From assembly GCA_021775325.1 (NCBI GenBank), contig JAJFID010000253.1, positions 1-37,687 of the forward strand: a stretch of DNA of 37,687 bases, in the 5' to 3' direction. The notes beneath the pieces were generated by a model, which did not search any database, had not been told where the DNA came from, and saw only the letters and a list, made by a program, of their open reading frames with translations. This document shows, piece after piece, positions 1 to 37,687 of this stretch. This DNA is from Rhodospirillales bacterium. Its GTDB lineage: Bacteria; Pseudomonadota; Alphaproteobacteria; Rhodospirillales; Casp-alpha2. The position numbers were made by a program, and so were the translations under genes. Positions within the stretch are counted from its first letter, which is position 1. Every line of letters begins with the position of its first letter.

Positions 1-39
1 ACTTGAGATACCGTCGCGCGTCCGGGAGTTCAGTTTTTT

Positions 40-2772
40 ATGTTCGAAGCCATCGCTAAGAAAATCTTTGGCAGCGCCAATGACCGCTATCTCAAGGACT
101 TGTCCAGGCGTGTTGACGCTATTAATGCGCTGGAACCTGAGCTCGAAAAGCTGTCCGACGCAGACCTCAAAGCAAGATCTGAAGAGTTCCGTACCCGCCT
201 GGAAGGCGGTGAAACTCTGGACAGCATTCTGGAAGAGGCCTTCGCCACCGTACGTGAAGCAGCCAAACGAACCCTGGGACAACGTCATTTCGATGTCCAG
301 TTGCTGGGCGGCATGGTTCTGCACAATGGCATGATATCCGAAATGAAAACCGGCGAAGGCAAGACCTTGGTTGCCACGTTGCCGGTCTATCTGAATGCCG
401 TCAGCGGCAAAGGTGCCCATGTGGTGACCGTGAATGATTACCTTGCCAGCCGTGATGCCGAATGGATGGGGCAAGTGTATGGATTTTTGGGTCTGACTTC
501 TGGCTGCATCGTGCATGGCTTGAGCGACAAGGAAAGGCAGGCCGCCTACAATTGCGATGTTACCTATGGCACCAATAACGAGTTTGGGTTTGATTATCTG
601 CGCGACAACATGAAGTTTCGTCTGGAAGATATGGTCCAGCGCGAGTTCAACTTTGCTATCGTCGACGAAGTCGACTCCATCCTCATCGATGAAGCCCGGA
701 CACCGCTGATTATCTCAGGTCCTACCGAAAACAATTCCGAACTCTACACGGCTATCGACAAATTGATCCCGAGCCTCGTTGAGAGCGATTTCGAAAAAGA
801 TGAAAAGGCGCGTGGTGTCACGTTCACCGATGACGGTGCCGAACATGTGGAAGAATTGCTGACCACTGCCGGGTTACTCACCGAAGGTGGATTGTTCGAT
901 ATCCAAAATATCAATCTGGTCCACCACGCCAATCAGGCGCTTCGGGCCCATACGCTGTTTTCCCGTGATACGGACTACATCGTGCGGGATGACAAAGTCA
1001 TCATCATTGACGAGTTCACCGGACGTATGATGGAAGGCAGGCGTTATTCTGATGGCCTGCACCAGGCACTGGAAGCCAAGGAGCGCGTCACCATCCAGAA
1101 TGAAAACCAGACTCTGGCGTCCATTACCTTCCAGAACTACTTCCGGCTGTATCCCAAGCTGGCTGGCATGACGGGTACGGCCATGACCGAGGCCGGCGAA
1201 TTCTCCGAGATATACAAACTGGATGTGATCGACATCCCCACAAACGTTCCATGCATTCGCAAGGACATGGATGACGAGGTTTACCGTACTGCCGCCGAAA
1301 AGTACGAGGCAATCGTTGCCCAGATTGAAGAATGCCGCGAGCGCGGCCAACCGGTGCTGGTTGGTACGGTCAGTATCGAGAAATCCGAAATTCTCGCCAA
1401 GCTGCTGAAAGATCGCAAGATCAAGCACAACGTACTCAACGCCCGTCATCACGAGCAGGAAGCCTATATTATCGCCCAGGCTGGTGAGCCCGGTGGCGTA
1501 ACCATTGCCACGAACATGGCCGGTCGCGGCACCGATATCCAGATGGGTGGCAACGTGGACATGATGGTCAAACAGAAACTGGACGGTATGTCCGGCGATG
1601 CAAAACGCGCCACAGCCGAAGAGACACTGCGGGCTAAAGTCGCCGTCGACAAACAGTCTGCTCTGGCCGCCGGGGGGCTATTTGTGCTGTGTACCGAACG
1701 TCACGAAAGCCGCCGCATCGACAACCAGTTGCGTGGCCGCTCCGGCCGTCAGGGCGATCCGGGTGGATCAAAGTTTTATCTGTCACTGGAAGACGATCTG
1801 ATGCGCATTTTTGGATCGGAACGGATCGATTCCATGTTGCAGAAACTGGGCCTCGAAGATGGTGAGGCCATTGTACACCCGTGGGTAAACAAGGCACTGG
1901 CCAAGGCTCAGGAAAAGGTTGAGGCGCGCAACTTCGAAATTCGCAAAAACCTGCTGAAATTTGATGACGTCATGAATGACCAGCGCAAAGTCATCTATGA
2001 CCAGCGTAAAGAACTCATGGCCACTGACGATGTGTCACAAACCGTTCAGGGCATGCGGGAAGAGGCCGTGCTGGACATCGTCAGCACATGTATTCCCGAA
2101 AAAGCCTATGCTGAACAGTGGGATATCGATCTGCTACACGAAGAATGCATGAGGATCTTTGGTCTTGATCTGCCGGTGGCGGATTGGGCTAAGGAAGAAG
2201 GTATTGCGGACCAGGAAATTCTTGAGCGGGTAACCGATGCCTCAAATCGCAAAATGGCTGAAAAAGCTGCCCGGTTCGGACCCGCTGTCATGCGTGATGT
2301 TGAAAAAAACCTTTTGCTGCAGATCCTTGATCAAATGTGGAAAGAGCATCTTCTGACACTGGATCATCTGCGTCAGGGTATCGGTCTGCGGGCCTATGGA
2401 CAGCGCGACCCGCTTCGCGAATACCAACGCGAGGCCTTCAATCTGTTCCAGGAAATGCTCGATAGTCTGCGCCAGCGCGTCACAATGATTCTATCCCATG
2501 TGGAGATTCAGGCCAATCCGGCAGAGTCCATCTTCCAACCCCGCCAGCAGGAGATGCATGAGACCCGGCAGGATCCGGCGCTAGCTGATGGCGCTTCAGC
2601 TGGCGACGCGGAAGTGACGACACCGCCCGCCAAGCTTACCGTCGCATCCCGGGTGAAACCTGAAGATCGCAATCCTGATGATCCGTCCACTTGGGGACGC
2701 GTTGCGCGCAACGGTCCCTGCCCGTGTGGCTCCGGCAACAAGTTCAAGCACTGTCATGGCAAGGTTGCGTAA
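40..2772 (+). CDS. secA: Protein translocase ATPase SecA
   Basis: SecA is the ATPase motor that pushes preproteins through SecYEG. The 910-aa product is of full family length. It opens with the usual SecA N-terminus ([11 protein letters not shown]). The Walker A motif TGEGKT lies at about residues 104-109 and the Walker B DEVD at 209-212. The helicase-like second nucleotide fold ([10 protein letters not shown], then the [12 protein letters not shown] segment) is complete. The C-terminus carries a SEC-C zinc knuckle with C894, C896, C905 and H906, which in the family binds SecB and phospholipid. A GGGAG ribosome site lies about 11 bases before the ATG. The gene stands alone on this strand and converges on the hydratase gene with only 3 bases between the stops, so the two 3' ends must share or overlap termination signals. 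No odd features were seen. Confidence 0.98.
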
Positions 2773-2775
2773 GGA

Positions 2776-3570
2776 TTAACTGAACCGCGCCTCAATCCGA
2801 CCAAGGCCATCGATCTCGGCAATGATAGATTCACCGCGGTTGACCCAGTGGGTTTTCACGATGCTGCCGAGCAGAACAAATTCATCGGCTTTCAATATCT
2901 GACCCGTTTTTGCCAGTTCACTGGCTAACCAGCTCAACGCATTTAGCGGATGCCCCAGGATTGCTGATCCCTGGCCTGCACCGACCTCGGTCTCGTCAAC
3001 AAGCATCCTGCCGCCAATATTTTCGAGATCGAGGTCACGCCAACTGGTTATTTCTTCCCCCAGGACACAACTGGCACCAAAAAAATTGTCTGCGATCAGC
3101 GTAGGTGTGCTGGTAGTCGCATAATCCGCGTAGCGGTCATCAACAATTTCGATCGCGACCATGCATGATCCTACCGCACGTGCTACTTCAGCAGAGGTTG
3201 TCTTGCGACCGGGTGAAATCACTACGTCTTCCGACATCCGGACGGCGATTTCACATTCAACACCCACGTGTTGGAAGTCATCGAACCGTGTATCACCGAC
3301 CTGATGGTGAACCGTGCCAGCCATGATTCCTCCCGCACAGGGATGATCAATTTCAAGAAATTCCTGCATGACCGACGTTGTGCAACCGATCTTGTAACCG
3401 GTCCTTGGACCAAGCCCAAGGGTTTCCAGTCGCGCATTGAGTAGAGATTGTATTTCGTAGGCCTGAGTCTCTGTTTCGGGTCGACAGGTTTCCGGCAGGA
3501 AATCCAGCGGCGTGCGATCCAGCCGCCCACGGGCAAGAATCTCTGCAGCCTGATCCAGATCGAGAGGCAT
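2776..3570 (-). CDS. 2-keto-4-pentenoate hydratase-like protein (FAH fold)
   Basis: This 264-aa protein belongs to the MhpD/XylJ hydratase-decarboxylase branch of the fumarylacetoacetate hydrolase fold. Family members add water to 2-hydroxypenta-2,4-dienoate, or decarboxylate 4-oxalocrotonate, in meta-cleavage pathways using Mg2+ or Mn2+. The metal triad is visible as E105-x-E107 (in VECE) and E141 (in AIEIVDD). K60 in GYKIGCT and a C-terminal GS(I)VKTHWVNRGE segment also fit the family. It lies 11 bases downstream of a small orphan gene on the same strand, so the two probably form an operon. No ring-cleavage dioxygenase or aldolase is adjacent, so the exact substrate is open. The distant 4-OT-like gene in the window could belong to the same kind of pathway, but they are over 13 kb apart. 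The family call is firm; the substrate is not. Confidence 0.88.
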   Translation of the reverse strand: MPLDLDQAAEILARGRLDRTPLDFLPETCRPETETQAYEIQSLLNARLETLGLGPRTGYKIGCTTSVMQEFLEIDHPCAGGIMAGTVHHQVGDTRFDDFQHVGVECEIAVRMSEDVVISPGRKTTSAEVARAVGSCMVAIEIVDDRYADYATTSTPTLIADNFFGASCVLGEEITSWRDLDLENIGGRMLVDETEVGAGQGSAILGHPLNALSWLASELAKTGQILKADEFVLLGSIVKTHWVNRGESIIAEIDGLGRIEARFS

Positions 3571-3581
3571 CTTCGGGCCAG

Positions 3582-3953
3582 TCAGTTCTGAATACGAGCG
3601 GATCGCCCACCGCGTCGCTGACCATTGTTTGCCACGGGTGTATGAACCTGGTTGGCAGACTGCCGCAACAATTCGGCCAGTTTCCGGCTCTCATCTGATG
3701 CGTCATCATCAATAGTGCCAACAATGGTATCCAGAACGCTCCGTGCCGCTACCGACTGATCCACACTGGGTGAAAGCCGCATGAGCCAGGACAACAGCAC
3801 GTCTTCCGCAGGCCCGACAAAACTTGCGGAATCGTCAAAAATCTGTGTCATCAGATTGACCGGGTCGAATTCAGGGCCCGGCTTCAGGCGACGGGCGACA
3901 TCGGATTCGACTGTAGTCTTGTGCGTGTCTTCTGGTTTTGCGCCGTCGGTCAT
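3582..3953 (-). CDS. Hypothetical 123-aa soluble protein
   Basis: I do not recognise this protein. It is hydrophilic, with no signal peptide or membrane span. It has a possibly helical middle (about residues 45-100, with FVGPAEDVLLSWLMRLS followed by an acidic DDDASDES stretch) and a basic, probably disordered C-terminal tail rich in Arg, Gly and Asn. A GGTGGAGA ribosome site stands about 8 bases before the ATG, and the gene ends 11 bases before the hydratase-like gene, which supports it as the first gene of a two-gene operon. The middle could be a helical protein-interaction domain, but that is a guess. Coding status is likely because of the ribosome site, spacing and alphaproteobacterial codon use. 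Confidence 0.6.
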   Translation of the reverse strand: MTDGAKPEDTHKTTVESDVARRLKPGPEFDPVNLMTQIFDDSASFVGPAEDVLLSWLMRLSPSVDQSVAARSVLDTIVGTIDDDASDESRKLAELLRQSANQVHTPVANNGQRRGGRSARIQN

Positions 3954-4096
3954 GCCTGTATCTCCACCGTGGGCTACTCATGCGGGCCAACATTCTCATA
4001 CATGATAGCGGCCAATCAACAAGGATGTGCGCAAAATAAATTTGGTTTCTGGTTTGAATGCGTCTTGATCCATTCTAAAGAGGACAATCAAGCTGA

Positions 4097-5035
4097 ATGA
4101 ATGACAGGTGCACCAGCGATGGAAAGACGGCAATGAGCAAACCGAACCGTTTGTCGGGAAACGCGCTTGCCATGGGCAGCATGATCCTGTGGTCGACGTC
4201 GTTCCCGGCCACTGATGAAATCCTGCAGACGTGGCACCCGCTGGTTACAGCCATGGGGAGACTGGTTATCGGTGGTCTGGCTTTGTTGCCATTCATGTGG
4301 TGGCAGGGCAATCTGTCCGATGTTATGCACGCGCCGTGGAAAAAGCTGTTAATCGTCGGCGGAATCCCTCTGAGTATTGCGACCGTGTGCCTCAACGTGG
4401 GCATGATGTATTCCAATCCTGTTACAGCAGCCATCCTTGTAACGATGATGCCGCCAATAGCCTTTCTGCTGGCGGTGGTAGATGGCGAGCAGCGTGTAAC
4501 GCTGAAATGGACATTCGGCATTGCACTTGCGGTCACTGGCGGCGTCTGGGCCAGTGTTTACGGTGATCTCGATGACATTGGATTTCAGGGCGGGGAGATT
4601 TTGCTGGTCGTCGCCGTGACCTGTTTCGCCTGGTACTCCCGCGCCACAGTAAAACACATGAAAATGTTAAGTACCGCCAGTATTACGGCGCTGACACTGA
4701 TTGCCGGCGGCCTGATTGCATGCGTCATCATTGTCACGGCGCATCTCGTTGGGCTGGTGAACCTCTATTATGTGCCAACACCGAGGTCTGTAGGGCTTAT
4801 GGTCTGGATTGCGGCGATTTCAAATGGTTGTGGCATGTTGATGTGGCTGTCCGCAGTCTCGCGGATCGGGGTGACAATCAGCGCCTTCCACCAGAACATG
4901 GTGCCGTTCTACGTCATGGTAATGGCGGTGGCCCTCGGCGGTCTTATTGTTATGCAGCAGGTATTTGGTGCGTTGCTGGTGATTGGCGGCGTCCTGATCA
5001 CACAGTGGCCATTTCGCGAAAAACAACTGGATTAG
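4097..5035 (+). CDS. EamA/DMT-superfamily membrane transporter
   Basis: The product (up to 312 aa) is a ten-helix transporter of the drug/metabolite superfamily, made of two repeated five-helix EamA units (roughly residues 20-150 and 165-305). Typical family marks are the N-terminal LAMGSMILWSTSFPA helix with an early Trp and Pro, and the NVGMMYSNPVTAAILVTMMPPIAFLLAVV segment closing the first repeat. EamA proteins export amino acids, purines, drugs or other metabolites; nothing shows which here. Two starts are possible: ATG 4097, with GAGGA about 13 bases upstream, or ATG 4133 (residue 13), with GGAAAG about 6 bases upstream and a start immediately before the hydrophilic lead into helix 1. 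The second may be the true one. The gene stands alone between the divergent orphan/hydratase pair and the YihY gene. Confidence 0.9.
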   Translation: MNDRCTSDGKTAMSKPNRLSGNALAMGSMILWSTSFPATDEILQTWHPLVTAMGRLVIGGLALLPFMWWQGNLSDVMHAPWKKLLIVGGIPLSIATVCLNVGMMYSNPVTAAILVTMMPPIAFLLAVVDGEQRVTLKWTFGIALAVTGGVWASVYGDLDDIGFQGGEILLVVAVTCFAWYSRATVKHMKMLSTASITALTLIAGGLIACVIIVTAHLVGLVNLYYVPTPRSVGLMVWIAAISNGCGMLMWLSAVSRIGVTISAFHQNMVPFYVMVMAVALGGLIVMQQVFGALLVIGGVLITQWPFREKQLD

Positions 5036-5089
5036 CTTAGGCGGGCAGCCGAAACAGCTTAGATGGGTTTCACCATGAAACGTATGCCC

Positions 5090-5095
5090 TATAAT
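5090..5095 (+). promoter_or_regulatory. Candidate -10 element (TATAAT) upstream of the YihY-family gene
   Basis: A perfect TATAAT lies 35 bases before the ATG at 5131. The matching -35 region, around 5067-5073 (GTTTCAC), is weak, so this is only a likely vegetative promoter. It sits in the 95-base gap after the EamA gene and suggests the YihY gene can be transcribed on its own. Confidence 0.4.
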
Positions 5096-5130
5096 TATCC
5101 CATGATCATCAAACACAAAGAAACAACACT

Positions 5131-6390
5131 ATGAATTTGCCAAACCACGCGCAGATTACGGAGTCCGTCCTGGGCACTACCAAACATGCGTGGCGACGAT
5201 TCAAGGCTGATCGCGGGTGGCGCATGGCAGCCGGGCTTAGTTATACCTCGCTCCTGGCAATCGTACCGCTCGCTGCGATCACCTTTTCAATGCTGGCCGC
5301 ATTCCCGGTTTTTGAGGGCATGCGTGAACAAATTCAGGATGTGATTTTTTCCAACCTCATGCCGCAGTCAGCCGATTCCATGCGGGACCAGTTTGACCTT
5401 TTCATTGCCAATACCACGTCGCTGTCTTCCGTTGGCATCATCGGCATTATGGCAACAGCAATTCTGCTGTTTGTGACCATCGAGGCTGATCTGAACGTCA
5501 TTTTCCGGGTCAGTAAACCGCGGCCACTGATACCACGCCTGTTGGTGTTCTGGGCGATGATGACACTGGGGCCAGTTCTGGTCGGCGCAGGTCTGTCACT
5601 GGCCACCTATGTCTTCGTTGCATCCCGCTGGATTGGTGTGGATGCTATCGGTGGCATCGTTGGCTGGTCCGTGCTGGGACGCGTTGTGTCGTCGTTGCTG
5701 ATGGCCGCAGCCTTCACTGTGTTCTATCTGGTTATTCCGAACAGAGCAGTTTCACCTAAGGCCGCATTGATTGGCGGTTTGTCCGCCGGTGTACTGTTCA
5801 CGGTCCTGCGCCAGTTGTTTGGCTGGTATGTGGCAACATTTCCCACCTATCAGAGCATATACGGTGCGCTCAGCGTGGTTCCTATCTTTTTGATCTGGAT
5901 GTTCCTGTCATGGACCGTCGTGCTGTTGGGCGCATTTATCACCACCGCCGTCACAGAATGGCGGCGGGCTTTACGGGCCAACGAGTTTGCCAGTGCCAGC
6001 CCGGATGAACGCATAACCATCGCCGTTGCGATCCTTTCCGTCCTGTACAGCGGTACGAAGACGGGCCAAGCCACCGCCCGTGCACGCTTGATCAAACGGT
6101 CTCTGTGCGACGAGGAACAGGTAGACATGACGCTCGCCCGGTTACGGGAATTCGGGTTCGTGGAAACCACGTCGGACGACGCGTGGTTGTTATCCCGAGA
6201 TATGAATACCGCCACGTTGTTTGATCTGTATGAATCTCTGGGGTTGGCACTATCGGACGATCAGGGTTGCCAAAACGATACTGGATGGCGCAAGAGGTTA
6301 GCCAATCATCTCGGTGCTGCCCGCAACAGAAACCAGGAATCCATGGCCGTGCCACTACGCAATATTCTTCAGGATCAACTGGAACAGTAA
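5131..6390 (+). CDS. YihY/BrkB-family inner-membrane protein
   Basis: The 419-aa product belongs to the YihY/virulence factor BrkB family, once mislabelled ribonuclease BN. The first 280 residues hold about six membrane helices with the family signature: an amphipathic W-R-A-G-L-S-Y-T-S-L-L-A-I-V-P-L start of helix 1 (around residues 29-50), then IYGALSVVPIFLIWMFLSW near the end of the membrane domain. The C-terminal 130 residues are soluble and resemble a winged-helix-like extension (AVAILSVLYSGTKTGQAT... LARLREFGFVET) found in longer family members. The function of the family is not established; membrane stress or export roles have been proposed. It is a single gene, convergent with accA, with 40 bases between the stops. 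Confidence 0.92.
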   Translation: MNLPNHAQITESVLGTTKHAWRRFKADRGWRMAAGLSYTSLLAIVPLAAITFSMLAAFPVFEGMREQIQDVIFSNLMPQSADSMRDQFDLFIANTTSLSSVGIIGIMATAILLFVTIEADLNVIFRVSKPRPLIPRLLVFWAMMTLGPVLVGAGLSLATYVFVASRWIGVDAIGGIVGWSVLGRVVSSLLMAAAFTVFYLVIPNRAVSPKAALIGGLSAGVLFTVLRQLFGWYVATFPTYQSIYGALSVVPIFLIWMFLSWTVVLLGAFITTAVTEWRRALRANEFASASPDERITIAVAILSVLYSGTKTGQATARARLIKRSLCDEEQVDMTLARLREFGFVETTSDDAWLLSRDMNTATLFDLYESLGLALSDDQGCQNDTGWRKRLANHLGAARNRNQESMAVPLRNILQDQLEQ

Positions 6391-6430
6391 CCGTTCAGAT
6401 CAGAATTCAGATACAAATTCAGGCCGGATT

Positions 6431-7387
6431 TCAGGAAAGCCCCTGTTTACCCATTTCAAGAAACTTTTCGCGACGCTTGGCTTTGATGATACCACCATCC
6501 AGGCCAGCGAATTGTTCCAGCGCACTTTCAATTCCGTCCCCCACCGCAGCAATAGCCGTTCCGGAGTCCCGGTGCGCACCACCCAGGGGCTCATCAATCA
6601 CGGCATCAATCACCCCAAGTTTAAGCAGGTCCTGAGCGGTAAGCCGCAGGGCCTCGGCTGCCGCCTGGGTCTGATCTTTGTCGCGCCATAGAATTGAAGC
6701 ACAGCCTTCTGGCGAGATTACTGAGTAAATGGAGTGCTCCAGCATCAACACGACATTTGCCGTAGCCACTGCAATAGCACCACCTGATCCACCCTCGCCA
6801 ATAATTACACTGACCATGGGCACTTTCAGACCGAGGCATACCTCAATACTGCGGGCAATTGCTTCCGCCTGACCACGCGCTTCCGCATCAATACCGGGAT
6901 AAGCACCGGGTGTATCAACAAATGTGATGACCGGCAGATGGAACTGGTCCGCCAGATGCATCAATCTCTGAGCCTTCCGATAGCCTTCGGGCCTGGCCAT
7001 ACCAAAGTTGTGCCGGATACGGCTATCCGTATCAGCGCCCTTTTCGTGTCCGATCACCACGACGGATTGTCCGCGGAATCGGCCCAGGCCACCCATGATC
7101 GCAGAATCTTCTGCATAGGCGCGATCGCCCGCAAGTGGTGTGAATTCGGTAATCAGGTCACGAAGATAATCGACCGTGTGGGGCCGGTTGGCATGTCGTG
7201 CAACCAGCGCCTTTTGCCAAGGCGACAGTTTGGCGTAAGTGGACTTGAGCAGCTTTTCCACCTTGGTCTGCAGTTTGCCGACTTCTTCGACAATATTGAC
7301 TTCTTCCGACCCGGTCAGGTGGCGCAGTTCCTCGACTTTGCCTTCCAGTTCGGCGATCGGTTTCTCAAAATCCAGATAGTTATGCAT
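6431..7387 (-). CDS. accA: Acetyl-CoA carboxylase carboxyltransferase subunit alpha
   Basis: AccA, with AccD, forms the carboxyltransferase that moves CO2 from carboxybiotin to acetyl-CoA, giving malonyl-CoA for fatty acid synthesis. The 318-aa length matches the family. Visible marks are the N-terminal helical segment ([17 protein letters not shown]), the VVIGHEKG motif, the [10 protein letters not shown] motif, and [11 protein letters not shown], which forms the oxyanion-stabilising turn of the crotonase-like fold. The GCASILWRD segment that follows is also typical. As in most bacteria, accD is not adjacent. The gene lies downstream of the malyl-CoA lyase on the same strand but is separated from it by a strong hairpin terminator, so it is probably transcribed from its own promoter in the 60 or so bases between them. 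Confidence 0.97.
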
Positions 7388-7447
7388 GCATCTGCCTTAA
7401 TTATGTGGTTGGCAATAAAATACTATCCTGCCACCAAAGCCACAAGA

Positions 7448-7477
7448 CAAAGGCGGTACTTCGTAGTACCGCCTTTG
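7448..7477 (-). terminator. Hairpin terminator after the malyl-CoA lyase gene
   Basis: A perfect 13-base stem (7448-7460 paired with 7465-7477, core AAAGGCGGTAC) closes a four-base loop. Reading on the minus strand, the stem is followed by a moderately T-rich run (TTGTCTTGTGG). It begins 35 bases after the stop of the lyase gene and before accA, so it most likely ends the lyase transcript. On the plus strand it is followed by GTTTATT, so it could act both ways. Confidence 0.85.
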
Positions 7478-7512
7478 TTTATTCCTGTGGAGTCCAAGTC
7501 AGGCCGGGATTA

Positions 7513-8490
7513 TCAGTTTGCCGCAATCTGAGCCGCTTTTTCCACCATGACTTCGGCCTGACGGATAGACGCAATATCAATCAACCGACCATCAAGGGCA
7601 ACAGCGCCCTGACCGTCTTTTTTGGCCTGCTCCATGGCTTCCAGAATACGTTTCGCCTTGCTGACTTCTTCGTCGCTGGGACTGAACAGATCGTTCGCCT
7701 GATCAATCTGGCTGGGATGAATGGCCCACTTGCCTTCACACCCCAATGTGGATGCGCGCATGGCCTGCGCAGCATAACCATCTGAGTCAGAGAAATCACC
7801 AAACGGTCCGTCAATAGGACGAAGGCCGTTGGCACGTGCGACCACAACCATCTTGGCGATGGGGTAGTGCCACATATCGCCCCAGTGGACGTCACGATTA
7901 CCATTATCATCAGCATCAGTCAGGACAGCATAATCCTTGTTTGGCCCACCAATAACGGTGGTACGTGCCTTGGTCGACGCAGCGTAATCGGCAACACCGA
8001 AGTGCAATGACTCGTTGCGTTTTGAAGCTGCGGCAATTTCGGTCAGGTTCTGCATACCCAACGCAGTCTCGATAATCAGCTCGAAACCGATGCGCTTGCC
8101 AATCTTCATGTTGTCTTCGATCTGGGTACACATCATGTCAATGGCGTACACGTCAGACGCTGTACCCACTTTGGGTATCATGATCATATCCAGGTTATGA
8201 CCGGCCTGCTCCACCACATCTACAACATCGCGGTACATGTAGTGTGTATCCAGGCCATTGATGCGTACTGAGACAGTCTTGCCAGACCAATCCAGATCGT
8301 TCAGGGCTTCAATGATGTTTTTACGTGCCTGAACTTTATCGTCCGGAGCGACAGCATCTTCCAGGTCCAGGAAGACCACATCTGCGGTACTATTGGCGGC
8401 TTTTTCCATAAAAGTAGGATTTGACCCGGGGACGGCCAGTTCAGAACGGTTGAGGCGTGCTTGCGCCTGCTCGACAATGTGAAAACTCAT
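7513..8490 (-). CDS. mcl1: L-malyl-CoA/beta-methylmalyl-CoA lyase (CitE-like)
   Basis: This enzyme of the HpcH/HpaI and CitE family cleaves malyl-CoA or beta-methylmalyl-CoA to glyoxylate plus acetyl- or propionyl-CoA, as in the serine cycle, ethylmalonyl-CoA pathway and glyoxylate assimilation. The whole 325-aa sequence resembles Rhodobacter Mcl1: LDLEDAVAPDDK near residue 42, SVRINGLDT (R76), MIMIPKVG, E141 in ELIIETALG and D168 in GVADYAAS (the Mg2+ ligands), WAIHPSQ, and a C-terminal GRLIDIASI segment. I start it at ATG 8490: an AAGGAG ribosome site lies 7 bases upstream, and an upstream TTG in frame at 8496 has no such site. It is divergent from a 2-hydroxyacid dehydrogenase whose family includes glyoxylate reductases, which hints at a shared link to glyoxylate. 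The broader label CoA-ester lyase is certain; the malyl-CoA assignment is likely. Confidence 0.9.
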   Translation of the reverse strand: MSFHIVEQAQARLNRSELAVPGSNPTFMEKAANSTADVVFLDLEDAVAPDDKVQARKNIIEALNDLDWSGKTVSVRINGLDTHYMYRDVVDVVEQAGHNLDMIMIPKVGTASDVYAIDMMCTQIEDNMKIGKRIGFELIIETALGMQNLTEIAAASKRNESLHFGVADYAASTKARTTVIGGPNKDYAVLTDADDNGNRDVHWGDMWHYPIAKMVVVARANGLRPIDGPFGDFSDSDGYAAQAMRASTLGCEGKWAIHPSQIDQANDLFSPSDEEVSKAKRILEAMEQAKKDGQGAVALDGRLIDIASIRQAEVMVEKAAQIAAN

Positions 8491-8507
8491 ACTCAAACTC
8501 CTTGAGT
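8491..8507 (-). promoter_or_regulatory. Ribosome site of the lyase gene inside a small inverted repeat
   Basis: ACTCAA (8502-8507, read on the minus strand) pairs with TTGAGT (8491-8496) around a five-base loop GGAGT. The AAGGAG ribosome site (8498-8503 on the complement) therefore lies mostly in the loop, directly before the start codon at 8490. The ribosome site itself decides the ATG start over the TTG at 8496. Whether the hairpin forms or matters is unknown. Confidence 0.5.
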
Positions 8508-8702
8508 GTCAATAGGATCATAAGGATGGAAATACCGCCACAAATTGTCGTGTTGCCAGCCCGTCCCAAGACTTGCAGCGGTGAAACCGGCGCGACAATG
8601 CGATAATTATTTCACCTATTCAAGCATTCAACACAAACATGTAAGGTGTTTCTGTCAAGTCACTCCAAAACCGCAGCCAACCCGTATAATCAGGAAAAGT
8701 AA

Positions 8703-9668
8703 ATGTTATCAAAACCAACTGTTTTCGTTACCAGAAAGTTGCCGGATGCTGTACATGACCGATTGAACAGAGATTACGTTGCTGATCTGAACCCTGACGA
8801 TAAATTGTACGGTGCCGATGAGATTCTTGAGCGCGCCCGGTATGCTGACGCCATCCTGCCCTGCCATACAGAACACTTCACCGAAGATCTCGTCGCCGCG
8901 TTACCAGACTGCGTCAGGATCGTGGCAAACTTCTCTGTTGGTGTGGATCATTGTGACCTGGAGGCATTCAGGGCCAGGGGCATTGTGGTCACGAACACCC
9001 CGGATGTCCTGAGCGACGCCACGGCTGAAACCGCCATGTTGCTGATGCTGGGTGCCGCACGCCGCGCCGGCGAAGGCGAGAGAATGATGCGCGACGGTTC
9101 ATGGAAAGACTGGAGCCCCGCGTTCATGGTCGGAACGGCTATTACTGGCAAAACATTGGGAATCATTGGAATGGGTCGGGTTGGCCAGACGCTGGCCCAG
9201 CGCGCGCGCGGGTTTGACATGAACATTCTGTATTATAACCGCTCGCGTCTTTCTCCAGAACTGGAACAGGGCGCCCGGTATTGTGCCACTTTGGATGAAC
9301 TGTTGCCGGCATGCGATGTTCTCTCGCTGAATTGCCCGGCCACACCCGAAACACGGGGGTTTTTTGATGCTGCCCGCATGAAACAGCTTCCCGCAGGTGC
9401 CATTGTCATCAACACGGCACGCGGCGCGCTCATTGATGAACCGGCCCTGATCGAGGCGCTCAAGTCCGGCCATATTGCCGCTGCGGGTCTAGATGTTTAT
9501 GTGACCGAGCCCGGCGGAAATACGGACATCGCTGCTTTGCCCAATACATTTCTCCTGCCCCACATAGGCAGTGCCAACAGAGAAACACGCGATGCCATGG
9601 GTTTCCGCGCGCTGGACAACATGGACGCATATTTTTCCGGTGCCCCGCCCGGTGACCGCGTTGCCTAA
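8703..9668 (+). CDS. D-2-hydroxyacid dehydrogenase (glyoxylate/hydroxypyruvate reductase type)
   Basis: The 321-aa product is an NAD(P)-dependent D-isomer-specific 2-hydroxyacid dehydrogenase. The catalytic set is intact: R240 in INTARGALIDE, E269 in VYVTEP and H287 in LLPHIGSA. The nucleotide-binding GMGRVGQ motif is at about residues 156-162, and the N-terminal substrate domain has the ANFSVGVDHCD signature typical of the GyaR/GhrB-like branch, which reduces glyoxylate or hydroxypyruvate. An AGGAAAAG ribosome site lies just before the ATG. The gene precedes the TRAP transporter genes on the same strand with a 247-base gap, and is divergent from the malyl-CoA lyase gene, so it may be regulated with either. 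Its substrate could also be a different 2-keto acid taken up by the TRAP system. Confidence 0.92.
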   Translation: MLSKPTVFVTRKLPDAVHDRLNRDYVADLNPDDKLYGADEILERARYADAILPCHTEHFTEDLVAALPDCVRIVANFSVGVDHCDLEAFRARGIVVTNTPDVLSDATAETAMLLMLGAARRAGEGERMMRDGSWKDWSPAFMVGTAITGKTLGIIGMGRVGQTLAQRARGFDMNILYYNRSRLSPELEQGARYCATLDELLPACDVLSLNCPATPETRGFFDAARMKQLPAGAIVINTARGALIDEPALIEALKSGHIAAAGLDVYVTEPGGNTDIAALPNTFLLPHIGSANRETRDAMGFRALDNMDAYFSGAPPGDRVA

Positions 9669-9698
9669 ATGGCGATCATGGGATGAATAACCCCGCCT

Positions 9699-9734
9699 AC
9701 CCGTCCGGGTTCTCTTGTGACCACCCGAATGGGT
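9699..9734. repeat. Two ACCC-N4-GGGT mini-palindromes
   Basis: ACCCGTCCGGGT (9699-9710) and ACCCGAATGGGT (9723-9734) share the arms ACCCG and GGGT and are spaced 24 bases apart start to start, just after the stop of the dehydrogenase gene. They could be paired protein-binding sites. Alternatively the outer parts could fold (CGGGT with ACCCG over a 12-base loop) as a weak terminator. No T-tract follows directly. Confidence 0.35.
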
Positions 9735-9777
9735 AAATAATTCTGAATTTCGCGAAAAAACTACTACCGATTTTCTG

Positions 9778-9787
9778 TGGTATACCA
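9778..9787. promoter_or_regulatory. Candidate GntR-type operator (TGGTATACCA)
   Basis: A perfect ten-base palindrome lies 128 bases before the TRAP substrate-binding gene. Palindromes of the TGGT-N2-ACCA kind are typical binding sites of FCD-domain GntR regulators, which often control TRAP transport and sugar-acid or organic-acid catabolism. No GntR gene is in the window. The match could be chance, but its place in the leader of a transport operon is suggestive. Confidence 0.45.
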
Positions 9788-9915
9788 TACACTCACCTCC
9801 AATGTCCGGATGTAATCTGGACTGGAAGAATGGATTCAGCGGCTCATTGGCACACCGAACGATGCCCATGGACTGGTGAAATGACCATACCAAAAAGATA
9901 ACAGGGAGATTACTG

Positions 9916-11049
9916 ATGTCAGACAAAAAAAGGCCCTTAACCACGCCCAAAAAGGATGTGTCACGTCGCAAGTTCCTTCGTAATGCAACCGTCGCAGGCG
10001 CAGGCGCGGCGGCAACCGCTGTTGCAGCACCGCATGTTGCCAAGGCTGCTACTGTACTGAAAGTTCAGGCAGCATGGGGCGGCGGAATTTTTCTGGAAAA
10101 CGCCAAAAGCTACGTTGACCGTGTTAACAAAATGGCCGGCAGCGGCCTGAAAATCGACCTGTTGTCGGTTAATTCAGTTGTCAAAACCAGCCAGATGCAG
10201 GATGCCGTCCACCGCGGTGTTCTTGATGGTGCCCATTATGTACCAGCTTACTGGTATTCCAAGTCTCCTGCGGCGTCTCTGTTTGGTACCGGCCCGTGTT
10301 TCGGCTGGTCAGCGCAGGAAATGCTCGGCTGGATCCACTATGGCGGCGGCAAGGACCTCTTCAATGAACTGATGGGAACCCTCGGTCTCAATCTGGTCAG
10401 CTTCTTCAACAGCCCCATGCCAGCGCAGCCACTCGGGTGGTTCAAGGAAGAAATTAAAGATTCCAGCCAAATGACAGGCCTGAAGTACCGTACGGTTGGG
10501 CTTGCGGCTGACGTCTTGAACGAAATGGGCATGTCCGTCGTTCAGCTTCCCGGTGGCGAAATTCAGCCCGCCATGAAGAGTGGCCTGATTGATGCAGCCG
10601 AGTTCAACAACCCCACCTCCGACAGTGATTTCGGTATGCAGGATGTATCCAAACATTATCATCTGGCCAGTTTCCACCAGTCCCAGGAATGTTTCGAAGT
10701 CACATTCAACAAGAAAAAATTTGATTCCCTGGCACCAGAACTTCAGAGCATCCTGGAGTACGCGTCAGAAGCCGAAAATTCCAATTTCTACTGGAATAAC
10801 ACGCTTAGTTATGCCGACGATCTGATCAAATTGAAGGAAGAGCATGGTGTCAACGTCTACCGCACACCGGACTCTGTTATGTCCGATCAATTGAAGGCAT
10901 GGGATGTGGTTGTTGACCGGATTTCTGCGGAAGATCCGTTCTTTGCCAAAGTTGTTGCATCGCAGAAAGTTTATGCCAAGAAGGTGATGAACTACCTGCT
11001 TCTGAACCAGCCGGATTACGGCATCGCTTACAAGCACCACTTCGGTTGA
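9916..11049 (+). CDS. dctP: TRAP transporter substrate-binding protein, TakP-like (DctP)
   Basis: The 377-aa product is the periplasmic solute receptor of a tripartite ATP-independent transporter. A Tat-type signal (SRRKFLRN at residues 16-23, then a hydrophobic Ala-rich stretch) ends near VAKA44. The mature part resembles the TakP subgroup, which binds 2-keto acids, lactate and similar carboxylates: the LKYRTVGLAADVLNEMG segment carries the conserved carboxylate-binding Arg (R192), followed by QLPGGEIQPAMKSGLIDAAEFNNP. An AGGGAG ribosome site lies 7 bases before the ATG. It is the first gene of dctP-Q-M, but two inverted repeats separate it from dctQ, which would allow the receptor to be made in excess. 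The ligand is probably a small organic acid; its identity cannot be read from the sequence. Confidence 0.93.
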   Translation: MSDKKRPLTTPKKDVSRRKFLRNATVAGAGAAATAVAAPHVAKAATVLKVQAAWGGGIFLENAKSYVDRVNKMAGSGLKIDLLSVNSVVKTSQMQDAVHRGVLDGAHYVPAYWYSKSPAASLFGTGPCFGWSAQEMLGWIHYGGGKDLFNELMGTLGLNLVSFFNSPMPAQPLGWFKEEIKDSSQMTGLKYRTVGLAADVLNEMGMSVVQLPGGEIQPAMKSGLIDAAEFNNPTSDSDFGMQDVSKHYHLASFHQSQECFEVTFNKKKFDSLAPELQSILEYASEAENSNFYWNNTLSYADDLIKLKEEHGVNVYRTPDSVMSDQLKAWDVVVDRISAEDPFFAKVVASQKVYAKKVMNYLLLNQPDYGIAYKHHFG

Positions 11050-11099
11050 TCTGATCAATCAAGCCTTGCGACACGATGTCGCGGGAACAACCAGTTTTG

Positions 11100-11125
11100 G
11101 AGGGACAGCCCACGGGCTGTCCCTC
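11100..11125 (+). terminator. Intercistronic hairpin between dctP and dctQ
   Basis: GAGGGACAGCC (11100-11110) pairs perfectly with GGCTGTCCCTC (11115-11125) around a four-base CACG loop, 50 bases after the dctP stop. It is G+C rich but is followed by TAGTATCTGG rather than a T-tract. It is better read as a partial terminator or as a hairpin protecting the dctP message than as a full terminator. Confidence 0.7.
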
Positions 11126-11145
11126 TAGTATCTGGTCCGGTTGGT

Positions 11146-11181
11146 AATACCTAACATTTGGTCACTCGTGTGTTAGGTATT
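11146..11181. repeat. Inverted repeat before dctQ (AATACCTAACA / TGTTAGGTATT)
   Basis: Two perfect 11-base arms (11146-11156 and 11171-11181) flank a 14-base spacer, ending 34 bases before the dctQ GTG start. The spacing suits either an RNA hairpin or a two-turn regulator site. It is independent of the hairpin immediately upstream. Confidence 0.6.
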
Positions 11182-11214
11182 GCGTAGCAGGCCCAGAAGG
11201 CGGGAGACCAATCC

Positions 11215-11787
11215 GTGATATCGATTATTCATGCAATTGAAAGTTTAAGCATCTGGGTAGGCCGTGCTTTTGGCTGGTGCATCCTGATTTTGACCTTTTC
11301 GGTCGCTTACGAAGTCTTTGTCCGATATGTGCTCAACTCCCCGACTGTGTGGGTGTTCGACATGATGGTGCAGATGTATGGTGCGCTGTTCCTGATGGCC
11401 GGACCGTACGCGCTGGCGCAGGATACCCACGTGCGGGCCGATGTGATTTACCGGTTCCTGCAACCGCGCGGGCAGGCCAGGCTGGATTTGCTGTTGTATA
11501 TCGTTTTCTTTTTCCCTGGCATGGCTGCCCTGTTCTGGTTTGGTTGGGAAATCGCCTCTGACTCGTGGCGCTACAAGGAAGTTAGCTGGAACAGCCCGGC
11601 CCGAATTCAGGTTTACTACTTTAAAACCCTGATCCCGCTGGCCGGTGCTTTGTTCATTGTACAGGGCGTAGCGGAATGCATGCGCTGCTACCTCGCCATA
11701 AAGACCAATCGGTGGCTACCCCGTCTTGAAGATTCCAGGGAAACTGAAGACCTTCTCAAAGGCCAGGCAACAGGACTCGAAATCTGA
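11215..11787 (+). CDS. dctQ: TRAP transporter small permease DctQ
   Basis: The 190-aa product is the four-helix small membrane subunit of a TRAP transporter, which couples receptor and large subunit. Helices lie at about residues 10-32, 45-65, 85-108 and 128-150. The VRYVLNSPTVWVFDMMVQMYGALFLMAGPYAL segment after helix 1 is typical of the family. The start is GTG at 11215, supported by GGGAGA about 9 bases upstream and by the immediate lead into helix 1. It follows dctP by 165 bases containing two inverted repeats, and precedes dctM by 49 bases. Confidence 0.92.
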   Translation: MISIIHAIESLSIWVGRAFGWCILILTFSVAYEVFVRYVLNSPTVWVFDMMVQMYGALFLMAGPYALAQDTHVRADVIYRFLQPRGQARLDLLLYIVFFFPGMAALFWFGWEIASDSWRYKEVSWNSPARIQVYYFKTLIPLAGALFIVQGVAECMRCYLAIKTNRWLPRLEDSRETEDLLKGQATGLEI

Positions 11788-11836
11788 TGACCTTCCATTC
11801 AGTAACTCAATTTGTTGAGACGGAGAATCCGGCCAG

Positions 11837-13204
11837 ATGACGAACCCCGAAGTAGCAATCCTGATGCTGTCCCTGTTTATTGTGATGGTGTTGTTCGGAT
11901 TTCCGGTCGCCTTCACCCTGCTCGCCATGGGTGTCGGTTTTGGCTATTACGCCTACATGGACGCGGGCAGCATCCAGACCATTGCAGATGCCTTTAGCAA
12001 TAACATTTTTTATCTGCTGAACCAGAACACCTATTCCGTGATGGAAAACGATACGCTGGTTGCCATACCGTTGTTTCTATTTATGGGCTACGTGGTCGAA
12101 AGGGCCAACATCGTCAACAAGCTTTTCTACTCGCTGCAGATGGCAGCGCGTAATTTGCCGGGCTCCATGGCCATTGCAGCGCTGATCACTTGCGCCGTAT
12201 TTTCAACGGCCAGTGGTATCGTTGGCGCGGTTGTAACCCTGATGGGATTACTGGCATTTCCAGCTATGGCCAAGGCCCACTATGACAAGAGTTTTGCGTC
12301 CGGCGTCATCTGCGCCGGTGGCACGCTTGGCATCCTTATACCGCCTTCGATCATGCTGATCGTCTATGCGGCAATTGCTGAATTATCACCGTTGCGCCTG
12401 TATGCGGCGGCCATGCTGCCGGGACTGTTGCTGGCAGGATCGTATATTGTCTATGTTATTGTTCGGGTCATGATTAATCCTTCCATCGCGCCCAAGCCGC
12501 GCGAGGAGGATGTGCCGCCACGCCGTGTTGTTTACTGGCAATTGTTAACCTCATTCGTTCCGCTGACCGCCCTGATCATGCTGGTTCTTGGTTCCATTCT
12601 GGGCGGCCTTGCAACGCCGGCCGAAGCGGCAGCGATGGGCGCGTTTGGCGGACTCATTCTGGCCGGGCTATACCGCTCCCTCAGTTGGGGAATGCTGAAG
12701 GACTCCGTTTATTTGACTGCCAAGGCGACGGCAATGGTCTGTTGGCTGTTTGTTGGTTCCTGGACATTTGCCTCAGTGTTTTCATACCTGGGTGGTCACG
12801 AAATTATCGAGCATTTCATTCTCGGATTTAACCTGGCACCCTGGCAGTTCCTGGTCCTCGTGCAACTCATTATCTTCCTGTTAGGGTGGCCGCTGGAGTG
12901 GTCGGAAATCCTGATCATCTTTGTACCGATCTTCCTGCCCATGCTGGATACCTTTGGCGTGAACCCCTATTTCTTTGCCATGTTGGTGGCGCTTAACCTC
13001 CAAACGTCATTCCTCACGCCGCCTATGGCCATGTCCGCCTACTACCTGAAGGGGGTTTTGGGAAACTTGATCGAATTGATGGATATCTTCAGAGGCATCA
13101 TGCCGTACCTCGCCATCGTGATATCGATCATGGTCCTGATGTATCAGTTCCCCGGAATTGCCTTGTGGTTACCAGACGTTCTGTTCGGTAAATACATCCC
13201 GTAG
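11837..13204 (+). CDS. dctM: TRAP transporter large permease DctM
   Basis: The 455-aa product is the large, ion-coupled transport subunit, with roughly a dozen membrane helices. Family marks are the N-terminal LSLFIVMVLFGFPVAFTLLAMGVGFGYYAYMD, the NDTLVAIPLFLFMGYVVERANIVNKLFYS segment, the ICAGGTLGILIPPSIMLIVYAAIAELS segment (an ion- and substrate-site region), and the closing LNLQTSFLTPPMAMSAYYLKGV. A GGAGA ribosome site stands about 8 bases before the ATG. A further small membrane-protein gene starts 35 bases downstream. Confidence 0.95.
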   Translation: MTNPEVAILMLSLFIVMVLFGFPVAFTLLAMGVGFGYYAYMDAGSIQTIADAFSNNIFYLLNQNTYSVMENDTLVAIPLFLFMGYVVERANIVNKLFYSLQMAARNLPGSMAIAALITCAVFSTASGIVGAVVTLMGLLAFPAMAKAHYDKSFASGVICAGGTLGILIPPSIMLIVYAAIAELSPLRLYAAAMLPGLLLAGSYIVYVIVRVMINPSIAPKPREEDVPPRRVVYWQLLTSFVPLTALIMLVLGSILGGLATPAEAAAMGAFGGLILAGLYRSLSWGMLKDSVYLTAKATAMVCWLFVGSWTFASVFSYLGGHEIIEHFILGFNLAPWQFLVLVQLIIFLLGWPLEWSEILIIFVPIFLPMLDTFGVNPYFFAMLVALNLQTSFLTPPMAMSAYYLKGVLGNLIELMDIFRGIMPYLAIVISIMVLMYQFPGIALWLPDVLFGKYIP

Positions 13205-13239
13205 GAACTGCGCGACCTGAATAATGGAGTACACAAACC

Positions 13240-13440
13240 ATGTCACCAGAACTCATTGAAAAACTTTCCGCCTTAACCGGGACCTTTTTGGTTTCTGTGT
13301 TTGTTCTCGGATTGGCCTATAGCATATCCACTGGTGCGGCCGGTTTTTGGGGCGGCCTTCCGTTCTGGGTAATCTGCTTCGGTATACTGCCACTGATCCT
13401 TTTTGATTTCTGGGATACATGTTACCGCAAGAAGCCCTGA
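13240..13440 (+). CDS. 66-aa two-helix membrane protein in the TRAP operon
   Basis: I do not recognise a named family. The 66-residue product has two predicted membrane helices (about residues 13-32 and 36-55, the second running FWVICFGILPLILFDFW) and a short basic tail ending in RKKP. A GGAG ribosome site lies about 14 bases before the ATG; that spacing is long. It starts 35 bases after dctM on the same strand and ends 61 bases before the chosen start of amidase 1. Its size and place suggest an accessory subunit of the transporter or a membrane microprotein, but this is inference only. Confidence 0.7.
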   Translation: MSPELIEKLSALTGTFLVSVFVLGLAYSISTGAAGFWGGLPFWVICFGILPLILFDFWDTCYRKKP

Positions 13441-13501
13441 TGAATTTACCGCCAGCAACTATAAAAAATACATTATCCGGCGAAGACAGGACCTGCTGCG
13501 C

Positions 13502-14827
13502 ATGTCATTGATCGAATTGTCTGCTACCGACGCCGTTGAAAAGATACGCAACGGCGAAATTACATCGGAAGAGCTGGTCCAGGCCTGCCTCGAAAGAATC
13601 GATCAGGTGGACGGCGATGTCCAGGCATGGGCACACCTGAAACCTGAGTATGCCCTTGAACAGGCGCGCCAACTGGATCAACGGAGGAGTGCGGGCGGCC
13701 CAATGGGCCTGCTTCACGGCATTCCGGTTGGTATAAAGGATATTTGCGACACCAAACTGTTGCCGACTGAAAACGGTACAGTCCTTGATTCAGGCCGTCT
13801 ACCCATGGAAGACAGCCGTGTCGTCAGCCTGCTTCGGGAAGCTGGCGCGGTCATCATGGGTAAAACCGTGACGACGGAACTCGCCGTGTATGGACCGGGC
13901 AAAACCCGAAATCCGCACAACACCGAACATACACCGGGGGGCTCGTCCAGCGGCTCGGCGGCGGCGGTCGCATCCTACATGGTGCCACTGGCCATCGGCA
14001 GCCAAACCAACGGGTCCATCATTCGTCCTGCGTCCTATTGCGGTGTTGTCGGTTTCAAGCCAACCCACGGATTGATTCCCAGATCGGGCGTCCTTTGCCA
14101 GTCACCGCCGCTTGACACCATTGGAACATTCGCGCGCGGCCTCGAAGACATTGCATTGATATCCGAGGTGCTCGTGGCTTACGACCCGGACGACCGGCAC
14201 ACCGTCGTTAGGGCACGCCCGCCGCTCAGGGACGTATTGGCCACCGAGCCGCCCATGCGGCCTATGGTCGCTTTCGCCAGAACTGCTGTGTGGGACCAGG
14301 CGGACGACGCAACGCAGGAAGCGTTTGAGGAACTCGTTGAGGTCCTGGGTGATGACTGCAGTGACCTGCCACTGTCAGAACCATTCAACGGCCTTGTCGG
14401 TATGCACCGCAATATTATGTACGCCGATCTTGCGAAAAATTTCTCCCACTACTACAAGCGTGGAAAGGACCAGCTAACCGACACACTCTGTGAGATGATC
14501 GAGGCGGGTCAAAAGGTTAGCGCCGTTGATTACAATACGGCAATTGACGGCCAAGCCCTGCTCAATGCCGGCCTGGACCTTGTGTTTGAGCACTATGACA
14601 TGATTATTACACCTGCAACGACGGGCGAAGCACCACTTGGTCTGGATGCAACGGGCAGCCCTGTCTTCAATACTCTGGCAACCTACTGCGGTGTTCCAGC
14701 CGTCACTCTGCCGCTTATGGACGGCCCGAACGGCCTCCCCCTTGGTGTCCAGGTTATCGGTCCTCGTGGCGACGATGCCCGGTTGCTGCGCAACGCCAAA
14801 TGGCTTATGCAGCGGGTATTGGGTTGA
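13502..14827 (+). CDS. Amidase-signature family amidase 1
   Basis: The 441-aa product is an amidase-signature hydrolase, which cleaves carboxamides to acid plus ammonia through a Ser-cisSer-Lys triad. The triad is K79 (in PVGIKDICDT), S148 (first Ser of GGSSSGS) and S172 (in SQTNGSIIRPA). The spacing (69 and 24 residues) matches malonamidase E2. The region around the triad (TPGGSSSGSAAAV, then IIRPASYCGVVGFKP) is typical of that branch. One oddity is Asn in QTNGS where most members, including the paralogue downstream, have Gly. I chose ATG 13502 because the frame upstream of it overlaps the preceding gene and the family N-terminus (MSLIELSATDAVEKI) begins here; an in-frame upstream ATG at 13403 is unlikely. 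It is followed 36 bases later by amidase 2. Confidence 0.93.
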   Translation: MSLIELSATDAVEKIRNGEITSEELVQACLERIDQVDGDVQAWAHLKPEYALEQARQLDQRRSAGGPMGLLHGIPVGIKDICDTKLLPTENGTVLDSGRLPMEDSRVVSLLREAGAVIMGKTVTTELAVYGPGKTRNPHNTEHTPGGSSSGSAAAVASYMVPLAIGSQTNGSIIRPASYCGVVGFKPTHGLIPRSGVLCQSPPLDTIGTFARGLEDIALISEVLVAYDPDDRHTVVRARPPLRDVLATEPPMRPMVAFARTAVWDQADDATQEAFEELVEVLGDDCSDLPLSEPFNGLVGMHRNIMYADLAKNFSHYYKRGKDQLTDTLCEMIEAGQKVSAVDYNTAIDGQALLNAGLDLVFEHYDMIITPATTGEAPLGLDATGSPVFNTLATYCGVPAVTLPLMDGPNGLPLGVQVIGPRGDDARLLRNAKWLMQRVLG

Positions 14828-14863
14828 TCCGCCTGACCGGGTGAAACGAGCGGGAATACTGAT

Positions 14864-16204
14864 ATGTTCAAGAGTCGCATGGGTCTGTGCAAGATGAGCC
14901 TGGCCGAAGGTGTCGAAACTGTCCGTAGCGGAAAATTTCAAGCTGTTGATTTTGTAAAAAGCTGCCTGTCAAGAATCGACGACAAAGAGGTCGAGATTGG
15001 CGCATGGGCTTACCTGAACGAGGTCGCGGCCCTGGAGGCCGCAGAATCCCGTGACAGTTATAATCAGCAGGGAGCCTCACTGGGTGCGCTTCATGGCATG
15101 CCTATCGGTATCAAGGATATTATTGATACCGCCTACATGCCGACCGAGTATGGATCAACGCTCTATGCCGGACGCCTTCCTAAAACCGACGCTGTGGTCA
15201 TCGAACGCCTCCGCCTTGCCGGTGCTGTCATCATGGGCAAGACTGTAACGGCGGAACTGGCGAACTGTGGTCCTGGCAAGACTCGTAATCCCCACAATCC
15301 TGATCATACCCCGGGTGGATCCTCAAGTGGATCGGCGGCCGCAGTGGCATCTTTCATGGTACCGGGTGCGTTGGGCACACAAACCGGTGGCTCGGTCATT
15401 CGACCGGCATCTTATTGTGGTGTTTACGGCTTCAAGCCTACATATGGCCTGATTCCGCGCACCGGTGTATTGATGCAATCCTTTTCCCATGACCAGATCG
15501 GCACGTTTGCCCGAACTGTCGAGGACATTGCCATGTTGACCGAAGTGCTGATCGGGCCAGACGTCGGTGACGATGCGACCACCACCCTCAAAGCGCCAGT
15601 AAAGCTCTCGGACATTGCCACGTCCGAGCCGCCAGCGAGCGTCAGACTGGCCTTTGCCCGGACACCTATGTGGGAACATGCCGAACCAGCAACGCAAACC
15701 ATCTTCGAGAACCTGCGCGAGACACTTGCTGATCATGCGGATGAGGTGGACCTGCCCGATGCCTTCAACAACCTCATGGCATGGCACCGGACTGTCGTCG
15801 AAGCGGAATGCGCCGAAGCCTACATCAAGGAGTATGAAGCGGGTGAAGGATATATCCATGCGGACCTGCGCGCGCAGATCGAACGCGGACGTGATATCCG
15901 GGCCGCCGATTTTATTGCCGCGCTCAAGAAACGCACATATCTGAATGCCCTGCTGGACGAAACTTTTGACACATACGACGCCATTCTGACGCCTGCCGCA
16001 ACGGGTGAGGCCCCCGAGGGGCTGGAGAGCACCGGCGATCCGGTGTTTTGCTCGACATGGAGTTTCTGCGGCACCCCTGCTATTTCCCTGCCGTTGTTAG
16101 AGGGTGAAACGGGCCTGCCGATCGGCGTTCAGCTTGTCGGTCGCTGGGGTGATGATGCCCGCCTGCTCAGAACCGCCAACTGGTTAGCCAACAAACCGGC
16201 GTGA
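14864..16204 (+). CDS. Amidase-signature family amidase 2 (paralogue of amidase 1)
   Basis: The 446-aa product is a second amidase-signature enzyme, clearly a paralogue of amidase 1: the core around the triad is nearly the same (KTRNPHN, TPGGSSSGSAAAV, then RPASYCGVYGFKP). The triad is K84, S153 and S177, with the usual GTQTGGSVIRPA context. The region after residue 230 differs more, which suggests different substrates. The ATG at 14864 has a GCGGGAA site about 8 bases upstream. ATG 14879 (residue 6) would give the same N-terminal length as amidase 1 and is an alternative. It ends 8 bases from the stop of the convergent hydrolase gene. Confidence 0.93.
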   Translation: MFKSRMGLCKMSLAEGVETVRSGKFQAVDFVKSCLSRIDDKEVEIGAWAYLNEVAALEAAESRDSYNQQGASLGALHGMPIGIKDIIDTAYMPTEYGSTLYAGRLPKTDAVVIERLRLAGAVIMGKTVTAELANCGPGKTRNPHNPDHTPGGSSSGSAAAVASFMVPGALGTQTGGSVIRPASYCGVYGFKPTYGLIPRTGVLMQSFSHDQIGTFARTVEDIAMLTEVLIGPDVGDDATTTLKAPVKLSDIATSEPPASVRLAFARTPMWEHAEPATQTIFENLRETLADHADEVDLPDAFNNLMAWHRTVVEAECAEAYIKEYEAGEGYIHADLRAQIERGRDIRAADFIAALKKRTYLNALLDETFDTYDAILTPAATGEAPEGLESTGDPVFCSTWSFCGTPAISLPLLEGETGLPIGVQLVGRWGDDARLLRTANWLANKPA

Positions 16205-16212
16205 CGAGAAAC

Positions 16213-16989
16213 CTAACCCGTGTGCTTTAGCAAAAAATCGCGCACGGGCGGCCCGACCCGCTCCGGCCCCTCAATGAGGATGGAGTGTTTGATGTTATCC
16301 AGAATAACCAGTTCAGAATCCGGCAATAGTTCCGCCATGAACATGTTATGGCGCGGGCTGCAGGCGCCGTCCAGTTCGCCCGTTAGCACCAGACAGGGAC
16401 ACGCTACCTCGTGTAGCCAGGGGGCCATTTCAGTTTCCGCATAAATATGAAAAACGCTGAGGAAAACGTCATCGGGTGTGTCATTAACCTGCTTGATGCG
16501 CGTCTCGATCAGATCGGGACGGGCGGCAATAAATTCATCCGTATACCAGCGCGCGACCAGTGTGCTGAGTACGGGTACAATCCCCTGCTCCTCCATAGCG
16601 GAAATTACGCCCTGTAATTTGGCCCGGTCTTCATCTGTACGACCGGCTGCCGTGCTGAGCAGTCCCACACTGAGTGTGCGGTTCGGGTGGGCATGGGCAT
16701 AAGCAGGACCAATCATGCCACCCAGTGAGTGACCGACCACGTGAATCTGCTCATGTCCCAGTTTCGCGCGCAGCGCTTCCAGGTCTTCTACCAGTTGAGT
16801 CAACGTATAAGGCACCGGCGGCACGGGGCTTTCGCCATGGCCACGCAAATCATAACTGACGCAGGTAAAATGATCGCGCAGAACGGGGATGATGCCATCC
16901 CAGGTTATTTTGCGCGACCCGATCCCGTGTACCATGTAGAGCGGTGGCCCCGCCCCTTCGATCCGGTATGAAACGTCTACCGCAACCAT
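16213..16989 (-). CDS. Alpha/beta-fold hydrolase (3-oxoadipate enol-lactonase-like)
   Basis: The 258-aa product is a standard alpha/beta hydrolase. The HG oxyanion motif is at residues 21-22 (MVHGIGS), the nucleophile elbow GHSLGG contains S88, and the acid and base are D207 (GELDGACSP) and H235 (NIKHSIL). The compact length and the DLRGHGES segment resemble the PcaD-like branch, which opens lactones such as 3-oxoadipate enol-lactone, but related enzymes cleave esters or C-C bonds. It lies 3 bases downstream of the 4-OT-like gene, which itself follows the flavin oxidoreductase by 20 bases, so the three form one operon. Its likely role is a hydrolytic step on the product of the first two enzymes. 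Confidence 0.9.
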   Translation of the reverse strand: MVAVDVSYRIEGAGPPLYMVHGIGSRKITWDGIIPVLRDHFTCVSYDLRGHGESPVPPVPYTLTQLVEDLEALRAKLGHEQIHVVGHSLGGMIGPAYAHAHPNRTLSVGLLSTAAGRTDEDRAKLQGVISAMEEQGIVPVLSTLVARWYTDEFIAARPDLIETRIKQVNDTPDDVFLSVFHIYAETEMAPWLHEVACPCLVLTGELDGACSPRHNMFMAELLPDSELVILDNIKHSILIEGPERVGPPVRDFLLKHTG

Positions 16990-16992
16990 CGT

Positions 16993-17187
16993 CTAGTCTG
17001 GATACTTATCAATGGCATGAACACCGCCGATACCCACGTCTTCTTTTTCGAACTCATTGATGAAAATGTAGATACCATCCGGTTTACCACCAACGGCGCG
17101 CACATAACCCTCGGTCAGTTCCTTGACGAGAGCTTTTTTTTGCTCGCGGGTTTTTCCGGCGAGCATCTCAACATTGATAGAGGGCAT
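16993..17187 (-). CDS. 4-oxalocrotonate tautomerase-like protein
   Basis: The 64-aa product is a tautomerase-superfamily subunit. Family members move a proton between carbon atoms of enol and keto acids using the amino-terminal proline left after Met removal. Here Pro follows the start Met directly, and EQKKALVKELTEG and the GIGG segment fit the classic 4-OT fold. Counting from Pro1, position 11 is Lys and position 39 is Tyr, where classic 4-OT has catalytic Arg at both. This suggests a different substrate or reaction. An AAAGGAT ribosome site precedes the ATG. It sits between a luciferase-like oxidoreductase and an alpha/beta hydrolase in one operon, in line with a ring or enol intermediate being isomerised. 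Confidence 0.88.
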   Translation of the reverse strand: MPSINVEMLAGKTREQKKALVKELTEGYVRAVGGKPDGIYIFINEFEKEDVGIGGVHAIDKYPD

Positions 17188-17207
17188 TCAAATATCCTTT
17201 TCGCGTA

Positions 17208-18245
17208 TTAAACGATGGCCAGCTTCGCTGGCGCTGTTTGAAAACGAGGCATGACGTCACTGGCAAAACGTTGCATGGATTCAAGTGTTTCCGCCTGTGA
17301 TTCACCAATATTGAAATTAAAGATGACTTCGTCAATGCCGATATCATCATAGGTGGACAAGCGGTCAGCCATTTCGTCAGGTGGGCAGATCAGCAGGTTC
17401 TTTTCCAGCTCCTCTATGGTCTGTTCCCTGGGTAACGCCTCGATACAGCCATTTTTGACAATGCCCGGTCCCGTAAAGACGTTGTCGAAACGGGAGTAAT
17501 AATCGTAGGCCAGTTCCAACTTTTCTCTGGCATCTTTCTCGTTGCGGGCGCAATAGCCGACTCGCGATAACAAAATTCTGAGATCGGCACCGGTCACGCC
17601 CATTTCCGTCTTGGCGTTTTTATGCGCCATGACCTGATTCCGAAACACTTCGGGTGTTGCCGACAACGGTGTGGTCTGAATACTGAACCCGCGTCTGGTA
17701 CAGGCCTCAATCGCCTTTTCGTGCAGCGCCGCTATCATAATGGGCAGAGGACGCACGGGTCTGGGCATGATGGTTATGGGGTCGAAATTATAATATGTAC
17801 CTTGCCAGGAGACTTCTTCTTCGCTCAGCAATGCCAGCAGAACATTGAGAGACTCATCAAACTTCTCCCGCGTGTCTTCAATCGGTACGCCCATGCGGGC
17901 TGTCTCATAGGCAAATGCGCCGCGCCCCACACCGAGTATCAGGCGCTCATCGGTCAGAATATCCGCCTGCACGATCTCGCCTGCAAAAACACGCATGTCA
18001 TGCAGCGGCAGGACGACCACGGATGTGGTAATCTCCACGTGTTCGGTTACCGCCGCAACCTTGACCGCCATCTGTAGCGGTGATGGGGTAATCAACACAT
18101 TGATCAGGTGGTGCTCAGGGATGGTAACACCCCGATAACCAAGTTTTTCAGCCAAAATTGCCTGCTCCACCATGTCGGCATAAAGCCGCCTCCCGCCATA
18201 TGCGGGATCAGGGTAATAGCTGGATAAGAAGTGATTGAAATCCAT
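17208..18245 (-). CDS. LLM-class (luciferase-like) flavin-dependent oxidoreductase
   Basis: The 345-aa product is a bacterial-luciferase-like TIM-barrel protein that uses reduced FMN or F420. The barrel is recognisable from the YYPDPAYGG and AEKLGYRGVTIPEHHL segments, the strand TTSVVVLPLHDMRVFAGEIVQADILTDERLILGVGRGAF, and the PRPVRPLPIMIAA stretch. Because the organism looks alphaproteobacterial, FMN is the likelier cofactor. Family members open N-heterocycles, cleave C-S bonds or oxidise long-chain substrates. Here it is the first gene of an operon with a tautomerase and a hydrolase, suggesting it performs the initial oxygenation. An AGGAG ribosome site is 9 bases before the ATG. It is divergent from the LysR gene, which probably controls it. 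No flavin reductase is adjacent. Confidence 0.9.
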   Translation of the reverse strand: MDFNHFLSSYYPDPAYGGRRLYADMVEQAILAEKLGYRGVTIPEHHLINVLITPSPLQMAVKVAAVTEHVEITTSVVVLPLHDMRVFAGEIVQADILTDERLILGVGRGAFAYETARMGVPIEDTREKFDESLNVLLALLSEEEVSWQGTYYNFDPITIMPRPVRPLPIMIAALHEKAIEACTRRGFSIQTTPLSATPEVFRNQVMAHKNAKTEMGVTGADLRILLSRVGYCARNEKDAREKLELAYDYYSRFDNVFTGPGIVKNGCIEALPREQTIEELEKNLLICPPDEMADRLSTYDDIGIDEVIFNFNIGESQAETLESMQRFASDVMPRFQTAPAKLAIV

Positions 18246-18312
18246 TCACGTGACTCCTGATGATGTCGCTTGTCCAAGTGCATACTGACGCAAATTGACT
18301 GAAAGAAAAAAC

Positions 18313-18352
18313 GAATTATATTGCTATATATCTTCGATTATTTCGATAATTC
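18313..18352. promoter_or_regulatory. Candidate LysR operator region with tandem 9-mers
   Basis: The A+T-rich 121-base gap between the divergent oxidoreductase and LysR genes contains TTCGATTAT (18333-18341) directly followed by TTCGATAAT (18342-18350). The arms GAATTAT (18313-18319) and ATAATTC (18346-18352) form a wide inverted repeat. LysR regulators usually bind such A+T-rich sites in the divergent gap. The exact site is not proven. Confidence 0.4.
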
Positions 18353-18366
18353 TATAGGGCGAAATC

Positions 18367-19209
18367 ATGCAACTTGCCGCGATTGAGACATTTCTGATTA
18401 TTGTGGAGACCGGCTCGCTGACCCGTGCGGCCGAACGACTGAACGTCACACAATCCACTGTCAATGCACGCCTCAACGGGCTGGAAGATACGCTGGGCCA
18501 AAAACTGTTCACACGGCGTAAGTCCGGTACCGAACTGACCTATGCCGGTTTCAGCTTCGAGCGTCATGCCCAGCTCATGAGTGATGTCTGGAGTCTTGCA
18601 AGGCGGGAATCATCGCTGCCACCAGATACCACAAGCGTCTGTAATATCGGTTGTCACTGGGATCTGTGGCCGGGCCTCGGAAAGAGTTTTCTTGATTCCA
18701 TCGCCGTTACGCACCCGGATGTAGCCCTGTCCGCCTGGCCCGGCGAACAACGCGACATGGATCATTGGCTGGACATTGGTCTGGTGGACGCCGCCATCTG
18801 CTTTTCACCCACGGTCCATGACAACACCGCCGCTCATCATCTGATTGAAGACGAGCTGGTTCTGGTATCGACCCTGCGTCATCAGGACGATTACGCGGCC
18901 CATATGCACGATGCGGCATTTGTGTATGCTGACAATGGTGAAGAGTTTCGTCGCCAGTACGCTGCCACGTTCCCCGACAACAGGAATCCCGCCATCACCT
19001 TTGGCTGTGCCGCATGGGCACTGGAACACATGCGCACCCATGGCGGGGCGGCCTATCTTCCGCGTCGACTCGTAACAAACGAAGGCTGGGCCACCATTCT
19101 TGAAACCGCACCACAGTTTCGGCGCGCCGCATCTCTCGTCGTCAACCATCGCGTGGCACGTGAGTGGCCCTGGCTTACGCCAATTCTGGAGAAAGTAATG
19201 GCTGCCTAA
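18367..19209 (+). CDS. LysR-family transcriptional regulator
   Basis: The 280-aa product has the N-terminal winged helix-turn-helix of LysR proteins (residues 3-61: IETFLIIVETGSLTRAAERLNVTQSTVNARLNGLEDTLGQKLFTR) and a C-terminal effector-binding domain of the periplasmic-binding fold. It is slightly shorter than the usual 290-310 residues. It is divergent from the luciferase-like oxidoreductase operon, the classic arrangement for a LysR regulator and its target. It may also act on the nearby amidase and TRAP genes. Its stop overlaps the stop of the convergent xerD gene. Confidence 0.93.
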   Translation: MQLAAIETFLIIVETGSLTRAAERLNVTQSTVNARLNGLEDTLGQKLFTRRKSGTELTYAGFSFERHAQLMSDVWSLARRESSLPPDTTSVCNIGCHWDLWPGLGKSFLDSIAVTHPDVALSAWPGEQRDMDHWLDIGLVDAAICFSPTVHDNTAAHHLIEDELVLVSTLRHQDDYAAHMHDAAFVYADNGEEFRRQYAATFPDNRNPAITFGCAAWALEHMRTHGGAAYLPRRLVTNEGWATILETAPQFRRAASLVVNHRVAREWPWLTPILEKVMAA

Positions 19210-20189
19210 AAATCCCTTGTGGGATTAACCATCGCCAGCGGGTGCGCCGATTCCACCAGTGACTTGAGCCGTTCATCCAGCACGTGGGTATAGATCTGTG
19301 TGGTCGATACGTCAGAGTGCCCTAACATTTGCTGCAGTGAACGCAGGTCGGCACCATGCGCCAGCATGTGGCTGGCGAAAGAATGGCGTAGTACGTGTGG
19401 GGATACCTTGCGCGGGTCCAGTCCGGCACGGACGGCCAGTTCTTTCATGAGTTGGCCAAACCGGGCACGGGTGAGATAGCCACCCTTACCTCGCGAAGGA
19501 AACAGAAAACTGCTGGCTAGTCCCGCACGTCCTTTTGGAAGGAATCCCTCGCGGACCTCCCTATAGGCCTCAATCGCGTCCATTGCAGGCTCACTCAGCG
19601 GCACCATGCGTTCTTTGCCACCCTTGCCACGAACAATCAGCATGCGTCCGTCACCGGTCACAGCCGAGAGCGGAAGACCGACCAGTTCTGTTACGCGCAG
19701 GCCAGTGGCGTACAGGACTTCAAGCAAAGCGACCAGACGAAGACCGTCACGTCCTTCGTAGTTTTCTGCCGCTACCAGCAGCGCGTCCACATCGTCCTCG
19801 CTCAGGTACTTGGGCAGGCTCTTACCGACCACGGGACTGTCGACGGCATCTACCGGATTATCTGTGCGAATGCCTTCAGCAAACAGAAATCGAAAAAACA
19901 TTCGGATGGATGACAGATGTCGCGCCGCCGTTCGTGAAGACATCCCCCTTGACGACAACTCTTTCAGATAAGCCTTTATCACGCGGGTATCAGCATCCTC
20001 CGGCAACTTTCGACGCGCCGTCGCAAAGTCGGCAAATTGCACCAGGTCTCGCTCGTATGACTCGATTGTATTGTTGCTTGAATTGCGCTCGACCATAAGC
20101 ATTTCCAGATAGGCATCGATCCAGCGCCGGGAAGGATTTCGACGTGAGCGGGTCGCCCCATCGTTGTCATCGCCCCGCTGCCTGTTCAC
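19206..20189 (-). CDS. xerD: Tyrosine recombinase XerD
   Basis: XerD, with XerC, resolves chromosome dimers at dif. The 327-aa product has the SAM-like N-terminal core-binding domain (residues 22-110) and the catalytic domain with all residues visible: R165 (ATGLRVTEL), K189 (GKGGKE), H265 and R268 (HVLRHSFASH), H291 (LGHSDVSTTQIY) and Y300. The sequence fits XerD better than a phage integrase. The start is GTG at 20189, overlapping the stop of the upstream 624-aa gene as GTGA, which implies translational coupling; the N-terminal 20 residues are basic and longer than usual. It converges on the LysR gene with overlapping stops. Confidence 0.92.
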   Translation of the reverse strand: MNRQRGDDNDGATRSRRNPSRRWIDAYLEMLMVERNSSNNTIESYERDLVQFADFATARRKLPEDADTRVIKAYLKELSSRGMSSRTAARHLSSIRMFFRFLFAEGIRTDNPVDAVDSPVVGKSLPKYLSEDDVDALLVAAENYEGRDGLRLVALLEVLYATGLRVTELVGLPLSAVTGDGRMLIVRGKGGKERMVPLSEPAMDAIEAYREVREGFLPKGRAGLASSFLFPSRGKGGYLTRARFGQLMKELAVRAGLDPRKVSPHVLRHSFASHMLAHGADLRSLQQMLGHSDVSTTQIYTHVLDERLKSLVESAHPLAMVNPTRDF

Positions 20190-22060
20190 AGTCCACCTGC
20201 GATAGCCGCTTCGATGGCCAGTGTCCGGGCTTCCTGATACAGCCCTGTTGCGCTGAGGCTACGAACCACATGCCCCATGGTTATGGAATCCACCATGCCC
20301 GGGCCGCCATCGCCCAGCACCAGTGAAGCCAGCAAAACCGTTTCACCAACACGACCACCATTGGACGAGGCGGCCAGCCTGTACCAGAGTGCCGGGTCGG
20401 GCAGCGCCCGCGGTTCCCGGGCATCTTCAAATCCCAGAATTTCCCAGGAACCGGGGTCGACAGGTTCGCCCAGGTTATCGAGCAACGAGAACAACAAAGC
20501 GGCGCGTTGGCGCCATCCGTCCTGCACGCCAGCGGTGATGAGCCAGTCTCCCAAACCGACCTGAGAGGGAAGTCCGTCACTTTGCAGGCTCGCGAGACGG
20601 ACAATCGGTATTAACGAAGTCAGTGCGTCCAAGGCGTCAACTGACCGTGTTGCATTCAGCTCCAGCATCTTTAACCAGCCTTGGGCAGCATTGGCATTTC
20701 CTGTCAGCACGAAAGCCCGAACGGCATCGCCTGCGAACCAGATCAGATCGGACCGCGGTGCCACACCCGCAATGATGTCGAGAAACGCATCCGCTGTAGA
20801 TGCATATCGATCATCCCGCCGAGCTATCTCAAGCGCCAATGCTGCCGCCTCAGCCTTGGCACCGTGAACGGTTTGCTGACGTGCCGCCTGATAAAGCAAG
20901 GCCCGCGCCATAGGGCCATCCAGTGTCTCTGCCGTACTGATAGGACTTTCCAGCTCGTCTGTGGTGAACGGCACACTGAGATAGAGATTGCGATGGTCCT
21001 GTACAGGTAAAGCCGCCGATGCAGCCGCCAGTTCACCGGCTTCCAGCCGTGTGGCGATATCCAGATCCTGATTTGATGCAATTGCGGCCAGAATAACAGG
21101 TGACGGCACATCAACGGCATCCTCGGCGAGGCGGGCATTGCTGGAGCGAAGGACAGCCATGTGCAATGGCGACTGGTCACTCAATGAGTTCAGCACCGGA
21201 GTTTCACCCCGGATCATGGAATCCAGCATCAGCAGAAGCGTATCTTCCTCCGCTCCCAGTTCCCGCATGAGTGCCAGCCCCAAGTCAGCCTCCGCAGATG
21301 CTCCGGCCAAAATCTGGCAGAAAATGAATAGCTTCTGCCAATAATCACCGCCGCCCTCACTGACCACGCTGCTGGCCGTACCACATGCTTCGACAAATTT
21401 GCCGCCATTCAGTGCAACCTCGGATTCAATGCGGAGCAGTCGTTCATTGGCGTTGCGGCCAGGCGTAACGGCAAGCAATTCTCGCGCGGCAGCCACTTCA
21501 CCCATGGCCGATAGCACTTCCAGGCGGTGGGCTATAAAATCACCTTCTCCCGTTGTATTGTCCGGCAGTGCCGCTTCACTGATAAGTAAACGTCGCATGA
21601 CACGACGCAATGCCGGTGACGTCGTACTGACCGGCAATCGATCCATCAGATCATAAACGGTTTCATATCGCGTGCCCCGCCACACACTGTAGGGAAGGCC
21701 GCCTTCCTGTTCGGTCAGCAATCCGACAGAGTCCGCAGTCACCACCGTCAGTTGGTCGATCTCAATTGAGTTATCGCCGCTTCCGACACTACCGACAGGT
21801 TGATCGCTTGGTGTCCACTTGTCCTCATTTGTCCCGGAAGGCGGCACCAGTTCCACATCATCAAGGACCAGAGGTTCCAGCGATTGTGGCGCTACATCAG
21901 CAGGCTGATCTGTAACTGGAGGCGCGATTGGTTGGCCGTCCGGATCGGTCAGCACAGTTTGCCCCGACGCGTGATGCGAGAAGATCGTCAAAATCACGAC
22001 AAGAGCCGACAAGATTTTCGGCGGCCGGCTCAGCCAGGCACTAGCCCGGAAAATTGTCAT
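20186..22060 (-). CDS. Exported 624-aa alphaproteobacterial protein of unknown function
   Basis: I do not know its function. The N-terminus is a signal peptide or anchor (basic residues, then a hydrophobic stretch near residues 16-29, with a possible cleavage region around SHHASGQ). A Pro/Asp-rich linker follows (to about residue 100). The rest is a long alpha-helical, Ala- and Leu-rich region with helical-hairpin character like degenerate TPR or Sel1 repeats (for example EVLSAMGEVAAARELLAV, GNANAAQGWLKML, LYQEARTLAIEAAI). As I recall, proteins of this kind, sometimes mislabelled antifreeze glycopeptide polyprotein, sit between xerD and a small membrane-protein gene near aroK in other Rhodospirillales. 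That context suggests a cell-envelope role. Its start overlaps the 46-aa gene by 20 bases and its stop overlaps xerD. Confidence 0.8.
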   Translation of the reverse strand: MTIFRASAWLSRPPKILSALVVILTIFSHHASGQTVLTDPDGQPIAPPVTDQPADVAPQSLEPLVLDDVELVPPSGTNEDKWTPSDQPVGSVGSGDNSIEIDQLTVVTADSVGLLTEQEGGLPYSVWRGTRYETVYDLMDRLPVSTTSPALRRVMRRLLISEAALPDNTTGEGDFIAHRLEVLSAMGEVAAARELLAVTPGRNANERLLRIESEVALNGGKFVEACGTASSVVSEGGGDYWQKLFIFCQILAGASAEADLGLALMRELGAEEDTLLLMLDSMIRGETPVLNSLSDQSPLHMAVLRSSNARLAEDAVDVPSPVILAAIASNQDLDIATRLEAGELAAASAALPVQDHRNLYLSVPFTTDELESPISTAETLDGPMARALLYQAARQQTVHGAKAEAAALALEIARRDDRYASTADAFLDIIAGVAPRSDLIWFAGDAVRAFVLTGNANAAQGWLKMLELNATRSVDALDALTSLIPIVRLASLQSDGLPSQVGLGDWLITAGVQDGWRQRAALLFSLLDNLGEPVDPGSWEILGFEDAREPRALPDPALWYRLAASSNGGRVGETVLLASLVLGDGGPGMVDSITMGHVVRSLSATGLYQEARTLAIEAAIAGGL

Positions 22061-22181
22061 CAGGCAATACCCTCTCTACCGGCGCAGAAGGTGCCGGGAT
22101 ATCCCAGGTCGCCAAAAACAGGGCACCGCCAGCCAAACTGGTCAATAGAAACAGAATCAAAACGGTCGAAATTCGCAACAT
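22041..22181 (-). CDS. 46-aa membrane miniprotein upstream of the exported 624-aa protein
   Basis: From ATG 22181 the product is 46 residues: one hydrophobic helix (residues 5-23, LRISTVLILFLLTSLAGGA), then FLATWDIPAPSAPVERVLPDDNFPG. I recall proteins with the same WDIPAP-x-VE-x-V(I/L)PD ending in other alphaproteobacteria beside aroK and xerD, so I take this gene as real although it is very short. AGGGA lies about 11 bases upstream of this ATG. A longer version from ATG 22223 (60 aa) or beyond is possible but lacks a good ribosome site. The gene overlaps the next by 20 bases. It is divergent from aroK. Confidence 0.7.
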   Translation of the reverse strand: MLRISTVLILFLLTSLAGGALFLATWDIPAPSAPVERVLPDDNFPG

Positions 22182-22227
22182 AGCGTTTTCAAATCCCTGA
22201 TTGAGATTAGCACGAATGGTCATTATA

Positions 22228-22244
22228 GGTCTTCTGTGAAGACC
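22228..22244. repeat. Small perfect inverted repeat in the aroK divergent gap
   Basis: GGTCTTC (22228-22234) and GAAGACC (22238-22244) are separated by three bases. It lies upstream of the minus-strand miniprotein, in its likely leader. It could be an RNA hairpin or a regulator site. No further support. Confidence 0.35.
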
Positions 22245-22270
22245 CTTGGTATTTGTGGTACCTGTTCTGT

Positions 22271-22294
22271 TGTATAGAATAGGCTGTATAGAAT
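22271..22294. repeat. Direct repeat TGTATAGAAT x2 upstream of aroK
   Basis: The ten-base word occurs at 22271-22280 and 22285-22294, with a period of 14 bases, about 80-100 bases before the aroK start. Each copy contains a -10-like TATAGA. The pair may be overlapping promoter elements or a tandem binding site. Confidence 0.4.
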
Positions 22295-22375
22295 TCAACT
22301 GTGACAATATTGCGGCAGTCTACCGGGTGAGCAGGTCGCATTCAACAACGTGCCCAAACGAGCGACATTTTCGAC

Positions 22376-22918
22376 ATGACTGGTCCGAAAACGATACAGA
22401 ACTCTGTCATTCTGGTAGGATTAATGGGGGCAGGGAAAACAAGTGTAGGCCGAAAACTGGCGGCTTTGCTGGATTTTCCCTTTGTCGATGCCGATCAGGA
22501 AATCGAAATGGCGGCGGGCTGTACCATCGAGGACTTTTTTGAGTTGCACGGCGAAGCTGAGTTTCGCAAGGGCGAAGAAAAAGTGATTCGCCGACTGCTG
22601 GAGTCGGGCCCGCAAGTCCTGGCGACTGGTGGTGGTGCCTATATGAACCCATCGATTCGCGAAGTCATTGCACAACATGGCATTTCTGTATGGCTCCGGG
22701 CCGACCTGGATATTCTGTGTAAACGAACCGGCAGACGTGGTGGCAGGCCTTTGTTGAAAGCAGGCAACCCAGAGGACGTGCTTCAGAAACTCATGGACGA
22801 ACGCTATCCCATATACGCAAAAGCGGATATTGTCGTGGATACGAGTCAGGAAAGTATCGACCTGACGGCCAATAACATTCTGGAATCGCTGGTCGCCTTC
22901 AATCCTGAAACAAAATAG
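22376..22918 (+). CDS. aroK: Shikimate kinase
   Basis: AroK phosphorylates shikimate at the 3-hydroxyl in aromatic amino acid synthesis. The 180-aa product carries the P-loop GLMGAGKT (residues 15-22), the DAD motif with D38 and D40, R64 in EAEFRKGE, the GGG turn (residues 85-87) and R124 in the lid (GGRPLL). All shikimate- and ATP-binding positions appear present. The ATG at 22376 has no strong ribosome site. aroB follows 24 bases later and a CNNM/CorC gene 2 bases after that, the usual alphaproteobacterial order. Confidence 0.97.
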   Translation: MTGPKTIQNSVILVGLMGAGKTSVGRKLAALLDFPFVDADQEIEMAAGCTIEDFFELHGEAEFRKGEEKVIRRLLESGPQVLATGGGAYMNPSIREVIAQHGISVWLRADLDILCKRTGRRGGRPLLKAGNPEDVLQKLMDERYPIYAKADIVVDTSQESIDLTANNILESLVAFNPETK

Positions 22919-22942
22919 AAAGTCCGAGATAGTCTGTCCCCA

Positions 22943-24091
22943 ATGAGCAATCCTGTTTCTTCCAATTCAGAGTCATTGAAAAGTTGCGATACTATTGCCG
23001 TGGCGCTTGGTGATCGCGCTTACGACATTCACGTGGGCGGAGGACTGATTGCGTCGGCTGGCGGACGAATTGCACCGCTGTTGGCAAAACCGGAAACCGT
23101 GATTGTTACCGACGCGAACGTGGCAAAGCACTGGCTTGATCCACTACAAACGTCCCTTACCGCCGCTGGTGTATCTTCTCAGGCTCTTGTCATGCCGGCA
23201 GGTGAGCCCACCAAGAATTTTGAAAATTTGGCAAAGGTCATTGACTGCTTTCTCCAGGTACCCGTTGAAAGGAGTTCGGTCGTCATTGCTCTCGGCGGTG
23301 GTGTTGTTGGCGATCTGACTGGGTTCGCAGCAGCCTCCACGCTGCGTGGCATAAACTTCGTTCAAATTCCCACGACTCTGTTGGCCCAGGTTGACAGTTC
23401 GGTTGGTGGTAAGACCGGAATCAATGCCATACAAGGCAAAAACCTGATTGGTGCATTTCATCAACCCGCTATGGTACTGGCTGATACGGATGTACTCGGT
23501 ACGTTGCCGGAACGCGAGATGCAGGCGGGTTACGCAGAGATTGTGAAATACGGCTTGATTCGCGATGCCGCCTTTTTTGGCTGGCTTGAAGATAATGCCA
23601 GCAGGGTCTTGTCTGGTGACACCCAGGCGCTGCGACACGCCATTCTGGAAAGTTGCCGGGCAAAAGCCCGGATTGTGGGTGCTGATGAACGCGAAAAAGG
23701 TCAGCGTGCCCTGTTGAACTTCGGGCATACTTTTGGACATGCTCTGGAGGCCGAAAATGCATATGGCCCGGCACTTCTCCACGGTGAAGCCGTAGCCATC
23801 GGTTCGGTACTGGCACTGGAACTCTCAGAACGCATAGGCTTGTGTCCGCAGGACCGCGCCCGTCAACTGATCGCTCATCTGACACACCTGGGCATGCCAA
23901 GCCGTATATCACAGATTGATAATGCCAATACATGGTCTGCGGATGACCTGTTGGAGCACATGCGTTCGGACAAAAAGGTATCGGGCGGAAAACTTACCTT
24001 CATCCTTGCCAACGACATCGGGGATGCTTTTGTCACGACTGACGTCCAGGAAGAAGATGTACTGGCTGTTCTGGAAGAGAGTTTGCGTTAG
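22943..24091 (+). CDS. aroB: 3-dehydroquinate synthase
   Basis: AroB converts DAHP to 3-dehydroquinate, the second step of the shikimate pathway, using NAD+ and Zn2+ or Co2+. The 382-aa product has the family segments ALGGGVVGDLTGFAAAS, IPTTLLAQVDSSVGGKTGIN and NLIGAFHQP. The metal ligands are in GYAEIVKYG (Glu), FGHTFGHALE (His) and LLHGEAVAIG (His). The N-terminal 20 residues are a little longer than usual and polar. Its stop is 2 bases before the start of the downstream CNNM-type gene, so translation is probably coupled. Confidence 0.97.
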   Translation: MSNPVSSNSESLKSCDTIAVALGDRAYDIHVGGGLIASAGGRIAPLLAKPETVIVTDANVAKHWLDPLQTSLTAAGVSSQALVMPAGEPTKNFENLAKVIDCFLQVPVERSSVVIALGGGVVGDLTGFAAASTLRGINFVQIPTTLLAQVDSSVGGKTGINAIQGKNLIGAFHQPAMVLADTDVLGTLPEREMQAGYAEIVKYGLIRDAAFFGWLEDNASRVLSGDTQALRHAILESCRAKARIVGADEREKGQRALLNFGHTFGHALEAENAYGPALLHGEAVAIGSVLALELSERIGLCPQDRARQLIAHLTHLGMPSRISQIDNANTWSADDLLEHMRSDKKVSGGKLTFILANDIGDAFVTTDVQEEDVLAVLEESLR

Positions 24092-24093
24092 AC

Positions 24094-25371
24094 ATGTTTA
24101 TTACGCTGATCATCATATTCCTGCTGTTGTTGTTGTCAGCATTTTTCTCCGGCTCGGAAACTGCGCTCACTGCAGCATCCCGCCCGGCAATGCATCAACT
24201 TGAGCAGGATGGAAATCACCGCGCCGTCATTGTTAACAAATTACATAGCCGGAAAGACCGGTTAATCGGCACCATCTTGCTCGGCAACAATCTGGTCAAC
24301 ATCCTGGCGTCAGCGTTGGCCACCAGCATCATGATTGCGACGTTTGGCGAAGCAGGTATCGCCTACGCCACGATCGCCATGACCGTACTGGTGCTGGTGT
24401 TTGCCGAAGTCCTGCCGAAAAGCTATGCCATCGACAATGCAAACCGCATGGCCCTGGCAATTGCACCGACCGTTCGTTTTCTGGTGATCGCCCTGCTGCC
24501 GTTCACCCAGACCATAAACGGCGTGATCTGGTGCATCTTCAAGATGTTTGGCCGGGACTATGGGGCCAGGGACTCCCTTGGCCGTGGCGATGAAGAACTT
24601 CGCGGGGCAATTGAGTTACATGATCGCGACGACGCAGATGTAAAATCTGAAAGGGCAATGTTGCGCAGTGTTCTGGAGCTTGCCAATGTTCAGATTGGTG
24701 AGGTTATGACCCATCGCAAAAATGTCGCCACCATCGATGCGACATTGCCGCCAGAAGAAATTGTCACGCAGGTGCTGGAAAGCCCCTACACACGCATTCC
24801 CCTGTGGCGTGAGGATCCTGATGACGTTATTGGCGTCCTCCATGCCAAGGCATTACTGCGGGCGCTGTACAAATCGCCCAACAAGCCACCCGCGGACATT
24901 GATATCGTCGCGCTGGCCGCTGAACCGTGGTTCGTACCCGAAACGACGACGCTTGATGACCAACTGGAAGCATTCCGAGAGCGGCATGAGCATTTTGCGC
25001 TGGTCGTTGACGAGTATGGCGCACTCATGGGTATTGTTACGCTTGAAGATATTCTTGAAGAGATCGTTGGGGAGATTGAAGACGAGCATGATGTGGTCGT
25101 AACCGGTGTTCACCAGCACGCCGACGGTCGATATGTTGTTGAGGGCACCGTCACCATCCGCGATCTCAACCGCGAGTTTGAATGGAACCTGCCGGACGAA
25201 GATGCGTCAACCATTGCCGGGTTGGTGTTGCACGAGTCGCGCCGCATTCCGGAGGTCGGACAGGCCTTCATGTTCCATGAATTCAGGTTTGAAATCCTGG
25301 AGCGGCAACGCAACCAGATCACCTCGGTAGGCGTAACGCCCCCAGGCGGACATATGCTTTACGGTGGATAA
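24094..25371 (+). CDS. CNNM/CorC-HlyC family membrane protein with CBS pair
   Basis: The 425-aa product has an N-terminal CNNM (DUF21) membrane domain of about three to four helices (to residue 150; the ETALTAASRPAMHQLEQDGN and LIGTILLGNNLVNILASALAT segments are diagnostic). A CBS-domain pair follows (residues 200-330, with VMTHRKNVATIDATLPPEEIV and EYGALMGIVTLEDILEEIVGEIEDEHD), then a C-terminal CorC/HlyC transporter-associated domain. Homologues are linked to Mg2+ efflux or Co2+/Mg2+ homeostasis; hemolysin names in this family are misleading. It is the last gene of the aroK-aroB cluster, an arrangement common in alphaproteobacteria without a known functional link. Confidence 0.94.
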   Translation: MFITLIIIFLLLLLSAFFSGSETALTAASRPAMHQLEQDGNHRAVIVNKLHSRKDRLIGTILLGNNLVNILASALATSIMIATFGEAGIAYATIAMTVLVLVFAEVLPKSYAIDNANRMALAIAPTVRFLVIALLPFTQTINGVIWCIFKMFGRDYGARDSLGRGDEELRGAIELHDRDDADVKSERAMLRSVLELANVQIGEVMTHRKNVATIDATLPPEEIVTQVLESPYTRIPLWREDPDDVIGVLHAKALLRALYKSPNKPPADIDIVALAAEPWFVPETTTLDDQLEAFRERHEHFALVVDEYGALMGIVTLEDILEEIVGEIEDEHDVVVTGVHQHADGRYVVEGTVTIRDLNREFEWNLPDEDASTIAGLVLHESRRIPEVGQAFMFHEFRFEILERQRNQITSVGVTPPGGHMLYGG

Positions 25372-25415
25372 TAAGAAAAATTTGACAGACGGTACAATTT
25401 TAACATTTTTAGGTC

Positions 25416-25431
25416 TATGATACGTATTATA
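25416..25431. promoter_or_regulatory. Imperfect palindrome upstream of the CBS gene
   Basis: TATGATACGTATTATA is a 16-base near-perfect palindrome (one mismatched pair) around ATACGTAT, about 50 bases before the CBS gene. A TTGACA at 25382-25387 lies upstream, though spacing to any clear -10 is not ideal. It may be an operator or simply A+T-rich promoter DNA. Confidence 0.3.
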
Positions 25432-25479
25432 CCAAATGCCGGATGAAGTAGAATCAACCCCGGCCAAGGGAGTGGAACC

Positions 25480-25926
25480 ATGAACCAGAAGATCATTCCT
25501 GATGTCGTGAGCAATCAGACTGTCTGTTCTGTCGCCGTGTCAGATACAACGCGCGCTGCGGCGGAGGCAATGACAAAAGATAACATCTCGGCCGTCATCG
25601 TCGCCGGCGACAATGGCAATCTAATCGGAATTCTTACTGAACGTGACCTTGCCCGTCACGTCGTAGCCAAGGGCGCCGACGCCACCAAGGTCTTGGTTGG
25701 CGATATTATGACCGCCAATCCGGATACGCTGACGCCTGATGATTCTGCGGGCGACGCATTGGAACTCATGCACTCGCGCAACTATCGGCACTTGCCAGTC
25801 GCTGTTGACGGCAAGTGTGTGGCCATGGTTTCCATCCGCGATTTGTACAGGGTGATGAAAGCGGCACTGGAAGAAGACATCCGGGAAACCGAGGCGTTTG
25901 TCTTCGGTGATCGCTACGGCGCCTGA
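25480..25926 (+). CDS. Stand-alone CBS-domain pair protein
   Basis: The 148-aa product is essentially a Bateman module: CBS1 at about residues 8-64 (ending NLIGILTERDLARHVV) and CBS2 at about 72-128 (VGDIMTANPDTLTPDDSAGDALELMHSRNYRHLPV... MVSIRDLYRVM). Such modules bind AMP, ATP, SAM or NAD and regulate partner proteins. GGGAG lies about 7 bases before the ATG. It follows the CNNM gene by 108 bases with its own likely promoter region. A partner cannot be named. Confidence 0.9.
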   Translation: MNQKIIPDVVSNQTVCSVAVSDTTRAAAEAMTKDNISAVIVAGDNGNLIGILTERDLARHVVAKGADATKVLVGDIMTANPDTLTPDDSAGDALELMHSRNYRHLPVAVDGKCVAMVSIRDLYRVMKAALEEDIRETEAFVFGDRYGA

Positions 25927-26019
25927 TCTACGCGTAAGGCACACCACATCACAACACAGCGTTGACTTCAGCCACCGGATCGCAAGACCGGATGGCGTAC
26001 ATTTGTTCAGGACATTCCC

Positions 26020-26574
26020 ATGGCTCTTTCCAAACCAGTTGCTCGCACCCTCGCCCACACACGCGAAATCAAATGCTGCGGTTATGAGCGGGATGACGGT
26101 CTGTGGGACATCGAGGCATCTCTGACGGACCGCAAAGCATACTCTTTCTCCAATCACGACCGGGGCAGCATCAACGCGGGAGAAGCCATACACGAAATGC
26201 ATGTTCGCCTGACTATCGACAATGACTTCATTGTTCATGATGCGGAGGCTGCAACGCTCAACAGCCCCTTCAATGCCTGTCCAAACGTCGCGGATTCATA
26301 CAAATCACTGGTTGGCCTGCGAGTGGGACCCGGCTGGCGAAAAGAAGTCTATGCCCGTTTCGGTCACGCCAAAGGGTGCACACATCTGACAGAAATGCTG
26401 TTGGGTCCGATCGGAACAACGGCGTACCAAACCATTGGTGGCAGCAAGCTCAAGGCCTCTATCAAGGAGCGCTCGGGTGCGGGAAATCGTCTGGTCAACA
26501 CGTGCCACGCGCTGGCCAGCGACGGCGACGTCATCAAACGAGATTGGCCGGATTTGTACACGGGTGCCTCGTAA
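26020..26574 (+). CDS. DUF2889 family protein
   Basis: The 184-aa product matches the DUF2889 pattern as I know it: an N-terminal RTLAHTREIKCCGYERDDGLWDIEASLTDRKAY segment, a central HEMHVRLTIDNDFIVHDAEAATLNSPFNACPNVADSYKSLVGLRVGPGWRKEV segment and then GCTHLTEMLLGPIGTTAYQTI. No catalytic function is established. Family members often lie near aromatic catabolism genes in other proteobacteria, but here its neighbours are the CBS and ribbon-helix-helix genes. An AGGA site is about 9 bases before the ATG. Confidence 0.88.
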   Translation: MALSKPVARTLAHTREIKCCGYERDDGLWDIEASLTDRKAYSFSNHDRGSINAGEAIHEMHVRLTIDNDFIVHDAEAATLNSPFNACPNVADSYKSLVGLRVGPGWRKEVYARFGHAKGCTHLTEMLLGPIGTTAYQTIGGSKLKASIKERSGAGNRLVNTCHALASDGDVIKRDWPDLYTGAS

Positions 26575-26617
26575 CGAGGTTAACCAGACCCGGCTTCTGT
26601 AATTATCTGAAAATTTC

Positions 26618-26893
26618 CTACTCCGCAGGTTTCAACAACCCCGAGGCGATGCCGCCCTGCATCTCACCGGCCGCGTTTGCTGCCGTTCGAAAATACGAGA
26701 CAATAAATGCCCGGACCATGGCCGTCCGGCTGGCACCCTGACGCAATTTATCGATCAAGGTGCATAGATCATGAACCGAACTTCCCTCGACAGCACAAAT
26801 CTGGTCCAGTGCAGCCCAACTCTCTCCCTCAAGTCTCAGGCTGGTTCTGTGGCCGTCGACTGTCACATTTCGGCTTATGAGTTTGCCGCGCAT
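26618..26893 (-). CDS. Ribbon-helix-helix domain protein
   Basis: The 91-aa product has a ribbon-helix-helix fold: the strand RNVTVDGHRTSLRLEGESWAALDQICAVEGSSVHDL is followed by a second helix (residues 42-50) and an extended C-terminal helix. It fits the RHH_4 group common in alphaproteobacteria, which are probably DNA-binding but have no well-characterised targets. It stands between the convergent DUF2889 gene and a gap of 174 bases before bolA. GGGGACG lies about 6 bases before the ATG. Confidence 0.85.
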   Translation of the reverse strand: MRGKLISRNVTVDGHRTSLRLEGESWAALDQICAVEGSSVHDLCTLIDKLRQGASRTAMVRAFIVSYFRTAANAAGEMQGGIASGLLKPAE

Positions 26894-27067
26894 TCAGACG
26901 TCCCCACACATCAAAACCATTCCCAAATTAACCAAGCGTATTATGGGGGTTACATTGACGATGGTCACTCGCAATCAGGCGTCAGAATGTAACAATTTGT
27001 TGTAGAGACAACTTGTAACGCACGTGGCAGTAACTACCGTGGATGCTGGCAGTGCTCTGTTTCCGGG

Positions 27068-27343
27068 TTAGGCTTCCGCAGCATACTCTGCCGGTGTCAG
27101 TGTTCGCATGGCCAGCGCATGCAATCCGCGCGCAAATGCTGCATCTAGTTGAGCATAGACGGATTGCTGCCGGGCAACGCGACTGAGATTTGAAAAGTGA
27201 TCAGAAACCACAAGAATCCTGTAATGGGTCTCGCCGCCTGGCTGAGCACCGGCATGGCCCGCCTGAAGAGCGGATTCGTCAATAATCTCAAGATGCGTCG
27301 GACTTAGGCCTGACTCAATGGCTTCCTTAATCAATTTTTCCAC
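27068..27343 (-). CDS. BolA-family protein
   Basis: The 91-aa product is a small BolA protein, which partners with monothiol glutaredoxins in iron-sulfur cluster handling. Visible are the HLEIIDES strand, AGHAGAQPGGETHYRILVVSDHF with conserved His, and the SRVARQQSVYAQLDAAFARGLHALAMRTLTPAEY segment. The start is GTG at 27343, with GGCGGAG about 6 bases upstream. It is divergent from the J-domain gene, an arrangement common in alphaproteobacteria. The paralogue is of the IbaG/BolA2-like size, but I cannot fix the subtype. Confidence 0.92.
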   Translation of the reverse strand: MEKLIKEAIESGLSPTHLEIIDESALQAGHAGAQPGGETHYRILVVSDHFSNLSRVARQQSVYAQLDAAFARGLHALAMRTLTPAEYAAEA

Positions 27344-27461
27344 GATTTCTCCGCCTCATTATCAACTGTAAACCAATACATGGGAATGAAAGTAGCTGTT
27401 GGCGTTCACTGGACCCCGGCAAAGCCTTGCAGCCATCGAATTCAGCTACCATAGTTATGGG

Positions 27462-28031
27462 ATGAAAAGAAAATACTCACTGGATGACATGCAGAGCAAG
27501 CCGGAACTGGATCGCCGCGCATGTGAATGGCCCGGATGTGACGGGACCGGCGAACATCGTGCGCCCAAATCACGTGAGGAACTGAACACCTACCTGTGGT
27601 TCTGTATTGAACATATTCGGCAATACAACAAAACCTGGAATTATTATGACGGCATGAATGATTCGGAAGTGGAGCAGGACAAACGCCACGACACAGTGTG
27701 GAACCGGCCGTCATGGCAATTGGGAACCAATGCTGGGGCATTCGGATTTGGCGCGGGCGCAGACCCGTTTGATCTGTTTGGCGAAAACGGCGGCAACGGC
27801 TCAGATAATGGCGGGGTCAATGCCCGGCCGCCCGTCAGCAAAGAGGAAGAACGGGCATATCTGACACTGGGTCTGGAGTATCCGGTTACCGCAGTTGATA
27901 TCAAGACCCGCTACAAGGCGCTGGTCAAAGAACACCATCCTGATGCCAACAAAGGGGCCAAGGCCTCTGAAGAACGCCTGAAGGACATTAATCAGGCGTA
28001 CCATTTGCTGCGGGATTCTATGACCGCTTGA
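27462..28031 (+). CDS. J-domain (DnaJ-like) co-chaperone protein
   Basis: From ATG 27462 the product is 189 aa. The N-terminal part has a conserved RACEWPGCDGTGEHRAPKSREELNTYLWFCIEH segment with Cys and His that may bind a metal, followed by YNKTWNYYDGM and DTVWNRPSWQLG; this part is shared by alphaproteobacterial homologues. A Gly/Asn-rich linker leads to a C-terminal J domain with the HPD motif at residues 159-161. The J domain stimulates DnaK ATPase. The ATG lacks a clear ribosome site; a TTG at 27399 in frame adds 21 unlikely residues. It is divergent from bolA and convergent with tetR. Confidence 0.88.
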   Translation: MKRKYSLDDMQSKPELDRRACEWPGCDGTGEHRAPKSREELNTYLWFCIEHIRQYNKTWNYYDGMNDSEVEQDKRHDTVWNRPSWQLGTNAGAFGFGAGADPFDLFGENGGNGSDNGGVNARPPVSKEEERAYLTLGLEYPVTAVDIKTRYKALVKEHHPDANKGAKASEERLKDINQAYHLLRDSMTA

Positions 28032-28048
28032 TTGTACGAGGCCCTATT

Positions 28049-28062
28049 GGGGCGTTAGCCCC
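28049..28062. terminator. Possible bidirectional hairpin between the J-domain and TetR genes
   Basis: GGGGC (28049-28053) and GCCCC (28058-28062) flank a GTTA loop which includes most of the TetR stop codon. The convergent genes are only 23 bases apart. No T-tract follows on either strand, so termination is only a suggestion. Confidence 0.3.
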
Positions 28063-28666
28063 GCAATCCCGCAACAATCGTTGATACGGACCGTTTTATC
28101 CGGGCCTCTACCCAGGCCCACGGGTGTTCCCGGGCGATTTGTTGGTGAAACACAGCCATACTGATATCCGATAGCAGGTCTACAGTCGCAGAAACGTCGA
28201 TATTTGTTGAGATATCACCCCGGCTCTGCAGTACGCCCAGTAGCTGCGCAACAGGCTCGTCAAACACCCGGTTGTTCAGTTTGTCCAGGGCTGGCTGATA
28301 CTCGCCCGCGGCCCGAATGCCCGTCGCCACGACCTCACGCCAGAGCGAATTGTCCAGATAGTCAAATCCGTTCTGGAGCTCAGCCAGAATCATGGCGCTG
28401 ATCGCATCAGCGGCATCACTTGGTGGGTTGCTGATAATCGCGTTCTTGTCGGTTTCGATTACTGCCCTGTCGGCTTCATAAATGGCGACAATCAGATCCG
28501 CCTTGGCCGGATAATACGCATACACGGTCGGCACAGATACGCCAGCTTTACGGGCGATATCGTCCATGGCTGTTGCCGCGTAACCACGTTCAGCAAACAA
28601 CGTCGCTGCTGCCTTGAAAATAGCGCTGCGACGCTCCGCTTTCTGACGCTCACGTAGTGTACTCAT
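28055..28666 (-). CDS. TetR-family transcriptional regulator
   Basis: The 203-aa product has the N-terminal TetR helix-turn-helix (residues 12-57: AIFKAAATLFAERGYAATAMDDIARKAGVSVPTVYAYYPAKADLI) and an all-helical ligand domain ending in SVSTIVAGLRG. It is divergent from the flavoprotein and methyltransferase genes with a 93-base gap that holds two overlapping palindromes, so it very probably represses them and itself. The ligand is unknown; a methylated amine or its product is the natural guess. Confidence 0.93.
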   Translation of the reverse strand: MSTLRERQKAERRSAIFKAAATLFAERGYAATAMDDIARKAGVSVPTVYAYYPAKADLIVAIYEADRAVIETDKNAIISNPPSDAADAISAMILAELQNGFDYLDNSLWREVVATGIRAAGEYQPALDKLNNRVFDEPVAQLLGVLQSRGDISTNIDVSATVDLLSDISMAVFHQQIAREHPWAWVEARIKRSVSTIVAGLRG

Positions 28667-28680
28667 GCTATAAACTTACA

Positions 28681-28700
28681 TGATTAAAAAACTTTAATCA
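28681..28700. promoter_or_regulatory. TetR operator candidate 1 (TGATTAAA-N4-TTTAATCA)
   Basis: A perfect 8+8 palindrome with a 4-base centre lies 14 bases upstream of the tetR start. It overlaps the -35 side of the candidate promoter for the flavoprotein gene. The size and symmetry suit TetR dimers. Confidence 0.65.
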
Positions 28701-28725
28701 CTAAAATAATTTTGCTATAGTGATT
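28696..28725. promoter_or_regulatory. TetR operator candidate 2 (AATCACTA / TAGTGATT)
   Basis: Arms AATCACTA (28696-28703) and TAGTGATT (28718-28725) flank 14 bases and overlap the first palindrome and the -10 element. The shared TGATT/AATCA half-site suggests that one dimer or two dimers cover the promoter. Confidence 0.55.
28714..28721 (+). promoter_or_regulatory. Extended -10 element for the flavoprotein/mttB operon
   Basis: TG-C-TATAGT reads as an extended -10 (TGnTATAAT-like). The -35 equivalent at 28693-28698 (TTTAAT, 17-base spacer) is weak. The start codon lies 38 bases beyond, after a perfect AGGAGG ribosome site at about 28750-28755. Both operator palindromes overlap this promoter, which would give repression. 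Confidence 0.5.
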
Positions 28726-28759
28726 TTATCAAAGCGGTGGGCACAGGCAGGAGGCAGCT

Positions 28760-30796
28760 ATGGCGAGAGACCCCAGACACGATATCCTTTTCGAGCCTGT
28801 CAAAATTGGCCCTGTTACAGCCAAGAACCGTTTTTATCAGGTGCCGCACTGTACCGGCATGGGGTACGCCATGCCCGAAACCGTTGCGGCCATGCGCGAA
28901 ACCAAGGCCCAGGGTGGGTGGGCTGTCATCAATACAGAATACTGTTCCATTCATCCATCCAGTGACGATGGACCGTTTGCCTTCTGCACACTATGGGACA
29001 ATGACGACATACGGAACATGGCGCACATGAGTGAGACCGTGCACCGCCATGATTCGCTTGCGGGCGTAGAGTTATGGCACGGCGGCATGCATTCCAATAA
29101 CCGAACCACGCGCATGTCCCCTATTTCCGTATCGGGAGAACCCCTGATCCACATGGGGCCCATTCAGTCCCGGGCTATGGACAAGACCGACATCCGTAAC
29201 CTGGTCCGCTGGCAGGCCGATGCGGCCAGACGGGCCCGTGAAGCCGACTTCGATGTGGTTTACGTTTACGTGGGCCACGACTACCTGCCCTTCCAGTTCC
29301 TGTCACCGCGTCACAATCAACGTACGGACGAGTACGGCGGTTCACTGGAAAACCGTACACGCCTGATCCGGGAGATGATTGACGCCACGCGCGATGCTGT
29401 CGGCGACAGGTGCGCCGTTGCGATCCGGTTTGCCGTGGACGAGTTAATGGGACCCCAGGGCATCACCTGTGACGAGGAGGGCCGGGCCGTTATCGAACTT
29501 CTGGCCGAGTTACCCGATCTGTGGGATGTCAATGTAAGCGGCGTTGCCAACGATTCCAAAAGTGCCCGGTTCTCTGATGAAGGGTTTCAGGAAGAATACA
29601 TATCATTCGTGAAATCCGTCACCACCAAGCCCGTCGTCGGTGTCGGTCGGTACACCAGTCCTGACCGCATGGCCGGTCTGGTCAAAAAAGGCATTCTGGA
29701 TTTCATCGGAGCCGCCCGCCCATCCATAGCAGACCCATTCCTGCCCCGAAAGATTGAAGAAGGGCGCAGCGATGAAATCCGCGAATGCATCGGCTGTAAT
29801 ATCTGCCGGTCCGGCAACAACGAAGGTACTCCAATTCGCTGCACCCAGAACCCTACCATGGGTGAAGAATGGCGTCGCGGATGGCATCCGGAAAACATCG
29901 ATCCAAAAGGTTCTGATGATCAAATTCTGGTAATCGGTGGCGGTCCTGCTGGCCTTGAGTGTGCTCGTGCGGCTGGCCAGCGTGGATACAACGTTGTCCT
30001 CGCCGAAGCATCAACTGAACTGGGCGGTCGTATCAACAGGGATTGCCGCCTGCCCGGACTATCCACCTGGGCGCGGGTGCGCGACTGGCGCACGGGACGT
30101 CTCAATCAGATGCCCAATGTGGACATTTATCTGGATAGCGCGCTCACCGCAGACGACGTGGCAGAATTCGATGCACAGCAGGTGATTGTCGCGACCGGTG
30201 CCCGCTGGCGACGCGATGGCCTTGGTGCATACACCCCGTTTGGTATTGAGAACATTGAACAGGCCTGCGCTGTAACGCCTGATGATATCCTCATAGACGG
30301 GATAGAACCGGAGGGGCCGGTTCTGATTTACGATGATGATCACTATTACATGGGCGGGGCGCTGGCGGAGCAGCTACGGGCAACCGGCCTCGACGTCACG
30401 CTGGTCACACCGGCCTCCTACGCGTCGGCATGGACCGAGATGACCGAAGAGTTGGAATTTGTTCAGGCCCGCCTGCTGGGGCTCGGCGTTACACTGATCA
30501 CACAGCACTACATGGCTGGTGTTAAGGATGGGACGGCCCGTCTGGCGTGCCGGTTCACACATCGTGAAACCCTACAGGGTTTCGGTAGTCTGATACTGGT
30601 GACAGCGCGCACCCCGGTCGACAGCCTTTATTCAGAACTCGTGGGCCGTGGCATGGGCAACGTACACCGGATCGGGGACTGCGAAACGCCTGGCTCACTA
30701 GTGCACGCCATCCACGCCGGTCATCGTCTGGCCCGTGAACTGGATAACGCACCTGATCCTGACATGCCATTCCGCCGCGAACGGGTCGTCGTCTGA
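28760..30796 (+). CDS. Trimethylamine-dehydrogenase-like FMN/4Fe-4S oxidoreductase
   Basis: The 678-aa product is an Old Yellow Enzyme-type TIM barrel fused to an iron-sulfur and two nucleotide-binding domains. Its N-terminus (MARDP-HDILFEP) and whole layout match trimethylamine dehydrogenase (TMADH). C31 is the Cys that carries covalent FMN in TMADH (Cys30 there), Y61 equals Tyr60, and Y170 and H173 equal Tyr169 and His172. The 4Fe-4S ligands are C343, C346, C349 and C361. The ADP-binding GGGPAG is at 393-398. However, the residues aligned with the substrate-bowl Trp264 and Trp355 are not Trp: the first falls in a shortened VANDSKSARF loop, the second is Asn353. Hence trimethylamine is unlikely to be the substrate; another N-methyl compound is more likely. 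It is followed 39 bases later by an MttB-family gene and is probably repressed by the divergent TetR. TMADH numbering is from memory. Confidence 0.93.
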   Translation: MARDPRHDILFEPVKIGPVTAKNRFYQVPHCTGMGYAMPETVAAMRETKAQGGWAVINTEYCSIHPSSDDGPFAFCTLWDNDDIRNMAHMSETVHRHDSLAGVELWHGGMHSNNRTTRMSPISVSGEPLIHMGPIQSRAMDKTDIRNLVRWQADAARRAREADFDVVYVYVGHDYLPFQFLSPRHNQRTDEYGGSLENRTRLIREMIDATRDAVGDRCAVAIRFAVDELMGPQGITCDEEGRAVIELLAELPDLWDVNVSGVANDSKSARFSDEGFQEEYISFVKSVTTKPVVGVGRYTSPDRMAGLVKKGILDFIGAARPSIADPFLPRKIEEGRSDEIRECIGCNICRSGNNEGTPIRCTQNPTMGEEWRRGWHPENIDPKGSDDQILVIGGGPAGLECARAAGQRGYNVVLAEASTELGGRINRDCRLPGLSTWARVRDWRTGRLNQMPNVDIYLDSALTADDVAEFDAQQVIVATGARWRRDGLGAYTPFGIENIEQACAVTPDDILIDGIEPEGPVLIYDDDHYYMGGALAEQLRATGLDVTLVTPASYASAWTEMTEELEFVQARLLGLGVTLITQHYMAGVKDGTARLACRFTHRETLQGFGSLILVTARTPVDSLYSELVGRGMGNVHRIGDCETPGSLVHAIHAGHRLARELDNAPDPDMPFRRERVVV

Positions 30797-30835
30797 GGTA
30801 CACCATTTATCTGAACTCTCAACCGGAGAAACACC

Positions 30836-32392
30836 ATGAGCATCGAAACCAGTGCACGCCCGGCGCGTCAGCGTCGCCGAGGCGGTGGTGGCACCGCCAG
30901 AACAGTCGGTGCAATTCAACAACGACCGTGGGCGGAGGTATCGAACCCCTACGCGCCGACGGAAATCATCAATGCTGAACGAATTGAGGATATTCACACG
31001 GCGTCGTTGCGCGTGCTTAGTGAACTGGGAGTCGAAGTCCTGCATGCGCCCCTGCGTCAGACCCTGTCAAAAGCCGGCGCCGAAGTCGACGGTGATCGCG
31101 TGCGGCTTGACCCAGCCATGGTTGAGGAGAAAGTCGAACTTGCACCCGATTCTGTCACCTTGCACGCCAGAAATCCGGCCCGTAATGTTACGCTGAAAGA
31201 GGGCAATATCGCGTTCTGCTCCACGGGTGGCCCCGCGTTTTCCACCGATCTGGACCGTGGCAGACGTGCCGCAACGTTTGAGGACATGAAGGACTTCACC
31301 CGTCTTGTACACATGTTGAATGTGATCCATCTGGAAGGCGGCGGGGCTGTGGAACCAACGGACCTGCCTGTGGAAAACCGTCATCTCGATATGTACCGGG
31401 CGTTTATTACACTGACGGACAAAGTCTGGACGGGATACGGCCTGGGCACGCAACGCGCCAATGACGCCATTGATCTGGCGGCAATAGTACTGGGCACTGA
31501 CCGGGGTGGATTGGCGGAACGACCAGGAGCGCTGACGGTCATCAATTCGAACTCGCCCTTGCGGGTGGATGGCCCCATGTCCGAAGGTCTGACCGCCTTC
31601 GCGCTTGCGGCCCAGCCCTTTGCCGCCACCCCATTCACCCTCTCGGGTGCCATGGCACCGGCGACCATCGGCGGTGCACTGGTGCAGCAAAACGCGGAAG
31701 CCCTGGCCATGATAACCATGGCCCAATGTGTCCGGGCAGGCGCGCCTGTCATTTATGGCGGTTTTACCAGCAATGTAGATATGAAAACCGGCGCACCGGC
31801 GTTTGGTACGCCTGAGTACTCGCAGGCCGTTCTGATCGGCTGCCAGCTCGCCCGCCGGTACGGCGTGCCCTACCGCAGCAGTAACGTGACCTCGTGCAAT
31901 ACGGTCGATGCGCAGGCCGCCTATGAAAGCGCCATGTCCCTGTGGCCAGCCTGTATGGGTCAGGCCAATATTATCAAACATGCTGCGGGTTGGCTGGAGG
32001 GCGGTCTCACGGCCAGCTTCGAGAAATTCATCCTGGATGCCGAGATGTTACAGATGATGTCGGCATTCATGGTACCGCCGGCCATCGATGAAGACGCTTT
32101 TGGATTCGAGGCCATGGCGGAAGTTGGTCCCGGCGGTCATTTTTTCGGCACCAGCCACACCCTGGAACGGTATGAGAATGCGTTCTACCAGCCGATTCTG
32201 TCTGACTGGCGTAATTTCGAGACTTGGCAGGAGTCCGACAGCCCCACTGCCGCCCAACACGCCAATCGCATCTGGAAGCAGTTGTTATCCGAATACGAAG
32301 AGCCCGCTATTGACCCGGCCGTTCTGGAAGAAGTGGATGCATTCATCGCGCGCCGCAAGGAGGAACTTAAAGTAACAGGTGTAGACTCATGA
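30836..32392 (+). CDS. MttB-family (trimethylamine methyltransferase family) protein, non-pyrrolysine
   Basis: The 518-aa product belongs to the MttB superfamily, TIM-barrel enzymes that in anaerobes pass a methyl group from trimethylamine (pyrrolysine-containing MttB) or from glycine betaine, carnitine or proline betaine (non-pyrrolysine members) to a corrinoid protein. The reading frame is open throughout without an internal TAG, so this is a non-pyrrolysine member. Recognisable are IEDIHTASLRVLSELGVEVLH, the FSTGGPAFSTDLDRGRR-like segment and NVTSCNTVDAQAAYESAMSLWPA with EGGLTASFEKFILDAE. GGAGA precedes the ATG. A basic N-terminal stretch (residues 8-18, rich in Arg and Gly) is unusual. 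No corrinoid protein or corrinoid:H4folate methyltransferase is adjacent, so the acceptor is unknown. It is the second gene of the flavoprotein operon and converges on ydbL, 26 bases away. Confidence 0.9.
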   Translation: MSIETSARPARQRRRGGGGTARTVGAIQQRPWAEVSNPYAPTEIINAERIEDIHTASLRVLSELGVEVLHAPLRQTLSKAGAEVDGDRVRLDPAMVEEKVELAPDSVTLHARNPARNVTLKEGNIAFCSTGGPAFSTDLDRGRRAATFEDMKDFTRLVHMLNVIHLEGGGAVEPTDLPVENRHLDMYRAFITLTDKVWTGYGLGTQRANDAIDLAAIVLGTDRGGLAERPGALTVINSNSPLRVDGPMSEGLTAFALAAQPFAATPFTLSGAMAPATIGGALVQQNAEALAMITMAQCVRAGAPVIYGGFTSNVDMKTGAPAFGTPEYSQAVLIGCQLARRYGVPYRSSNVTSCNTVDAQAAYESAMSLWPACMGQANIIKHAAGWLEGGLTASFEKFILDAEMLQMMSAFMVPPAIDEDAFGFEAMAEVGPGGHFFGTSHTLERYENAFYQPILSDWRNFETWQESDSPTAAQHANRIWKQLLSEYEEPAIDPAVLEEVDAFIARRKEELKVTGVDS

Positions 32393-32418
32393 ACCAGCGA
32401 GGTTAGTCAAAACCGCGC

Positions 32419-32790
32419 CTATTTTTGTGTCCAGCTTCCGTTCTCGCTGAGGAACCACGTACCTGGCGCGGCCTTGCCCCTGATTTCACCGGCATAAACG
32501 CGCCCGACCAGATCCACCGATGTGCCCTGTTCCGTAGCCCTGCTGGTATAGAGCGCCTGTCGTTTGGCATTGATGGCCGCAATGACACTCGCCACGCTGC
32601 TGCCACCATCGCGCATGTGGACAAATCCATCATATCCCTCACCTACAGCACCAGATGCACGAAGGTCCTGAAGGCTTTGGGCCATGGCGGGTCCCGATGG
32701 CAGGACACCGGCAGAAACAGCAATCAGGGAAAAGAACGCCGCGAACAGGAAGGCCCGATACTTCCTATGAATTGATTGTGCTCGTGTCAT
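32419..32790 (-). CDS. ydbL: YdbL-family (DUF1318) periplasmic protein
   Basis: The 123-aa product has a signal peptide (residues 1-37, hydrophobic FLFAAFFSLIAVSAGVL, cleavage near AMAQ) and then a DUF1318 domain: LQDLRASGAVGEGYDGFVHMRD, VIAAINAKRQALYTSRATEQGTS, VGRVYAGEIRGKAAPGTWFL. In E. coli, YdbL is linked to the YdbH-YnbE lipid transport bridge and may help YnbE fold or assemble. Its ATG shares one base with the ynbE stop (TGATG), so translation is coupled. It is the last gene of the ydbH-ynbE-ydbL operon. Confidence 0.9.
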   Translation of the reverse strand: MTRAQSIHRKYRAFLFAAFFSLIAVSAGVLPSGPAMAQSLQDLRASGAVGEGYDGFVHMRDGGSSVASVIAAINAKRQALYTSRATEQGTSVDLVGRVYAGEIRGKAAPGTWFLSENGSWTQK

Positions 32791-32993
32791 CAGAATATCT
32801 CCGGATTTTCGTCTATATCGTCCTTGGCCTTTTCCTCCAGCAGAAGGCGTACTTCGGCATCAAGCTTGATGTTCAGGTTTATGGTTATGGGTTCCTGCGG
32901 CGCTTCGACTTTAACGGTGGGCGTGCACGCCACCACAAACAGGGCCAGCAAGGCAATCGTGGGAACGACGGGTGATGCAGTAACCTGTTTCAA
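32790..32993 (-). CDS. ynbE: YnbE-like outer-membrane lipoprotein
   Basis: From a TTG at 32993 the product is 67 aa: a lipoprotein signal peptide with Cys23 in FVVAC, then TPTVKVEAPQEPITINLNIKLDAEVRLLLEEKAKDDIDENPEIF. The EAP-EPITINLNIKLDAEV stretch is the YnbE pattern. In E. coli YnbE joins YdbH to form a bridge that moves phospholipids between membranes. I chose the TTG because GGGGAG (33002-33007) lies 8 bases upstream and gives a normal-length signal peptide. An ATG at 33053 with a weaker GGTGGA would give a 43-residue lead with a second hydrophobic patch and remains an alternative. The gene follows ydbH by 83 bases and shares a base with ydbL. Confidence 0.82.
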   Translation of the reverse strand: MKQVTASPVVPTIALLALFVVACTPTVKVEAPQEPITINLNIKLDAEVRLLLEEKAKDDIDENPEIF

Positions 32994-33001
32994 CGAATTT
33001 T

Positions 33002-33007
33002 CTCCCC
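33002..33007 (-). promoter_or_regulatory. Ribosome site deciding the TTG start of ynbE
   Basis: Read on the minus strand this is GGGGAG, 8 bases before the TTG at 32993. It is the strongest ribosome site in the region and supports the short, lipoprotein-type form of the ynbE product over the ATG at 33053. Confidence 0.6.
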
Positions 33008-33076
33008 ACAAACGGACAATGAACAATGATAGAGCGTACCAGTGTGGCAACATTATGTCAGCTTTCCACCCTCGTA

Positions 33077-35608
33077 TCAAAACACACCCCGAACGGCAGC
33101 CTTCAAAGCGTGATCTGACAATCGGTACGCTTCAATCAGCGGCCCCAGAATCTTGTCCAGATCAGCCGACAGGTTGATATCCAGAATAATGGGGTGGCCG
33201 TCCTTGACCGCCGGATTGGCCCCTTCCATGTAAAGCCGGACTTCAGCATCGGTATTCAGTTTTTTATTCAGATAGAGCGCCAGTTTTTCATAATGAAAGT
33301 CCTCCAGAACCTGAATCAGCAATTCCGCCTGCGACCCACCGCGCGACAATGTTTCCACCGCCGCAGCAGAGTAAATTTTCAACACACCCGGTCCGGCCGC
33401 TTCGAGCACACCATTATTAATCCAGATATTGTCGACACCTACGTCCAGTGGAATGGCACCGTTCAGAATGCCATCGCCGGTGACGCCTTCCATACCAAGG
33501 GTGCCCAAGACCTGCGCCAGATCAATGCCCCTGACGCCCAGAGTGACAGAATTGACCGCTTCCGTTCTGTCTATCACGGCATCATTGACGACCAGCCGCC
33601 CCCCGGACACGCCAACGGAAGCATGGTGAACGAGCAGCACGTCCGGCACAACGCTGCCCTCGTGATGCAGCAACCGAAACTGAAGGACAGGTGTATGGAA
33701 CGGTACAACACTGTCAATTCGATCAAGGGTGATTTCCTGTACCGTGTTCATGTGCAGCGGATAAAGTTGGTCGAAATGAATATGCGCGTTCATGCCATGC
33801 GCTACGTTTGTGTCGAACGAGAAATCAAACCCATCCAAATTTATGTCTGCAACACCATCAAAACCTTCAGGTGACCAACTGATGTCTGATGTACTGTTTA
33901 GGTGGCCCTGCACATTTGTCAGCAAATCAAACAGCGATGTGATATACGCAGGCGATGCACCACCCGCAGAAAAGGTCTGCGGTGTGAACTGCACCGCCGC
34001 GCCGCCGCTGCCATCCCGCAAACTATGTCGGCCCTGAATATTCAGGTCGCTGCCGTCACTGGCACGCGTGACCATGGTCAGGTTCACACCGAAGTCGAGC
34101 CCCGCGTCGTCACCGGCAAAGTCGGCCATTACCGTGAACGGCTCGATGACGCGCTTGTCTGAGCCTTCCGTGACGGAGAGAACCGCAAGGTTTGCCTTCA
34201 GGGTCTTCGCCATTGGTTCCAGCACTGCCCTGACACTGGTATCTCTCAAATCAAACGTGAAGCCGCCCATCTGCAGGCTGGAATTTTCCGCGCGTACCTC
34301 AACGTCGATGGGGTCTCCGACGATGCTCTCCGACATGTGCATCCGACCCGATGGTATGCGGAATTCCATAACACCCTGATGAACAGCGAGATCGTTCACG
34401 TTGGCTGTAGCCCCCGCTATGAATTCGCCATCATTCCAGGCCAGGCGCCCTTTTGTGGCGATTTGGCCTGCCACATGTGCGGGTACCGCCAGTAAGGAAC
34501 TCAGATCATCGGGTTGCAGTCCGTCCGCCGAAAACACAACAGGTGCAATGTCCGTATCCATCTGACCAGACCTGCTTTCAAACTCATGCGTAACAGAAAC
34601 CTGGGCCTGAACAGCACCTAAGCCGTACTCCACATGATAGGTTCCGTTCACAGCATCAGGATTAGCGGCCCCACGGCCAGAAACAATGACTGGGCTCGAC
34701 AAGATCCGCTCCGGTGACTGATCAGTAATCGTCATTCCAGCGAGTACATAGTCGACGTTTTCTGTCTCAGGCATCCACGAAACAAAAACATCTGTATTGG
34801 ACACCAGAAAAGCGCGGCCATCGCCCGCGACCGATACCTCTGCATCCGCGATTTGGATATCAGTCCGTCCGTTTGTTTGCTGATCGACGAGGGCATAAAG
34901 CGACAGGTTGCCGGCCGCGGTTTTATTGCCCTGCCACTCAAAGTTAACATCGGACATCGCAATGGTTGCAGAATTCAGCCCCGCTGCGAGGTCGGCCTGA
35001 ACCTTGCCGCGTGCAACAGACTGGCGATCATCGCTGGCTCCCAATGCCGCCTCAAACACAACACTGATCCGGCCCGACAGGTCCGGCTGAATGCTGGCGT
35101 CTCCATGAACCTTTGCGGAAGTACCATCCGCAACGCTATGAACCACGAAATCAGATAATGTTATCTGTGGCATCGTGAAACTACCGGGTGCAGAGCTGTC
35201 AGTCGAATTCAACCGTCCGATAATCAGGCCTACAGTGCCGCTCTGCCGTGTTGATACATCCACAACCAATCCACCGACAATGACGTGGTGTATTCCACCG
35301 TTTAACAGTTCCGAAAATGTGTAATCGACATCAACACGCCTGGCCTGCAGGTCGGTTCCAAGCCTGATATCAGTCAAGATAATCCGATCAACAGTAAACT
35401 CGTCGATGTAGAGTGACGGTGATTCAACGCCCTGGCCGCGCAGCACCTGAATGATCACCGTTTTCAGCAGGAAATCGCGATTGAGCCAGGCACCGCCGGA
35501 CACCAGGCACACCACCAGGATGACACCAGCAGCCAACCATGCCATTCCACGCCGTTTTCCACTGTTGCCGAGCGGATTACCGCTCATTCTGTTCTCATTG
35601 GTCGACAT
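33077..35608 (-). CDS. ydbH: YdbH-like AsmA-family intermembrane phospholipid transport protein
   Basis: The 843-aa product has a single N-terminal anchor (residues 19-42, MAWLAAGVILVVCLVSGGAW) and then a long beta-rich periplasmic part typical of AsmA-like proteins (YdbH, TamB, YhdP), which form a hydrophobic groove carrying phospholipids to the outer membrane. The C-terminal part (residues 725-843) holds the family's most conserved stretch: GGSQAELLIQVLEDFHYEKLALYLNKKLNTDAEVRLYMEGANPAVKDGHPIILDINLSADLDKIL. E. coli YdbH is 879 aa, so length fits. It is the first gene of the operon with ynbE and ydbL, which makes the assignment firm. It is divergent from cobS with a 247-base gap. Confidence 0.9.
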   Translation of the reverse strand: MSTNENRMSGNPLGNSGKRRGMAWLAAGVILVVCLVSGGAWLNRDFLLKTVIIQVLRGQGVESPSLYIDEFTVDRIILTDIRLGTDLQARRVDVDYTFSELLNGGIHHVIVGGLVVDVSTRQSGTVGLIIGRLNSTDSSAPGSFTMPQITLSDFVVHSVADGTSAKVHGDASIQPDLSGRISVVFEAALGASDDRQSVARGKVQADLAAGLNSATIAMSDVNFEWQGNKTAAGNLSLYALVDQQTNGRTDIQIADAEVSVAGDGRAFLVSNTDVFVSWMPETENVDYVLAGMTITDQSPERILSSPVIVSGRGAANPDAVNGTYHVEYGLGAVQAQVSVTHEFESRSGQMDTDIAPVVFSADGLQPDDLSSLLAVPAHVAGQIATKGRLAWNDGEFIAGATANVNDLAVHQGVMEFRIPSGRMHMSESIVGDPIDVEVRAENSSLQMGGFTFDLRDTSVRAVLEPMAKTLKANLAVLSVTEGSDKRVIEPFTVMADFAGDDAGLDFGVNLTMVTRASDGSDLNIQGRHSLRDGSGGAAVQFTPQTFSAGGASPAYITSLFDLLTNVQGHLNSTSDISWSPEGFDGVADINLDGFDFSFDTNVAHGMNAHIHFDQLYPLHMNTVQEITLDRIDSVVPFHTPVLQFRLLHHEGSVVPDVLLVHHASVGVSGGRLVVNDAVIDRTEAVNSVTLGVRGIDLAQVLGTLGMEGVTGDGILNGAIPLDVGVDNIWINNGVLEAAGPGVLKIYSAAAVETLSRGGSQAELLIQVLEDFHYEKLALYLNKKLNTDAEVRLYMEGANPAVKDGHPIILDINLSADLDKILGPLIEAYRLSDHALKAAVRGVF

Positions 35609-35855
35609 GCCATCAAACTACTGTATATCCGGTGACCTGTCCGCCCTTGAGGTTTGAGTACTGCCTGATCTACCATTCACATGTCAGTGACGACCGATGA
35701 CAGTCATTTCGTGATAAACCGGCATGGGTCCTGTTCCACCAAAAAACTGTGCCAGACACAGTCCACCCCCCTTGAGGCCTTGACCTTCGGCGCATTTAGC
35801 CCTACGCCATAGCTTCGCAAATTGACGTGTTTCACTTACTTTTGGTTTCCTGCCC

Positions 35856-36860
35856 ATGAATGTTCAGACCTCCATGGATGCCAGCCCGGCATTCCCGCTC
35901 GATAAACCGGACATAACGGTCTCTGTCAGAGATACGTTTGGCCTGGACAGTGACATGCAGGCACCTGCATTCAGCGTCGCCGACGAGCACGTGCCGGATA
36001 TGGATACCACCTATCGCTTTGATCACGATACAACCATGGCCATTCTGGCCGGGTTTGCCTACAATCGCCGGGTCATGATTCAAGGGTATCACGGCACAGG
36101 CAAATCCACCCATGTGGAGCAGGTTGCCGCACGCCTCAACTGGCCCTGTATTCGCATCAATCTGGACAGTCACATCAGCCGTATTGATCTGGTCGGCAAG
36201 GACGCCATTGTTCTGCGTGACGGCAAACAGGTTACGGAGTTCCGTGAAGGTATCCTGCCTTGGGCTATCCAGCACCCGACGGCGCTGGTATTTGACGAAT
36301 ATGATGCGGGCCGCCCCGATGTTATGTTCGTTATTCAGCGTATTCTGGAAGTCGAAGGCAAACTGACACTGCTTGACCAGAACCGGGTCATGCGTCCGCA
36401 TTCCCATTTCCGTCTGTTCTCGACCACCAACACAGTGGGACTGGGCGACACCACTGGCCTTTACCACGGCACGCAGCAGATCAACCAGGGTCAGATGGAC
36501 CGCTGGAATATTGTGACCACGTTGAACTATCTGGAGACAGAAGCAGAGGAAGCCATCGTTCTGTCCAAATTGCCCGCCTATAACACGGAGCAGGGCCAGG
36601 CTGATGTCCGTAACATGGTCGAACTGGCCAATCTGACCCGTGCGGGCTTTATGGCAGGTGATATATCCACTGTTATGTCACCGCGAACCGTCATTACCTG
36701 GGCTGAAAATGCCAGCATCTTCGCTGACCGGGCTTTTTCCTTCCGGGTTACGTTCCTCAACAAATGTGACGAGCACGAACGTCCGTTGATTGCCGAATAC
36801 TATCAGCGTTGTTTTGGCGAGGACCTGCCCGAATCCATTGGTAACATCGCAATCACCTGA
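35856..36860 (+). CDS. cobS: Cobaltochelatase subunit CobS
   Basis: CobS is the AAA+ subunit of the aerobic cobaltochelatase CobNST, which inserts Co2+ into hydrogenobyrinic acid a,c-diamide in B12 synthesis. The 334-aa product has the family N-terminus ([25 protein letters not shown]), Walker [10 protein letters not shown] at about residues 77-85, Walker [17 protein letters not shown], and the sensor FRLFSTTNT with [17 protein letters not shown]. Two near starts exist: ATG 35856, with no evident ribosome site, and ATG 35877 (residue 8). The family usually begins shortly before the KPD motif, so either would give a normal protein. cobT follows 21 bases downstream. cobN is not in the window. 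Confidence 0.96.
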
Positions 36861-36881
36861 ACAGCGAACTGAGGGGATGTG

Positions 36882-37687
36882 GTGAGCCAAACGGAACAAC
36901 CGCATGATCTGGTAAAACGGGTAACAACGGCCGCCCTGAAGGCACTGGCCGATAAACCCGGAACCGAAGTCAGCTTCTCGCAGGGCTCCGCCGGCATTGC
37001 TGGCAACACTGCCCATATGCCTGCACCACCGCATCAGATGACCGCTGACGGCGTTGCCCGCTATCGTGGCATGGCCGACGCGCTGGCAACCCGGATGCAT
37101 TACCACGATGAAAGCATTCATCGGCGCCGCCTGCCACCGAGCCCTGAAGCCCGCGCCGTATTCGAAGCGGTGGAGCAAGCCCGGTGTGAGAGCCTGGGTT
37201 CTCGGCGTCTCGAAGGCGTGGCAGCCAATCTCAACAACCTGACTGACGAACGCTGCAGAGCCAAAGGATATGCGGCGCTGCAAGAACGCAAGGAAGAAAT
37301 GTTGCCGGACGTGCTGGGTTTATTGATCCGCCAGCAGTTAGGCCATACAGAAATGCCGGAGGCCGCGCAAAATCTGTTTGGCCTGTGGCAGGACTGGCTT
37401 GATGAACGCGTCGGTGAACAAATCAATGATCTGGAAGGCTGCATGAACGATCAGGCCCAGTTTTCGGAAAAAATCATGAAGATGCTGCAGTCCCTGGATC
37501 TCATGGATGCTGCGGATGATCTGGATTCCGACGAGAGCAACCCGGACGATGAGGGCGACGACGAAGACGCCGGTAGCGATGACATGGATACGGAAAATGG
37601 CGAGATGGATGCTGAATCTGCCGCCGCCATGGAATCCGCCATGGGCGAAACCGATGATGACGCGGATGGCATGTCAGACGACGGTGA
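36882..37687 (+). CDS. cobT: Cobaltochelatase subunit CobT (5' part)
   Basis: This frame is open to the window end, so it is a partial gene (268 codons). Translation gives an N-terminus (MSQTEQPHDLVKRVTTAALKALADKPGTEVSFSQG) and the RGMADALATRMHYHDESIHRRRLPPSPEARAVFEAVEQARCESLGSRRLEGVAANLNNL stretch typical of CobT, and then the Asp/Glu-rich region that links to the C-terminal VWA domain (not seen). CobT works with CobS and CobN to insert cobalt. The start is GTG at 36882 with GAGGGG about 6 bases upstream; an ATG at 36877 in another frame stops at once. It is co-transcribed with cobS (21-base gap). Confidence 0.95.
   Translation, partial: MSQTEQPHDLVKRVTTAALKALADKPGTEVSFSQGSAGIAGNTAHMPAPPHQMTADGVARYRGMADALATRMHYHDESIHRRRLPPSPEARAVFEAVEQARCESLGSRRLEGVAANLNNLTDERCRAKGYAALQERKEEMLPDVLGLLIRQQLGHTEMPEAAQNLFGLWQDWLDERVGEQINDLEGCMNDQAQFSEKIMKMLQSLDLMDAADDLDSDESNPDDEGDDEDAGSDDMDTENGEMDAESAAAMESAMGETDDDADGMSDDG

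Follow-up and report, generated by a model that had tools for sequence, protein, structure and literature searches.

The closest described relatives of the protein studied here belong to the family of iron-sulfur flavoproteins that includes trimethylamine dehydrogenase (TMADH) and histamine dehydrogenase (HADH). In TMADH, C30 is the site of 6-S-cysteinyl FMN attachment, and Y60, W264, W355 and S74 line the substrate cage, the bowl residues of HADH presumably playing the same role. A second superfamily, MttB, is also relevant to this locus. Those of its non-pyrrolysine members with an established function remove a methyl group from glycine betaine, proline betaine, carnitine or butyrobetaine, and pyrrolysine is present in the trimethylamine-specific MttB (PMC8604678). 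In the MtgBCD system of Ruegeria pomeroyi, one corrinoid hub serves betaine demethylation together with methionine synthesis; corrinoid systems require reductive reactivation, and DUF1638 has been linked to the reactivation of cobalamin (PMC12478193).

We analysed a stretch of DNA of 37,687 nucleotides, hereafter the window. An initial annotation had described the gene at 28760-30796 as a TMADH-like flavoprotein that keeps covalent FMN and the [4Fe-4S] cluster, and loses two tryptophans of the aromatic bowl, and had proposed that it oxidises another N-methylated substrate. The features of the locus are the following.

28055..28666, minus strand: TetR-family regulator (Pfam TetR_N), divergent, 93 bp upstream of the flavoprotein gene
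28760..30796, plus strand: TMADH/HADH-type iron-sulfur flavoprotein, 678 amino acids, complete open reading frame (Pfam, PDB matches, AlphaFold/Foldseek)
28850..28852, plus strand: codon of C31, the equivalent of TMADH C30, read in the translation
29543..29554, plus strand: codons of residues 262-265 (VAND), in which V262 aligns with TMADH W264 and D265 with catalytic D267
29786..29842, plus strand: [4Fe-4S] segment C343-x2-C346-x2-C349-R350-...-N353-N354-E355-...-C361, holding the clade-specific Arg350 and Asn353
30836..32392, plus strand: non-pyrrolysine MttB-superfamily methyltransferase, 518 amino acids (Pfam MTTB), 39 bp downstream of the flavoprotein gene

Pfam recognised an Oxidored_FMN domain (263 bits) and a pyridine-nucleotide-disulphide oxidoreductase domain in the flavoprotein, and NCBIfam returned no subfamily name for it. 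When compared over its full length with solved structures using phmmer, it scored 705 bits with HADH 3k30, 672 with HADH 6de6, 652 with 6l6j and 578 with TMADH 1djn. Its AlphaFold model, made from 39 sequences, had a mean pLDDT of 91.9 and matched 3k30, 2tmd and 6l6j in Foldseek with TM-scores of 0.97, 0.96 and 0.94, respectively. Membership of the TMADH/HADH/Pno family is thus established by both the full-length sequence and the fold. C31, Y61, Y170, H173, C343, C346, C349, C361 and N353 were all found in the translation under the numbers first given to them. The four cluster cysteines, C343, C346, C349 and C361, fit the pattern C-x2-C-x2-C-x11/12-C and are invariant in 39 aligned sequences. 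The catalytic residues Tyr169, His172 and Asp267 of TMADH correspond in the alignment to Y170, H173 and D265. With C31 in place, FMN is likely to be covalently bound in this protein. The claim does not extend to its clade, since the equivalent residue is Ala in 10 of the 17 members, as it also is in Pno; covalent FMN was thus rejected as a clade feature and stays outside the clade definition.

The substrate pocket was examined in an alignment of 107 family rows and four solved proteins. W264 of TMADH lies in the motif GDIAEWGED, whose counterpart in the flavoprotein, SGVAND, contains no Trp, as the initial annotation had reported. The shortening of this loop, reported at the same time, amounts to three residues and is general: it is also found in HADH and Pno, and since both nevertheless keep the Trp, its loss, and not the shortening, is what sets the flavoprotein apart. 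W355, in the motif CISRWEIGG, aligns with CRSGNNEG. Because of a one-residue gap its partner may be N353 or N354, N353 being the residue that aligns with the Asp of CVSGDLT in HADH. The second tryptophan is thus absent as well, but this absence is ordinary: Trp at the 355 site is confined to TMADH, and HADH, Pno and about 100 sequence relatives do without it, mostly carrying Asp. Position 355 was therefore discarded as a special loss. As for position 264, it was W, Y or F in all 86 relatives of the first sample without an adjacent MttB gene, as against L, V, P or S in 16 of the 19 rows with one. Judged from these alignments, 264 is the informative position and 355 distinguishes little within the wider family.

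The rest of the TMADH wall is largely recognisable. Y60, W105 and Y174 are kept (Y61, W106 and Y175) and the YLP motif matches exactly. Neither V262 nor N353 is aromatic, but Ser74 of TMADH is replaced by the aromatic F75. Owing to these four residues an aromatic wall remains, so that the cage is only partly lost and the pocket has been rebuilt, not simply stripped. Could the protein then simply be a trimethylamine or dimethylamine dehydrogenase of the usual kind whose cage has drifted, and in which F75 might provide a replacement aromatic contact? The exact matches at Y61, W106, Y175 and YLP point that way. We nevertheless consider it highly unlikely, as both cage tryptophans are gone, the polar and positive substitutions are conserved in the clade instead of drifting (R350 in 17 of 17), and the partner MttB is non-pyrrolysine, whereas the trimethylamine-specific MttB has pyrrolysine (PMC8604678).

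Compared with the Tyr60/Trp264/Trp355 bowl of TMADH proper, the flavoprotein retains only Tyr61; in place of the Gln/Trp/Asp of HADH proper it has Y61, V262 and N353. By these residues it is a member of the TMADH/HADH family that is neither TMADH proper nor HADH proper. The acidic residues typical of HADH-like relatives, Glu or Gln at 60, Glu at 74 and Asp at the 355 site, are absent. In the AlphaFold model R350 and N353 both lie in helix 348-355, Arg350 coming three residues before N353, one helical turn from the position of Trp355 in TMADH, and helix periodicity predicts that its side chain faces the pocket.

The gene downstream, 30836-32392, matched PF06253 (MTTB) with 623 bits, and the nearest solved proteins to its product are 4yyc and the glycine betaine methyltransferase MtgB (9yce/2qne). 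Its reading frame is open, with no in-frame stop or amber codon, and the enzyme is therefore not of the pyrrolysine type; its substrate is probably a betaine-like quaternary amine. The order and orientation of the TetR, flavoprotein and MttB genes are conserved in locus L069, where the flavoprotein is 71% and the MttB protein 73% identical. Pfam scans revealed no further gene common to all the neighbourhoods of L043, L010, L012, L009, L034, L073, L032 and L044. Elsewhere in the window, positions 9916-18245 encode a TRAP transporter (DctP/Q/M), two amidases, an alpha/beta hydrolase and a luciferase-like monooxygenase, which looks like a separate catabolic cluster. A 624-residue open reading frame (20186-22060, minus strand), located between a phage-integrase-family (XerD-like) recombinase and shikimate kinase, had no match in NCBIfam or Pfam.

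An MttB gene of the same type lay directly downstream of the flavoprotein gene in 14 of the 80 loci recovered. In a first tree, built without the columns around 264, 355, 30 and 60, a single 20-row group (SH-aLRT 95) contained 18 of the 19 MttB-adjacent rows. A more careful tree, with additional genomes and without the two longest branches, gave a 25-row clade (support 99/92) that holds all 23 coupled rows tested and, nested among them, the uncoupled loci L044 and L078. Few columns separate the coupled clade from its relatives, namely R350, N353, E355, H111, Q152, S268 and two more. Arg at the R350 position is present in 17 of 17 clade members versus 0 of 85 relatives, and Asn at the N353 position in 15 of 17 versus 9 of 85, Asp being found in 69 of the 85. 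Position 264 is L, V or P in the clade, except for Tyr in two members, and W, Y or F in all 85 relatives outside it. None of the 17 core members departs from Y170, H173 and D265. In a second, independent draw, which comprised 385 genomes from this class, 29 loci were examined. All six that have R350 (one of them identical to L069) stand beside MttB, and among the 23 without R350 one adjoins an MttB gene, a more distant one (Fisher p ~1e-5, related rows not being independent events).

The uncoupled loci L044 (6001-8061) and L078 (5941-8061) have no MttB neighbour and neither R350 nor N353, so that partner gene and residue suite are absent together. They have Tyr at 264, Ala for Cys30 and Met for His172, which makes theirs another type of pocket. 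There are exceptions: L149 (Fuscovulum) is coupled to MttB without R350 and has a strongly altered pocket (A60, M172, S264, I352), L029 stands beside a distant MttB without R350, and L019 and L025 are coupled and have R350, yet carry Tyr at 264. R350 is therefore the residue that tracks the pairing best, though imperfectly. Because the association lies within one clade, pairing and residues may reflect joint inheritance more than repeated adaptation.

These results bear on the idea that the flavoprotein is a dehydrogenase of the HADH/Pno type whose substrate is a primary or secondary amine, cationic and of larger size, with MttB serving a different or parallel step. The substrate amine of HADH is no N-methyl donor, which counts against an N-demethylase reading. 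HADH and Pno, and not TMADH, are moreover the closest solved relatives by sequence and by fold, and the amine that Pno oxidises is a secondary N-methylamine within a long side chain (PMC7688666). We find this reading unlikely all the same: the clade has lost the Glu/Gln at 60, the Glu at 74 and the Asp at the 355 site and has gained an Arg, the wrong charge for a dicationic amine, and the linkage to MttB is tight and near-exclusive.

In several alphaproteobacteria a CocE/NonD (S15) hydrolase gene was found beside the flavoprotein-MttB pair, at the following loci.

L145, 15602-23729: CocE/NonD (S15) hydrolase beside the pair
L149, 13473-21436: CocE/NonD (S15) hydrolase beside the pair
L015, L019, L025 and L027: CocE/NonD (S15) hydrolase beside the pair

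The hydrolase is linked in 6 of 19 coupled loci versus 0 of 64 others. An oligopeptide-type ABC transporter also stands beside the pair in some loci, and the window has neither gene. In the members that have them, the amine may therefore arrive as an ester or amide. In L073, a DUF3419 gene (BtaA-like betaine lipid synthesis, 1909-3279) lies about 3 kb upstream of the coupled pair, possibly by coincidence.

The MttB proteins of the pairs form one subfamily in the tree (support 100). The same subfamily adjoins DAO-GCV_T genes on plasmids of Leisingera, Alisedimentitalea and Parasedimentitalea and on contig C112 of the window's own genome; the protein at the swapped slot has 800 residues and is built like dimethylglycine dehydrogenase. 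N-demethylases of two unrelated kinds thus occupy one slot, which is the strongest pointer to a flavoprotein that oxidises the product of MttB. The window's genome (loci L090-L109, L152 and L159-L178) has 17 long MttB genes, of which 7 have a DAO-GCV_T or TMADH-family gene no more than about 3.5 kb away. If 28 such genes were placed at random, 0.8 close pairs would be expected on average, and seven or more in about 4 per 100,000. The pattern is a general one in this genome: the seven contigs concerned come first below, followed by three with a DAO or GCV_T protein nearby.

C172 (window), C29, C184, C112, C323, C287 and C76: MttB close to a TMADH-family or DAO-GCV_T gene
C355, C222 and C68: MttB close to a DAO or GCV_T protein

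This 4-Mb assembly encodes at least 17 long MttB proteins, 13 FAO_M (DAO-GCV_T) proteins, about 15 TMADH-family proteins and a single B12-binding_2 corrinoid protein; the 17 long MttB genes compare with up to seven paralogues per genome reported previously (PMC12478193). One corrinoid hub may thus serve many methyltransferases in this genome. The corrinoid protein, whose nearest NCBIfam family is MtgC (below cut-off), is encoded on contig C340. Its neighbours there include DUF1638, a pterin-binding protein, etfA and etfB, the gene set used for glycine betaine demethylation in R. pomeroyi (PMC12478193), and also a DAO-GCV_T protein. A corrinoid protein is available in the genome, and it is the putative partner of the MttB protein at 30836-32392. 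No ETF-quinone oxidoreductase was found in the window genome, possibly because the assembly is only 89% complete.

The tight pairing with a corrinoid-dependent enzyme, the flavin and [4Fe-4S] centres and the need of corrinoid systems for reductive reactivation (PMC12478193) would all suit a redox partner of MttB or its corrinoid protein, one that for example re-reduces inactive Co(II) corrinoid and oxidises no amine. Such a role is very improbable in our opinion. The residues for amine oxidation, Y170, H173 and D265, are kept in 17 of 17 core members, DUF1638, with its link to cobalamin reactivation (PMC12478193), is already present on C340, and DAO-GCV_T N-demethylases fill the same slot.

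We think instead that the flavoprotein is probably a tertiary-amine dehydrogenase (N-demethylase) that acts after MttB in a demethylation cassette made up of the two genes. By analogy with its family, MttB would transfer a single methyl group of a quaternary amine first to the corrinoid protein and then to tetrahydrofolate, leaving a tertiary (dimethyl) amine. The flavoprotein, as its conserved catalytic residues suggest, would then oxidise a remaining N-methyl group at FMN by means of Tyr170, His173 and Asp265; electrons would pass from FMN to the [4Fe-4S] cluster and on to ETF, and hydrolysis of the iminium would yield the secondary amine and formaldehyde. The lack of acidic pocket residues, the gain of Arg350 and the non-aromatic position 264 suit a larger, carboxylate-bearing substrate better than trimethylamine. 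Such a substrate could be the dimethylamino product of a betaine, its carboxylate perhaps bound by Arg350. The initial annotation had proposed a bulkier or anionic compound, a betaine or methylated amino acid; the coupling to MttB, the exchange with DAO-GCV_T, the clade Arg and the loss of acidic residues partly support that substrate class.

A broader and more tentative reading, which may well not hold, is that a TMADH-type lineage and one MttB subfamily have evolved together as a two-step system dedicated to taking N-methyl groups off betaine-type acids. Some substrates would then enter as esters or amides through the oligopeptide-type transporter and the CocE/S15 hydrolase, and the charge of Arg350, by attracting the substrate carboxylate, would stand in for part of the cation-pi recognition. 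Many TMADH-like and MttB-like genes of marine and soil bacteria have no known substrate, and an altered pocket that goes with a particular methyltransferase links two such unknowns as a single reaction pair that can be tested. R350, N353 and a non-aromatic 264 offer a sequence marker for recognising the pair. The exchange of partners also shows that, after a common first step, unrelated N-demethylases can take each other's place in bacteria, which bears on the aerobic bacterial turnover of quaternary nitrogen osmolytes.

In the literature searched we found no description of a rebuilt-pocket flavoprotein clade with a fixed pairing to one MttB subfamily. The best fold match is HADH (Nocardioides simplex 3k30 and Rhizobium sp. 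4-9 6de6; TM 0.97, 46-49% identity in the fold alignment), which shares C31, Y170/H173/D265, the [4Fe-4S] cysteines and the short 264 loop with the flavoprotein, but has Q60, Trp264, Asp at the 355 site and Glu74 where the latter has Y61, V262, N353 and F75 in addition to R350. We know of no MttB link for HADH. TMADH (1djn/2tmd; TM 0.96) shares Y60, W105, Y174, the YLP motif, the cofactor ligands and the catalytic triad; the flavoprotein differs from it by the loss of W264 and W355, an identity of about 41% and its MttB gene neighbour. 6-Hydroxypseudooxynicotine dehydrogenase (Pno/HisD, 6l6j; TM 0.94) is similar in its short loop and is linked to ETF; it has Ala at C30, Glu at 60 and Trp at 264 and acts on a nicotine intermediate. 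The 6l6j entry is described as the 6-HPON amine oxidase of Pseudomonas geniculata N1, a relative of the Pno whose FMN is reported as non-covalent (PMC7688666); the same would be expected of those members of the flavoprotein's clade that have Ala at C30. DgcA and StcD, which demethylate dimethylglycine and N-methylproline, resemble the flavoprotein in the probable N-demethylation of a methylated amino acid, but the sole TMADH-family match on Sinorhizobium meliloti pSymB is 28% identical and belongs to a distant branch. We take this gene to be stcD, which lies on pSymB. At 28%, against 46-49% for HADH, DgcA/StcD were rejected as closest kin; DUF3483 (the DgcB-like family) had no match anywhere and is hence uninformative about a DgcA/StcD identity. 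The likeness to MtgBCD, which demethylates glycine betaine in marine bacteria, concerns the system as a whole: an MttB-superfamily enzyme, corrinoid and pterin proteins, and genes for the later demethylations often nearby (PMC12478193).
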